64,000 nt of DNA from Ancylostoma caninum (lineage: Eukaryota > Nematoda > Chromadorea > Rhabditida > Ancylostomatidae), in contig JBAJFG010000347.1 in NCBI GenBank assembly GCA_037903475.1, forward strand, positions 1,488,001-1,552,000, written 5' to 3'. Below the pieces are notes generated by a model that made no database searches, was not told where the DNA came from, and saw nothing but the letters and a program-made list of their open reading frames with translations. A program made the translations under genes and the position numbers. Below, in pieces: positions 1 to 64,000 of the stretch (within the stretch, counting starts at the first letter, position 1; every line of letters starts with the position of its first letter).

Positions 1-3000
1 AGGGTCCATCAATAAAAAATTTCCTCTGAGTATTCTTTCCCATTTTCTAGTCCTTTCATCTTATCTATTCTAATTCTCATTCATAATGCAGTGCACGTCC
101 ATGTGGCGCGAAATTACTGGAGGGGGCTCCTCTCGTTGGCACAGGATGTCCAGCGGAGAATTCCTAGGCCGCGAGAATAGCCTGCCATGGATGTGGGCGG
201 GGCTTGGGGGCAAAATTCGAATATCGTGGATTTCAACGAAACTGGCATTATTCGATAGATCATGTGGAACCGAATCTAATGGTGTGTTCAGAATTTCTTG
301 GCAGAATCTAGAAACTGTGAAAATCACGATTCAATGGGAATATCAAGCACTCGTTAATAATTTCCAAAGTTGAACACCTCTAATTTGGCTTCAGCCAGTG
401 TTCTTGGAGAATTCCGCCAGTCGCTCTTGATGCATAGGAAGCGTACTACATTGTATTTCAGTGACAGTGACCGTGTTTCATTTCGTGACCGTTGCGATAC
501 ACGTGAACATTGAAGCGGAGCACCATATGAATGCGATATCGCAAAGTAGCCATTTTCTGCCTCAAGAAACACGAACAGCGTCTACTCCAGTGGTGTATTA
601 CCCTAGGAGCTCCTAGAGCGTACAGCGTACTTGCAGATTTTAGGGAGGAAATATCTTTAGCGGGACAAACAATGCGGTTCTGACTGGTGAAAAACAGCAC
701 CTCTCAAAAAATCTGAAAATTTCGAAGCATCGCAAATGTAGATGAATGTGGTACCAAAATGATCAGCTCAATCTCTAGAGTCCGAATATGTAAGTATTTC
801 CTTATGTTCCTACTATAAGATGTACCCCACACAGCGCATATCCTTAGGATACAATTGTCGCGGAGTCTCGCTCGCTAATTCGTACCCGCAGGGACTTTAG
901 GAAGTTGACGCTTTTACAGTGAAAATTTGAAAATTTTTTTAGGCTCATCTTGTAGATCTCGTCTCTACAAATCGATTGGTGGGTAGAAATACTGATAAGG
1001 ATCGAAACGAACTGAGCTACGAGGAAAAAACGAAAAAAACGCGGATTCGCGTTTTTTTCGTTTTCTGTCCAACAATTACCGTGGTTACTGTACTTTTTCA
1101 CACTTTCTTCTCGAACTACCAGGCTGCTTATCACCATTTGAGGAAGTGCCACGCTCACGAAATTGAGCATTTATTTATTTATTTATTTATTCCTTCGTGT
1201 AGAATAATTCAGTCTGCATCCTTATTTCAGTCGGCCGTCATACTGAAATTTACTCTACTTCTTGTAGTTTTGCTCTCGTAATGTCAAGCTTTAACATTTC
1301 CCTTCCAGATTTCTTCCAATATGTACGCCTTCTCGTGCTCTGAATGTTGTAGCGTCCCCGTTGAACCTAGGAACCCAGCTGCTCGTGTAACAGGGTATCG
1401 CCTTACCCTTTTGTTTTCGTGTCGGATGAGGGTGTCGCGTCTAGCAGCGCTATGCGCACGGCCGTCATTCATTACGTCGATGCCACTTTAATCCTATTTT
1501 GGCAAAAGTGCCCGCTTACTCTCGTCGCCCATGGCTATAAAGTTATGCTATCGACTCTAATGCGGCTTTCTGGATAAGTAGGCTTTTGAAGTTGCCGATC
1601 CAGAAGGGATTGGTCTGCGAGTGGGCTCGTGATGGCATTAGCATGTGAAAGTGAGATTGGCTTGGGTGAGATTTTCACTCGTGCCATCGTAAGATTAGCT
1701 TATGGAAGATGCTCGTGACCATTCCCCTGAAACACTGGCACGTTTTTGGACGAGTTTTCCTGAAACTTGTGCTAGGATTGGGAGAAAAATTTGCCAGTCC
1801 ATCGGCTAGAGTCTCCCTCTTCCTATAGTCTGTTACGAAAGTGCCGATATTGACTGCATGCACCTTCTGGCTTTTCTCGCCTACCTCTCCGAATATAGCA
1901 CATTTTTCCGTTTCGTTCTTTTCTCTAGTTTCTCTTCAATGCTCTTACCGTTGTGAAACGGACCATGTTTATCCGCAAAAATCAACTGTGTTCATCTGCA
2001 GTCCACAACTATCGTAAATACTAGGTCTCAACATACTATTATATTTCATTTTGGCTGTCATATCCTTTCTAGTGCTTTCCCTTCAACAACAGAAGAAAAA
2101 CCTTTATGTGTGCTCTGAAACAAAAATAATCCGAACAACGATGAAAAACTTTTTCATTCCAGTAAATATTAACCTAAAAGCTGGACTCTTCTCATCGTGG
2201 GACAGGTGAAGTATTCAAGCAGTTCGAATAGTCCATTTCCCATTAAAAATCCACCTTCCAGTAAAAAGAATAAAAAGCAGTAACAAAATCCTTTTCCTAG
2301 TAAAAAAATACGATACCGTTGTTTTTTTTTTGGATTTTTGCACCCATAAACTAAGTGCTACTCTCCAGGCTAACAAATCGGGTAGTCCTTACCCTTGCAA
2401 TACCTTAGGATACCAAGGCGAACTGTGCCATGCCAATCCTCGATTTGTGGATCATACCTGCCGTAGTGTTCAGCATAGCTGTGGTGTTCTTCTGATAGAA
2501 ATCCGCTCCGATCCCCATTCACTACCAGAAAATTCCTGGTTGCTATGTATTTCGATTCGCAGCCAATTATAGTGTATTAAAACGATCCCGGAGCCCAGTC
2601 GCGGTATTTGCACAAATTCCTGCTGCGTTCTCCTCGCATACCACCCGGTATTGATCCACTATACTCTATTTTGAGTCCAGTTTTTCTTCTTTGCTATTGA
2701 AGCATTTATAACGTTGTACAACAACATTTCCATCCACTTTTTTCGAATTGTACTACCGGTCTAACAACATGCCCTTGCTTTTTTATCCAGAGTTTCTCTT
2801 TTTTCCGTTGCTTTTAGCACTTTGCCGCGCTGCTGATTCGCCACCACGATTGAATTACAATTGACGTAAGCACGGGCGGCGGCTGCCATTTAGTGCGCCT
2901 TCTGAAGATGTGGTGCCTCAAAAATGAGGTCAACCCACACATTTTATATTCAGGAGATGAACTTCTTGTGTTACTGCATGCACATGCATGAATATTCTAG

Positions 3001-4049
3001 GATTTTTCTTTGCAGAGTCTGCTTGGAGCAAAAATTTAGGGTGCCCAACCCAAAAAGGAGACCAAACACACAGTCCTGACAACTTTCCCTCGTGTTCCAG
3101 ACGTTTTTTGTTGACAGTGTTCGCCTTACACATTACTTCCTGACGCACATTGTTTATGGTGTCAAAAGGCGTCAACTGCTGACTGTTTCACAGCTTTACG
3201 GCTTAATAGCTCATCTTAAGAATTACTCCGAGCTTGAAAATTTTATCTGCTTATCCACTAATCCGTCTGCCTCATCATCTTCATCACCCACGTTACATGG
3301 AACACGTCTACTATTTATCCGTTTATCTAATAATCTAGTAACTTGTTTCCTTGTCTGGGATTGCATGCTAGGTAACTGAATAATAGGTCAACGTGCCTTC
3401 TACCCTTCGTCTCCTTGTCGTATTTATTATTTATCGCGATTTGCATTGACTGCCTCAGACAGTGTTTTAAGTAAGTGCGAGTGTGCTTATGTTATCCGGC
3501 GCTATGCCGGAAGTACCACTGTCTGTTATCCTGAGAGTGTTTTAGCCGCAGATTTGTGGGATGATCGGATACACATGCAAATGCAATCTCCAAGGAATAA
3601 TGAAACCAAGTTGAATGCTTCACTTCCGGATTTATGCAAGATTCCAGCACAAGATAAAGTGGGATTTGAAATTGCTTGGTGTTCTGGAGCCGTGGCTAAT
3701 ATATTTGACCGTGAGAGGGAAAATATAACTCGTATATATCCGCTCCCACTGGTTTTTATCTGCTCTCCTATCCGATATAACTCATCCATCCACTTGTTCA
3801 TTTGTTGACGCAAGTGCGGTGTCTTGGTGAGAGACAACACGAAGAGGAGATGGAGTGGTTCTTGGATTTCTTGGATCGTTATCAAGTGGAAATTAACCGG
3901 GTAAAGATAACCTGTAGTGAAACGAGTAGGCTCGCAAGTCCGCGGATGTGTTTTTGTTGGACGGCCGACCCTTTAGACCACGCTAACAAATATGCTAGGG
4001 AGCGTTTATCCTACTGGATAAGGTATATCGTATACGGGCTATGGAGAGG
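1..4049. other. Intergenic DNA, no gene recognised
   Basis: No exon chain with recognisable protein similarity was found on either strand. The stretch holds a perfect A/T-rich hairpin at 1027-1064, a short TTTA repeat near 1168-1190, and several overlapping reading frames of 60-120 codons on both strands that show no family signature and no consistent splice sites. I treat those frames as chance. It ends at a MITE starting at 4050. Confidence 0.5.
1027..1064. repeat. Perfect 17-bp hairpin
   Basis: The arms 1027-1043 and 1048-1064 are exact reverse complements (core CGAAAAAAACGCG / CGCGTTTTTTTCG) around a 4-base loop GATT. No flanking terminal repeats or target duplication are visible, so origin and role are unknown. 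Confidence 0.85.
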
Positions 4050-4573
4050 TTAAAGGCAAGGTCCGGGCAAAATTCCATCTCCCGAATTTCTAGTGGATTC
4101 GTAGCCCACGGCGACCTCTTGGACGAAAACTATAGAAAAACCCCTGAAAAGGTCCCACAGCAAATGCATTCCATCGACCAATTTTGGTACGGCGTTTGCG
4201 GGTTTGCGGCGTCCGTGCTTTCAAATGACGTTATACGGCGCGCCCTACATGCTGTCTGTTGTGGCGTCGTAGGAAAAAAATTCATATTCAGAGAACCGGT
4301 GGTCGATTTGATGGGGTGGGGAAGGTTTCAAGAAGTGTTCGTTAGGCTCTACGTATATGAGTGTCTATCGCTGCTTGGTATGCACACGCGCAGCACTTGT
4401 GGGTTGGAGCGCGTTTTCCCACGAGTACCGTAATCCTCGGACGTTTTGTCCCATATCTAGCGATAGAGCTTAAACCGAGGTCTCAAACTTGGGGTACATG
4501 CTACACATATGGTTTGGACTCCAGAGAGCAAAAAACTTGGGTGGGCAAGATTCTGACCGGACCTTGCCTTTAA
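4050..4573. mobile_element. MITE with TTAAAGGCAAGG terminal inverted repeats (524 bp)
   Basis: The left end TTAAAGGCAAGGTCCGG is matched by the reverse complement of the right end (CCGGACCTTGCCTTTAA). TTAA at both tips suggests a TTAA target duplication as in piggyBac-type elements, but TTAA could also belong to the repeat itself. A second, inverted copy of nearly the same length lies at 37678-38200: the left flank here (ATCTCCCGAATTTC and following) is the reverse complement of that copy's right flank. The 130- and 70-codon frames inside are not conserved proteins. The element is non-autonomous; the mobilising transposase is not in the window. Confidence 0.8.
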
Positions 4574-5954
4574 GGGCTGTGTCTCACCTCTGATTCGCGA
4601 TTCCTACTTGAGATGAATCGTCCGGAGGCTCTGATCACAATGGTATAAATGGTTCCTTACCGGATGCAAGAGGATGCAGGATGCTATTCGAGCAATCTGC
4701 CACAACAAGGTGTAGGGAAGTAACGAGCGATGTCACCTGTCTGACCTTGTGATAGATGTCTCAGTCGGCATCTCGAGTTCTCCACAGTAGCACGGTCCAG
4801 AAATGGGGTTTTCTCCATTTTTGTCAGGAATAATGTAAACAAACATGATCAGCGCCTCCCAAAGATTGTTTTTTTACAAAAACATTCGGAGGTGATACAT
4901 TGCTTCCGAGCCTGGGTGTGGGGAAGGACGGAGAGGGACGGGGGAAAGGGGAGGTTAGGTGACCCGGCCCAGCCACGCTTGGAGATCCCAGCTGCGTCTT
5001 GGTAGTTGGCTGACAAAAGCTGGCTCACACTGCAAAATCCTGGTATATATAGGCGGAAATTAACAAGTGTAGACGGGTAAAGTCCTGATGACAGGTGCCA
5101 ACACGTACTCCTTGTAGATTTTAACATGTCTTTACATGTTTGACATGTCAGCTTGACGCGTCAGCTATCATGTCAGCTGACATTTACTCAGGCACTTCAT
5201 GATACCTGGAAATTTCCTGGAGTCATACTTTAGATTTGTGAGTTTTTGCCAACTGTCATCCTGTGACGGTTTCACTCCATTAATGAAGAAGTCATTTACG
5301 ACCTGGGAATTCCAAGTATTCTGACATCTCTCCTCGTCCTAAACAGCTTTCGGAAATGTCTAGGTATAAACATTTACGTCTCTGAACTAATCACGCTCCC
5401 TTCCGCTAATCCACAGAGAACCCGGAAACCCACGAACCGGTCATAACGCCATTTCCTTGGCAAAACGACTTCCCCCAACTTTCCCACATGGGACTTGTCT
5501 CATTCGTTTTACGTTTAGTGTGTCGATATGTTGGATGTTTTGCTCGTAAAGAACTCCATTACTTCGCTGGGCCCGGCATAAAAATCTCCGCCACTGCTTC
5601 GATGGCAGCAGAGACGGCGTCGTCGTTGCAATTTGTGTTGAGAGATGTTTGCGTCGTGATGAGCTTCCCTTTCTCGTACTCCCAACCCGTGCCGTGCGCC
5701 CATTCCAGTGTTCGATTTTTTGTTTGAGTCGAGCGTGCTCATTTTGAGTGACGTTACCCGGTTTTTTGGGAGTTTGTCCTGCAATCCATAGCAGATTTAT
5801 CGCTTCTTTAATTTTGAAACCACCCAGGCAAAATTTCTTTATCTTTCCAACTTGATAATGTTTCAGCAATTTCCCGTATTTTGCCTTTCCTTTAGTAGAA
5901 AAATTCGGATATCCCGCTCATAACTGTGAGTGTTCCTTAGGTAGGGTTTTGGGA
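4574..5954. other. Intergenic DNA, palindrome-dense patch
   Basis: No gene recognised. Positions 5126-5193 are dense in short palindromes (ACATGT, TGACGCGTCA, TGTCAGCTGACA) and repeats of CATGTCAGC. A 142-codon minus-strand frame (5441-5869) overlaps two other open frames, has no family signature and is probably chance. Confidence 0.4.
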
Positions 5955-6140
5955 GAATTTTCGGAATGAGTCCGAACATGATGAGCCTTCCCACAACAAA
6001 AAAAAAACACTCCTTCTGTGCCTTTTTTTGATTTTTTTCTATGAATTCGAATCCGAACATAGTAAGCCTCACCACAAGAAAAAAAACAGTCGTTATGTGT
6101 CTTTTTCGAATTTTTTCTGTGAATCATTTCGTACATTTTT
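5955..6140. repeat. 81-bp imperfect tandem repeat, about 2.3 copies
   Basis: The landmark TCCGAACAT recurs at 5971 and 6052, each followed by a related AGCCTnnCCACAA motif and an A-run then a T-rich stretch. A third partial unit follows (TTTTTTCTGTGAATCA). The overlapping short frames here reflect the repeat. Confidence 0.75.
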
Positions 6141-6688
6141 GCTCTTATTCGATTTTGGTTTTGAATTTAATTTTTTTTGTTGAAAAAGCGGACCATCAGT
6201 ACCGAGAAGTGAGGGTTAGGGGAGTTTCTTATGGGATGGGAGGGTGTTTTACGCCAAAGGAACAGGAATTCGACGAATTGCATTGAGTTGCTCCCGGACG
6301 CAGCAGAAGATGGTCGATTAGATGGAGTTTACTTCAAAACAACTTCTTTCATTGTATTTTCGTTACTTCCACCAGTAAAACAAGATATTGTACATATAAC
6401 CTAAGGCAATGCCATTTATTATCTAGGCTAAGCGTCTTGAAACACCCCAAGTTTACCCATCTTCAACACAAGCGTCAACACGTCTACCCAGAGTAATCTT
6501 AATGCATCCAGGCCCTAGTTTTTGCTCTTTTTCGGCGTAAATACTTCTGAGCTTTAGCGATTGTTCTATACAAAAATTTATGGCAGTTCCTATCCTCTCA
6601 TCACCTCCACTATGGATTGCAGTCTTACTCATCTTTGTGCTCTCTTATATTCAATTTATTTGCTTGTTTCTTTAGTCATTCACCCACC

Positions 6689-6777
6689 CATTCATTCATT
6701 CATTCATTCATTCATTCATTCATTCATTCATTCATTCATTCATTCATTCATTCATTCATTCATTCATTCATTCATTC
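6689..6777. repeat. (CATT)n microsatellite, about 22 copies
   Basis: An uninterrupted run of CATT units. The open frames reading serine/phenylalanine/isoleucine/histidine repeats across it are artefacts of the microsatellite. Confidence 0.97.
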
Positions 6778-9700
6778 GTTACTTCATTCATTTATGCACT
6801 CAATCATTCATCATCTATTCGATCTCTCCACACATTCATTGAATTTCCACTGTTTGTCGTGAATGGACAAAACGAGCACCTATTGGATTAACTTCCTTCT
6901 TGCATGTTTGTTATTCTGTCTCGCTTTGTTTGTTTGCTAGCTTTGTTTACTCTTTAGTTTCTATGTGTTCGTTTCTCTGTTTTTGTGCCTTCACATACAT
7001 TCTTCTCGGGCGTCTGTTAGTTGACCTGCCTGTCAACGTCAACCAATCATTTGTTGACAACTCTTTCTATTTGTCATTCAATCTGACATTGTTTTCATCT
7101 GTTTTTCTGGCTATCCTTCTATGTTTCCACCACACAGATCTATCTGTCACATGTGTTCAACCACCCCCCCCCCCCCGCGCTCCCAACCCTTCAATATCCG
7201 CACTTTATTTGGTTACGCCCGGCTGATCATTCAGAGGACATTACTGCATCTATTGTTCATTCGAAACACTGTGCTATTTCATATCCCTATCGGACAGATA
7301 TCGAGACAACCGCCGATATTTCTGGATTCACCCTGCTCCTATTGATTTTTCCATTAATACCTCCGACATATCAACTGTTGTTCACTGACGAGGCGAGATG
7401 AATGGGCGCGGTGTTGTCGGATATCAGCTGTTCAGCAAATCCTGGGAAAAATTCACGTGGGAGACGGGATCATTCACTTATTGATTGGTTGTATTAAAGT
7501 TGTTAGGAGTAGAAATTTGATGTAGAAACACTATTGTGACAGCATCTCTATTGGTTACATTGTTCTCCCTCATCTTCCCCTTCCTTCTTCTCTTTCTTTG
7601 ATCTTTCTTTATTTTCTCGTCATTTTGTCTCCTTTCTTCCAACTTTTCTCCTTTCTTCCGTCCTTCGTCTTATTCCATTAAATTTTTTCCTCCATCTTTT
7701 TTCCCGCATTTTTCTTTGCAGTTCCTCCCTCACCTTTCTTATTTTCTTTCATGTAGAAACTGTAGTAATCAGTGCATAATTATTTACTATTCGTAGGAAC
7801 TGACGTGCATTGTCATCCGTTTAGTCAGTTCATTATGAATTGTTCTCCATCGTGGTTACCTCCCATTTCGCCGTTGATCGATTTATCGATCTGGTAGCTC
7901 CTCGGCATTTGAACGGTGACCATTTCATCGATTTTTCGCGCTAGGAACATTCTTGGAAAATGTTTTCACTTCACGCTTCGTAGGTTATCCTCATTAATGG
8001 GCAATTATGTAAGGCCGTCATCCCCCGCTAAGCCGTAGCTCCGCCCTCGTTGTTCTGCTTCACCCGCCAAAGTGCTTTCCACGAATATTCCCCGTCTAAT
8101 CAGTCATGCGCTTGTCATTTGTTCGCTCCGCCCCCTCTTTGACGTAACCAGCTGAGCGGTTATCAGTCATTTCCAAGGCGGCGTTCGCACATTCACGCTA
8201 CGAGCATCAGTGTTCGCAGATGAATTCATCCTGATTAGCGTACCAATCGATTTATTGATTAGTACTGGTTTCAAGGCAGTAGAGAGCACATGGAAGGCCA
8301 CTGATCGCTTCGGAAGCGGTGTTTTGCAACCGAGAGCGTCACATGCTGGGACATGTTTCTCTTTTGCGGAGATGTGTGCTGATAACAGTCATATGATGAC
8401 GGTGCTACCGCAGTAGTGGTGTGGCTGATCTTCATGGTCCTGTTGGTCTTGGGGTGTAGAGGAACTTTCCCATTGTTATACTCACTGCAATGCAAGAAAT
8501 TCCCTCTAGTCTTTCTGTGAATCTATATATAATAATTACTTTGCGATGACCTATAGATTACTGCTCCTTCCTGGGGCTCGCAAAAACACTTTAAAGTGCA
8601 GAGCTTTTGAAAATTCCTTACTACTGTTTTCATTATTTTCCTGTTTGTTTGTTGCTTTTGTTTCTTCTTCACATGTTGTCTTTGAACACACATTGTGTTC
8701 CTGTTCAATTTCCATGGAATCCATGACACTAAAAGAAAATTTCTACTACCTACCCTTGAGTTTACACAGTGTCATTGTTGTTTTCCCGGCGTCAATCGAA
8801 ACCTGTTCACTTATTGTTGAGAGCGAGAGCGTAGCAGCAGTTGATTCATTAACGGAAATGTTAGGTACACGAAAGAAAAACGTGGAAACTTCTCTGGGAT
8901 AGAACTCGTTTTCCGATGCTAAATTTGCCATTTCATGTTGATTTATTTCCATATTCTGATGAGCAATGGCGAAGTTTTTCCAGTTATGTCTACATTTTGT
9001 TACACAATTATCTGGAACCGAATTAAAGAAAAACTGTAGGTCTGCTCTATCGAAATTATAATAGTAATTTGGAAAGCGATTCGATAATTTCATTATTCGA
9101 AAGAGAGAAAGACCTATGGACCTCCTTATCTTTCCTCCAGGCCTGCATTGCACTCACTTTCGCGATTTTTCGAATCTTCGGCTTACTCGAAATCATCCTT
9201 TGAATTTCGAATATTCCTAAGAAGCCATTCAGTTCTTAGAATAATGCAAAATGCAGGCACATTATCGTATGAAGAAGACAGATACTGTGGCTTTCGAAAG
9301 ATCTGCATTATGAATACCTATTTTCGCTCGTTTTTCTTTGCTTCCTAGGAATTTCCTGGAGTTTTCGTGGTTGCTTTTTATCACTTCAGGGCTTTCTTCT
9401 TTTCTTTCGAGGACTCATGATTCTTCCATAGACGCGCACTACCACCCTTTTGAATATCTTTTCGAACTTCACTTTTCCTTCATTAGAAGTGTTCGAAGCA
9501 CACTCGACCTTTCCTTTTTTCACGCAGAAGTAGAAAGAAAATGTTAACTATTTTAGGAAGAACGATAACGCGAAATTATGTAGTCCCTGGAGAAATGAAG
9601 GCTGGAAAAACTTCTGCTAAAAAAAAACTGGAGTTTGTCGCGGAAGCCTACTACTTTTTCTCTTATACACGTTGTATTTTTCATTTCAATGGTAATTTCC

Positions 9701-12700
9701 CTGATTTTTACGACCTTTCCATGGGGTTCGGGATGTCATGACCTCTCGTAGCAGAAAATTTGTTTCATTAACGAACTCATTTCTGAGCGGTTTTACATTC
9801 TTAACAATACCAGAACTATGCAGTAGGAGGGATAGTTTCAGCCAGAATATTTTTCGGAAGCTGGGGCGGTTGGAGAACGAATATGGTACTAACATATGCT
9901 CTAAAGTGAATAATATTGTAAAATAAGCATTTTATATCATATTGAAGGCAAGAGACTTTGTAAATGTAGGACTCCTCACACATGTTCGTTCACACTCATA
10001 TTGTCGTAGGAAATGCCTGCTTATAACGTACTATAAATGCTATAAACGATTGTTTTTAGCATCATTTTAATAACCATCCTGATGTTGTCGCTCACGTGAG
10101 CTAGCTTTATTAATTTATCCACTAAGTTTAGTAAGTTAATCAATAAGTAAATAATCGAGTTCCATTGCTATTTTCCATCAACTGATGTCATCCAAGATCC
10201 AAGGCAACAGTCGCATTCCGATAACATGTTCCAGTTTTGGGTCAGAATGACGAATTTACCTCATGACTCCGTCTATTTCTTTTCATGACACACGGATTAG
10301 TGTCACGAGAATTTGCCGTGAACTGATTGGCTCGTCTCATGCTATTTAAGGAGGCCTAGATTCAGCATATGGAGAAAAATTCTTTGGAGCAGATCTTCGG
10401 CCAACTTTCTAGACAATAAGTGACTTTAGCTTGGATTGTAATTAGGGATAACACTTTAGCATGGATGTGGGCTTCCTGCAGGATTTTTGATGTAGGAATT
10501 ACATATTCATAGGTCCTGTTGTGTTAAAATATGTCTTTTCCAAATAAAACTACTCTATAGGACTGTTCTCATTACCATTTATTATTACTATTACTTCTTT
10601 TGCCTACTTCTGCTGTTACTGGCACTAATGCTATTGCTTTGGCATCCCTTCCTTCCACCAAGTTGTTCTTAAATGAACGCTTGCAGGGAGAATTAAACAA
10701 CATTCATTTGGTTTTCTAATTCTTTACACCAACATGACCTTCACTGCGTCGCTATCCGGTTGGATGCGTCTATTTTTAGATGATGAATTGCCGCGACATC
10801 GCAGTTGCTTCTGTTTTTCACGTCATCTTCTCGTTTCCGCTAGGCGTCAGAAAACCAGCGAGCGTTTCGTGACACTTTGGTCTGGATAGACGTTCTTTGG
10901 CCGACGAAAACTTCCGCAACGTCTTCCGTATCTGATGGGAAGTACTTCGGTACTATGCCTTTTCTCCGTATCTGATGACAATTAGCCCCGTTCACTCCGA
11001 ACGCAGTTTACGAACAGCGTGACGTCTTTTAAAGGCTCATTTAGGCTTTGCACCACGCCCCAACACCTCCCTCATCGATTCGAACGTTACTTGTCTTTGC
11101 CTATTCTGCACTTTTCCTTCAGCCCCTTTTTTATTCGATATTTTAGTATGCCAAGGGTGAAATATCCAGAAAATGGGGCTATTCTCTTATTTGAGTTCCT
11201 CCCACACTCGCTCTTCTCTAGGCTTCGTTATTAATGAGTTCTAAGAAATTCATAATTGGAAATGAGACTAGTAAACATCATCCTGATCATTATAATGAGT
11301 TCTACGAAGCAATTTTGATTATATTTGGTAAACGTTATCCTGAAGTAGACGGGATAATCCTTTCAGTCAGTATCCAGCAGAACGTTAGCCCACGTTTTCT
11401 TGTTGTAGCCCACGTATGCTCGTTTTAATATGCGGATGTCCCAGAATATTGTTACCTTTTTCAGTGGTCAGAACTAATAACTAAGACATATGTAATAGAA
11501 GAAGGAAGAGTGGTTTTTACCTGCTGAGAGTGCCTTAGGCTACTTTTTGTTTCACAGCTGTTAATTTTTATTTCTAAAATGCTTGTTCTTTTATAATCCT
11601 TTAAATTTCCCTAATTACAACGTAGTTATTATAAACTAGACCCTATTTCACATTTTATGCTCCGCTTGCATATATTCTTATAAGATTTGCTTACAACTGT
11701 CGTTTACTTCCAGAAATTCTGACATTCTCCAATTTCTATGTACCTGTTCGCAACTGTCTCTGTAATCTGTTGCTGAGACCTACTGCATTGTGCCTTGTTC
11801 AGCACTACCCTTCACTTGTTTCTTGTCAAATGATATTAAGTGTGAACGTCTCCTGTTGTTCTAAGAAGCTCGTGTCTTTGACTGTCTTGATTTCCTTTGC
11901 TAAACAATTCCATAAAATTCATGACGTGTTTATGGTAAGGAGTGGTAAGCCCAAGTGGGTTTGTCCTGCTTTGGTAGCTCTGTACTGGCACGGAGTTTGA
12001 TGCTACTTCTTAACCCTTGTTTGCTTCCAATCAACTTAAACAAGGGGAGTTGAGGGGAGGGGACGATGAAAAGCAATAAAACAATCGGAACTTGTGCTGA
12101 AAACCTGGGATGATCAGGGGATTTGCCCAAACGCTTAATGGTTCATTTTGACCTTGGTAGCTCCTTTTTCGGATTTCTTCTGCAATTTGTTGTCTCGGTT
12201 CCTTCAATTTGTTATGCCAACAGGTTGAGAACATTTGATTCTCCGTCTTTGTTATTTCATCTGAGTATTCCCCAGAATTACCCGTGGCAACACCATATAG
12301 ACTGCCATCTGTTCTGTCTTGTGTATAAAATTTTCAACATGGATTTTTACCCTGACATTTTCTGGATATGAATCATCGTTTTTCTGCATCTTTACTATAA
12401 TAACTAATGCAGCGGTTTTGATGCGAACCAAAAGATTCATACTCGGACAAATTTTCAGAAGGACGGCAGCAGAAAACTAGTACAAACGACAGGTGACCTG
12501 CGCTTCTTCCGGTTTCCCGCTACAATACTTCTGAATCTTTTCGGCGTCTCTGTGTCTCTCACTCATTAACCACATGATTGAGATCTGTTCCTGCTGCGGT
12601 CCCTCCGACAGTTAGTCTGAGTAGTTGTTTCCTTCACCATTTTTTTCTAACGATCTGAAAATTCTTCTTTATCGTCTACATTCGCATCCACTTTTCAACT

Positions 12701-15700
12701 ATTAGTTCTTTTCATTTCACTTCATTTGGCAAAAACGTCTCTTCAAATCAACTTCTGCTTTTCTTTATATCTCTCACCCTCTCCAACAAATTAACTCCTC
12801 TTGTTTACGGCAACTTTTACTATCGTTTATCAGTTGCCATGTGCTGTGTATTTCGCCGCTGCTGTCATGTGACAAACTGCTTCCGGGCTCGTAATCCAGA
12901 CGACTTCATTTCCACGTGTGTGTTTATGCTCTGGAGGTCTTGGAGTGCCAGTAGGGTGTGGGTTCCACTATTTTTGCACACTGAATATGTGACTTCGCTG
13001 ACGAAGTCCACGCTGTGCAAATATTTTCGCCAATTCACCACATCGCATACGCTTTGGGCCCATATTGTGGACATATGAGTGCTTTTTTCGGAACGATCCT
13101 GATTGTGGAGCGCAATTTGGGGTGGCGGCCTGACGTTTGCCCTCATTTGTCAGGAATTGGTAGGTATAATATGCGTGGTGTTCTATTAACCCGGGGTAGC
13201 AATGAGGTATGAATCGTTCGCTGTCATCAGTTATCCGGCTATTTCGGCACTGGGATGAGCCGTGCGCTTCACTGGGTTCTGCAGATTACGTGGAATATTC
13301 CGCAAAACTTCTGGGGAGCATCACTTTCGAAATTCACGTGGTCATTGAATTTTTTTGTAGAGCTCTGTAAAACCTCACTAATGAGTAATAGTGTCAATAT
13401 ATCTTGATTAGTTTCATCTAGTGCTGCCCTTTCCCGGAAGTTTATTACAGCGAACATAATAAAGTTAGTGCATCATCGGTTAAAAAGCACAGCTCTCCGG
13501 ATCGTTTCGACATACTGCTGCGCTTTGCGAGAACTACTAGCTGCCGCTTGTCGCTGGTTCTCGCTTATCTATCGGAACGAATTGTTTTCGTAAGTGAGGG
13601 CTTACCAATGATGCCAGTTTGATTCCTTACAAGATTTGGTCTTTCATGGTGCGTGGTTTCATCCGGAAGAGCCGCTCATTGCCCTTAGTGGCTCCAGTAC
13701 CAGTGTTGCCTGTGTTGCCTGCTAGAACAGAACGAGACAGTAGGATGAAAGGTTGGACAAGTATTCGACTTTGAACAAGGCTCAAAAACTCGAATGTTCG
13801 AAAAAATGAGAGTCTTTCAGTTCTTCTCGCCTGTCCTCCAAGGCTGTGCTCATTTTCCAATATTTCTTGTCTTGTTCGCAGTCGGGTATTTATTCGATTT
13901 TCTGTTCCGATAGGTTTTCCGCCCTTAGAATAGTGTTACAAAAGTTCATATTCAACAGTCGCCCAGATTCAGGACCTATCTTTTAGGAAATTCTTCTGGA
14001 ATAAAAGAGTTTCCATCATTATTATAATATGCTTAATTAACACTATGTCAGTAGCCTATAGAAGGTAATTCTATCGAGTGCGAATCAATGGCTATGGCTA
14101 TTAAAATTTCTCTAACATTTGACAGCTACTTATTGTTTCTTGGAAATTCCATTATTACTTTACTAGACCGTGAATAAACTGTACATAATACGAGGGTGGA
14201 CCTATGAGTACGGAATGAAAATGCGAGAAAGAGAAACCCCGCAATGCTGATATGAACTCCTATCGGAAGCCTTTGCATGAAAGTAACGCCATCATGTGAC
14301 CACGGCCATTCCCGTTCTCCTTCCGGGGTTGTATTGCTTTCTCTTGTGTGAATGTTCAAACTTTCGAGTTAGTCGATCCTATCGAACACTTTTTTAAGGT
14401 CTCAACAGAGAAATTGGTGCTAGATTTACTTACATACATTGATTACATCTAAAAAATTGTAAGAAAATCGCTGACTTGTGTTGTGAAGCGCACTGGCTGG
14501 GGCTATATTTTCTGTTAAGAAATGACCGTTCATTGTTCTTGTGAACTCGCATCGGAAGCCTTACGCATCTGATAGTTTTTTGTTCTGTCCTATAAGAGTT
14601 GTTTACTGTCCAACGCTGATAAGATAACTTTTGGAACAGCTCGCAGTGTTGCGCAATCACAACGTGTTCGTATTGGGCTCTGGTCATGATATTTAAAGGA
14701 ATTTCTTTGGAATGTGATAGGGCACATCAGCCGTGTTCTTCTTCCCAAGAGGCTTTTTTCATACTCTTTCCATCTACGAGTAGACCATACTAGCCACGGA
14801 TGAGCGGAATACCGGTTTCGGAAGTTTGGAAGATATAGTGACGTTATGCAAGCTTCTACCTTCCGGATTTCTGAAAGATTGACAGTAGTCGGGCAATGTC
14901 AAGTCTTATTTTTGCTTTTTTATTTCTCCAAATTCCCCATATTTCAAACTTTTACCAACTTCCGTCTTCGAAACATCCGTTCTTAGGCCATAGTCATACT
15001 TCCGCTCATCCCATACTACCGTTCTTTATCCCAGTCGTACAACTACTTCATCATCGTTTTCATCCTTTGGTTCCCACTTTTTTTGCAGTGTACCTACGTT
15101 TTATATCAAGTACACATTCGTAAATCATCCAGGTCTTCTCAATATTTCACCGCAGGACATACACCCATCCTCTAGTCTTGAGCACCCCAACTTTTCATAC
15201 TTTTTCTAGAGCACGCAGTTGTAAGACATCAGTGCTTTTTCAGAGAACGCACAGCTGCCCCTTTTTCTCGTAGGAAATCTTTTTACTCGTGTTTCCGGCT
15301 ACAGCTGCTCCGTTGCAAGGAAACTCGCTATCGATCCTTGAAATTCCTACTTTATCCAGTGCTGTGCATCTAAAAGATTATTACTGCTACATTTCTCATG
15401 ATTTCCACGGTATTTAGATAAGTGTTGACTGAAGCCGTTGAAGATTTATTGCTGCTTAACTCAGGGTAATTACATTTCGTGAGCAATCGCGTTGAGCGCA
15501 ATTTTCACGCATGACTTCACGCAATTGCCAGGTATCAGGTCGGCTGCTCAGCTACAAGCGAACGCCTTTCGATTGCATTTTGTCATGTTTTTTGCTTGAA
15601 AGCAACAGTTCTATCCGTCGTTGTTTTTTGCTTGAAAGCGACAGTCCTATCCGTCGTTGGCATCGCCTGAGATTCTCCACTGTTCCATGCTCTCTCTACT

Positions 15701-16474
15701 CATTTTTTCTCGCTAGTTTACTTTCATTTTTTTGCGATTTACGACTACGGCTTTTTTGATAAATTTCAGACAATATTCAGAATATGAGTTTCACATTCAT
15801 GTAATAACCATATATCAGATTTCCTCCTGCAGCATTTCCGGTTTTTCTAACTTTCGAATTTTTCGAGGATTTGAGGAACGAAGGTCTCTTATGATTCGGA
15901 CACTCTTCGCCAATTACCAGTTAGAATGCGATTGAATGGTGGAGTTCACCATCTATTAGTCGATGTAAGGTCAAGGCTGAATTTAAGATGGCCCCACAAG
16001 TTAATTCCTCCAGCACACAGCTTAACGCTGCTAATTGAAGCGCTTCTGGCCCCATGATGGATAGACCGAGGCAACTTGCCACATAACCCTCCACTGATCC
16101 CATCGTTCACGAAAATCGAGTGTTGATTGAAGATATGGAGCATTGCGCCGGGAAAAGGTGCTGAAGCAGAGTTCTGCGATTGGCCCACCCACTCAACTGA
16201 CCAATTACAGTGCTCGAACGAACTTTTTTGACTTTTTTATGGAACTACATATGTTCCAAAACCCAGACTTGAGCTATACTTGTGAATCCAGAAGACATAC
16301 TTATTGCACTGAATATCTTACATCTATGTTTCTTTTCGTTTTTTTTTCTCGCTAACAATGAAAGTATATTCAAATGCGTACACAAATTGAAGGGTCTGAC
16401 TAATTTTTATTCATATACCGGCAAGTAAATTGTATTATTTTCATGTATATGTTTCTTTCTACGTCTAAGGTAAC
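6778..16474. other. Long gene-poor stretch
   Basis: About 9.7 kb without a recognisable gene. It contains a C-homopolymer run near 7165-7177, a strongly pyrimidine-biased segment at about 7560-7750, and a tandem duplication of a ~36-bp unit around 15585-15660 (TTTTGCTTGAAAGC repeated). It may hold unrecognised short exons or regulatory DNA, but nothing can be supported by eye. Confidence 0.4.
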
Positions 16475-16900
16475 TTAAAGGCAGTGTATCAGCTCAGCGA
16501 CCGCGTTCGAGATTCCCTCGTCAGTCGAACATATGCGAGCCGCTGAGCACAACGATTTAAGTTTCAGGGGAACGTAGAAAACCCCACAACTTCCGGGTTC
16601 ATTTGGGCCAGTGGACGAGTGGCTTGATTCCGCAGCTAAAGCTTGATGAGGATGCGGCATGTTTTTCCAACAAGGAAGTACTCGCTCAATCAGTTTTAGC
16701 CACTGCTGAGAATTTCATTTTGATGTGCAATCCTAATTTTTCGCGTCGTCTCTTCCGCTCCAATATCAAAATTGGCATCGGAATAGGGGTTTCTGGTGGT
16801 TTTCTCAGATTTAAAGCACATTGTTGGAATCAGCGCGTCGAGTAGGACTGGATTCTGTTAATATCTCAATACCCATCATGAGCTGATACACTGCCTTTAG
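16475..16900. mobile_element. MITE with TTAAAGGCAGTG terminal inverted repeats (426 bp)
   Basis: The left tip TTAAAGGCAGTGTATCAGCT is mirrored at the right tip (AGCTGATACACTGCCTTTAG), with 21 of 22 bases matching; the right target copy is TTAG rather than TTAA. It shares only the TTAAAGGC tip with the 524-bp family and is close in length to the copy at 52821-53244. It lies just upstream of the EGF/PPxY gene. Confidence 0.8.
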
Positions 16901-17164
16901 GAGGTTAACAGTGCGGTTGATAAAAATCTTGCGGGGCTTTTTTTTGTTGCAACGTTCTTTAATTTATCATTCACTCTAAACTTAACTTCTATGAATTCCT
17001 CACTTTATTTTATCCTGCATTTTGCTTGAACTTCTTGCATTATTTTTTGATGGTTTTATTGGTCTCTGTAAAACTTTTCCTCACAATCGTATCCAACACA
17101 ACGAATATTCTGCTATTTTTTCCACTATCAGTGCCCACTTCGATACTAATGCTCATATGTACCC

Positions 17165-17188
17165 AATTTCAGAGTGATCTACTCTGGT
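17165..17188 (+). promoter_or_regulatory. Candidate trans-splice acceptor and short 5' UTR
   Basis: AATTTCAG ends at 17172, 16 bases before the ATG at 17189. A cis-acceptor-like site immediately upstream of a start codon, with no upstream coding exon, is the usual signature of spliced-leader trans-splicing in nematodes. It also argues for 17189 as the true start. Confidence 0.5.
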
Positions 17189-20100
17189 ATGTCGTCGTCA
17201 CCATCGAGTCGACTATGGGTCGGCCCACTACTTCTCATACTCGTTATAGCCCTGATCTATATTTTCAGCCTTATGCCGAACTCACCGCCACAAAGAGTTA
17301 GTTCCTTTTCCATGTATGATCTTTGTTTTACTCTTCTTCCACATATTTATTTCGCTGCCAGTGATTTATGATGTTTTGAGTTTGGTGTCCCGGGAATTGC
17401 CGTCTCATTCATTTGGAGGCGGAATCTGTTTGTGGCAGTTTTGTTATTTTTCGTGAGTGAACACTCCGTCTCGAATACCCTTCGAGGGCATACTTAGTTC
17501 GCCTGTTCTTACGAGTGTTCTCGTGATTGTTCCATGGGTCTTTGTTAGGGCTGAGACGTGGAAAGAAGCAGGCAGAATGAGGCGCCGAATTGTCTGGAGA
17601 GTGAAGTTACTTGGAAATTGCAAAACCATATAGCTCCGAAGATGAGGCCTTTGGATATTTTCACCCAGAAACAAATGAATAGAGGGGAAGTCTCTAGATG
17701 TTTGATGCTATCAGAGGAAGGTTGTGCCCTCAATAATAGCGGCACCCGAGGAGAATTCAGGCAAAAGGTGTGGATTTTCATTTTCCCCGAGTGCTGACGT
17801 CATCTGGAGCGAGTTGGGTCTTAGGACTTCCATATCATTCATTCCAAGGTACTTCAAGGGATATCAAATAGTTTCCGACCTAGACCACTTATAGGATAGC
17901 TACTGCAGTGGAATTTCAAAGCAAATAAATGTAGATCCCTCAGAGACCAACGCACTGCTCATTTTGTCATTCTATTGAATCTCACCAATTTTATAAGGAG
18001 TGTAGATTTTGTTCAGTAGGACTCGTTATTGAACGAAAACTCAACGCTTGTTTTTGTACTCATTTTTTTTTGAGCGATACCTATAGTTTAGCATGAACAA
18101 AACGTCCTGATTTCTAAAAGAGTTGACGGAATCTCGTGACGCTTTGCAAGGTGATATGAAACGTTTCATCCTACATAAATCTTTCAAAATTAGGCAGAAA
18201 TATGAATAAGGCAGGCGGGGGCCGGAAACTTTTTGATACCCCTGTGCCCTTTGAAAAAGCCTCAATCAATATTTGTTCGTTTTTGTAAACTTCGAACTCG
18301 ATGAATCAGCTGCTTCACTCACCTCTAGCACACTTACAGATCTAGCTGAACATTTCCCTTCTGAGCTTTATTTCCTATTCATATTTGCCTAACCGTTCCA
18401 CCATCCTCCTTTATTCATTAGTCTTTATTTTTATTGGGGTAGCTCTGAATAGGTAGTGAGTAAGCCTCTCTTCCTTTGTAAAGAATTGTCCAACTGAATA
18501 AACTATACCTCACGTGGTTCTAAGCATCTGGGCTCAAATTCGCCATTCTTTCTCACCCAAAGATTGCTGGCTTGGCTAGACGGGCAGTCCGATTCAATTG
18601 TTTTGTTTGGAGGTGTTTACTAGGCACGTCTACCGTGGGAATTGGGTTAGAAATCGAATATTCAAATCCAGATGCGCTGGAAACTGAGCGGCTTAACGGC
18701 CAAGGGTACACGGGATTCAATTTTAGGGAAATGATAAAATCATGGCAGTTTTCGCTTGAACCAAACGAGAAAAATGAGTCGCTGTTGTCTTCACTAGAAT
18801 ACATATTGGCTTCTCTTACCGCACATTTAGAAGTTTCAGGAGTTGGCTCCGCTTATCGACGATACACATCACGTTCGAACATTCCGCTTAGGTGATCACG
18901 AGATCACCGAGTCGATCGATGAGTTGAAGGTTGAGGTTCCACGTAAGTTACTTCATTTTGCTTGATGTTTTTTTTTTTTTGATTGCTAAGCTGGTTCTGC
19001 TTCTACAAGCCAAATAAGCTGTTACACGCTGTAATTCTTCTCTTTTTGAAATCTTCCACTCATATTCCAATTCTTATTCCAAAAATTAAGAATCCCCCCC
19101 CCCAAAAAAAAAAAAGGGATTGTTTCCTACTGTTTTCTTCTCTGATGGCATGAAAATCATACTTATCTACCATAATGTATCTCTTTCTTTTTCCCAAATT
19201 TTCCTGCATTTTTCGAACTCCCCTTTTCAAACCTGCTGCTAACTGCTGATTCCAAGTAATTTTACTGTGAAATGTTTTTAAGATTCCTCAAAAAAAAATC
19301 TATTCCGAAATCAATTGTATTCCGAGGACCCAATTGAATGAGGGAATTTTCAGCGGAACTGCTGTCGTCATCGTGTTTGAATGGCGGCTTCTTGAATGAA
19401 ACAGATGGTGCCTGCATTTGTTTACATCTTTATACAGGGACGCATTGTGAGAAGCCGGTAAGTTTCCCTGTTTTCAATAATTTAGGTGTTTTTACTGCTG
19501 TGCAGTTATTTTTATTGAATAAAATTTTCCTGTTTCACGATTCCCATATCACCGAAAAAGTCAGGTTGTTAGCTGGTTTTCTTTCCGATCGATCGTTGTT
19601 GTGGTTGTATACAGTGCGTATCATAATTATAGACGCACCCCAAAAATGTTGATTTTTTGGTTCCATACTTAATTTCGGTATACGCTATGATCACTACTCG
19701 ATTCAGCGTGCCCGAAAACCCCACTAAACAAAATTTCAGCCAGATGTGTGGGAGGAGAAGGCTCGCCCAGCACTTGACCCTTTTCTCGAATGTATCATAA
19801 TTATAGACGCACTTTTGAAATTCAACAATTTTATCATATGGAGCAAACAACGATAATAATTTAATAATTTATGGGTCCTCCTTGTTTAGAAATGATTTCG
19901 AAAATGCGATTTGGCATTGACTCGACTAGTTTTCTGAGGACTTGGGGATCCAGGCGGTTCCACGCACGAGCGATCGCTTCTCTGAGGTCTTCAGCGTTGG
20001 AGAACGTCCTTCCCTGAGCGTAGATGTCACGAACCAGGATACCCCAGAGGTTTTCCATTGGGTTGGCGTCAGGGGAGCAGGCAGGCCAGTCCATAACTGC

Positions 20101-23100
20101 CACATCGTGCCGCATGAACCACTCTTTTGTAGAGCGACTGACATGGATAGCGGCATTATCTTGCTGAAAAATGAAGCTCTCCTCGCTGTGGTCGGCGAGG
20201 AATGGCAGAAGATGGATGCGCAGCATATCCTGGTAGTCGGCGGAGTTCATGTGGGTGGAGATGAAGGCGAACTCGAGCGTCCCTCCCTGGTAGAAGCCGC
20301 CCCAGACCATCACCGTGCCGCCTCCGAAATTCCGCTTGCTGAAGTACCTCGGCTCCTTCCGGAGGTCCCTCCAATAATATGCGTATCCGTCTGGCCCATC
20401 GAGATTGAACTTCTTCTCATCAGAAAAGATCACCTGAACACCCAAATGAGTTCCTGGAAGTCTCGGGAATTTTTCCCATACCTTTGACCAGTCCGTCGCC
20501 ATATTCTTTTTAGCGAACTCGATCCGGGCAGCCTTGTGAGCGTCGGTAAGGTTAGGAGCGGGCCGAAGACGACAACGGACGATGTTGCTGTTCCGATTTA
20601 TCGACCTCCAGACCGTCATCCTAGACACAGGAGTCGATAGAGCGGCTCGAACTTGGTTGGTGGAGATCATGCTGTTCGAAACGAGCCGCCCTATACGACG
20701 TTCGTCCTGCTGAGACAGCTTCCTAGGCCTTCCAGATCTCTTCTTCTCCCCGTAGGCGTCCATATCCTTCACGAATCGGTCGATCGTCCTCGAAGAGCGG
20801 CCAAGTTGCTCGGCGATCCTGCGGTTGCTCAGTCCTGCGGCGTGTAGTGCTCGTATCCGCTCCTGCTCGGCCTCAGAAAGCATCAATCCTCGTGGCATCT
20901 TGCGTTTATTCATAGCACACTCACGGCTACTCATTGCGCTATTGAAACGGGATTTTTTCTCCAAAAGATGTGAAATTTTTATTTTTTATTTAAGGTGCGT
21001 CTATAATTATGATACGGTCCAAAGAAGGGTCAGCTGCCGGAAAAGTCTTGCTCTTCGACGTTTCTGACTAAAACTTCGTAAACTAGGGTATTCGCACATG
21101 CTGATTCGATTGGTGGCCATAACTCCTGTAAAAAGTTTGTTTGAAGCAAAGATATCGTCATTTTGGGGGTGCGTCTATAATTATGATACGCACTGTATGT
21201 ACACATCGTTAGGAAAAACAGTACGGAACCGCTGTTCTATGTATTGACCCATTCAAATGGCATTCGGTCTTTTAATATCAGTCTGTTCGCCGAAGTGGGA
21301 CTATATGTTTTCAAACAATTTTTCTTCGGATATTTTATTCCATAATGACGATCACAGCTATACAAAAAAATCTGCTGATCCACCAAACTTTTTTTTTTTG
21401 GGGGGGGGGGGGGAGAGGGGAGAATTCCGTGTGATCCAGTTCAAATTTACAACCCTTGTCGAAATCCAAGACATCCCTCCGTTCGAGCCAGTTTCGCGAA
21501 CACCGCCATCGGCAAAATCTCACCGCTCCTGAAATAGTCACCCTCCCCCACCCTCCCCCACTAGAATTGACATCTGTAACATCTACATTATCTACCTTAC
21601 CTACAAACGTCAACCCACTTTCGCGACCGAATCAGAGGTAGCTTTCTGCACATTTAAAATGTCTAAATATCCATAATTCAAACTTGGCGCTCTAAGTGCC
21701 GATAGTGTTTTGAATTCGACGCGCCTTATGAACTCCATTTTTGAGACGTGATAGGCTCATGCTTTGTATATAGTAAGATCACATTATTGTACTGTTTCAG
21801 ATCTGCTCAAAATTCGGGCGCTACTCCGAAGAAGAAGGGCGATGTATCTGTGAAGGTGACTATGTCGGTGAGCACTGCGAATCGCGATGTCACGGATATG
21901 TGAATCAAACTACCGGTTAGTTACTGATGTTCTTGTTCAGTGAATATTTATTTATTTATTTACGGATACATTCAAGGTGCGCAAGCTAAAATGAGGCAAA
22001 ATAAGAATGTATGTAAGAACAGACTCAAATATTAACAAAGGTCGAAAATTACAATGATGATGAAAACAGGAGTAGCTAGAGAGGGAGTAGGGAAAGGGCT
22101 ATGGTAAAATATACCCCTCATACTAAGTTCGAAGAAGGAATTTTGTACACACAGTTTCTGTCGGAAGTGGTGGAAGGGGCTAGATAATCCTGGAATTAAC
22201 GGAAATAATAATTGTTAGTAGCTGATAGAAATTGTTAATAAATCATTATGGAAATTTTAGGTTTAATACCCGATGAACTTAGACCATTGTCTTTGAAAAA
22301 AAATCCATTCTGATACATTTTTGAAAAAAAAATTGTTGCATATGCACCTGTGTAGATTTTTGTGTAAAATTATCCTGGAAGGTTTTCTAGAAGGGAGATG
22401 CTCCACGAATATTATTCCTTATCGTTACGTGCGTTGATACTGGGCTAAAAAGAGTGTTCAGGTGAGTGCCAGTGTTCCGGACGTCTCTTCGGGAAAGCCT
22501 GTGACTTGGTGTGTGTTGAAGGTCAAGTTATCGATGGACGGTGTAGATGCAGAGAAGGTGAGATCAGTTTACCCATGAGTTTCATAGGAAATCATTAAGA
22601 AACATCTAGGCGATTAAGTTATTTGGAAATTCAAATTCTAAAAAATTATCATCCTTTTTAGGCTATATGGGCATGTCCTGTGCGACATGCGATCCCACAT
22701 CCGGCAGAGAATGCGAGATCCCTTCGAAACGACGGGGCGCAGTGAATTCTCGCCTAACCCTCAGCGGTTTATCTTTCTGCATGATTACCATAGGACTGCT
22801 CTGTGTTACAGCCAGGTTTGTTCCACTTCTCCTGCTTCCTCCTTCCTCTTTTTTGATTTGTGATTTCAGGAGACGTCGCGCTGGGCCACTCCCACCGTCA
22901 GAAGATACTTGGTACAGAGTGTTCCAACCTGCTCAGTCGAGGGCTGCAAGGTCGGGCATCTGCCACTGACAGCTGGTCAACCTTTTTATCAGTGTTCAGT
23001 GCAGTATGATTGCTAGTTCCAGATGTCGGCACGATTTAATGTGCGGTGGATCCTGGATGCCGAGGGATCGAGCGCTGTTGGTGGCTCCGGGTAGAGCTGC

Positions 23101-23572
23101 TGTTGTGCACGGGAGCAGTCGAAGCTCAAGGTAAATCTACCGTCTAAACTCTACCTTTACCTTAAATATGGTCATTCTATAGCGAAGTAAGAAATTTTTG
23201 TATACGAATGCTTGAGTACGGCCGACAGCTGTGGAAATTTTCATTCCAAATCCTCTAATTCCTTGAAAAATAATTTTTTTCAGTCGAGGACGACGCCTGG
23301 CGACACCACCGCCTAGCTATACTTCTGTAGACAACCTGGCCGACGAACAGTTACCACCCTCTTACGAGGAGGCGACACGAATCCTAGAGAACTCGCCGAC
23401 GAATGCGGCTCTGATCCAAGAGCTGATCGACGAGACTGTACAGACCGTCGAAGCCAAAGAGGACTCACCAGAAGTGGCCGAAGCCGGCACGAACACCACC
23501 ACGACGGCGGAGACGCAGACAACGCAAGAGGACGAGAACGCCAACACGACCACGTTATCCAGTTCGATCTGA
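17189..23572 (+). CDS. EGF-like single-pass membrane protein with cytoplasmic PPxY motifs
   Basis: Nine exons join in phase: 17189-17296, 18840-18942, 19354-19457, 21801-21915, 22462-22557, 22662-22815, 22870-22950, 23023-23130, 23284-23572 (385 residues). Order: a short N-terminus and a hydrophobic signal/anchor (about residues 10-29, WVGPLLLILVIALIYIFSLM); four cysteine modules of the form C-x(8-10)-C-x-C-x8-C, the C-terminal half of EGF domains (e.g. CICEGDYVGEHC); a hydrophobic span LSGLSFCMITIGLLCVTA followed at once by RRRR, a stop-transfer signal; then a tail with PPPSYTSV and PPSYEEA and a Thr/Glu-rich end. PPxY motifs are ligands for WW domains such as those of Nedd4-type ubiquitin ligases, so a receptor or adaptor role is inferred. 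The donor at 22951 (AAG|GTCGGG) is weak; without it the frame stops at TGA soon after. Intron 3 hosts a Tc1 transposon. The exact family is not recognised. Confidence 0.8.
19612..21195 (-). mobile_element. Tc1-type transposon, apparently complete (1584 bp)
   Basis: Bounded by TA on each side (19610-19611 and 21196-21197) and by perfect-looking inverted ends starting CAGTGCGTATCATAATTATA. The motif TATCATAATTATAGACGCAC occurs four times: 19619-19638 and 19793-19812 at the left, and inverted at 20995-21014 and 21169-21188 at the right. This is an IR/DR layout of paired transposase-binding sites. It encodes one uninterrupted transposase on the minus strand and is inserted in the third intron of the EGF/PPxY gene, transcribed against it. 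Near-identical ends and an open frame suggest a recent insertion. Confidence 0.95.
19861..20964 (-). CDS. Tc1/Tc3-type DD34E transposase
   Basis: The 367-residue frame has an N-terminal paired-like helix-turn-helix region (about residues 25-75, including RALHAAGLSNRRIAEQLG), a GRPRKL basic linker, and a DDE catalytic core: D in FSDEKKF, D in FQQDNAAIH and E in SPDANPMENLW, the last two separated by 34 residues (DD34E). It cuts and pastes the surrounding element by binding the terminal repeats. A GT-AG segment of exactly 48 nt (20434-20481) interrupts the usual TDWSK-VIFSDEKKF join and looks like an in-frame intron; the spliced product would be 351 residues. The start could also be an internal Met (MSSRE or MNKRK), since family members are about 330-345 residues. 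No stop or frameshift is seen. Confidence 0.95.
   Translation of the reverse strand: MEKKSRFNSAMSSRECAMNKRKMPRGLMLSEAEQERIRALHAAGLSNRRIAEQLGRSSRTIDRFVKDMDAYGEKKRSGRPRKLSQQDERRIGRLVSNSMISTNQVRAALSTPVSRMTVWRSINRNSNIVRCRLRPAPNLTDAHKAARIEFAKKNMATDWSKVWEKFPRLPGTHLGVQVIFSDEKKFNLDGPDGYAYYWRDLRKEPRYFSKRNFGGGTVMVWGGFYQGGTLEFAFISTHMNSADYQDMLRIHLLPFLADHSEESFIFQQDNAAIHVSRSTKEWFMRHDVAVMDWPACSPDANPMENLWGILVRDIYAQGRTFSNAEDLREAIARAWNRLDPQVLRKLVESMPNRIFEIISKQGGPINY
21940..22200 (-). repeat. (TTTA)n-ended dispersed repeat, possible non-LTR 3' end
   Basis: TATTTATTTATTTAC followed by CATTCAAGGTGCGC here is echoed in opposite orientation near 34640-34690 (GCGCACCTTGAGTGCATTTAGTAAATAAATAAA). On the minus strand each reads as a segment ending in a TAAA-type tail, as expected for the 3' end of CR1-like retroposons. 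It lies in intron 4 of the EGF/PPxY gene. The boundary at 22200 is approximate. Confidence 0.4.
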
Positions 23573-23840
23573 TTATTTCCGGCGGCGATTAGAGAATTAT
23601 TTCGATGCGTAATTTTGACGTCTGTTGTGCCCGCGTGCCGCCAGGGATGCGTTCTTGAGGATGGGCAGCTAGCACAAAACGTTGCAGTGGTCACGAAAGC
23701 CGCATTTGCAGAAAACCAAGATGGTAGAGACGCAGGAGACGTAGGCTCAGACAATTCCCATGTCTGCATCTCTTCCTGTGGCATAATTATGAATTCAGCT
23801 ATCATCTCTGAGAGTGTGGAGCGCAGTACCTGAGATTATA

Positions 23841-23903
23841 GTGCGGCCGGGTTCTGTGATTGGCCGATTCATACTGCTGTCCAATCACAGAGCCTGTTCG
23901 CAC
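23841..23903. repeat. Hairpin downstream of the EGF/PPxY gene
   Basis: GGTTCTGTGATTGG (23850-23863) pairs with CCAATCACAGAGCC (23881-23894) with one mismatch, and GTGCG (23841-23845) pairs with CGCAC (23899-23903). A related, more decayed hairpin is at 16171-16213 (GTTCTGCGATTGG / CCAATTACAG). Probably a dispersed repeat end rather than a gene-specific element. Confidence 0.6.
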
Positions 23904-25047
23904 AATTTCCCAGGTACAACGTTTCACACCCTTTTCTGACGATTAAGATCTTTTTCTGCATTGCACGTCAACGCAGACGTCATGCCTAGGCTGCTACATA
24001 ATACTGGTGATAATAGCCTGATATTCAGGGTAATATCCTCAGCAAATTTCTCTGGTAAACGCGCCACTTTTGCGTATAAGTGGCTCGGTTGCACACGTTT
24101 CTTAGCAAAAGTCACGCGTTTCACCGTAAAACTCTCGACATTGCCATGTTTTTTTCCTTTTCTCTAGGAAATCCCGGGGTGCTCCGTGTAAATATGTCCT
24201 GTATGCGAGGTTTTCATAGAGCTGGTACGTACCTTATTCATTTCCTTCTTTTGTTCCGAAAGATGTTCAATTACCCAAGTTTGAGGCTAGCTTTGCTTCT
24301 GATTGAATTCAGCCACTCAGTACGCCTTTCGAATTATTGTTATGACATCGTTGAGGTTCGCGACAACAGTAACAAATTGGCAGATTTTACTCATATATGA
24401 TGCATCGTGACCCTCAACGAATGAAGCGAGTGCCCTATGGTTTTCTTTGTCATACCCTCATTGTTTCCACGTCGTGCTCTGTTGCTATATTCTCTATCGC
24501 TGGTTATGTACGTGACGAAAATCGATATGTATTTTTACCATTGTACGGGTTCGATAGAATATTTTTTGTGAAGAATTGTTCATCAAAGTGCATAAATGTA
24601 TCAATCAAAAATGTTGATTTAGTCAGTTGCATGGCTTGAGTTATACTAGGGGGTTTGGGAAATCTGGACAATGAGGACTTGATCTGACGTTCTCGCTGCG
24701 GCTGGGACCACGCGTCGTAGGTCCAGCAAAATTTTGATTGCCGCTAGTGCTGTCTTCTTTATATAAAGGTAACTTACAATGAGCCTTGATGGATTGGGTT
24801 GCACTTTCGTTTCCGGAAGTTTGTCGCTCTCTTTGTCGCTGATATCATGTGATAGTCCCTTGAATGGAATACACGAGCGAGAATTTTTCCTGTGTATGGG
24901 GAATTCGTTCTGTATTTCTTCTTTTCCTACGTATTGTCTATGGAAAAATTCATGGGATTGGTTAGCGTTAGGCTTTCTGTGGTTATAAAGTGCCACGTGG
25001 GACCCTCGTTAATTTTCTTTCAAAACGAATCTCCCGTTAAAGTTGTA
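23904..25047. other. Intergenic DNA with an SL1-like 22-mer
   Basis: No gene recognised. Positions 24264-24285 match the nematode SL1 exon at 20 of 22 bases (AATTACCCAAGTTTGAG is intact) but are followed by GCTAGC rather than a GT donor, so this is not a functional SL RNA gene. The downstream sequence has no clear reading frame. Confidence 0.5.
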
Positions 25048-25574
25048 CAGGGTGGGCCATAAATACGGTAACACAGAAATGTCTACATTAAAAAAATTTA
25101 TATACAATTTCAAACATATATGTAGGATTTATGTTCACTAGGTCTTATTTGGGAGAAGGCATCCCTTCTCACCGGAACATCCTCTGTCAGCTCCGACACA
25201 GGACCCAAGATTCTGAGAGAGGTCGTTGCCGACGGCGCGCATGTGGTTGTGCTTGAACTGATCCAATATTTTTTCGAGTGCTTTCGCAAGTAATCCGATT
25301 TCCGGAAAGGTTTTGACGATGTCCTGGTCTCGGGTATCACCGCAGCCTACTAACCCTGCTGATTGAGAACTAAGTGAATGGGTGGTCACTCGATGAATCC
25401 AATAGGACCTAAAATATATTTTTGCCCGAGTTCTGAATCAAACATGACTTGAGGGCCCGAGCACTGTCCTGGTAAAACGTTATAGAGGGACATCTCAACT
25501 GAGTTCAACTGCATGGCAAAACAATTTTCTTTAGAGGAGAAGCGAGCGTTGTTACCGTATTTTTGGTAACCCTG
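25048..25574. mobile_element. Tc1/mariner-type MITE (527 bp)
   Basis: Flanked by TA at 25046-25047 and 25575-25576. The left end CAGGGTGGGCCATAAATACG and the inverted right end (CAGGGTTACCAAAAATACGG) are related over about 26 bp including GGTAACA. Two overlapping minus-strand frames inside do not resemble transposase. Its autonomous partner is not present here. Confidence 0.75.
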
Positions 25575-25602
25575 TAGTAGTATTATAATACTGAGTTGGT
25601 GA

Positions 25603-26520
25603 AAAAGTTCTGCAACACATTTTCTTTTCTAGGACGCAAAGGCAGTTCGACAAGTGGGATTTTCTGTCGGTATAGGGTAGTAGCTTTTAAAGCTTTCACG
25701 TGAAGGGCATACGAAGGAAACTCCATTAGTACTTAAGTATCAATGCCTTCTGCCAGCCTAGTCTCAGCTCGCTCCTTCGTTTTTTATAGTTTTCTGCAAA
25801 GATATTCTGTAAGAAGGGCCGATGCCCATATATGTGCTGCGTGCGAAGGGATCGTTACTCGCCATTCGAGGATCCCTCGATGCTACCAGGGCTTCGAGCC
25901 TGGCGAAATCATGCTTGAAAATCACCCATTCTGTGACGCACAGCGACTGCAAATAACGAAGATTTGCAGAACGCCCTAAGGGCGAGCCCGGATGCCGATA
26001 CCTATAGGTTGACGAAGACACTCTACTACGACTATGCGGCCAACATCAGGTATCCGCACTGTCTTGGTCATGGCAAAGTTGTTTGTTCACGAGTACCCCA
26101 TGGGTTGTGCGAGTCTGACAAGTCATGCCGGTTGACCACCGAGGAGTCGCTGCTTTTTCGTCGAAATGGGAAAAACTTCTCAGAGGATATTGCAAGTAGT
26201 GGCAGAAGCTTGGTCTTGTACGCAAACAACGCACAGCCGCTCTAATTTATTCCATGTAATCACTTCCAAAACAGTCAAAAATAGAGCTGCCTGAAAAGAA
26301 GCTTCTTCTATGCTATTGTTGAAGCCATAAGAAATGCTCTACCACGAGTTCCTAAGTAGTGGCATCCCAGTGATGAGCGAAATCTGCACTACTCACCTCC
26401 ACAAGTTGACAGGCGCAATCCGTAAAAATACATCCAAACGAGCAAATGCTTTTCTTCTGCAAGATAATGCCCTCCGCACATTGCAAATGCAAGGGTCTTT
26501 GGTCTGAAAATGTGCTTTCT
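25603..26520 (+). mobile_element. Decayed mariner transposase fragment
   Basis: Around 26285-26515 three forward frames together resemble the mariner core: a KKLLLCYC segment (compare KKVLLCVWWDWKG), then HEFLSSGIPVMSEICTTHLH, then FLLQDNALRTLQ (compare HDNARPHTA). Frames change and stops intervene, so it is inactive. TTGGTGAAAAAGTTCTGC at about 25603 resembles a mariner end, but no matching right end was found, so the outer limits are uncertain. Confidence 0.5.
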
Positions 26521-26600
26521 GAAGCGAATGGAAAGTCTAATTTATCAGTACAAAATATAGTTTTGAAGCCGAACACGAGGTTGTTAGTAAACCTCTTATT

Positions 26601-26637
26601 GGCCAACGTTTCGGCGGCTTCGCCTTCGTCGGGGCCT
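26601..26637 (-). ncRNA. Degenerate hammerhead-ribozyme-like motif (Penelope-type)
   Basis: On the minus strand the order is GGCC, a CCGACGA box, a GGCG-AAGC-CGCC stem-loop, GAAA, CGTT, GGCC. This is the layout of the minimal hammerheads carried by Penelope-like retroelements (CUGANGA, stem II, GAAA, with a closing helix). The first box reads CCGACGA instead of CTGANGA, so activity is unlikely. No Penelope reverse transcriptase was seen nearby. Assignment is tentative. Confidence 0.4.
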
Positions 26638-26642
26638 GAAAG

Positions 26643-28669
26643 GGTCAAACCGATCTACTAATGTAGCCCCACAAACGCCGCCTTGGTCGAGCAATCAAGA
26701 ACCAGGCCATACTACGAAATCACAAAACTAGCGGGAATAGATCGCAGTCGCACCTCTCTGAGTTCACCGTGGAATGGTGTTTGTGGCGACCGAACGCGTC
26801 AGACGTGTTAGTAGAATGAGACGTCTGACTCTAATGAGTCTAATTTATGTTTTCAAAGCGAATGAAATTGGCGCGACAGCTCAGGGCTGAAATAGCTTCA
26901 CCCACTATTCTTGGTAAAAGAAAAGATCTGAGGGCTTGATTTGTGGTTCCTGTAGGAAAATAAATAAATGAGTAAGTGGATAATTCGAATAGTAATCCCG
27001 TCGCCCAATTTTTCCACCATCCTTCCTACTCTCACTCGGGCAAAAACAGCAAAACGCTGAGGACATCTCCGAGACCGTGATCAGGGTTTCTAGTAATAGC
27101 TTTCTTCAATGCCTTCAAAACGATATTCGCGATATCATATTTGAGTTCATAACCTTGAAAAACACATCAACGAAACTGGAATGCTAGGTCCAATATTGAG
27201 CTGAGCCCTTGTTAACCATTCACTTTTTCATACGCTGGCACCCTTCTTCTTCCTAGCAAATGCGTCATTATCGAGTCCAAATCATGAATTTCATGGATGC
27301 CGTTCTAGAAAATTTGTTACGTGAGAGCTTGGGTCGCGTAGCTCGTTCACAGCACTCAACGCTGTGCACTGCAATTGTCACTGGAATAAAAATTCTCACT
27401 CACGAGAAGAAGATATCGGATTCAAGATTGTGTCATTTTGAAATGGAATACGCCGAACAATATGAAGTCGGCTATGCTGACCTCGAATCCATTCTCCATT
27501 TTTGTTGAACGCCATCGCAGGAAAGTATAAATATCTATATGCGCAGTAGAAAAGCACATTCTTTATACCCACTTTCAGCAAAGCGACAAGGGTGGTGTTT
27601 ACACAATAAATGGATGGAGAGTTTTGAATCAGCATTCCAAATAATCTCCTATGCAGGATTTCTACGAGAAAAACTGAAATGGACGATTGAAAAGGCCATA
27701 AATTTGCTTTGAACAGTATAGATAATTCTCATACAAGTGACAAGAAAGGCCGGAAATTTTCTGCACAGAAAATGATGCAGGAAAAACAAGTATTATTTTT
27801 GCACCAGCCTAATATTAAAAGCGCAGAAATGTGATTCTACTTCAAACAAATTCCACAGCACACAGTATAACCGACCCTATCACCAGTGTTTTTATTACTG
27901 CTTATAGATTCCTTTGATGGAGCTGAAACAGTATACCTACCACGTCCTTCAAAATTGCTATGAGGTGCAAAAAGGTGGACATCTTACATCATCTCCGTAT
28001 ATGCATCATTGCCTACTTTTCTTAGCTTACCCAAGGTTCCTCAATATTGCCAACTAATGCTTTACCATGAACGTTTTATCTGTAAGCGCACTCCTGGTGC
28101 ATTAAATAAATAAATGAATAAATCTTCAAATTTGGCTAGAGATATCACGCATTCAAAGTTTTAGAAAACTGTTGTCTCGATATCCTCATTTTTGGCGTGG
28201 ACCGCTGCCTACTGCAAGAGAAAGAACAAATACGCTGTTTTGAGAGGAACCGACGACAAACTCGACGAGCCACTCTTATCATAGTTGAAGTAAGTAAAAG
28301 TATTGAGACTACAAGCATAGTTGTCGCGATATTATCTTTTGACCAGTTTTTAAATGAAACGAGTTGCTTGAAATTAACACAACAGCTCACCCTCCAGCTC
28401 AATTATCTACTGATATGGGTTTTCTTCATTCAGGAAAAGAATGAGGAAAGAAGCTCGCTAAAATGGTTGCTTATAGCAGTACGATAGAATGTATTTCTCG
28501 AAAGAGTTTAGCTCGTTCGTCGTTGAGTTGTGCCCATACCCTGCTCAATGTCCATTTATGGTCAGAAGGTATATAAATAATTTATTAACATGATACGACA
28601 CCTGAGAATTATAGGTTTGATTAATGAGAGAATAAATACTTCAGCAGCAGTGCTGTTCGATACTACTAG
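26643..28669. other. Intergenic DNA, no gene recognised
   Basis: About 2 kb downstream (3') of the minus-strand secreted-protein gene. An 82-codon plus-strand frame (27260-27508) has no family signature. A short TAAA/TGAA-rich run is present near 28105-28125. Nothing else can be supported. Confidence 0.4.
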
Positions 28670-31084
28670 TTATGAGCTCTTCATTTTGCCGAGAGCTTTA
28701 CGCAGACGGTATGCTCTTCTGATAGCTTGGAGTTGTTTGTAGAGTCGAGCGCGCAGCATTTCCGGATAGTACAATGTCGACTCCGGGATCTCTTCGTCAT
28801 CATCTGAATGAGATATGTACAATATGTATAATGAAGTTCCGGTAAATAAATGTGAATAGAATTCCCATTAGCTTGAATACTAAGGAACCCACTCAGAAGC
28901 TAAGCTATGTAGTTAAGCTCGCACCGTTTGGTTCAAATGGAGTGTATCTGGCATCATCGTACTGTGCGATTGGTTGCCCAAATGAAGGATGTCTGGCACC
29001 ATCCTGCTGCGAAGCGGTTCTTCCGATTGAGGGGTATCCGTTATCATAGTGCTGCGAAGCGGTCCCCGCATATGAAGGGTATCCGACGTCATCGTGCTGT
29101 GAAGCGGTTTGCCCAATAGAAGGGTATTCGGCATCATCGTGGTGCGAAGCGGCTCGCCCAAGTGAACGGTATCTGGTGCTATCATGCTGCGGAACGGTTT
29201 GGAATGTACGAGACACTTGTGGTTGTTCTATAATTAAGTTGATCATCCATGTTCTGATATACTAGGCGTTAACATAAGTCCTTGCGCTTTTTTCGGATGC
29301 AGTTCTCTCCATCTATTTGTTATCTTTTAGGCAGAGGTCATACACGCTTCGAAAGCGCTACAAGATGCCCCACAGGATATTTCAGTGATTATTTTCTAAC
29401 AGTTTGACAGTTTGCTCGAGTTTTAAGCCTGCGAAGTGCAGCAACGAGTCAATGAAAAACAGCACAAACGACAGCTACCTATCCTGGCACTCAGTTGAAA
29501 CTCAAAAGCCATCAAAACTGGCCGAGCGATATGCGCTGGGTATAAAGGAGATGCGCTGCTTGAAATGAGCGGCCATCAGCGATTTTCTAAACTAAAATAA
29601 GACATATTTGATCTCTATGACACCAATCACTTCCGCCGAACATATTTCTTCCACAAAGACCTGAATATGGCTCCTGAGGAATCTTATGGTCTAGTCGAAC
29701 ATCACACTTCTCATAGCAACAGTACAAATGAGGCAATTCTACTGAAAAAAATCCAATCGCAAGCGTCCAGTCATCTCATTCCATGCTATCGTTTGACCCC
29801 CCATGTCAGCAACGCCAGACTAGCCCTCCAGCAGTTCCACTGATGATATTCTTCAGCGGTTATATTCTACAGAGCTTACACGTTCAAGCAGTATCGGATG
29901 CGTTCCCGTATAAGGAGAAAATGATGGTTTTCCTCGAATTGGCATTTTTTGTTCAGTTCAAAAATTAAGTGATTTAATAGTTCAGAGAAGCCAAATGATG
30001 ATAGGATTGTAGAGGAAGGAAAGAGCATTCAGGAGGTGTAGAGCATGTTACTGAAAAATGGCAATGTGGCAGGAAAAACTGCAACTAAGAAAAGCGCAGG
30101 GAATTATGATAACACCTAATACATATGTTGATCCACATTTTCTCCATTTGATGGGAAGAGGATCTCGATGGAGGAGCTCTTCACATTGTGATATATTGTA
30201 GCATTATTATGACTCGTTCCAACAAGAGCTTATAAAGAAAGTTCCTGAGGGAGTTTGTGTAGTTTTTGTAAGAAGTAGGTGTGAAAGTAAGAAAAAGTAA
30301 ATGTGGAAGCAAACTGGCTGGCTTCAATACCTACGTCAAAAAATTTCAAAAAATTACCTATGAAGTAAGGAGAGGAGTGTTCGTTGGCAACCTCGGTGTC
30401 GAGGGGATAGTATTGAGGTTGTGTAAACTGAAAGCAGCTATGAAAAATTCCTGAGACAATTTCAACCAAAGCTGCTTTTCTGCGTGCTTGCCTTTCTGGT
30501 TTTTCATCACCACAAAAATTCTTAAATCGATAATGTCGTGCAATAAAGTACCATTGATCTTCAGCGAAGCTCACCACTGTGTACGGATATCGAGGTGGGT
30601 GATATGACGTCGCAAGTGGCGCTCGCATAAACCAAGTCGACGGTGTTTTACCACCCGTGGATGAGGGCTCACGTGATATGACTGCGTAGTATGCGTTGGG
30701 ATCGTCTTGTGGATACGTCCACTCCGGAAAGGGTGAGAATGGGTCATATTCTGAAATGCTCTAAAGTTGCTTCGATGGCGAAACTTGTGGAAGCAGCTTT
30801 GCTTTGACCGTAATTTCCACTTACCGGGCAGAAAATGGACAAAGGAAGTATATCTCGCTAAGGACCTGAAATTAGTTATTGGTTTTCCTGTTGTTTGAAA
30901 TAAATTCCACGTTGTTTCTTTCTACCTGAAACCCGCTCATTTCGCATTGAACCACCTGGTCTTGTCTGCAACCTATTTTGAGCATGATGATGGGATTTGA
31001 AGGAAATTAAACAAGTAATATTTCCGGAAGATACCTTGCGAAAGTAGCGACAAGAATGACGAGTGAATGATGCACGGAATTCAT
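28670..31084 (-). CDS. Secreted Tyr/Pro-rich protein with six 15-residue repeats
   Basis: Seven minus-strand exons join in phase: 31084-31035, 30972-30926, 30857-30825, 30750-30575, 30427-30358, 29227-28925, 28803-28670, giving 270 residues. The N-terminus MNSVHHSLVILVATFA is a likely signal peptide. A Tyr/Pro-rich middle (e.g. YDPFSPFPEWTYPQDDPNAY) is followed by six tandem 15-residue units (consensus GxTASQHDDxxYPSI) in one 303-nt exon, then an acidic DDDEE patch and a basic Arg/Lys-rich C-terminus. No enzyme motif or cysteine framework is present. I do not recognise a family; a structural, cuticle-related or host-interface role would be guesswork. A TATA-like box lies 29 bp upstream of the start. 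The acceptor of exon 3 (CCTTAG at 30858) is chosen because the stronger TTTCAG seven bases upstream gives an in-frame stop. Confidence 0.7.
28935..29215 (-). repeat. 45-bp coding tandem repeat, about six units
   Basis: In-frame 45-nt units within exon 6 of the secreted-protein gene, recognisable on the plus strand by repeated GAAGCGGTT and GGGTATCCG blocks. Units differ by multiple substitutions but keep length and frame, which argues for selection on the peptide. Confidence 0.85.
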
Positions 31085-31112
31085 CGTCTCTTGTAACGGT
31101 TCAGACCTCGCT

Positions 31113-31122
31113 CCTTTATATA
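31113..31122 (-). promoter_or_regulatory. TATA-like box of the minus-strand gene
   Basis: Minus-strand TATATAAAGG is centred about 33 bp upstream of the ATG at 31084. This predicts a very short 5' UTR of a few bases unless the message is trans-spliced; no acceptor-like site lies between. Confidence 0.5.
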
Positions 31123-31935
31123 CTCCTATCATCGGCTTTGCTTTTTGCATATTGCAAAAAGTCGTGTTGAACGGACTTCACGACGGGAAGTAGTCGTTTC
31201 AGGCTTAGACGCACTTAACAGTCATGTGCGGACGTTCTCATCAAGTTTCTGTCCACTATCCTGGCTTTTAACAACTGGTCGCTTCCCCGAAGCAGACATA
31301 GGAAACAGTGGATAAGGAATCTACAGTCGAAAGCTTGCGACTTAGGAGACATGTTCTCCTCTAAAAAATAACGACGGTTCCCTTTTGTGATTCTTAATTG
31401 ATACATTTATGAAACAACAATATGTACCAGTCTGGCCGTCCGGCTGACGCTGGACTTCCGTTTGACTCATCAAAAAAGATTTACCACGTTTCTCAGCACA
31501 ATTTTATATTTAGCTCAACAGAAATAGCTATTCATAACTGTACAAAACCGATTCAACCTGGAATAACTATAGGAAATGGTTAAACATTCCTTGTTTGTTA
31601 TAACTGGTCAAATGGCAAGAGCCAGTTTGAGGATATAAAAAAGGAGGGCCGATGTGTTCATAAACAAGTGAGAGGAGAAAAACGCGGGAGTGGAGGAAAT
31701 CACACGGATACTACTCAGTGCTGAGCTCTGACATTCAGTGTTTTACGATGCGCGAGCGCCAGCTAACCGATCGGGCAAGGATGGATCCAACTCATGCCTT
31801 TTCTCAGTAGTGAACTCCAGCGCACCCCTTCTCCGTCAGTCGTCACATTTTCGGGCGTTTCCCCACTCCTAGAATCGTCTCGTACTTTATTCTCCTCATC
31901 CTGAGAAATGAATAGTTGATCTGAGTTACCTCCCG

Positions 31936-32058
31936 TTAGACTTCTACATTATCTGCATTCTGCATGCACCGAACTACCTTTCTTCGAAAATGTTTCGCGA
32001 TTTTGGATGTAAAGAGAATGAATAAGATGGGAGACAGAACTCGAGCTTGGTGTACTCC
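31936..32058 (-). mobile_element. Non-LTR reverse transcriptase fragment
   Basis: A minus-strand frame reads GVHQARVLSPILFILF, the conserved GVPQGSVLSPxLF block of non-LTR reverse transcriptases, and ends near NADNVEV where the catalytic YADDV would be, just before a stop. The catalytic Y and second D are changed, so it is inactive. Only this ~120-bp piece is recognisable. Confidence 0.65.
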
Positions 32059-33200
32059 ACTACAGATGAGTGTTTTTCAATACATTTTGTGACTACACTA
32101 TGTTTCTGTGCTCTGTATTGGCGTATTCGAACGTTATTCGTTCGTGGTAACCTCCCCCCCCTCCCCCCTTCACGGGAACACTCTGAAAGGGAAACCTGCT
32201 GGCGTTCCCCACGAAATTATCACTTATTTGATTTTATTACGTTCATCGCTCAGGTGTCGGCATGGTGAACTATGAAATGATGGGTGTTTTGAACGAATCC
32301 ATAAGTGCTGGTGTTTGTTCTTACAAGTGTTAGATAGCCAAGAATAAGAAAGAAAACACCCAAGCAAAGCAGGATTTGCCTACTGTGCAATACTTTAGTA
32401 GGATTGTGCTAACCATTGTTTTGCCTTTCTGGCGCGTGCCCCAACCTCATAAAACCGTTGACGGCCCCATTTGCTTGGGTGCAACAACAATAATAAACTG
32501 CTACGATTTACACTCTGCTATTCGGCTAGCACCTGGTGACCTTTGAATAGCCTAAGACCATTTGCGGCATTCTGCAGCGAAATATCTCTTCTGCACCAAT
32601 ATTTCTAGCAAGAAACATATCAAAATTTCCATCGAAGCGGTGCACTTGCTCATCAGTAGTTCTATATAACCGGTGTGTGTCCTCTTAATGTCAAGTTGAC
32701 TTTGTGTCAACCAGCTTCAAGCGTAGGGCATTTTAGTGGGCGAAATTACGTTTCTTCCCCTTCCACAGCTCAGTGACTGCATTATGAATTCCCACTTCGC
32801 CTTCGAATAACCCTGAATTAATCATTGTATTTCTCCTATACACGCGCAGCATCTTCGCCTTCTTGGCTTTTTGAACTTCACGATATATGTGCAAACAAGT
32901 TATTCCTAGTGAGACGACTTCGGCAAGTGCTCCTATTTTCAGCAGAAATGTGAGGTCTTTCCTGTTCCACATCTGTTCGTTCTAATGTTGTCAGAGGCCC
33001 AAAGCGGTAGTTTACTTAATGTTCCTTTAAATTTCTTGTAAGAATTCAATAGTGTCGAGCTCCTGATTCCAAATAAATGAAAATTGTGCTTTGAGTTCAA
33101 ACTTTCTTATGTGGAACGTGCTGGTGGCATATCTAGAAGCATTTTCGAGAAAGAATTGAAATTTTTGTTAGTTACAGGTCCAACACAATTCTTGTGCAGC

Positions 33201-34462
33201 CACAAGGTGGCCGTAAAGTATGGGCGTCACATAAAACGTCATCTTCCCTACGAACATTTCATCTTTTCCATTATAGCAGCTACGCAACCACGCGAAAAAT
33301 CATTTCCACAAGGACTTTTAGAAGTTGCCTTCCTTGGCTTAGGCACAGGCCTTCAACGTTGCCACCACGAAATCCCCTATGCGCCGCGGGTAGTCCTCAC
33401 CAATTTCTGATCAGCACTACAGAGTCAGGGCTGCACATTTTCTGAGTTCGTGATGTTCTTGTTCTCCAATGTTTCCTCTATAAAACCTCTAACGGAGAAA
33501 TTCAATGTGTTCAAGTCTCGAGTGCAGGAAAACTATTGATTCTTGTTAAGGAATCCGGAGGAAGCCTCTTCTAGGTGGGCAATGGTGTTTTAGCCTCGTG
33601 AACTGGAGATTTCTCTTTTCTGAGGAGCCGTGTTGGCTTCTTTCCATACCCATCAGACAAGCCTTTTCCAAGAATCCCGTCTTATTACAAAGTGGCGTCC
33701 TTTTTGTCGAATTTGTTCATGTAAACCAGAGATATTCTCGCATTTGTGGTCATTCTTCCTCAAATCAATACAGCGCCGGTATACAATAACCTTGTGAACC
33801 TTGTGACGAATCTTTTTTCTGAAGAGTGTTGCTCACTCCGCTGGATAAACTGACCTTCCGTTTAGGGGCTGTGAACAACCCAAATGGGGAAAATTTTCTC
33901 ATCAGTCTATGGAACACCTTAGGTGCGGTGCACCTGTCAGAAGCTCAACAAACTCCTCAAGCCTGTCAACTGTGGCAACAAAGGTTAGATGTTGGGCCTT
34001 GGACATGCAATAGTGGCAAAGTCTCAAATTTTTTTCTGACATTTATTAGACGGAAAAACCTGCAACACTCGGTCTTTTGGCTATCTTTTTCGGGCCCGCT
34101 CCTCCATTTCAAGTGATCCTCCAAATGATCGCAGGAATCCTCGTTGTGTTCACCGATCGAGGACGGCCTTGTTTTCTTTTCAGTTTAATATTCCCTTCAG
34201 CTTCCCATGGCTTGATGGTCTTCCGCGCTGTTTGCAAAGAGTTTTTAAGTTCTATTTCTATTGCTGCAGTGGACTCTCCAAACCACGCGAGGGTTACAAT
34301 GGATTTGCAGTGCGGGCACGCTCACATGACTGAAATCCAACTGAGCTATAAGTCTAAAGGAAGAGGATTTTATGTCGTTCCTAAAAAATGTGAAACAAAG
34401 GCGTGATAGAAATCGAAAGTAAAAAAAAGTAGTGGGGCGCCCATACTTTTCGGCCACCCAGT
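33201..34462 (-). mobile_element. Decayed maT/Tc1-type transposon (1.26 kb)
   Basis: The inner parts of the terminal repeats agree: GGTGGCCGTAAAGTATGGGCG at the left and inverted GGTGGCCGAAAAGTATGGGCG at the right, with TA at the right tip. On the minus strand broken frames resemble the DNA-binding part of a Tc1/maT transposase: RKTIKPWEAEGNI, then KQGRPRSVNTTRI, then KKIAKRPSVAGFSV and MSKAQHLT. Multiple stops and shifts make it inactive. No intact catalytic core could be read toward 33300. Confidence 0.7.
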
Positions 34463-36788
34463 ATTCTAAACCAGCAGCTCGAGAGGTTTTAATCCAATTG
34501 AAAACAGTTTGAAAACGTCTGAATTCGTCCATTCCCAATGATTCCGACGGTTTCCGGCTGATCTTAACGACAAGAATCAGAAGCTTTATTGTGTTTAGGT
34601 TCAGATGGTTTATATGGTTTATTTATTTAGGTTTATATGGCGCACCTTGAGTGCATTTAGTAAATAAATAAACAAATAAATAAATACTAAATAAATATGT
34701 GTTGCTACTTCTTGCATTAATTACACCTAAAGAAAAACATAAGGGAAAAAAAGAAAAACAAACGTTCGTTGGTGCTATCACATTTTTCTTGTATCGGTTC
34801 TCTGGTGATCTCAGCAGTACCTTTCTTCCAATGTTGGATAACTCTATAATTCTAGATGATTAAGTAGATTTGTCCATATACTGACGTTGCTACACACATA
34901 CGCTTTGTATATATTTCTGTGTTTACATTGGCGTTCAATATAATTATGTGCGTTGTGCGTACAAAGCACTCGTAAAACCTTTATAGTGGAGGTAAGGTAG
35001 TCCTGATAAATCACTAAATTATAGCAAAATCCATCTCTAACTTTAGGTAAAAGGAGGGTGCCAACACTGGACATCGAAATTTACAGAAATGGGAACTTCA
35101 AAATTCTATTAAATTTCAGCCACGGTTCCATTACAGCTTCACACTTGAAACTTTTTGAAAGCATTGGGAAAAGTGTATTTATGTAAATGTATTGAGGAAT
35201 CTTCATGTTTGACCAGCCATTGTACCTATTTACAGCGCGTATCGAGCATCACTAGTGCCGTAGAATCTGCGTCGTTCCCGTCAAAAAGATGACTTCCTGT
35301 GGATAGACTGTTCGACAAACAGCTATTATCTCTAGGAGTGACAATTATGGGCATAAATTTGTTTTGCAGCAATTACGGAATGTTTCACCAGACGAGCCAA
35401 GCCAACTCATTTGCCCATTTGGTAAATGGCTGAAGTCGCCGTGCCATGTACTGCCTCGTAGATTGCATGTTTAACAGATAAATTGCCGTTCTCATTGCTG
35501 TTAAAATAACCCAGCAACCTCTTGTGAGAGTAGAAGGATCAATAAAAGTATGAACAACCAGAGTTCCAGAAGCTTCACATTCTAAAATGTGAAAGATCTT
35601 TACTACCCATATTATGAGCGTGCAAAGTAATCGGTACTCGCTGAAGTATAAACAGATTTACTATGTTTGGCTGGCTTATTTTCTCACTACTCTAAAGACA
35701 AGAAAATGAATGAAACAACGAGAGTAAAAAATGTTTTTTTTTCATAAAGCAAGGAAACTCAGCGTTGGAAATATCGAACTCTTTTTTTTTTCGGATTTCT
35801 CAGCTTTCGGAGGCTTCGTTCCATGTGTGTTTTCAACTTTTATGTGCACGCAAATTGGGTGCTTGGCTGTTTTTTTCTGAATAATTTACGCGGTACGACT
35901 GCTGGTGGACTTCTGGCTCCCGAAGGAGTTGTTGTCCTTTCAGTTCTGATCATAATTAACTATCTGTTCTACTTTCTAAAACACTCTACATCGTATTCAA
36001 AGCCTGAAGTGTTACTAGAGATTTCCGTAAAATATTATATGTGTTGTCCTTTCTTGTGGTTTTTCCATGAATATTCATCCAGTGAAATTAACCTAATCTC
36101 ATCCATGAATTATGCCAAAAACAGCCCCATCCACAAAGAGCTACCTTGTATTCATAAAGCATGGTTCAAATCTGCACTAGAACAGTGATCAGCTAGTATT
36201 TTGAATAGATATTTTTCCTAAAACTCATGTCTTTTTATGGACAAGTACGTAGCAGACCAAATTCTTCCGCTCTGGTTAGGGATATTCATGCATGGGTATC
36301 CTTAATAATGCCATGGATCCTTTCAAATTATTACTGCATACGTGACTGGCTTTCCTGTCCAGCTTTACAGAACAGTTTTGAATACATCAGGATGACTGCT
36401 CTTCTTCCGTGTGAACATCCACCTTCTTACTGCTTTTCCAGCTACTTCTCCCATGTGTGAATAGCTGACGACGCTTGACGCGTGTGCACTTTGTCGGAAT
36501 CCATAAATTTGCGTCGCGTCAAACACTGACTTTTCGTGGACGATCGTAAATTGCCACATGTAGCACATCAGTCAGGCTTTTCATGGGACATTATGGCCAT
36601 GAATTGCCCTCATAATTGGCTCTTTGCACTCTCCAAACCTTTGACGCTTTTCAGTGGGCGTCAACGTTGCGATTTTGCAGACCAATTAACTGGTGAAAGG
36701 ATTCTGGCGTTCAAGACCCTGGATATTCATCAGCAGCTATATTTTTAAGTTTCTTCTTGAATTTTGATGCGATCAGCACGAAATATTG
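34463..36788. other. Intergenic DNA with (TTTA)n repeat
   Basis: No gene recognised. Around 34610-34700 is a TTTATTTA/AAATAAAT-rich segment flanking GCGCACCTTGAGTGC, the inverted relative of the repeat near 21950. A 121-codon frame at 35823-36188 has a hydrophobic stretch but no recognisable family and no supporting splice structure. Confidence 0.4.
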
Positions 36789-37632
36789 TCTGTATATATA
36801 AAAGTCAAAGTTTGTATGTATGTGTGTGTGTATGTATGTAATGAATAGAAATCACGGAGAGTGAACCGATCGGGACCAAATTTTGCATGTAGGTTCTTTG
36901 GGGGCCGACGGAGGTCATAGGCTACTTTGCACCTGGGATTATTGATTGATTTATCGATTATATCGATTTTATTGATTTTTCGTTATTTTTGCTCAAGGGT
37001 CGGTGGGAACATGTCTTCTGGGGTTCCTCAATACGCAGAATACGAATATGATAACCATTTTGTACGAAATATTGATTTATTGATTTTATCGATTTTTCCC
37101 ATTTTCGCTCGGGGGCGGACAAAGACATATCTTCTGCGGTTTCTCAATACGCTGAACACGAATATGACAACCATTTCGCATGAAATATCGATTTATCGAT
37201 TTTATTGATTTTCGGCTCTTTTGCCCAATGGAGCGGTGAGGAGATGTCTCCTGGGGTTTCTCAATACGCTGAACACGAATATGCCAACCATTTCGCATGA
37301 GATATCGATTTATCGATTTTATTGATTTTTGGCTCTTCCGCCCAATGAGGCGGTGAAGACATCTCTCCTGGGGTTCCTCGATAAGCTGAGTATGAATATG
37401 ACAACTAATTTGTAGGAATACATCGATTCAATGTCACCGGAATAGCTTTGCTAACTTTTCGCCCAAAGTCGATGGGAAAGGGCCACCTGAGCTTCGTTAA
37501 CATGCTGATCACCAAATTGGAGATCAGCATTTTGGAGATTTCAATGAATTTATTGGTGATAGTAATTGGCCTCAGCAGTGTGATGTAGCCAAGGTAGTAA
37601 AACACCCGAGCAAAGCCGGGTACTGCAGCTAG
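36789..37632 (+). mobile_element. Non-autonomous Helitron
   Basis: The right end has the Helitron signature: a short hairpin (CCCGAGCAAAGCCGGG, CCCG/CGGG arms) a few bases before a terminal CTAG, followed by T in the flank. The left end TCTGTATATATAAAAGTC with a TATG/TGTG-rich run is typical of these elements, but the preceding base is G rather than A, so the exact start is less certain. No Rep/helicase is encoded; the interior is mostly a 117-bp tandem repeat. Confidence 0.7.
36945..37440. repeat. 117-bp tandem repeat, about four copies
   Basis: The landmark CTCAATACGC (CTCGATAAGC in the last unit) recurs at 37027, 37143, 37260 and 37377, i.e. every 116-117 bp. Units carry ATCGATTTATCGATTTTATT and GAACACGAATATGACAACC blocks. 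It forms the body of the Helitron. Confidence 0.9.
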
Positions 37633-37677
37633 TTCGTTATAAAAGTTGCTTTCTTGCACAAGCAATGTATAGTGCCC

Positions 37678-38200
37678 TTAAAGGCAAGGTCCAGTCAAAA
37701 TCTCACCCACCCAGGTTCCTTGCTCTCTCGAGTTCAAACCATGTGTATAGCACGTATATCAAGTTTGAGACCTTGGTATAAACTCCATCGCAAGATACGG
37801 GGTAAAACGTCCAAGGATTACGGTAGCCATGGAAAAACGCGCTCCAACCGACAAAAGTTGCGCGAAAGCCTATTGAACAACGATGGACGCTTAGATACAT
37901 ACGCCCTGATGAACACTCCGCAAAAGCTCCCCCACCCCATCAAACGGACCACTGGTCATTTCAATACGAATTTTTTCCTACGACGTCACAACAGACAGCA
38001 GCTAGGGCGCGCCGCATAACGTCATTTGAAAGCACGGACGCCGCAAACCTGCAAACGCCGCACCGAAATTGGTCGATGGAAAGCGTTTGTTGTGAGATTT
38101 TTTCAGGGGTTTTTCTCTAGTTTTCTTCCAAGGGATCACCGTGGGCTACGAATCCAATAGAAATTCGGGAGATGGAATTTTGCCCAAACTTTGCCTTTGA
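37678..38200. mobile_element. MITE with TTAAAGGCAAGG ends, inverted copy (523 bp)
   Basis: Same family as 4050-4573 in opposite orientation. The left end is TTAAAGGCAAGGTCC; the right end ATTTTGCCCAAACTTTGCCTTTGA is more diverged, with TTGA in place of TTAA. It begins 45 bp after the Helitron end. Its internal 121-codon frame is not a conserved gene. Confidence 0.8.
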
Positions 38201-39684
38201 GGGATAGTTTTGCCGCACACTGGAAATTGGATAATTATTGAGGTTTTGTTATCTCTAACTAGCGCTGAATTTGATTGATTAAACTGAGCTGTTTCTTATT
38301 AGGTAAGAAGCTGCACAGTGAAAGTATGGCCAAGTACGTAATACGCTACAGTACCGCTAATAATTTTTGCAAAAAGGACGCGCGCGCCGCATTAATTAGT
38401 CTCAAAGCTCCTTCTTTTTGTAATTTCCTTAAAATAAGGATACCCAATTTTTTGAAGGGATGGATTCTCTTAATTACAAAGAATCGAATCATTTACAAAT
38501 TTCTCAATATTGTTCGTTGTTGGTGTCGAAATTTCGATGTTGAAAAGATTATATATGTTCAGATTGGTCATGAAGTGCACAATCTGGCTTTCCAAGAAAA
38601 ACTGTCATTGGTTTCCTTTTAAGAATGTAATGGACGAGAGATGGCTTGCGACGGTTGAACGCGTCGTGCACGTCCTTTTTGCAAAGATTAGCAGCACTAT
38701 TGTACGTAGATGTACTCAAAATTTCAAATTCGATTTCGGGTAAGACAAAAAAGTGGTTGTAAACGAAAAGGAGAGAACAAGACAAAAGAAAGAAATGTAG
38801 GAAGGGAATTTTGGATGTTCTCTATCTCTAACATTAATTCTTGGACATGGTACTAAATTACTAATTGACTTTGGTAAATTATTCGGCTTTATTCGGTTCG
38901 AACTATGGTGAAGGGCTCCACTTATAAGCACTTTGTAATACCCGCTTTTATTGTATTGAATGAGTAGACTTGCTTCTTGAGATGGAGACCGATGATATTT
39001 CGGGTGGATATCCTTGAAATCCGTTCTTGCAACTGGTTTGAACCCATGTGAGTCTGATTTACTTACTTTGCTTTCTCGAACTTCTCAGCAGCTCCTGTTC
39101 GATTATTCATTTGAAATGAACACAACTAAACGATTATTTTGAGAGCTTTTCCCTATTTCTCTATGTTTGCTTTTGCATAGTCTCCTTCCAGAAGGAAAAA
39201 TGTTCGTGATGCTTACTGACTTCTAGCTGCTACCAACTGTGCTGTTCCTCTTCGAAACCTTTTTATCTATTCGTTGGTTTTGCTGACATCTGTCCACCAC
39301 TCTATGTATGCATTTACAGCGACAGCCAGTACTCTTCATACATGGATTCCGTTAATGAATACCCAAAAGATGTTGCAGTTCGTCCCCTATCAGGTTTTGC
39401 TTTTCATGGCAGCTTTTCTCTTCATTCGAAGTTATCGTCCCACTTTGCCTAGTTTGTTGTTCAGCGAAATGACTACTGCTGACACGCCATGCAACAATGA
39501 TTTGGATTTCTGAGTCCAGAAACCTCTACAGTCTAATTGAATTACTTGGAATAAGTGGAAAAATCTTACAACAAGTTTTTTTTTACCTGGAATTAATCGC
39601 GTATCTGGGATTCCATGTGTGGAATAGTATGGGCTTGGAAGAGCTTGGGAATCAGATAGCCTGAAGAAATAGTGCCAATAATAT
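38201..39684. other. Intergenic DNA, no gene recognised
   Basis: No recognisable exon or repeat structure; several 70-115-codon frames without signatures overlap on both strands. Confidence 0.4.
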
Positions 39685-40952
39685 TAGGTGGGTGCTGAAG
39701 TTCCGGGGCAGTTGGTGGTATTTCACCGTTCAACGTCGTTTTGCTGCTTGCGTTTGCGATATCCTGCAACAATTTTCATGCATGCTGGTAAAACATCTGC
39801 TACCCATACCATCTTTGGCTCGGGTTTATGTCACAGCGTTGCTCTGTTTTGGGTGTAAAACCAATGCCATGAGCTGTGCAATAATTTGGGGAATTTCGCT
39901 TTATGAAATCAAATCTAGACGATCAACAAGAGAAGCGACCCATAGCATCAATAATGCGTTTGTGGAGAGTATGTTCTCTAAAACACCAGGTACTCGAGGG
40001 TTCCTAAGAATTCTGAGCGGGGATGAGAGCCTGGAAAATGCTTCACAAGTTGGTCAAAGATTTGGTCATCGCAAAGGCGCCAGAAAAGAGCAGGTTGAAC
40101 CAGACCTTGCGCAAACTGCGCAAGACATTATGGGGAATTGAGTTAAGAATGTCTCGTCACCTGAAGAAAATTGGTAGGAAGGGGAAGGTGAGCAGATGGA
40201 TTTTGCGTGAGTTGAGCGGAGAGCACTAACGTCCGCACTGGCAATTCTGCAGATATTCGACCTTCAGATTTCCTGATAATTCGTTTCATGGAAGAATTGT
40301 TATCGTTGATAGAGAATGGGTCAGGTACGACAATAGGAGGAGGTCATCCCAAAGTCCGGGCTCCTGCCACCCAATTAAAAAATGGCCGAACCATCACTAC
40401 CTTCTTTAAAAAAAATTTTTGACCTTTCATGGCCAGCGACGTGACTCATCTGCAATGAATTATTCTTCTAATGAATAGACAATAATCGCCCTCTAGTTTT
40501 CTTTTCCCTAAAATAATCACGGGAAGACACTTGAGCTTATGGCCGACACAGGCGGAAATGTGTGGTCTGGTCCGGCTGTGGGATAACGCACACAAGCACG
40601 TTGCAGCGTCAACCGTATAAAGAATTGGCCATTCGTGCTCCGAAATTCTATCCTAATCTATACTACTCCTTATACCTGCCTCGAAGAGACTACTCCCATT
40701 TCAACCTTCTATGTCTTTATCTCCGCTGTAAAACTTTTAATGAACAGACCCTACTGGAAAACGACGTGTGCCAATATTACAGGTGTAGGCCTGTCAAATT
40801 TTTAGCTTTTGGAGAAATCTTTTCGGTGCCATATTGGCAAGATTACGAAGATGCCAGTGCTTTTTATTTTGAACAAAATTGCTGACTTTGAATCAAGTTA
40901 TGGCGTTTCGAAAAATTACGTGCAACTGCCCCAGAACTTTTGCACGCACCTA
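39685..40952 (+). mobile_element. Decayed mariner element (1.27 kb)
   Basis: TA at both tips. The left end TTAGGTGGGTGCTGAAGTTC and inverted right end TTAGGTGCGTGCAAAAGTTC continue to a shared GGGGCAGTTG. The length suits mariner (about 1.3 kb). Forward frames retain recognisable transposase parts: HLKKIGRKGKVSRWILREL (compare HLxxIGKxxKLxxWVPHEL) near 40160-40215, a WDNAHKHVAAST-like block near 40590, and at 40700-40880 a C-terminal KTFNEQTLLENDVCQYY to YFEQNC segment. Frameshifts and stops show it is dead. Confidence 0.8.
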
Positions 40953-43890
40953 ATACATATGTAGTGATAAGCCAATACAAAACCTTCAAAATGCAAACTG
41001 CAAATTATAACGTAACTTGGGAGAAATTAGTCGACTGTTTATGGAGATCACTTCGGCCCACGCTCCCACCTCTTCCCTCCTTTCCCACCCGTACGTTCAC
41101 CTACACTTGTTAAAGGTTCATATTTATGTGTAGGTATTGTTGCCAATCCAATGTCAAGCAGTAGCTGCGTATAATCTGCCTGTATTCAGTGAAATATGAA
41201 GCGTTATTTTGATAGTATGTTGAAATTTTCATACCATCTGTATATTATATCTAATGGACATATATTTAAGGGAAGTTGTTTTTTTTTCTGCTTTTATGCT
41301 CGAGATCACCTTTAGTTTTTTTTTCACTATTTCTTTATTTTCTGCAACTTCAATTTCGGTGTTGTTTGTTGAGCTGTTTGCTTCCTGCCGTTAATTTTCC
41401 TTCTAAGAAGCACTTCATTCTATCCATTCCCTCCCTTCTCCTTCTATGAACATGAGCTGCAATTACATTCTAACGCTGTACCTGGCTTGTTTCAGAGCTG
41501 CTAGCCTATGTCTATTTGCGGCTCTCGATCAGCCCATTCCCTATCTGTGTCGCCGCCTCGTCCCGTTCGTGTTGTAATTAATCGCCCTCAATAATGTATG
41601 AGGGTACTTGGGTGTAATACGCAACAGACAATTGACAGCCGCCTGCGACGAGATGTCGCAAGGTTGGGCATTCCCAGTAAGAGCTCACCATAAGTCACGA
41701 GCCCTTTACCTTAACACTCTGTTACCCGCGCTTTGTTTTTGGCCTTGTATTCACAAGAGGAACTTCTTCCATCCTAATGGTAAATGAGTAAACAGGTTGC
41801 CCGAGGAAGTGCATTACTCAGGCAACCTTACATGGAAATCACCGACGACTTTCGGGTATGTTCGTCTGTGTGTGGGCACGCCAACGTCGTTGTTTGTTCC
41901 GTTCGAGACGCTCCTCAAGCACCTTGACGTGCGTGCTTCTTGAGTGTCTCATTAGATTTACCTACCAGGCGCTTCGCCAACATCGCCACGAATTTCCATG
42001 GCCGCCACTGAAAACATGATTTAGCTGCTGCTTTTTCAGAGAGCATCGGACGGTTTTTTGGGCTTGATGCCATTACGACTGGATTTCTCTTGATGCTAGC
42101 GGGAGCTTGAGGGGAGCTTTAGGAATTAGCAATCCTTCGACTGGAGAATTTTTATACTGGTATAGCCTGTTCCAAACGCGACAATAGTTTAGTAAACGAT
42201 AACCTGTTTTTTACTACTCGCGTTCTTTTCCTTACTGATCTCTTCCCAGCCATCGCCCCTGTTGAAGCCCTCTATGAATACCTAGTGATTTTCGCATAAA
42301 AAATATTGTTACGGTTCGCCTTGCTCATGGTCAACATCTGTGAATTCTTTAATGCATAGTAATTATCTCCTATTCTCTGTCGTTAGGCCTAATTACATGT
42401 TAGTTTTGAAGGCGAAGAAGCGCCGGCTGTAATCACACTTCTGCAAGTGTTTGGATAAAACTCTCAGTCAAGAACTGGTGTGTTCGGGAGTAACCTGAGG
42501 TTATGCTGTGTAAAGTTATTTTATTTTAATGTTTCTGTTTTAGAGTGGCATTTTCTCTCTTCTTTGCCATCGTTTGCCCCTCCTTCCTTACTCTATTTTC
42601 CTGATGTACTGGTATTTTCTGTCAATCCCCATTTGCTTCCATATCTCAGTGGTAGAGGTGTGATACGTTTCCTACTTCAGATAGATGTTTGGTGATTTTC
42701 ATGAGTTATCCTGCGTACACTCATTTCAGTAAACGAATCGTAAGCCTGTTTCTTGGTAAACCACCAGCTTTATATTTCTCAAGCAAGCATCAATAAGCTT
42801 TAGGTTTTTTCTTAAACTTTTACTCATTGCCTTAGTAGAATCATTAGCAATGCGTCCACAATTCTCATCTCGTTCATGAAAAAGAACGAAAGTTAGCAAG
42901 ATGTGATCGAAATGAAATGACTAAGAAGTGAAAAAGAAGTGAAAGAGTGGTAAAAAAGAGACTAAGTTTACCTATAACTGACTGTGTGAAGCTACAGCAA
43001 CTCATGTATGTTTCACATTAGATGAGAGCAAAAGCTGTGCTTTATCAGTTTCAGTCAAGTCAGGAGGAAGATTCCTCGTTAGCGTCTGCTCGATATGTTC
43101 ACATCAGCACATCAGCAAAAATCAAAACATTGACTTAAGACAGGTAGTTCGGATGTCGAAAGTTCGAAATTTGGGGGATATGCAGGGAAAAACAACATGC
43201 ATGACCAAGCATACGTCAGCCATGACCAATCAATCCTTCACAAATCCAGAAATTGGAAGCTCGCATAATGCCAGGATTCAGGTGCCTTGAAACTTCCGAC
43301 ACCAGAATTTTCGTTGCGTCGCATTTGCGGAGGCAAAAAGGACTTGGATTTAAGAAATCGAATTTATTTTAAGGTGGTCTACTTGTCTGTGGCTCAATGA
43401 ACAGATCTTCAACGAACTTTATCACCTTCCTAATATGACCTTCTAATTCTTCCTTCTATGACCTTCTAATTCCTTAGCACCTATATGTCATCCTCCATCC
43501 ATATCATAGCCTCTCTACAATTTCTATTTCCCTTCAGTTTTCATATTTCTCTTCGTTTCTCTTATTTTTGAGGAATTTTTCTTAATATTTCTGAAATGTG
43601 AGTTTCCATTGATGTCCAGATTCCATTTCCTCACTCTCGTTCTCCTATATGTACACATGTTTATGTTCATATTCTATGAGACAGACTCCGACTACACTAC
43701 AAAAACTAATTTCGTGGTGTAGTAATGAGATCTTTTGTGATCCCGACTACTCCAGTATCACATCCTCCCCGTGGAGCTTTCATTACATTTCCTTTGCTTT
43801 CTTGAATATGACGGCAAGCATTGAATCCTGGGAAGTTTTGGCTTCTTTCATCTGAGGCTGTTGCTATGTACATAGTGAATACAGCATGCA
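40953..43890. other. Gene-poor stretch
   Basis: No gene recognised. It includes pyrimidine-rich segments (41280-41470, 42540-42610) and a small inverted repeat near 41795-41830 (CAGGTTGCC / GGCAACCT). No coding similarity was found. Confidence 0.4.
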
Positions 43891-43894
43891 GGAA

Positions 43895-44547
43895 TTTTTA
43901 TTTATTTATTTTATTTCATTTAAGAGGGCGTAAACGAGGCGTTCTTGTGGCAAATACATTCTAAACAACTTCAGTAATAGACTCAACATATAGCACTCTC
44001 CTATATAAATACCAGTAACTGGTTATAACAACATATAACAACAACTACATGTAAGGATGAAAACAGCTGCAGGAAAGAGGATATAAAAGAAGAACCCGAG
44101 TCAGGAAGTCAGCGAGCAAGCTTTCAAGATAGTTAATATCTTGAAAGAGCAAAATAGCATGCGTATAACATCATGGCTAAGGAATCTGTTAACTCCTCGG
44201 ATAATTCTAATGGGAAAACCTTAGACCAGATTTGCGTCTTAGTAACTGGAGTCTTGAGTTTTATGCTCCCACCCCTGGTTCTGGAGGCGACCAAAGTGAA
44301 AAAATTAGAATCATTAACTCCTGTTTTTCCAGTGATCATATCTAATTCTCCTACATCTTAAACTAAGAAGGGTATACTGCTTTCTCCGTTCTTCCCCATT
44401 TGGAATTTCTCGGTAGGTAAGCTTACTGCTACGCATCGCAAGTTTCCGTGTAAAGTTATTTTGGATACTCTCCAATAAATTTATATCTTTCTTTTTATAA
44501 GGAGAGAAAACAGTAGTGTTAAACTCAACAATAGGACGTACGTACAT
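43895..44547 (-). mobile_element. 5'-truncated CR1-like non-LTR retrotransposon
   Basis: Two minus-strand frames give the C-terminal part of a CR1/jockey-type reverse transcriptase: YVRPIVEFNTTVFSPYKKKD followed by LLESIQNNFTRKL (44547-44314), then after a frame change SRTRGGSIKLKTPVTKTQ (near 44280-44220). The catalytic reverse transcriptase core is absent. At the 3' side the minus strand runs into an AAATAAATAAATAAA tail near 43895-43920, as in CR1-type tails. Inactive. Confidence 0.75.
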
Positions 44548-45740
44548 ATGTTTTATATGTCGTAGTGAGTGTATGTTAATGTTATTTCAATGTTATGTAC
44601 GGAAATATTCTATTTTCGAGGAGACATCATAATCTAACCATTCACAGAGAAATCGGATACCATTTCGAAAAGTTCATTGGTTTTTCTTTCGTTCTTTAGC
44701 GGAATCCTCTCATCAGCAAGAGAAAAAAAACGAATATGAAATCCCGCTGGGAATCTGCCACGTTTTAATGAAAACCCATCATTGACGGATGGACTACACA
44801 GATGTTGTTTTGCCTTTCTGCATGAAAATCCGATTGAGTGTTGCATTTTCGTAATGAAAGTTAAATGCAGAGTTTGGGTGTGCCATTGTACGGGGCTTAG
44901 TGAGGCTTAGCCATAATTTGTTGTCAAGGCTACATGTAATGATATGTAGCTATTTTTTAATATCGTTTTTCTACTTGCTACTTTTTGTTTGGTTCACAAT
45001 TACTCTACTGCTTATTGTTTATTGTTCACATGAGACATCTCATGCTATCAGTGTAAAGACACACAGTTACATTTACAAATGTGTACAAGTACATATTTGC
45101 CTAGGAAGTAATCATCGCTTCATACACTTGTCAAAAATTCTAGTGATTGATCAAATAGTATCAGGAATTGCCTTCAGTCTGCTTGGTGCTGAATAATTGG
45201 AGCCTGCTCTATTAATGAATAAATATGATCTGCCCTTAGTTTAAGTTTTAGGGAGGTATAGTTTCATTTCTGTTTTTGGTTACCATTCTTGGAACTCTCA
45301 TCCCAATGATTTTTATCATACAGAGCAGTCGTTTTTCCCAATGTTTGGGATTCCTTGAAGGGAAAGAATGGAACTCAAAAAAAGATACTTCATCAGAACT
45401 TCAAGAACACCGGAATGGGTGATTTACCTGAGAACTCATTTTCAAAAGAGACCGAGTGACTGAACCATTCGAATATCTCAATGTTTGGTGAAGCCTATAT
45501 CATGAAAATCGATTTTCCCACTCTGTCGTGACAAAGGGTGAATGTTTCGAACATCAATTTATAGAGAACACAAAGATGTAATGAAACGCATGCAATGAAA
45601 AGAAGTCTATAGCGGATTTTTTTCTGTTTTCCTCCAAGCTTTCCACATTCCTTGTTTCCTATAATGGCACTCTGCTCCGTCTTCTGCTTTTTCGATCGTT
45701 TTCTGTTCGTTACTCCTGTATACTATAGCTTCCCAGGTTC
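44548..45740. other. Upstream region of the NPP-like gene
   Basis: No gene recognised. This 1.2 kb directly precedes the NPP-like gene and would contain its promoter; no convincing TATA box was picked out. Confidence 0.35.
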
Positions 45741-45773
45741 AGATTCTGGAATGTTGGATGAGCTCGGAAGGCG
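45735..45773 (+). promoter_or_regulatory. Candidate trans-splice acceptor and 5' UTR
   Basis: CAGGTTCAG ends at 45742, 31 bases before the ATG at 45774, with no upstream exon. As with the EGF/PPxY gene, this is consistent with spliced-leader addition. Confidence 0.45.
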
Positions 45774-48700
45774 ATGACTACTTTCTTATGCCTGCTGCTC
45801 TGGCTACTAGGAATTACTGAAGCACAGAAGCTGGTCGTGATCGTAGGTGAGATTGAGACGAAGGCGCTTGAGTATCTCCTTAACAACTTCTGGAACAAGA
45901 CATGTACTTTAAATGAAGATCATTAGCAGGACATTTTTGAAGAAAGCGACAGGAATTGTTATCACTGCAACAAGCTCTTTTTCTCGGTCGAAGGGCAGCA
46001 ATTTTCAGTCAATTTAGGCCATCAAAGCATTGAAAGACTTCAAGGCTTGACCTTCTCACATTTGAGACAACATGAAAATACTCTATAAAAAGATTAAACT
46101 GCTCCGCATTCGATATGATCCTAGAAGGGTTTAAAACGGAAAGTTTCAGCCGAAGGACTCAGTGGAGCACACTTCCATCGTTTCTCTCACCTATCTGGAT
46201 TGCGACTTTTTGAGGAGGAAGGAGTATGGTCCACAAGGCTGTTTCCGGTGTTTCCTACACTACCACTACCGAATCGTCATACATTGTTGACCGGTGACTT
46301 TGCCTTCTTAACTTTTGAAATGCATTGGAGAACAACTGTTCGTTTCTGAAAAATTTCCCTGCTCACTAAGCGCAGGAAAAACCGCAGTATAAAATTCATC
46401 AAAAATTGTATAATAGTATTATGTAATGGTCAAATCTAAAAATTTTCTCTTTTAAGGAGTACTCCCACGAAAACACGGCATGATGAGCGATTTTGTCTTC
46501 AACTGGAGAACTGGACAAGAATTTCTAAACTTCACGCAAGAGTCTGATTTTATGAAGAGGTAAAACGAAAAATTAAGATTTTGAAAATCTCATTCGAATC
46601 GAAGAGCATTTGCTGCAATTTTTGGATAGCTCCTTTTTGCTCTAACTTCGTTTTCTAACACCTACATTACAAAATATCCCGAGAAGGTGAAGCGTTTGTC
46701 GACGACCACATATAGGAGATGATACATATAGTTCAGAAAAGCGGAAATGGAGTGGAGCCATATGTCAGGCCCAGTTTCTCCCTACGTTTTTCGTGCGCTT
46801 TTTCCTCGGACACTTGCTTAGAACTTGCAGAGAACTCTTAAAAGCTACATGTAGTATTACTTATTACATTACTCAAGTATTCTATGTACATACATAGAAT
46901 ACTTGAGTAATGAGTATAACCTTTATGACTTCTAACTATGTAAAAAATCTGATGAAAAAATTGGAATGATGAGGATTGAACTTGACGTCACCTTTCTTTG
47001 CTTCTAGAGGCCGTCCGACGAATGGAGATTTGTTCCCCTGATGAGGCGAATATTTCCAATTAGAGGGGTGTCCTACGTACATGAGATCACATCGGAAATA
47101 CTCAAAAACGGGTTTTGCCAATATTTCAATTGATTAGGGACATTTCTATGATTTACATTACCTCATTATTCACACATTATAAGTACCCGAAACGAGGTGG
47201 AGGTGAGATGCTGAATTTAAACGTTAGAGTCGATGAAATTTGGCTCTTAGTAATTGCATGTGTTATGAAATGTTATTGCTTTTTTTTTGCTGTGTATGAT
47301 AATATGATGGCTACTCCCATTAGACAAAATGAATACCAGAAAGGTTACCTGCCTAATAGCTAGGTGAGATGTCATGTCGTACGAGGGCAGGGTGTGTACG
47401 GAAGTAAACATGAAATGGTAGTCATGTACATTTCATGATGATCACATGGTTACGGTTCCGGCCATCAGCTTTCTTTTATTCAAGGAAATTTGATGGCTAG
47501 GTAGTATAAGGAGTATCTTGCTGATTCTTTCAGAAGTAAAAATAGAGAAAATCTCAGAAATCTCAGAAATACATAGAGAAAAGATAAGTTTTTTTCCAGT
47601 GAATGGTGGATGACGGAACCAATTTACGTGACAGCCACAAGAGCAAAAGCATCTGTTGCAATGTTCTTCTTCCCGGAATGCCAAGTAATTATTTCGTTAT
47701 CAATTTTATTACGCAGCCTCGAAAAATCTTTTTGAGGTGGACTGGGTGCCTGCTCCTCACCTGTGCGTTCCCCCGCGCAAGGACGGTATGTCGTTCGCAG
47801 ATGAGCGGATTGCGAAGATCGTTGTCGAAGCTACAAAGTACTGTTTACTGAGTTAAACTCAGCAAAAGTTATTAGTCTTCAGGAAACCTTCTTACATGAA
47901 CACCTTTAAAAATTATTTTTGGTTTTTTTTCATTTTACCCTTCGTTTGCATGACTCTGTACGTCAATTTTCAGATCCCACGACTTGGTGTTAGTCTACCA
48001 TCCAAACATCCGGGAACAAATCGCGAACATCGGCCCGAAGAGATCAAATGATAGAACAGCTACTGAAGTCGACAAATTCCAGCAGGTGGAACTTTGGACA
48101 ATCTGGGCCACAGAAGAATTCAGTGGTTCGGACCCACTTGCGCGCGTCACCTATGTATCTCATTTTGGGGGCTCTGATTCTCTGCGCATCCGCACATTCC
48201 ACTGATATTCCTTTTCTCATTCAAAGCAGTGAAGTCTTTCACGTACTTCCTAAATCAGCGATGTTAATAGCTAATTCAGGCTCTGGAAAGGCTAACTGCA
48301 CAGGCTCGAGAACGCATAGACTTGAACGTGATGGTGATCTCACCCCACGGCCTTGTTGATGTCCCTAAAAGAAATATAAGGTTTGTCCAAGAATTGAAAA
48401 GAAAGAAGCAGGCAAATTAACGAATTTAAGGGTTCTGGATGACTACCTTCCCATGGAACTGCTCCAGATGTCGATAGGAAGTGGAGCAGTGAAGCAGCTT
48501 ATTGCTGTGCCGGGTAAAACACATCAAGTCTACTCGCAGCTACGCAATCATACACCGATACCCAACGTCAAGGTTTACTTCACTGCTCCGAAGGTAGTAA
48601 TTTTTGTTCACTCTTCATCATTATGTGCTGCATTAGGGAGGTTCCATCTCTATACGTCCGCGCCCATTCTGTAAAAGTGAACAACATCTAAGTAATGAAA

Positions 48701-51332
48701 AAGTTGGTAGATCTACTACTGTGCATATTGTCTACCCGAGCAGTGGATGTCCTTCACAGCCTTTTATTTTGTATGCTCTTTGTAGGCAAATTAGAGGACT
48801 CATCTTTTCCGTTCGTGGAAGCGATAGGTTGATTCGACCACCAGTATTAAAGCGTGTGAAGATGTGAGTTGGTAGTTGGTTCGCAGCGAAGAGGCCTATC
48901 CGAGCAGTTGATGCTCTTTACAGCCTAAGCTCACCCTTTCTTCTTAAAACGGAGGGGGGGGGGGAGGGGTGCAAGAGGCCAGGCTCGCAGAACGGAATGA
49001 AACCTATCTGGCTTGAATCTTTGTTTGAAAAGGTGCTACAGGATTTATTTCCTTACTGCCCTCGGTTCCAAGAAATAGAAATTCTACCACACTACTAAAT
49101 GCGTTGCATCACTCGTCCGTCCGTGACGGGGTGCCCGTGTGATGAAGTGCGGTAGAATTTCAATTTTTTGGAATCGAGGGCAGTAATGAAATATATATTG
49201 TAGCACCTTATCAGACAAAGATTCAAGCCAGATAGATTTCATTCCGAACTGCGGGCCTGGCCTCTTGCAGCTCCCTTGTTAGGCACCCCTACAACTTACT
49301 ACAGGAGGTTACAGCAAAGACGGCGATATATGGAATGTTGGACAGTTAATAAATGTTAATGTTCTATCCAGAACGTGAGTTGTCCTGAGGTGGACCCTCT
49401 GCAGATGTTGACCGAGTTGGGTATTAAGCGTGTCTTTCAACACGGATCTTCTTTCACCTTCATCCTAATTACACAAATTGAATCCAAACAGGAGACTGGC
49501 ACCAGAAAGCCTGTTAACAACATAACTAACGAATAGTCGCCTGCTAGGTTAACTTGCGGGAGCTTACTTGGCCAAACAGGCGGGTCCTGTTTGTTTCTCG
49601 GTCGGGAGAGGGTCGTCTCGCTTCCCAAAGGCTCGCTCCCCCTTTTTGGAGCTTGCCAAAACTAGCTGGCTTCCTCTTCGCGCTTCTCTTTATACCCGTC
49701 GCAGATGGTCAAGAAGTGCGTTTTTCCCACTATCTTGTCGGTCATCGTGATCTCTAAAGATGTAAAATTGCTATGTCAACTACAAAGTATTTGTCAAAGG
49801 CGGATGAGACCTATGAGAACTTCACGATGCGCTAACAGAAAATTCCTCGTGAGGCTGTGACTATTATAGGTCGGGGATCTGCCAGAATGGTATCATTACA
49901 AGAAGTCTTCTACGGTTCCAGATCTGGTTCTTGTTGCACAACCTGGCTATGCCATCGTTACGGTGAGCAAGATATGATATTTTCCATTTTCACCGCTCCT
50001 ACATTTTCATGGTATTTTCAGAGGGAGGATTAGCCTAATATTCGTTCAGTAAAACTGTTTTCCAGATAGAGTGGTTAGATTTCGAGTGAAAAATAGTTCT
50101 GTTAGATATACGCAAATGTTATAGTAACGCTTATTTCAATGTTTTCAGCGGGACCTCGCCAAGCAAATTCCACCACTAAATCCAAACGAGGTCAAAGCGG
50201 GTATGAGCGGCTACAACAACCATTATCCTGACATGTTGGGAGTATTCCTTGCCTATGGTCCAGGTGAGATGCCGTTTCTTGCGAGGCTTTCGTGGTAACC
50301 AGACTGAGCATAGAGCCATATGCCATTCGGCTAAACTTATTGTTAGGAGTAAAGAATTCTCGTGAGTTCTTGATAATTTTTACTTCGATAAATAGCTTGC
50401 AGGGCTTGAATATAGCATATATGGAAATTGGGCCGGCGTATGTAGAAGATTACTTGAAATTTATGTATTATATCGTCAAATTTGACTTGAGAGATTCGTT
50501 TTCTCACGAGAAATTTCCACTAGAATTAGCTTCCGATCTGTAGGGATAATTGGTGCAAAACTGTTGGCAGATTGAGTTTTGGAGGACAATTTAAGCTTTG
50601 CTGGACAAACTAGCACCTTGCCACTCAATAAACTCGTTATCTAAGTAAAAATTCACAAAGCTGTCTCTTATCGCCGAGGTCTTCCAGACTTTCAGAACTC
50701 TTTAGCATAAATTTTTTCTTATTCTCTGCTATGATGCATTTGATTTAGTTTTCCGCAAAGGCTATCATAAAGGCCCGCTTGAATTGTGTGACATCTACAC
50801 ACTAATGTGCTCCTTACTGCGGATTGACGATTGTAACACATCATGTGGGAGGTAAGTCATCTTGATTTTCTTATTAGTAGTACCTAGCAGTGGCGGACGC
50901 AGGGGGGGGGAGGCGGGGGGCGCGCCCCCCCCCGAGAATGGGTCGCCAAATTTTCGAAATTACTTTACAATACAAATAAAAATCTTGTGTTAGTTTATTT
51001 TTAATTGTTTATTTTTATTATTATTTTTAATATACTTTTTATTTATTGTTTATTATTATAATTAATATTATTATTAATTTTATTTTCCGTCTGGGTCCCC
51101 AAAACGGCGGAGACCCCACTTTTCTTCCCACGCCCCCCCTCCCGCCCACTTTCTGCGTCCGCCACTGGTACCTAGTAGGATTTATGTATGTCTCGTCATC
51201 AGGATCCTTCGAATCGACGACGTCCTCACAAGTGACACCCGCGTAGCTGTACGAGCAAAGCTGAATAGAACAAACCATGCAGTTTTGCCCGGTGTTGCTG
51301 TCGCTGTCATTGTTGTTGTTATGTTATTGTAA
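45774..51332 (+). CDS. NPP-family pseudo-phosphodiesterase, secreted or surface-anchored
   Basis: Twelve exons: 45774-45846, 46150-46293, 46457-46559, 47600-47684, 47717-47837, 47974-48085, 48280-48380, 48431-48593, 49870-49962, 50149-50263, 50749-50851, 51203-51332 (about 447 residues). Signal peptide MTTFLCLLLWLLGITEA leads into a type I phosphodiesterase/NPP fold recognisable throughout: EEEGVWSTRLFPVFPTL, LPNRHTLLTG, EWWMTEPIYVTA, MSFADERI, LNVMVISPHGLVDVPKR, LPEWYHYKK, GMSGYNNHYPDMLGVFLAYG. The hydrophobic end LPGVAVAVIVVVMLL suggests a GPI or membrane anchor. The family hydrolyses phosphodiester bonds with two zinc ions and a Thr nucleophile, but here those residues are replaced (DGF to EGL, PTKT to PTLP, DHG to PHG, GxHGYDN to GMSGYNN, and the D-x-x-x-H block lost), so it is probably not a phosphodiesterase. 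All junctions are in phase except 47684/47717, which is one base short. Introns hold a palindrome, a foldback repeat and a hAT MITE. Confidence 0.85.
46867..46912. repeat. Perfect 22-bp inverted repeat
   Basis: Arms 46867-46888 and 46891-46912 are exact reverse complements around CA (core CTCAAGTATTCTATGTA). It lies in intron 3 of the NPP-like gene. The 2-base spacer would not form a normal hairpin loop without opening a few pairs. Confidence 0.9.
48971..49268. mobile_element. Foldback (long inverted repeat) element
   Basis: Arms of about 120-130 bp: GCAAGAGGCCAGGCTCGCAG onward at the left and its diverged reverse complement ending GCGGGCCTGGCCTCTTGC at the right. The centre has further CATCAC/GTGATG pairing. 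Arms differ by scattered substitutions. It sits in intron 8 of the NPP-like gene, next to a G-homopolymer. No clear target duplication. Confidence 0.8.
50888..51167. mobile_element. hAT-type MITE with 8-bp target duplication (280 bp)
   Basis: The terminal inverted repeat CAGTGGCGGACGCAG is matched exactly at the other end (CTGCGTCCGCCACTG). It is flanked by perfect 8-bp duplications GTACCTAG at 50880-50887 and 51168-51175, diagnostic of hAT transposition. The interior is AT-rich between G-run and C-run subterminal blocks. It occupies most of the 351-nt last intron of the NPP-like gene; without it and one duplication that intron would be 63 nt. Confidence 0.92.
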
Positions 51333-52820
51333 ATATGAAACTGTATATTTTTTTTTGATGAATGAATATCAATGAGTCTGCTTTGCAAGCCTGCTTGACC
51401 TATTGGTAGAGCTGGTATCTAAAGAAAATAACCGTTGTTCATTATCATTTTTCTGCCCTGGATAGCAATAGGTTGCCCCATGTGGTCCCATTTCTTTGGC
51501 GTTTCTATAAGCAACGTGAGCCGGTAAGAGAGGCTGAGATTAGTTCCCATATTCTCGAATCTGGTGTATTAGAAATTTTGAAGAATTTCGAAAAACACCA
51601 CCACACCCATCTGTCACGAGATCAAGGGCGAGCGTTTAGAGAAGTGCGTGAACTACATAAAAACAAATGGTTTGAATGAATGGAATGGTGAAATGAACTC
51701 GTGGTCGCACCGCAATAATTGGATCGCAAAATAACAGAAGTGCATCTTACAAACACCACAACATACAAGACTGTGATTGAATGTGAGTTCCCGAGTGAAT
51801 GCAGAAGGATGAGCGATGTTTGGGCTAAAGTAGGGTCTAAGCCCAGTGAAAAACGATGGGCGATGTTTGGAATAGAGCAGTAAGTCTGGAGGTCTCGATG
51901 ATAGATTTATCTGCAGACTAGAACTGGAGAATTCGAGCTGCCGGCCTTCCATAGCCACGTGAAGACTCATGAAATCTCGTTCCACGAAATAGGTTCATCT
52001 CTGTAAAAGCACTCCAAATAGGATTAATGGTTAGCCGTATGATTGGCGCATCTGACATGATTTCACGGCCTCTCAATAGAATTGTGAGTAAGCTCATAGC
52101 AAAGATACCAATCATATCTCCAACATCTGTGTGCATCGACTGGAAAGGCAAATTCTGAACAAACGACTTTGCTGTGCATTGATTTTGAAACCAACGAAGC
52201 TCTCCAGACGTTGTCAGAGATGCTAGGCAATCACGCTACCACCAATAATACCTTCGGACTAACAATAAGTAAAGTGTGAACTATAGAACCAGGATCCATT
52301 TCAAATTTATACATATCGCAATCGTATAAGCGTACTTCGAAAAAACAAGTATGATTACAGCTTTAATCCTTACTAGCGTCCCTGCGGGTCGCTAGAAAGT
52401 GGGGTGGGGCAGCCACTTGAGGTAGGTGCAAAAGTTTCGCGCCTATGAAATCCTTAGGAAATTGAAATAGAAGCGAAAATACTAATTGATTGAGTTTGAG
52501 TACGAATTCTCCCTATGAGTTGCATGTATTCTACCAGTCTGGCCGCCTAGCCAACTCCGGACTTCTTGTATGCGCCTTGCTCGAGCACTCTTTATCACAC
52601 ATCACCATGTAAATTCACTTTCCGATGCAATGATACATCCCTCGTTTGTTGTCACCGCACTTCTTAAAAGTCACCTACCATGGCTAGTCATCCTCAACTC
52701 TGCGCGTGCTTATCATTTATAAGAATCTAGTAACTGTCGACTATTTGCTGTAACCGACACAGTGTAATTAAGAACTCGAACTAATTCAAGTTGAGATTGT
52801 TGTTAGACGAACATCTTTCT
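51333..52820. other. Region downstream of the NPP-like gene
   Basis: Holds the 3' UTR of the NPP-like gene and intergenic DNA. Open frames at 51473-51679 (+), 51653-51985 (-) and 51918-52151 (-) have no recognisable family. A CAGTCTGGCCG-containing segment near 52535-52565 resembles one near 31428-31462, a weak dispersed repeat. Confidence 0.35.
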
Positions 52821-53244
52821 TTAAAGGCAGGGGGCCACCTCATTCCGTTGTTTGAATTAACGACATATCCTAGGCCTTCTGGTCATGTTGATCCCAGTAA
52901 TGTACATCAGCAGACTCTAAAGTGACAAAATCCCCATTTTTGAAGGGTTCAAACTGGCTACATTTTTGGAGCCCGGAGGCGGATCGCTCCAAAAATCCGA
53001 TTGCTGTGCTGGCTGGCTGCCACGGCTTCCGCGGTGGCCAACGAGTCTTGGCGTGTTCAATCGATAAGATCAACGGCTTCACACGTCAACTCGGGTTAGC
53101 AATCTGTTACAGACCCCGTCCAGGGAAACGGGTTTACAGACTACTTTGAGACAATTTACCTATACCGCTGGATTCAGCGTGTGGAGGAGAAGTAGAATCT
53201 GCCATTATCTCAACCACGAATATGAGGTGGACCTCTGCCTTTAA
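52821..53244. mobile_element. MITE with TTAAAGGCAGxGG ends (424 bp)
   Basis: The left tip TTAAAGGCAGGGGGCCACCT and inverted right tip TTAAAGGCAGAGGTCCACCT agree except for a few bases, with TTAA at both ends. Same tip sequence and length as 16475-16900 but with different inner repeats. It abuts the minisatellite that follows. Confidence 0.8.
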
Positions 53245-53289
53245 GGCCATTTGAGCTACTTTATTTAAGGCACGTTTCCTGCCATTTGA

Positions 53290-54620
53290 GCTATTCAAAC
53301 AGTTATTTACACCTGGGCCAACGTGGACCCCTCCGCCATCCGTGAACCAGTATCTTCTCGCTCCTCACAATTGGGTAAAAGCGGACCTCTCCTCCATCGG
53401 CATAACCGCATCCTGGCATTCCCACACATTAAGCGGACAGCAGAACCACGTTCTGGCGTTCCTAGCACCTGAACCACAGCGGACCTCCCTTATACCCGCG
53501 AACCCCCACCTTAACGTTCCCTACATTTTTAGGCCACAGCGCAGCCACTCCTCCATCCACGAACCCGCGTCCTGGAGTTCCCTCCGCTTTCAGGCCCCAG
53601 AAGACCCATCCCTCCTTCGGTGGACCAGAATACTGGTGTTCCTCACACCTGGGCAGCAGCGGACCCCTATTCCATCGGCATGCCCCTGGGATTCCCACAC
53701 TTTATGGCAAAGCAGACCCATCTTCCATCCGTGAACTCGAATTCTTTTATTTCTCACACTTGGGCCAACGGACCCCTCCTCCATCCGTCAACAGTATCAT
53801 CTCGTTCCTCACAATTGGATGAAAGCGGACCTCTCTCCCATCGGCATAACCGCATACTGGGATTCCCACATTTTTAGGGCACAACAGACCCATATTCTGG
53901 CGTTCCTCGCACCTGGGGCTCGGCGGACCTCTCCTACACCAGCGAACTCGTATTTTGGCGTTCTCCACATTTTTGGACCACAGCACATCCCCTCCACCAT
54001 TCAGGAATCCGTATCCTGGAGTTCCCTTAGCTTTCAGGCCACAGCAGACTCATCCCCTCTTCGATGGACCCGAATGCTGGCGTTTTTAACAACTGAGCCA
54101 CCTTTCCATCTGCATAATCCTGTCATTATCCTATCCTGTCATTCTAACAGTTTTGGCTACAACAAACCCATTCTGGCGTTTCTCGCACCAGGGGCACAGC
54201 GGACCTCTCCTATGCCAGCGAACCCGTATCTTGGCGCTCCCCACATTTTCAGACCACAACGCACCCCCTCCTCCATCTGCGCACCCGTATCTTGGAGTTC
54301 CCTTAACTTTCAGGCCCCAGAAGACCCCCTTCGTTAGACCCGAATGCTGGCGTTCCCTCAACTTTCAGGCCACAGCAGACCCATCCTCCCTTCAGTTTAC
54401 CAGAATGCTGATGTTCCTCACACCTGAGCCACAGCGGGCCCCTGTTCCATCGGCATGACCGTTTCCTGTCATTCACTCACTTTTTGGCCACCACAGACCC
54501 ATCGTCCATCGGTGAACCCCTAATCTGGCATTTCTCCCACCTGGGCCATGTCAGACCCCTCCTCCATCTGAGAACCCGTATCCTGGCTTTTCCGCAACGT
54601 TGAGTCACAGTACTACCCCT
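53290..54620. repeat. Degenerate ~60-bp GC-rich minisatellite, about 20 units
   Basis: Recurring blocks CACAGCGGACCCCTCCTCCA, TCCGTGAACCCGTATC and TGGCGTTCCTCACA repeat every 54-63 bp. Units are heavily substituted. Long open frames across it on both strands follow from the repeat's composition and are not taken as genes. A second, shorter array of the same repeat lies at 60460-60960. Confidence 0.85.
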
Positions 54621-55890
54621 ACTCAATCTATATAACGGTATCTGTCACTATTCGCCCCTGGCACACCTATCGTCCGTGCGTACTTACACTTTGTAAATCT
54701 CGAGAGCAATGGGAGGAAGTTAGGAGTTATCCAGAAAATTTGAATAATATTATACTTGATCACAGGGAGTGTCACAGTGGTCTGTAATGATGCACTTTTT
54801 CTATGCATGTGAGTGTACAACTGGAATCTCTTCCATGGCTGCAGAATCGCTCAGAGTTCTCGAACGAATGCTAGGACGAGAACGTGCGACATGTGGGAAG
54901 TGCGGCGGATACAACCGGTGCACTGGGCCTAGAGGGCTCCAAGGCCGCAGACGGATCTCGCCCAAGCTGATCTGCGGTGCAACAGTAGGTTTTGAGTGAA
55001 GAGCAGTGGTTATCCTGCTCCGTATAATGTGCTGCCTTAAAACCTTGCTAGCTCTGTCTCATCGGTTGGCTGTGAGACCGCCAGCGTAGGACAGTCACTG
55101 TGCAAGGATTCCGAAATTGCGGGTCCCGCGAATATCTAGCCTCATCTCGCTCCATAAATCGGTTTTTCGTATGACGTCTGCGCATCCCTCCCTCCACCGT
55201 CTATGCACTACACTGCACAAGAAATTTCACAAGACTCTCATGGTCTGACGCCAGAAAAATCTGGACCCTTACCAGTCTTTATATATAGGAGGATTCCTTA
55301 TCCTTATCCTCATTTATTACAAGGTGTGAGTGAAATTGAGAAAACTTCGGGTTGCTGAGTGAAGCAGTGATGTTGCCGAATGAAGCAGCGATCCTGAGTC
55401 AATTTCTGACTCTTCAACGGAGTGAGCTCCATAGACTTCCAGACTTCATCGTCATGTCGTTGATCTTTTACGTTACTGGGAAAAATTGGTGTTGTAGAGA
55501 TGTAGTAGACCCGATAGGCACGCAGTTGTCGCCCATCTGTTCGCATAACGTGGCTTGTGGCGAGATTTATAGACGCTTTTGAAAGTTTCTAATTTTCCTG
55601 TGATTTGCTGGCTGAGTATTCACCTTTGTCATTTCATCTTTGAGTTGAAAATTCTCATAGGTAGTGGATTTAAGTTATAATCGGGAGGATCATGCGCTTT
55701 CGAATATAATGACCAGGGTCAAGCGTGATGATGATAACAAGCGGACCCCCATACGACCCCCCCCCCTTTCAGCCGCCGAAAATACGACCCCCTTTTGTAC
55801 ACAAATTTTAAGTGAAATGAGAAATGAGAACGAAAATGAAGACACTACTCGACTTCAGATTCAAACTTTATAGCAGCAGTAGGAGTAGCC
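54621..55890. other. Intergenic DNA, no gene recognised
   Basis: A plus-strand frame at 54769-54999 contains CGKCGGYNRC but no complete zinc-binding motif or splice support. Near 55756-55767 is a C-homopolymer run. Nothing further can be supported. Confidence 0.35.
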
Positions 55891-56099
55891 ACCGCGTAGA
55901 CCATCGATGGTTCGATCCCCTCTCTATCCAGAATTTTTGCGAAAAGTTGAAATGTACGCGGTTAGCGAATATCGCTCTGAAAGCATGAGCTCAGACTTGC
56001 CCAGGCAACTTGCTTCAATTGGTCATGAAAAATATCGATATACGTCATCTACATAGTCAAGGGTTCGATCCCCTTACGGGGCTAAAATTTTTGCACGAC

Positions 56100-58031
56100 T
56101 TAAAATAAAGTGAGCTTGTGGTGGGCTCGAGATAATCGGACGTAGTGCACGAAAGGAAGTGAGAACGAAAGTCCGCGAAAAGAAGCGTTTGTACCATCTC
56201 TTCCTTGACAATAAAACGGCAGGCAACTGGAGCAGTTACAGGGAGGAGAAGAGGGCTGCGAAGAAGGCCGTGGCCGCTGCGAAAGCGGCTCATTACGATG
56301 AAGTCTGTAAGAAGTTGGACTCGAAAGACGGTGAGCGCTTTATTTACCGACTTGCGAAGTCGCGCCAGCGCCAAACAGACGATGTCGAGAAGTTTCACGG
56401 TGTTAACGATGAACAAGGCCATCTTCTCATGGACCGCAAGATGGCAACGATGGAGGGATTACTTTGAGAAAGTCCCCGCGGAAGAATTTGCGCATCCTTC
56501 TGCCCCAGAAATCTCGCCCACCTTCGGACCGGTACAGCCGATCACCATCGAAGAGACCATGTTTGCATTGAAACGTATGAAGCTAGGCAAGGCGACTGGT
56601 CCAGATGATATGGCAGCGGAAGTGTGAAAGGCACAGGGTTGGAGCTCCGCCGAATGGTTGACGAAGTTTTTCAACTTGGCAATAGCGGAGATGAAGGTGC
56701 CCGAGGACTAGCAACGAAGCATCACCATCCCGATCTGGAAGGGTAAGGGCAGTCCCGCAGATTGCGCGAACTATAGGCCAATCCGTCTGTTGTCGCATAC
56801 CATGAAGATCTTCGAGCGTATCATTGATCGCCGGATTCGTGAAAATGTTCAACTATCCCCGAACCAGTGCAGTTTTGTACCCGGATGCGGCACTACCGAT
56901 GCCATCCATACTGCCCGTCTCCTGATCGAGAAGCATCGTGAGAAGAAACGGCCAGTGCACCTAGCGTTCCTCGACCTGGAGAAGGCCTTCGATCGCGTCC
57001 CGCACCAAGTAATCTGGTATGCAACGCGGCTTCAAGGCATTCCGGAGGAGCTTCTCAGATGGGTGCAGATGCTTTACGCCGATCATAGGAGTAAAGTGCA
57101 GGCGGCAGCTGGCACATCGACAGAGTTCCGCATAACCTTGGCGTACACCAAGGCTCAGCTCTCTCTCCGCTCCTTTTCATCGTTGTCATGGATGCCCTCA
57201 CAAAGGACCTTCAAAGACCGGTGCCTTGGACCCTGTTGTATGCCGACGACGTAATGCTAGCACCTGAAGACAAGGGTGAGCTTGAACGGCAGACGCAAGC
57301 GTGGAGTGACCGACTGGCACGGTTTGGCCTTCGCCTCAACATTAAGAAGACAGTGTATCTGACCACAGACGAACATGAGCACGGCACTATTAAAGTTAAT
57401 GGCATGAATCTCCCGAGAGCCACTGCGTTCAAATACCTCGGTTTAATGGTCTCATCGGACGGCAGTCTCGCTCATGAGATGATCGCACGCGTTAACGCTG
57501 TGTGGCTGAAGTGGCGCTCACTGACTGGTGTGCTGTGCGACAAGAGCATCCCAGACCGCCTGAAGTCGAAGATCTACCGAACAGTGGTACCCCCAGGTCG
57601 CGCTCTATGGTGCCGAATGTTGGCCTGCCACCAAGGAAATGGAGCGCCGAATCAATGTCATGGAAATGAGGATGCTGCGGTGGATGGGTGGCATTACGCA
57701 GCTGGATCGCTTCTGCAACCAGGACATACGGCAGCGATTTGGAGTTACTGCGATAGCCGACAAGCTCCGTGAGGCGCGTCTGCGATGGTTCGGCCACGTT
57801 CTCCGTGCTGATGGCGATAAAGTCTGTAGGATTGGCTTCAATCTAGAAGTACCAGGAAAGCGACCGAAAGGACGACCAAAGCAAAGATGGTTTGATACTC
57901 TGCACGCCGACCTCAAGCTGGTTAGGATCCATCCCGACCAGGCGCACGACAGGGCAATATGGCGTCAAAGGATCACCCCGCTACGAAACGGGAAAAACGC
58001 TAGGAAGAAAAAGTGCACGAAAGGACACTAA
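56100..58031 (+). mobile_element. Degenerate RTE-like non-LTR retrotransposon, 5' truncated
   Basis: The forward strand reads a reverse transcriptase in pieces: KAVAAAKAAHYDEVCKKLDS; LGKATGPDDMAAEV (stop at 56625); GSPADCANYRPIRLLSHTMK; HLAFLDLEKAFDRVPHQVIW (motif A, catalytic D); LLYADDVMLAPEDKG (motif C, intact YADD); LRWMGGI and LRWFGHVLRADGDK; and RPKGRPKQRWFDTL near the C-terminus at 58031. Nonsense codons at about 56625 and 56709 and frame changes near 56440, 57140 and 57590 inactivate it. The endonuclease domain expected upstream is missing. Clade (RTE versus relatives) is from overall resemblance only. Confidence 0.85.
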
Positions 58032-58041
58032 ACCAGATTGT

Positions 58042-58880
58042 AGGACTGGGCAGGACTAGCAGTGCGAACGTGGAAAAATTTTCATCTAAAATTTTGGCTT
58101 GCTCAGAGGCATGGTTGTAATCGGACACCTATGGCAGAAGATCTGGGCTACTAAGGTACCAAATGTTTTTTTCAGTTTCAAATAGTAGAAGGTTTGCGCT
58201 TTCACTATATTTAGCTCCTTTTTCCGCAGTCGCCCCCACCGCGATTTAACTTCGTCGATAAAAACATGTAGAAAAGGCCATTTTTATCGACGAAACCTCG
58301 TCGTCGTAATTCTCGTGCTGAATCTTTTCTCATCAACCTGGAAACCTGAAACTTAACGGTAAAGCACAGTCGAGTGGGGTCCATAGAATCATTTTTTATC
58401 TGCTTGCAGGACTAGGCAAGACTGGTAATACGCAAAAATGTTCACCTAAAATTTTGGCTTGCTCAGAAGTGTTGTTGTAGTGAGACATGAATAGCAGGAC
58501 ATCTAGCCAGTGGAGGTGCCAATTTTTTCTCAGTTTTAATTAGTAGAAGGATTTTGCTCTCAAGCAGTGTGGTTCCTTTCCCGCAGATTTCATCCTTCCT
58601 GCTCCGATCAACTCGATAAAAACAAGTAAAAATGACCATTTTTATCGACAAATATCACTTCCGTAATTCTTCCGTAATAATTTGGTGAATCTTTTCTATT
58701 GAAGCTGGAGAGCTGGAACTTGGAGCCGAAGCACATCTGGACAGTTCCCATAAAGAGACTTTTTTTCGTCTTCAAGGAAAGACTGGGACTGGCAGAACGT
58801 ATGAACAAAAATGGCTGTCCGAAATTCGGCCTTGTTCAGAGACATGGCTGCGCTACTGTAATGTAACACAAATTCTCCAC
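58042..58880. repeat. ~366-bp tandem repeat with internal hairpins, 2.3 copies
   Basis: Units start at 58042, 58408 and 58778 (AGGACTGGGC, AGGACTAGGC, AAGACTGGGA) and share AAAATTTTGGCTTGCTCAGA blocks. Each full unit has an inverted repeat: TCGTCGATAAAAA / TTTTTATCGACGA at 58252-58293 and TCGATAAAAA / TTTTTATCGA at 58613-58648. It begins 11 bp after the retrotransposon stop, so it may be its tandemly duplicated 3' tail. Confidence 0.85.
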
Positions 58881-59880
58881 TACAGCCACGATCAGGGTAG
58901 AGCACAGGTGCGATATTTTAAACCACCCCTACGTATTTGGAGGAGGAAAGCGAAAAAGCAAGTGGGGGGGGGGGTACATTGTGTTTTTTCTTTATGACTG
59001 GTCCTCGTCCTTCGCCCGATTTACTATCTTCGAGAAGCATCGTGAAGGGAACAGCATCCATGCTCTAACACATTATTCGAGCTTCGGATGAGATGTTCCA
59101 CACCTCTACGATCTCTGCTGTTTTCAATGATTTCCCATCACAGTAGATCGGTACAGCAACACAGAGTAATAGTAATAAGTTATAGAGGCAGTAATTAGTA
59201 AAACTACTATGTATTGCTCGCCACAGGAGAACATTCACGGTAAATTTCCCAAGTTTCATTCCATCTGTGCAAGCCGCGCACGTTAAATCGGTTCAATATT
59301 ATAAAAATTGCACCAAAGTTCAGCTGAAACCCCCTGCGGAGCCATTTCGCGCTCCTACGCAATTCCGCGCTCCATTGCAAAAGATTACTGTAGCTTCCAC
59401 CACAGGGCAGGTGAGGAGAAGGTGTGTGTATCGCATCCTTATCGCATCTTCCTTGTGGTGGACTTTACAGTATTCAGGAGTAGTAGAGAGATGCGCATAA
59501 AGCGTTCAAAGCGAAGAGGGAGCAGAGGGTGACAACACGTAAAAACATGTTAAAACATGTCCAAGATTGTTTAAACAAGTTCACTTTTCTAGCAATCTGA
59601 TCTCTCCTTCTTTGTTTTATGTTTAATATGTCCGACATGCTCAAACTTGTTGGGCATGTCTCCTTAAAACTGGCATGCTTGTATATGATGTCCGGAATCT
59701 GTATCACGGATTGAGAGACGCCGAATACTGAAAAAAAAACATGATGAAAGCTGTTGCTCACTGTGATGCAAAAACTGTGTACCACCAATCGACCATTTAG
59801 TATGACATTATCGATTCATCTATTTCATTGATTTCGTTTCATTTTCTCCAGGGAAGGGTATGTTTTAGTTTTTCTGTATT
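58881..59880. other. Intergenic DNA, no gene recognised
   Basis: A G-homopolymer run is present at about 58963-58972. A minus-strand 64-codon frame at 59065-59259 has a hydrophobic stretch but no supporting splice structure. Positions 59536-59675 are rich in ACATGT/GCATGT motifs, recalling the patch at 5126-5193. Confidence 0.35.
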
Positions 59881-60001
59881 CTTGCTCACAAGTTGGTTAA
59901 AAATGTTGTAGTTCGCTGTGTTGTCCTGTGTGCTCGGTGGTTCAGTGACACAACACGCACGTAGCGTCGCGATGTTTACCTCAAACTTGGGAAATTAAAC
60001 C
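59881..60001 (-). ncRNA. Candidate spliced-leader (SL1-like) RNA gene
   Basis: On the minus strand 60001-59980 matches the 22-nt nematode SL1 exon at 21 positions (A to T at position 10: GGTTTAATTTCCC then AAGTTTGAG). It is followed immediately by GTAAACAT, the same intron-side donor as in known SL1 RNA. GTTTA pairs with TAAAC for the first stem; GTGTTGT/ACAACAC (with CGC/GCG outside) could form the second; ACATTTTTAAC is a poor Sm-site match; CTTG-TGAG-CAAG could be a third stem. The trans-splicing donor part is convincing, the Sm site less so; it may be a pseudogene. No 5S rRNA is adjacent. Confidence 0.5.
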
Positions 60002-60238
60002 ATCTGCTCTATTAATAACGAATGAATAAAAAACACGGAAAAATAGTGGCGTAGTGGCGTTAAGAACGGAAAAATAGTGGCGTTAAAGGTATGAGCGAGA
60101 AATACCCATGGAAAAATGACACACTAAAGAATGGTAGCGTTAAGATGATATAAACTCCGTTCAAAATGACATATATCATTACGCGATGATGAAACGAGTT
60201 AGCGGCGAACTGTGGTTAAATAGCGGCGTGTAAGAATG

Positions 60239-60265
60239 ACATAGATGCTTCGTGCGCATCTATGT
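60239..60265. repeat. Perfect 10-bp hairpin
   Basis: ACATAGATGC (60239-60248) and GCATCTATGT (60256-60265) with a 7-base loop TTCGTGC, followed by a short T run. Upstream, 60040-60085 carries a short direct repeat of ACGGAAAAATAGTGGCGT. Role unknown. Confidence 0.8.
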
Positions 60266-60459
60266 TTTTGGTTGCGGCGAGCAAGAACTTCTCATCCGCA
60301 CGAAGATCTATGCACGAATGCTTAGCTCGCATGGAGGTGAACTGTGCATCGCGTCCCGATATTGGTGAAACCGTTTCTTCTGGGGTTTCCCGAAAAGTTC
60401 AACGTGAATATGGCAAGCCTTTCAGAACATATGAGCGCCGGCGCACATCGGGGTTATCG

Positions 60460-60960
60460 TATCTTGAGGTTTTTCATACTTGCACAGCATTGCACATCTC
60501 CTCTATCGGTGGGTCCTCTCCTGGCGTTCTCCACACTATGAGGCACCAGCACATCTTCCATCCTTCGCTGGACCCATATCACGGAGTTCTCCCATCTACC
60601 CATCAGACCCACAATTCTCAATCACGCATTCTAGCGTTTTCCTAGCTAATGGACTGTGCTGGAGCAATCTTTCATCTACAGAGCCGTATCCGAGCACGTT
60701 TTCCAAATTACAAGGCGCAAGCGTTCCTGTCTCAATCAGTGAATCTACACCTTAACGTTTTCCAAATCATTCGGCCAAAGCAGTGGATCCACATTCTGGC
60801 GTTCCTCACACATCGGCCACAGCGGGCACCTTCTTCATCTGTGAATCCGTATCGTGACGTTTTTCACATCTGGGCCAAAGCGGACCCCTCCTCCATCCGT
60901 GAACCAGTATCTTCTCGCTCCTCACAGTTGGGTCAAAGCGGACCTCTCCTCAATTCACTC
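60460..60960. repeat. Second array of the ~60-bp minisatellite
   Basis: Same blocks as at 53290-54620. The last ~90 bp (60865-60955) is nearly identical to 53306-53395, including GTGAACCAGTATCTTCTCGC. The earlier units are more decayed. Confidence 0.85.
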
Positions 60961-63790
60961 AATGAGGGTCCCCTCAATGGACTCTTCCTTTGTGCTCATC
61001 AAATACCGAAGAGATGACCTGGGATCAAAAAAATATTGAGCACCAGTGTTTCATTGACTCTCATTGCCCAAATTTATATAACTGAAGTTTCTGAAGTGGT
61101 CGACTCAGGGTTTCATTTTACATATGAACTTGTTCATGACTGAATAGGGAACAGTTACATACAATAGCAGTAACTCTGAAACTGCCCACATTACTAAGGG
61201 CAAAATAGCCTCACGCGTAAAATTCTCAGGAGGATGCTTCGACACCTGCACTGTACCTCCAAGATCCTGCAGGATTGTGAACTTTCACTCGGTATACATA
61301 GTTGACTGTTAGAATTCGAAAACAAGATGTATGTTTGGTTTACATGATAATTCACGCAGATGTCTAAATATATCCCAGCGCTTATTTTTCTAATCTGTAG
61401 TTCCAACACTAGCGACACTACAAACAAAATAGTCCCTCCTTCTTTTATCCGTCCCAAATAGGATTAATTTTTTAGTTCACGGAGTATGTTTTCAATATGC
61501 GAGGATCAGCAAAAAATTTCGTGTACCGCCGCAAATCCAACAATTCAAAAGTTTTATGAAGAAATTCCTGGAGTAAGTTTCGCATCTCTTTCTCCGGTTC
61601 ACCTGAATCTGTAATTCTCATTTTTTAGCATTCATCCATGTAGTGTTAATGCACAGTTGCTGCTCTATTGCAGTGGTTTTGCTTTTTTATTCGTTTCGTT
61701 TCTTTTTACAAGCGTGTGACTTCGTGTCAACAAATGTTATGAATTTCAAATGTTTAATTCCGCTTTTGTTGAGGTGGTGACCTTTATATTTGCATCGCAA
61801 AGGGCGGCCCCGCGTTCGATATGGAATCTACTTTTCGAATCTTCTCTGGGTTAAACACTCCACCATGCAGACCGACCCAATGAGCTTCTGATTTCTGACT
61901 TCTCCTCGTCAATTTTGGTAAGTATCCACTCCTTCATGCAGTTTACGGATTATGAATTGAGTGTGAGATGAGTTGAGCGGTGGAGCGTTGAATAGAGATA
62001 GATCGAGGATCACGGTATCACTGCTAATGTTAACCATAACTTCTCTGACTGAGTCGAATTCGGGGTCCACATGTTAGCATACTCCTCGTTAATTTCACTT
62101 CCGTGCAGCAGCCATACGGATAAATTCCGAGTATGAGAACTTAGAACTCGACCTGATATGTCATCCTTGAAGAATGAATATTCATCCTTAATGAAGTGGA
62201 GGTTTTCAAACTATTTTAATTATGTGTTAATTGATTCCTTCCAAAATGTGCACATGATTTCGTAAAGAATGTGAGCTGCGCTCTCACATATAAGGGATTT
62301 CATTACAGAAACCGCCAGCAAGTTGAACCATTCTGGACACAGGTTTTGGCGAATACTTGAAGGTTCTACATAATACATATTGGTTATATCTTGATTGAAT
62401 CACGGAACTGCTCCATCAACTGGAAGTTATCTCATGACGAAATTTCATTCAGAACCACTGATTCAGATAAAACTACTACTGGTTGTCTTCAACCAGAGTG
62501 AGTTGATGAGCGATGGCATAAACTGCTGGTACGATTACTCTTCCTGCGCTCCAAGTGCTCCAAAAAAAACGCTTCCACTCTAGAAGTCCACCCTAGGGAT
62601 TCCATAGCGCACTCAGACTCGAAGATTTACTGGGCGAATCAGTCCTGATGTGAAACCTTTTTTCCTTCTCCAAATAGTAGCCAAACAATCAAAGTGAAAT
62701 GTGAAAAATTGAAGAGGTAGAATAAAACAGAAATTCGAAGAAACACATGGAATAAAGCACTAAAAGTCCTTTAGTGACTTTTGTTCTGCTCTAAATCTCC
62801 ACTATATCTAGTACTCCCATCTTCAGGCTACTCTGGGATGGTGCATGTGTATTCCGCAAACTTCATGAAGTGCTAAAGCTTAGAGAAAATGTTAAGATTG
62901 CATAGACGCTGTTAGCACACTCGCACTTGCGCTCGCTAGGAGAGGATGGCTACTGATTAGCAGAAGCTCCTTCTCTGAACATCGTTTTTTTTCACATACT
63001 CCTCTCTTATTTGCGATCTTCACTAGTTACAGACATCTGTGAAATTTAGCGACCTACTTTTGCCTCAACAGGTTTTTGGAATATATTGCCTTTCGATGCG
63101 ATTGCGTGATGTGCACTGCGCAAAGCAAGTGGTCGATGAAACTGATACCGATCTTTGAGAACAAAACCTTTCAACATTCACCAGCCATTGCCAAATCGCT
63201 ACATAAGTGTAAATGTATAGTTCATAAATTTGTTACGAAAGCAATGCCTGCTGCTTTCAATAGTGGTTTCATATTACGGGGAAGCACATAATAAAGATCC
63301 CAGTGTTAAATACTGTTCAACATTCACCAGCCAGTTGTCGCGTTTTAGAACCTGGCAGGTTCATGAGTTGCTACTTTGTTTTTGACAAAAGTATTGCTCT
63401 TATTCTAGCAACTCAGATAACTGGATAAGGCAAACGCAGCAGAACCTGCCAAGCCACACCCCCAAGAAATGAAAGGCAGACATTGCTGCAAGAGGAAGAA
63501 CTGATGCATTCCGACTGCTAAGAGCAGCAAACTCCGTGTTTCGGCTGCGTTAACGGAGCTAGTTGCTGCCCAATTGACTGTAGTGTACTTCAACCTTCGT
63601 TGTTCCCCTCATGTCCTGCGTTCTACCTGCTCTTTGCCACGTGGCGCCCCGCCCTCTGGAAGTTGTATGCATATAAGCCAGTAGCTAAGGTGCTTGATCG
63701 ATGTTTGGTGGTAAACCTTGTGAGTTTAGCATACTACGCTGTAACCTTCCGACTTCTCGTCGCAAATGTTCTCAAAGGTGAACCGAAGTT
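60961..63790. other. Intergenic DNA upstream of the right-edge gene
   Basis: No gene recognised in about 2.8 kb. A repeated TTCAACATTCACCAGCC motif occurs near 63168 and 63317. A TATA-like ATATAAG at about 63671, 114 bp before the next start codon, could belong to the following gene. Confidence 0.35.
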
Positions 63791-63934
63791 ATGGCTACAG
63801 TTGGACTGTGTCTCAAAACTTCTCTTCTTTGTGCTATTGCAATACTTGCGCTTATTTACCACCCACTACCTGTAGCAAAAATCGGCGAGAAATCCTTTTC
63901 GGAGGATGATGGTGAGATTCTCAGGACTTCTACA
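63791..63934 (+). CDS. First exon of a gene running off the window (signal-anchor N-terminus)
   Basis: An ATG opens a 48-codon exon reading MATVGLCLKTSLLCAIAILA then LIYHPLPVAKIGEK and an acidic SEDDGE stretch, and ends at a good donor (ACA|GTGAGT) in phase 0. The hydrophobic segment at residues 5-23 is a signal peptide or signal anchor. A hydrophobic anchor followed by a YxPLP-like motif is reminiscent of arylacetamide-deacetylase-type ER esterases, but this is only a hint and the catalytic exons lie outside the window. Confidence 0.5.
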
Positions 63935-64000
63935 GTGAGTTTCCATTACAAGCGCAGCTTCCGTTTCCCATTTGTGCTAAGCCGCTTTCATAATTGATCG

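Follow-up and report, generated by a model that had tools for sequence, protein, structure and literature searches.

A conserved nematode NPP-family protein that has lost most of its catalytic residues and is probably a surface-anchored pseudoenzyme

We found in the hookworm Ancylostoma caninum a gene for an NPP-family protein in which seven of the eight catalytic residues are replaced, which has counterparts from Ascaris to Caenorhabditis, and which is probably a dead, non-enzymatic binding protein with a predicted outer-surface anchor. The gene lies on the forward strand at positions 45774 to 51332 of the 64,000-nucleotide stretch of DNA that was analyzed (the window) and is intact, with 12 exons and a 440-residue product (Table 1). 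All 11 introns have GT..AG ends, and the joined exons form a single open frame of 440 codons followed by a stop codon at 51332. If 439 codons were drawn at random with the composition of the window, all would be open with a probability of approximately 1e-11, a rough figure, as the exons were chosen for openness. The full-length family match is a stronger case against chance: residues 20 to 347 matched positions 1 to 341 of the 342 in Pfam profile PF01663 (E = 5e-49, 168 bits against a cut-off of 23), which bears out the claim of the initial annotation that the NPP fold runs from end to end over the 12 exons. Of the 11 introns, a spliced alignment guided only by ENPP6 placed five exactly and three more at the acceptor, but it missed exons 5 and 6, whose frames were backed by orthologues instead. 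NCBIfam held no family for the window protein, phosphonoacetate hydrolase (TIGR02335) gave weak matches in 5 of 25 alignment members, and neither Rfam nor tRNA scans of the window gave a match.

Table 1. Exons of the NPP-family gene and other elements of the window (residues that are replaced or retained are in ENPP6 numbering)
Feature	Position	Strand	Content
Exon 1	45774..45846	+	Start codon; signal-peptide-like hydrophobic N-terminus; ends one codon before the old D-G motif
Exon 2	46150..46293	+	AEGL: Glu26 (46152-46154) replaces Asp32; FPTLPLPNRH: Pro63 (46263-46265) replaces nucleophile Ser71, Arg67 (46275-46277) replaces Tyr75
Exon 3	46457..46559	+	HGMMSDFVFN: Asp84 (46489-46491) replaces Asn92; N-glycosylation sequon at residue 97
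Exon 4	47600..47684	+	WWMTEPIYVTA...FFFPEC; Cys134 = Cys142
Exon 5	47737..47837	+	Remainder of insertion loop; Cys145 = Cys154
Exon 6	47974..48085	+	YHPNIREQIANIGP; Arg182 (48011-48013) replaces zinc ligand Asp193; Ala186 (48023-48025) replaces His197
Exon 7	48280..48380	+	SPHG: Pro228 (48343-48345) replaces Asp240; His229 (48346-48348) = His241, retained
Exon 8	48431..48593	+	PGKTHQVYSQLRNHTPIPNVKVYFTAPK; two short insertions relative to ENPP6
Exon 9	49870..49962	+	VGDLPEWYHYKKSSTVPDLVLVAQPGYAIVT
Exon 10	50149..50263	+	GMSGYNN: Ser345 (50206-50208) replaces zinc ligand His354
Exon 11	50749..50851	+	VFRKGYHKGPLELCDIYTLMCSLLRIDDCNTSCGR
Exon 12	51203..51332	+	C-terminal segment; hydrophobic uncharged tail (GPI-signal-like); stop codon
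Foldback element, intron 8	48970-49269		MITE-like; arms of 124 nt, 89% complementary
Foldback element, intron 11	50878-51177		MITE-like; arms of 47 nt, 74% complementary
Transposase frame	19864-20985	-	374-codon open frame with Tc3-type helix-turn-helix and DDE_3 domains; by these domains a Tc1/mariner-like transposase
Retrotransposon remnant	56712-57769	+	RVT_1 reverse transcriptase pieces in two overlapping open frames
Repeat-bearing open frames	53255-54455		Pro/Ser/His-rich near-repeats; Pfam match absent in the single frame tested

ENPP6 was both the best sequence match and the closest solved structure to the window protein, and the numbering of its zinc ligands and nucleophile is followed here as given in the ENPP6 study (PMC4757880). 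Seven of the eight catalytic positions were found to be replaced (D32E, S71P, N92D, D193R, H197A, D240P, and H354S, corresponding to E26, P63, D84, R182, A186, P228, and S345 of the window protein), and the only catalytic residue retained was H241, present as His229. Every motif change described initially was present in the protein: AEGL, PTLPLPNRH, PHG, GMSGYNN (with Ser in place of His), and HPNIREQIAN. To this can be added that the active-site Asn is lost as well (now Asp84) and that the zinc ligand H241 is retained, which gives the count of seven out of eight. Asn92 and Asp240 of ENPP6 have active-site roles. A catalytic NPP combines a zinc site of Asp, Asp, His, Asp, His, and His with a Thr or Ser nucleophile and an Asn, a combination that the window protein lacks, and with the zinc set gone, NPP enzyme activity would not be expected of it. 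The proportion of positions kept was one of seven for catalytic positions versus 18 of 33 for other family-invariant positions, which is suggestive of selective loss at catalytic positions and is not significant (Fisher p = 0.095).

A protein search with the window protein gave 30 matches, 29 of them nematode or nematode-like and one bacterial. The relatives were 41 to 96% identical to the window protein and came from more than a dozen roundworm species besides the hookworm itself. Caenorhabditis and Pristionchus were represented, as were the more distant Ascaris and Dracunculus, and the matches also included Necator, Haemonchus, Nippostrongylus, Dictyocaulus, Cooperia, Oesophagostomum, Diploscapter, and Mesorhabditis. 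The Ancylostoma ceylanicum orthologue differed from the window protein at 16 of 440 positions (96% identity), and the Nippostrongylus, Haemonchus, and P0003 sequences were 72 to 76% identical to it, with the same positions lost. The catalytic residues were then compared across 21 longer sequences, comprising 20 chosen orthologues and the window protein and referred to below as the dead clade. Each lacked at least five of the eight residues: N92, D193, H197, and D240 were lost in all 21 and H354 in all 20 that were readable there, while H241 was retained in all 21. Position 32 was Glu in 12 sequences and Asp in nine, and the nucleophile position was Pro in 13, Ser in four (the Ser being found in Caenorhabditis), and Ala, Gly, Gln, or Leu in one each. 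The nine nematode matches outside the alignment likewise carried no N92, D193, H197, D240, or H354 at readable sites, so that, as judged from these five residues at readable positions, no orthologue with an intact catalytic set was present among the 29 matches from nematodes or nematode-like sources; the bacterial match carried all eight catalytic residues. Several of the relatives are named glycerophosphocholine cholinephosphodiesterase in UniRef, a name that the lost residues contradict. In C. elegans, T03G6.3 is NPP-like.

A single-sequence AlphaFold2 model of the window protein was useless (pLDDT 34.5) and was replaced by an aligned run; an ENPP6-type fold is predicted. ENPP6, a choline-specific glycerophosphodiester phosphodiesterase (PDB 5ege/5egh; PMC4757880), consists of a single PDE domain, as does the window protein. 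That study describes a Cys142/Cys154 pair in the insertion loop as conserved in ENPP6 proteins and absent from other members (PMC4757880), and this pair was kept in all 21 dead-clade sequences, the window protein included. The choline pocket, in contrast, was mostly replaced in the window protein (Tyr72 by Leu, Tyr75 by Arg, Tyr157 by Pro, and Glu190 by Pro), with only Tyr188 kept, a residue present in 13 of the 21 sequences. ENPP6-style choline binding was rejected on account of this replacement. The nucleophile Ser of ENPP6 is Pro63 in the window protein, and hydrolysis of GPC in the manner of ENPP6 would not be expected of it.

Whether the gene is maintained or decaying was assessed by random substitution of its coding sequence (substitutions only). 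At 73% identity 1 of 500 frames was stop-free and at 58% none of 500, and the frames of the real orthologues at these two distances are open. The relatives P0003, P0008, and P0015 were each encoded whole, taking up 1305 bases of a 2043-base contig, 1344 of a 1416-base contig, and 1344 of a 1745-base contig, respectively. P0003 shared two exact blocks with P0029, in which a different sequence is read through between the blocks, and the ends of the blocks coincided with introns of the window gene; an intron-free P0003 next to an intron-bearing P0029 is as expected of spliced RNA, the nature of the contigs not being stated. This intron-free relative, together with the lack of orthologues with an intact set, strongly supports the proposal that the protein is kept for another purpose. 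A decaying pseudogene or a gene-model artifact, to which the seven missing catalytic residues, the foldback elements in the introns, and the two exons missed by the ENPP6-guided splice might point, is extremely unlikely in view of the open frame, the canonical splice sites, the absence of any frame or splice defect among those sought, the relatives at 96% (A. ceylanicum) and 72 to 76% identity with losses at the same positions, the substitution simulation, and the intron-free contigs. A lone decaying copy was rejected because orthologues have the same losses.

The genome (347.9 Mb in 638 contigs) was searched for related loci. No second copy of the window gene was present among the best-scoring candidates, in which 12 matches were its own exons and one was a marginal match to a paralogue on contig C4 (E = 0.5), and a recent duplicate was rejected on this basis. 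A Pfam search placed NPP exons on at least six further contigs, where eight loci were spliced, and seven of these (C37 a, b, and c, C4, C392, C312, and C223) had an intact D-T-N-D-H-D-H-H set. These paralogues belong to the same Pfam family and have the same domain as the window protein but, unlike it, retain all eight catalytic residues, with Thr as the nucleophile. The three C37 genes are arranged in tandem at 150001 to 210000 and have a close relative on C4, constituting a local expansion of active enzymes. Between 0 and 2 of the 11 intron positions of the window gene were shared by the paralogues (random means 0.3 to 0.5, maxima 3 to 4), counts that stay below the random maxima and carry little information. 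Contig C430 contains, at about 31300 to 41950 (loci L025 and L026), a second ENPP6-like gene, whose model is incomplete, its first exon not having been reliably found. At catalytic sites two to eight this gene reads S-D-D-R-D-H-S, with three of the seven lost (N92, H197, and H354) and S71, D193, D240, and H241 kept, and it is possibly a half-dismantled relative; two of 11 intron positions were shared with the window gene at a tolerance of two columns (0.36 on average and 3 at most for random positions).

In two maximum-likelihood trees, made without ENPP1-3 and ENPP7, the 21 dead-clade sequences were set apart from all others by a branch supported at 100/100. At the level of sequence, these alignments and trees demonstrate the loss of the zinc set, with an open frame, in a single clade of apparently dead proteins. 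The same losses were found in the Ascaris and Dracunculus members and are most simply older than the split of these from the others. The dead clade together with C430, which is on a very long branch, and ENPP6 split from ENPP4, ENPP5, and the seven paralogues with support of 96/89. Without C430, the grouping of the dead clade with ENPP6 was not recovered (AU p = 0.174), and its grouping with ENPP4/5 had an AU p of 0.04; when a bacterial NPP, itself a long branch, was included, it was this protein that the dead clade grouped with (85/67). A nearer kinship of the dead clade to ENPP6 than to other NPPs is thus only tentative. The position of C430 in the tree, its two shared introns, and its mixture of kept and lost catalytic residues would fit a regulatory or chaperone-like role in which the window protein would be the subunit partner of another NPP in that worm, active or half-active, such as the C430 product, and would not bind an outside ligand. 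We consider this role rather unlikely, given the length of the C430 branch, the incomplete model, and the purely hypothetical meeting of the two products.

The window protein is best read as an old pseudoenzyme whose two ends resemble a signal peptide and a GPI signal. The hydrophobic termini that had been reported were borne out by hydropathy only: the N-terminus is signal-like, and the C-terminal tail is hydrophobic and uncharged, as in GPI-anchored proteins. Across the 16 orthologues listed, the best 15-residue C-terminal hydropathy average lay between 1.24 and 3.69, and secretion with a GPI-type anchor is predicted. Within the dead clade, Arg67 and His229 were invariant, an acid was present at position 26 in all 21 sequences and at position 84 in 20, and an Arg was present at 182 or 186 in 16; the most conserved segments included the nucleophile loop (residues 51 to 80) and the strand before SPHG (221 to 230). 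We suggest that, with both zinc sites lost, the two invariant residues and the two acids may form a metal-free polar cluster that would hold the old active-site loops folded and perhaps bind an anion, and that an extracellular partner or ligand (a protein, glycan, or phospho-compound) may be bound without hydrolysis. Mean pairwise identity in the dead clade was 0.48 for the eight old catalytic columns versus 0.53 for the whole protein (425 columns). The old catalytic columns thus do not stand out in conservation from the protein as a whole, which argues against a strict small-molecule site; the old pocket may be merely structural, and we favor a non-catalytic surface binding protein without naming its partner.

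A more specific version, in which an ENPP6-type enzyme became a metal-free receptor with arginines in place of zinc (Arg67 and that at 182 or 186) that would hold but not cleave a phosphorylated ligand (a phosphocholine-bearing glycan, for instance), is unlikely. A different, metal-poor catalysis that would draw on His229, the position-26 acid, and the nucleophile-site serine of Caenorhabditis is quite improbable: the first two residues are present in all 21 sequences and the serine in four, but 13 sequences have Pro at the nucleophile site and four others have one of Ala, Gly, Gln, and Leu there, and D193, H197, and H354 are lost in all readable sequences. Ligand binding or decoy activity had been proposed initially, and the kept, non-enzymatic role in that proposal stands, whereas binding or decoy activity itself is hypothetical, the catalytic columns being conserved no more than average. 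Caenorhabditis, Pristionchus, and Diploscapter are free-living. The protein is carried by all three, and its presence in Caenorhabditis and Pristionchus speaks against an origin as a host-directed decoy and led us to reject a parasite-only decoy. The hookworm source and the likely secretion signal would suit a decoy that soaks up host nucleotide or choline lipid in parasitism, but with these free-living carriers, a mostly replaced choline pocket, and a tail that looks membrane anchored, such a decoy is very improbable.

Surface pseudoenzymes are a known kind of protein, examples of lost catalytic sets being the neuroligins, with a dead cholinesterase fold, and the carbonic anhydrase-related proteins. 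Like these, the window protein keeps an enzyme fold without the catalytic set, although the folds differ. We found no description of a nematode ENPP pseudoenzyme among the titles and abstracts listed from the open-access literature for the terms used. The new element here is a dead branch of the ENPP family that is old and has been misnamed, and not a new principle. If this reading is true, a family named as a choline-metabolizing enzyme lacks such chemistry, and this gene is misannotated in hookworms, Ascaris, and Caenorhabditis. The presence of an old, conserved dead enzyme in Caenorhabditis would also make the function of an ENPP fold without catalysis directly testable.
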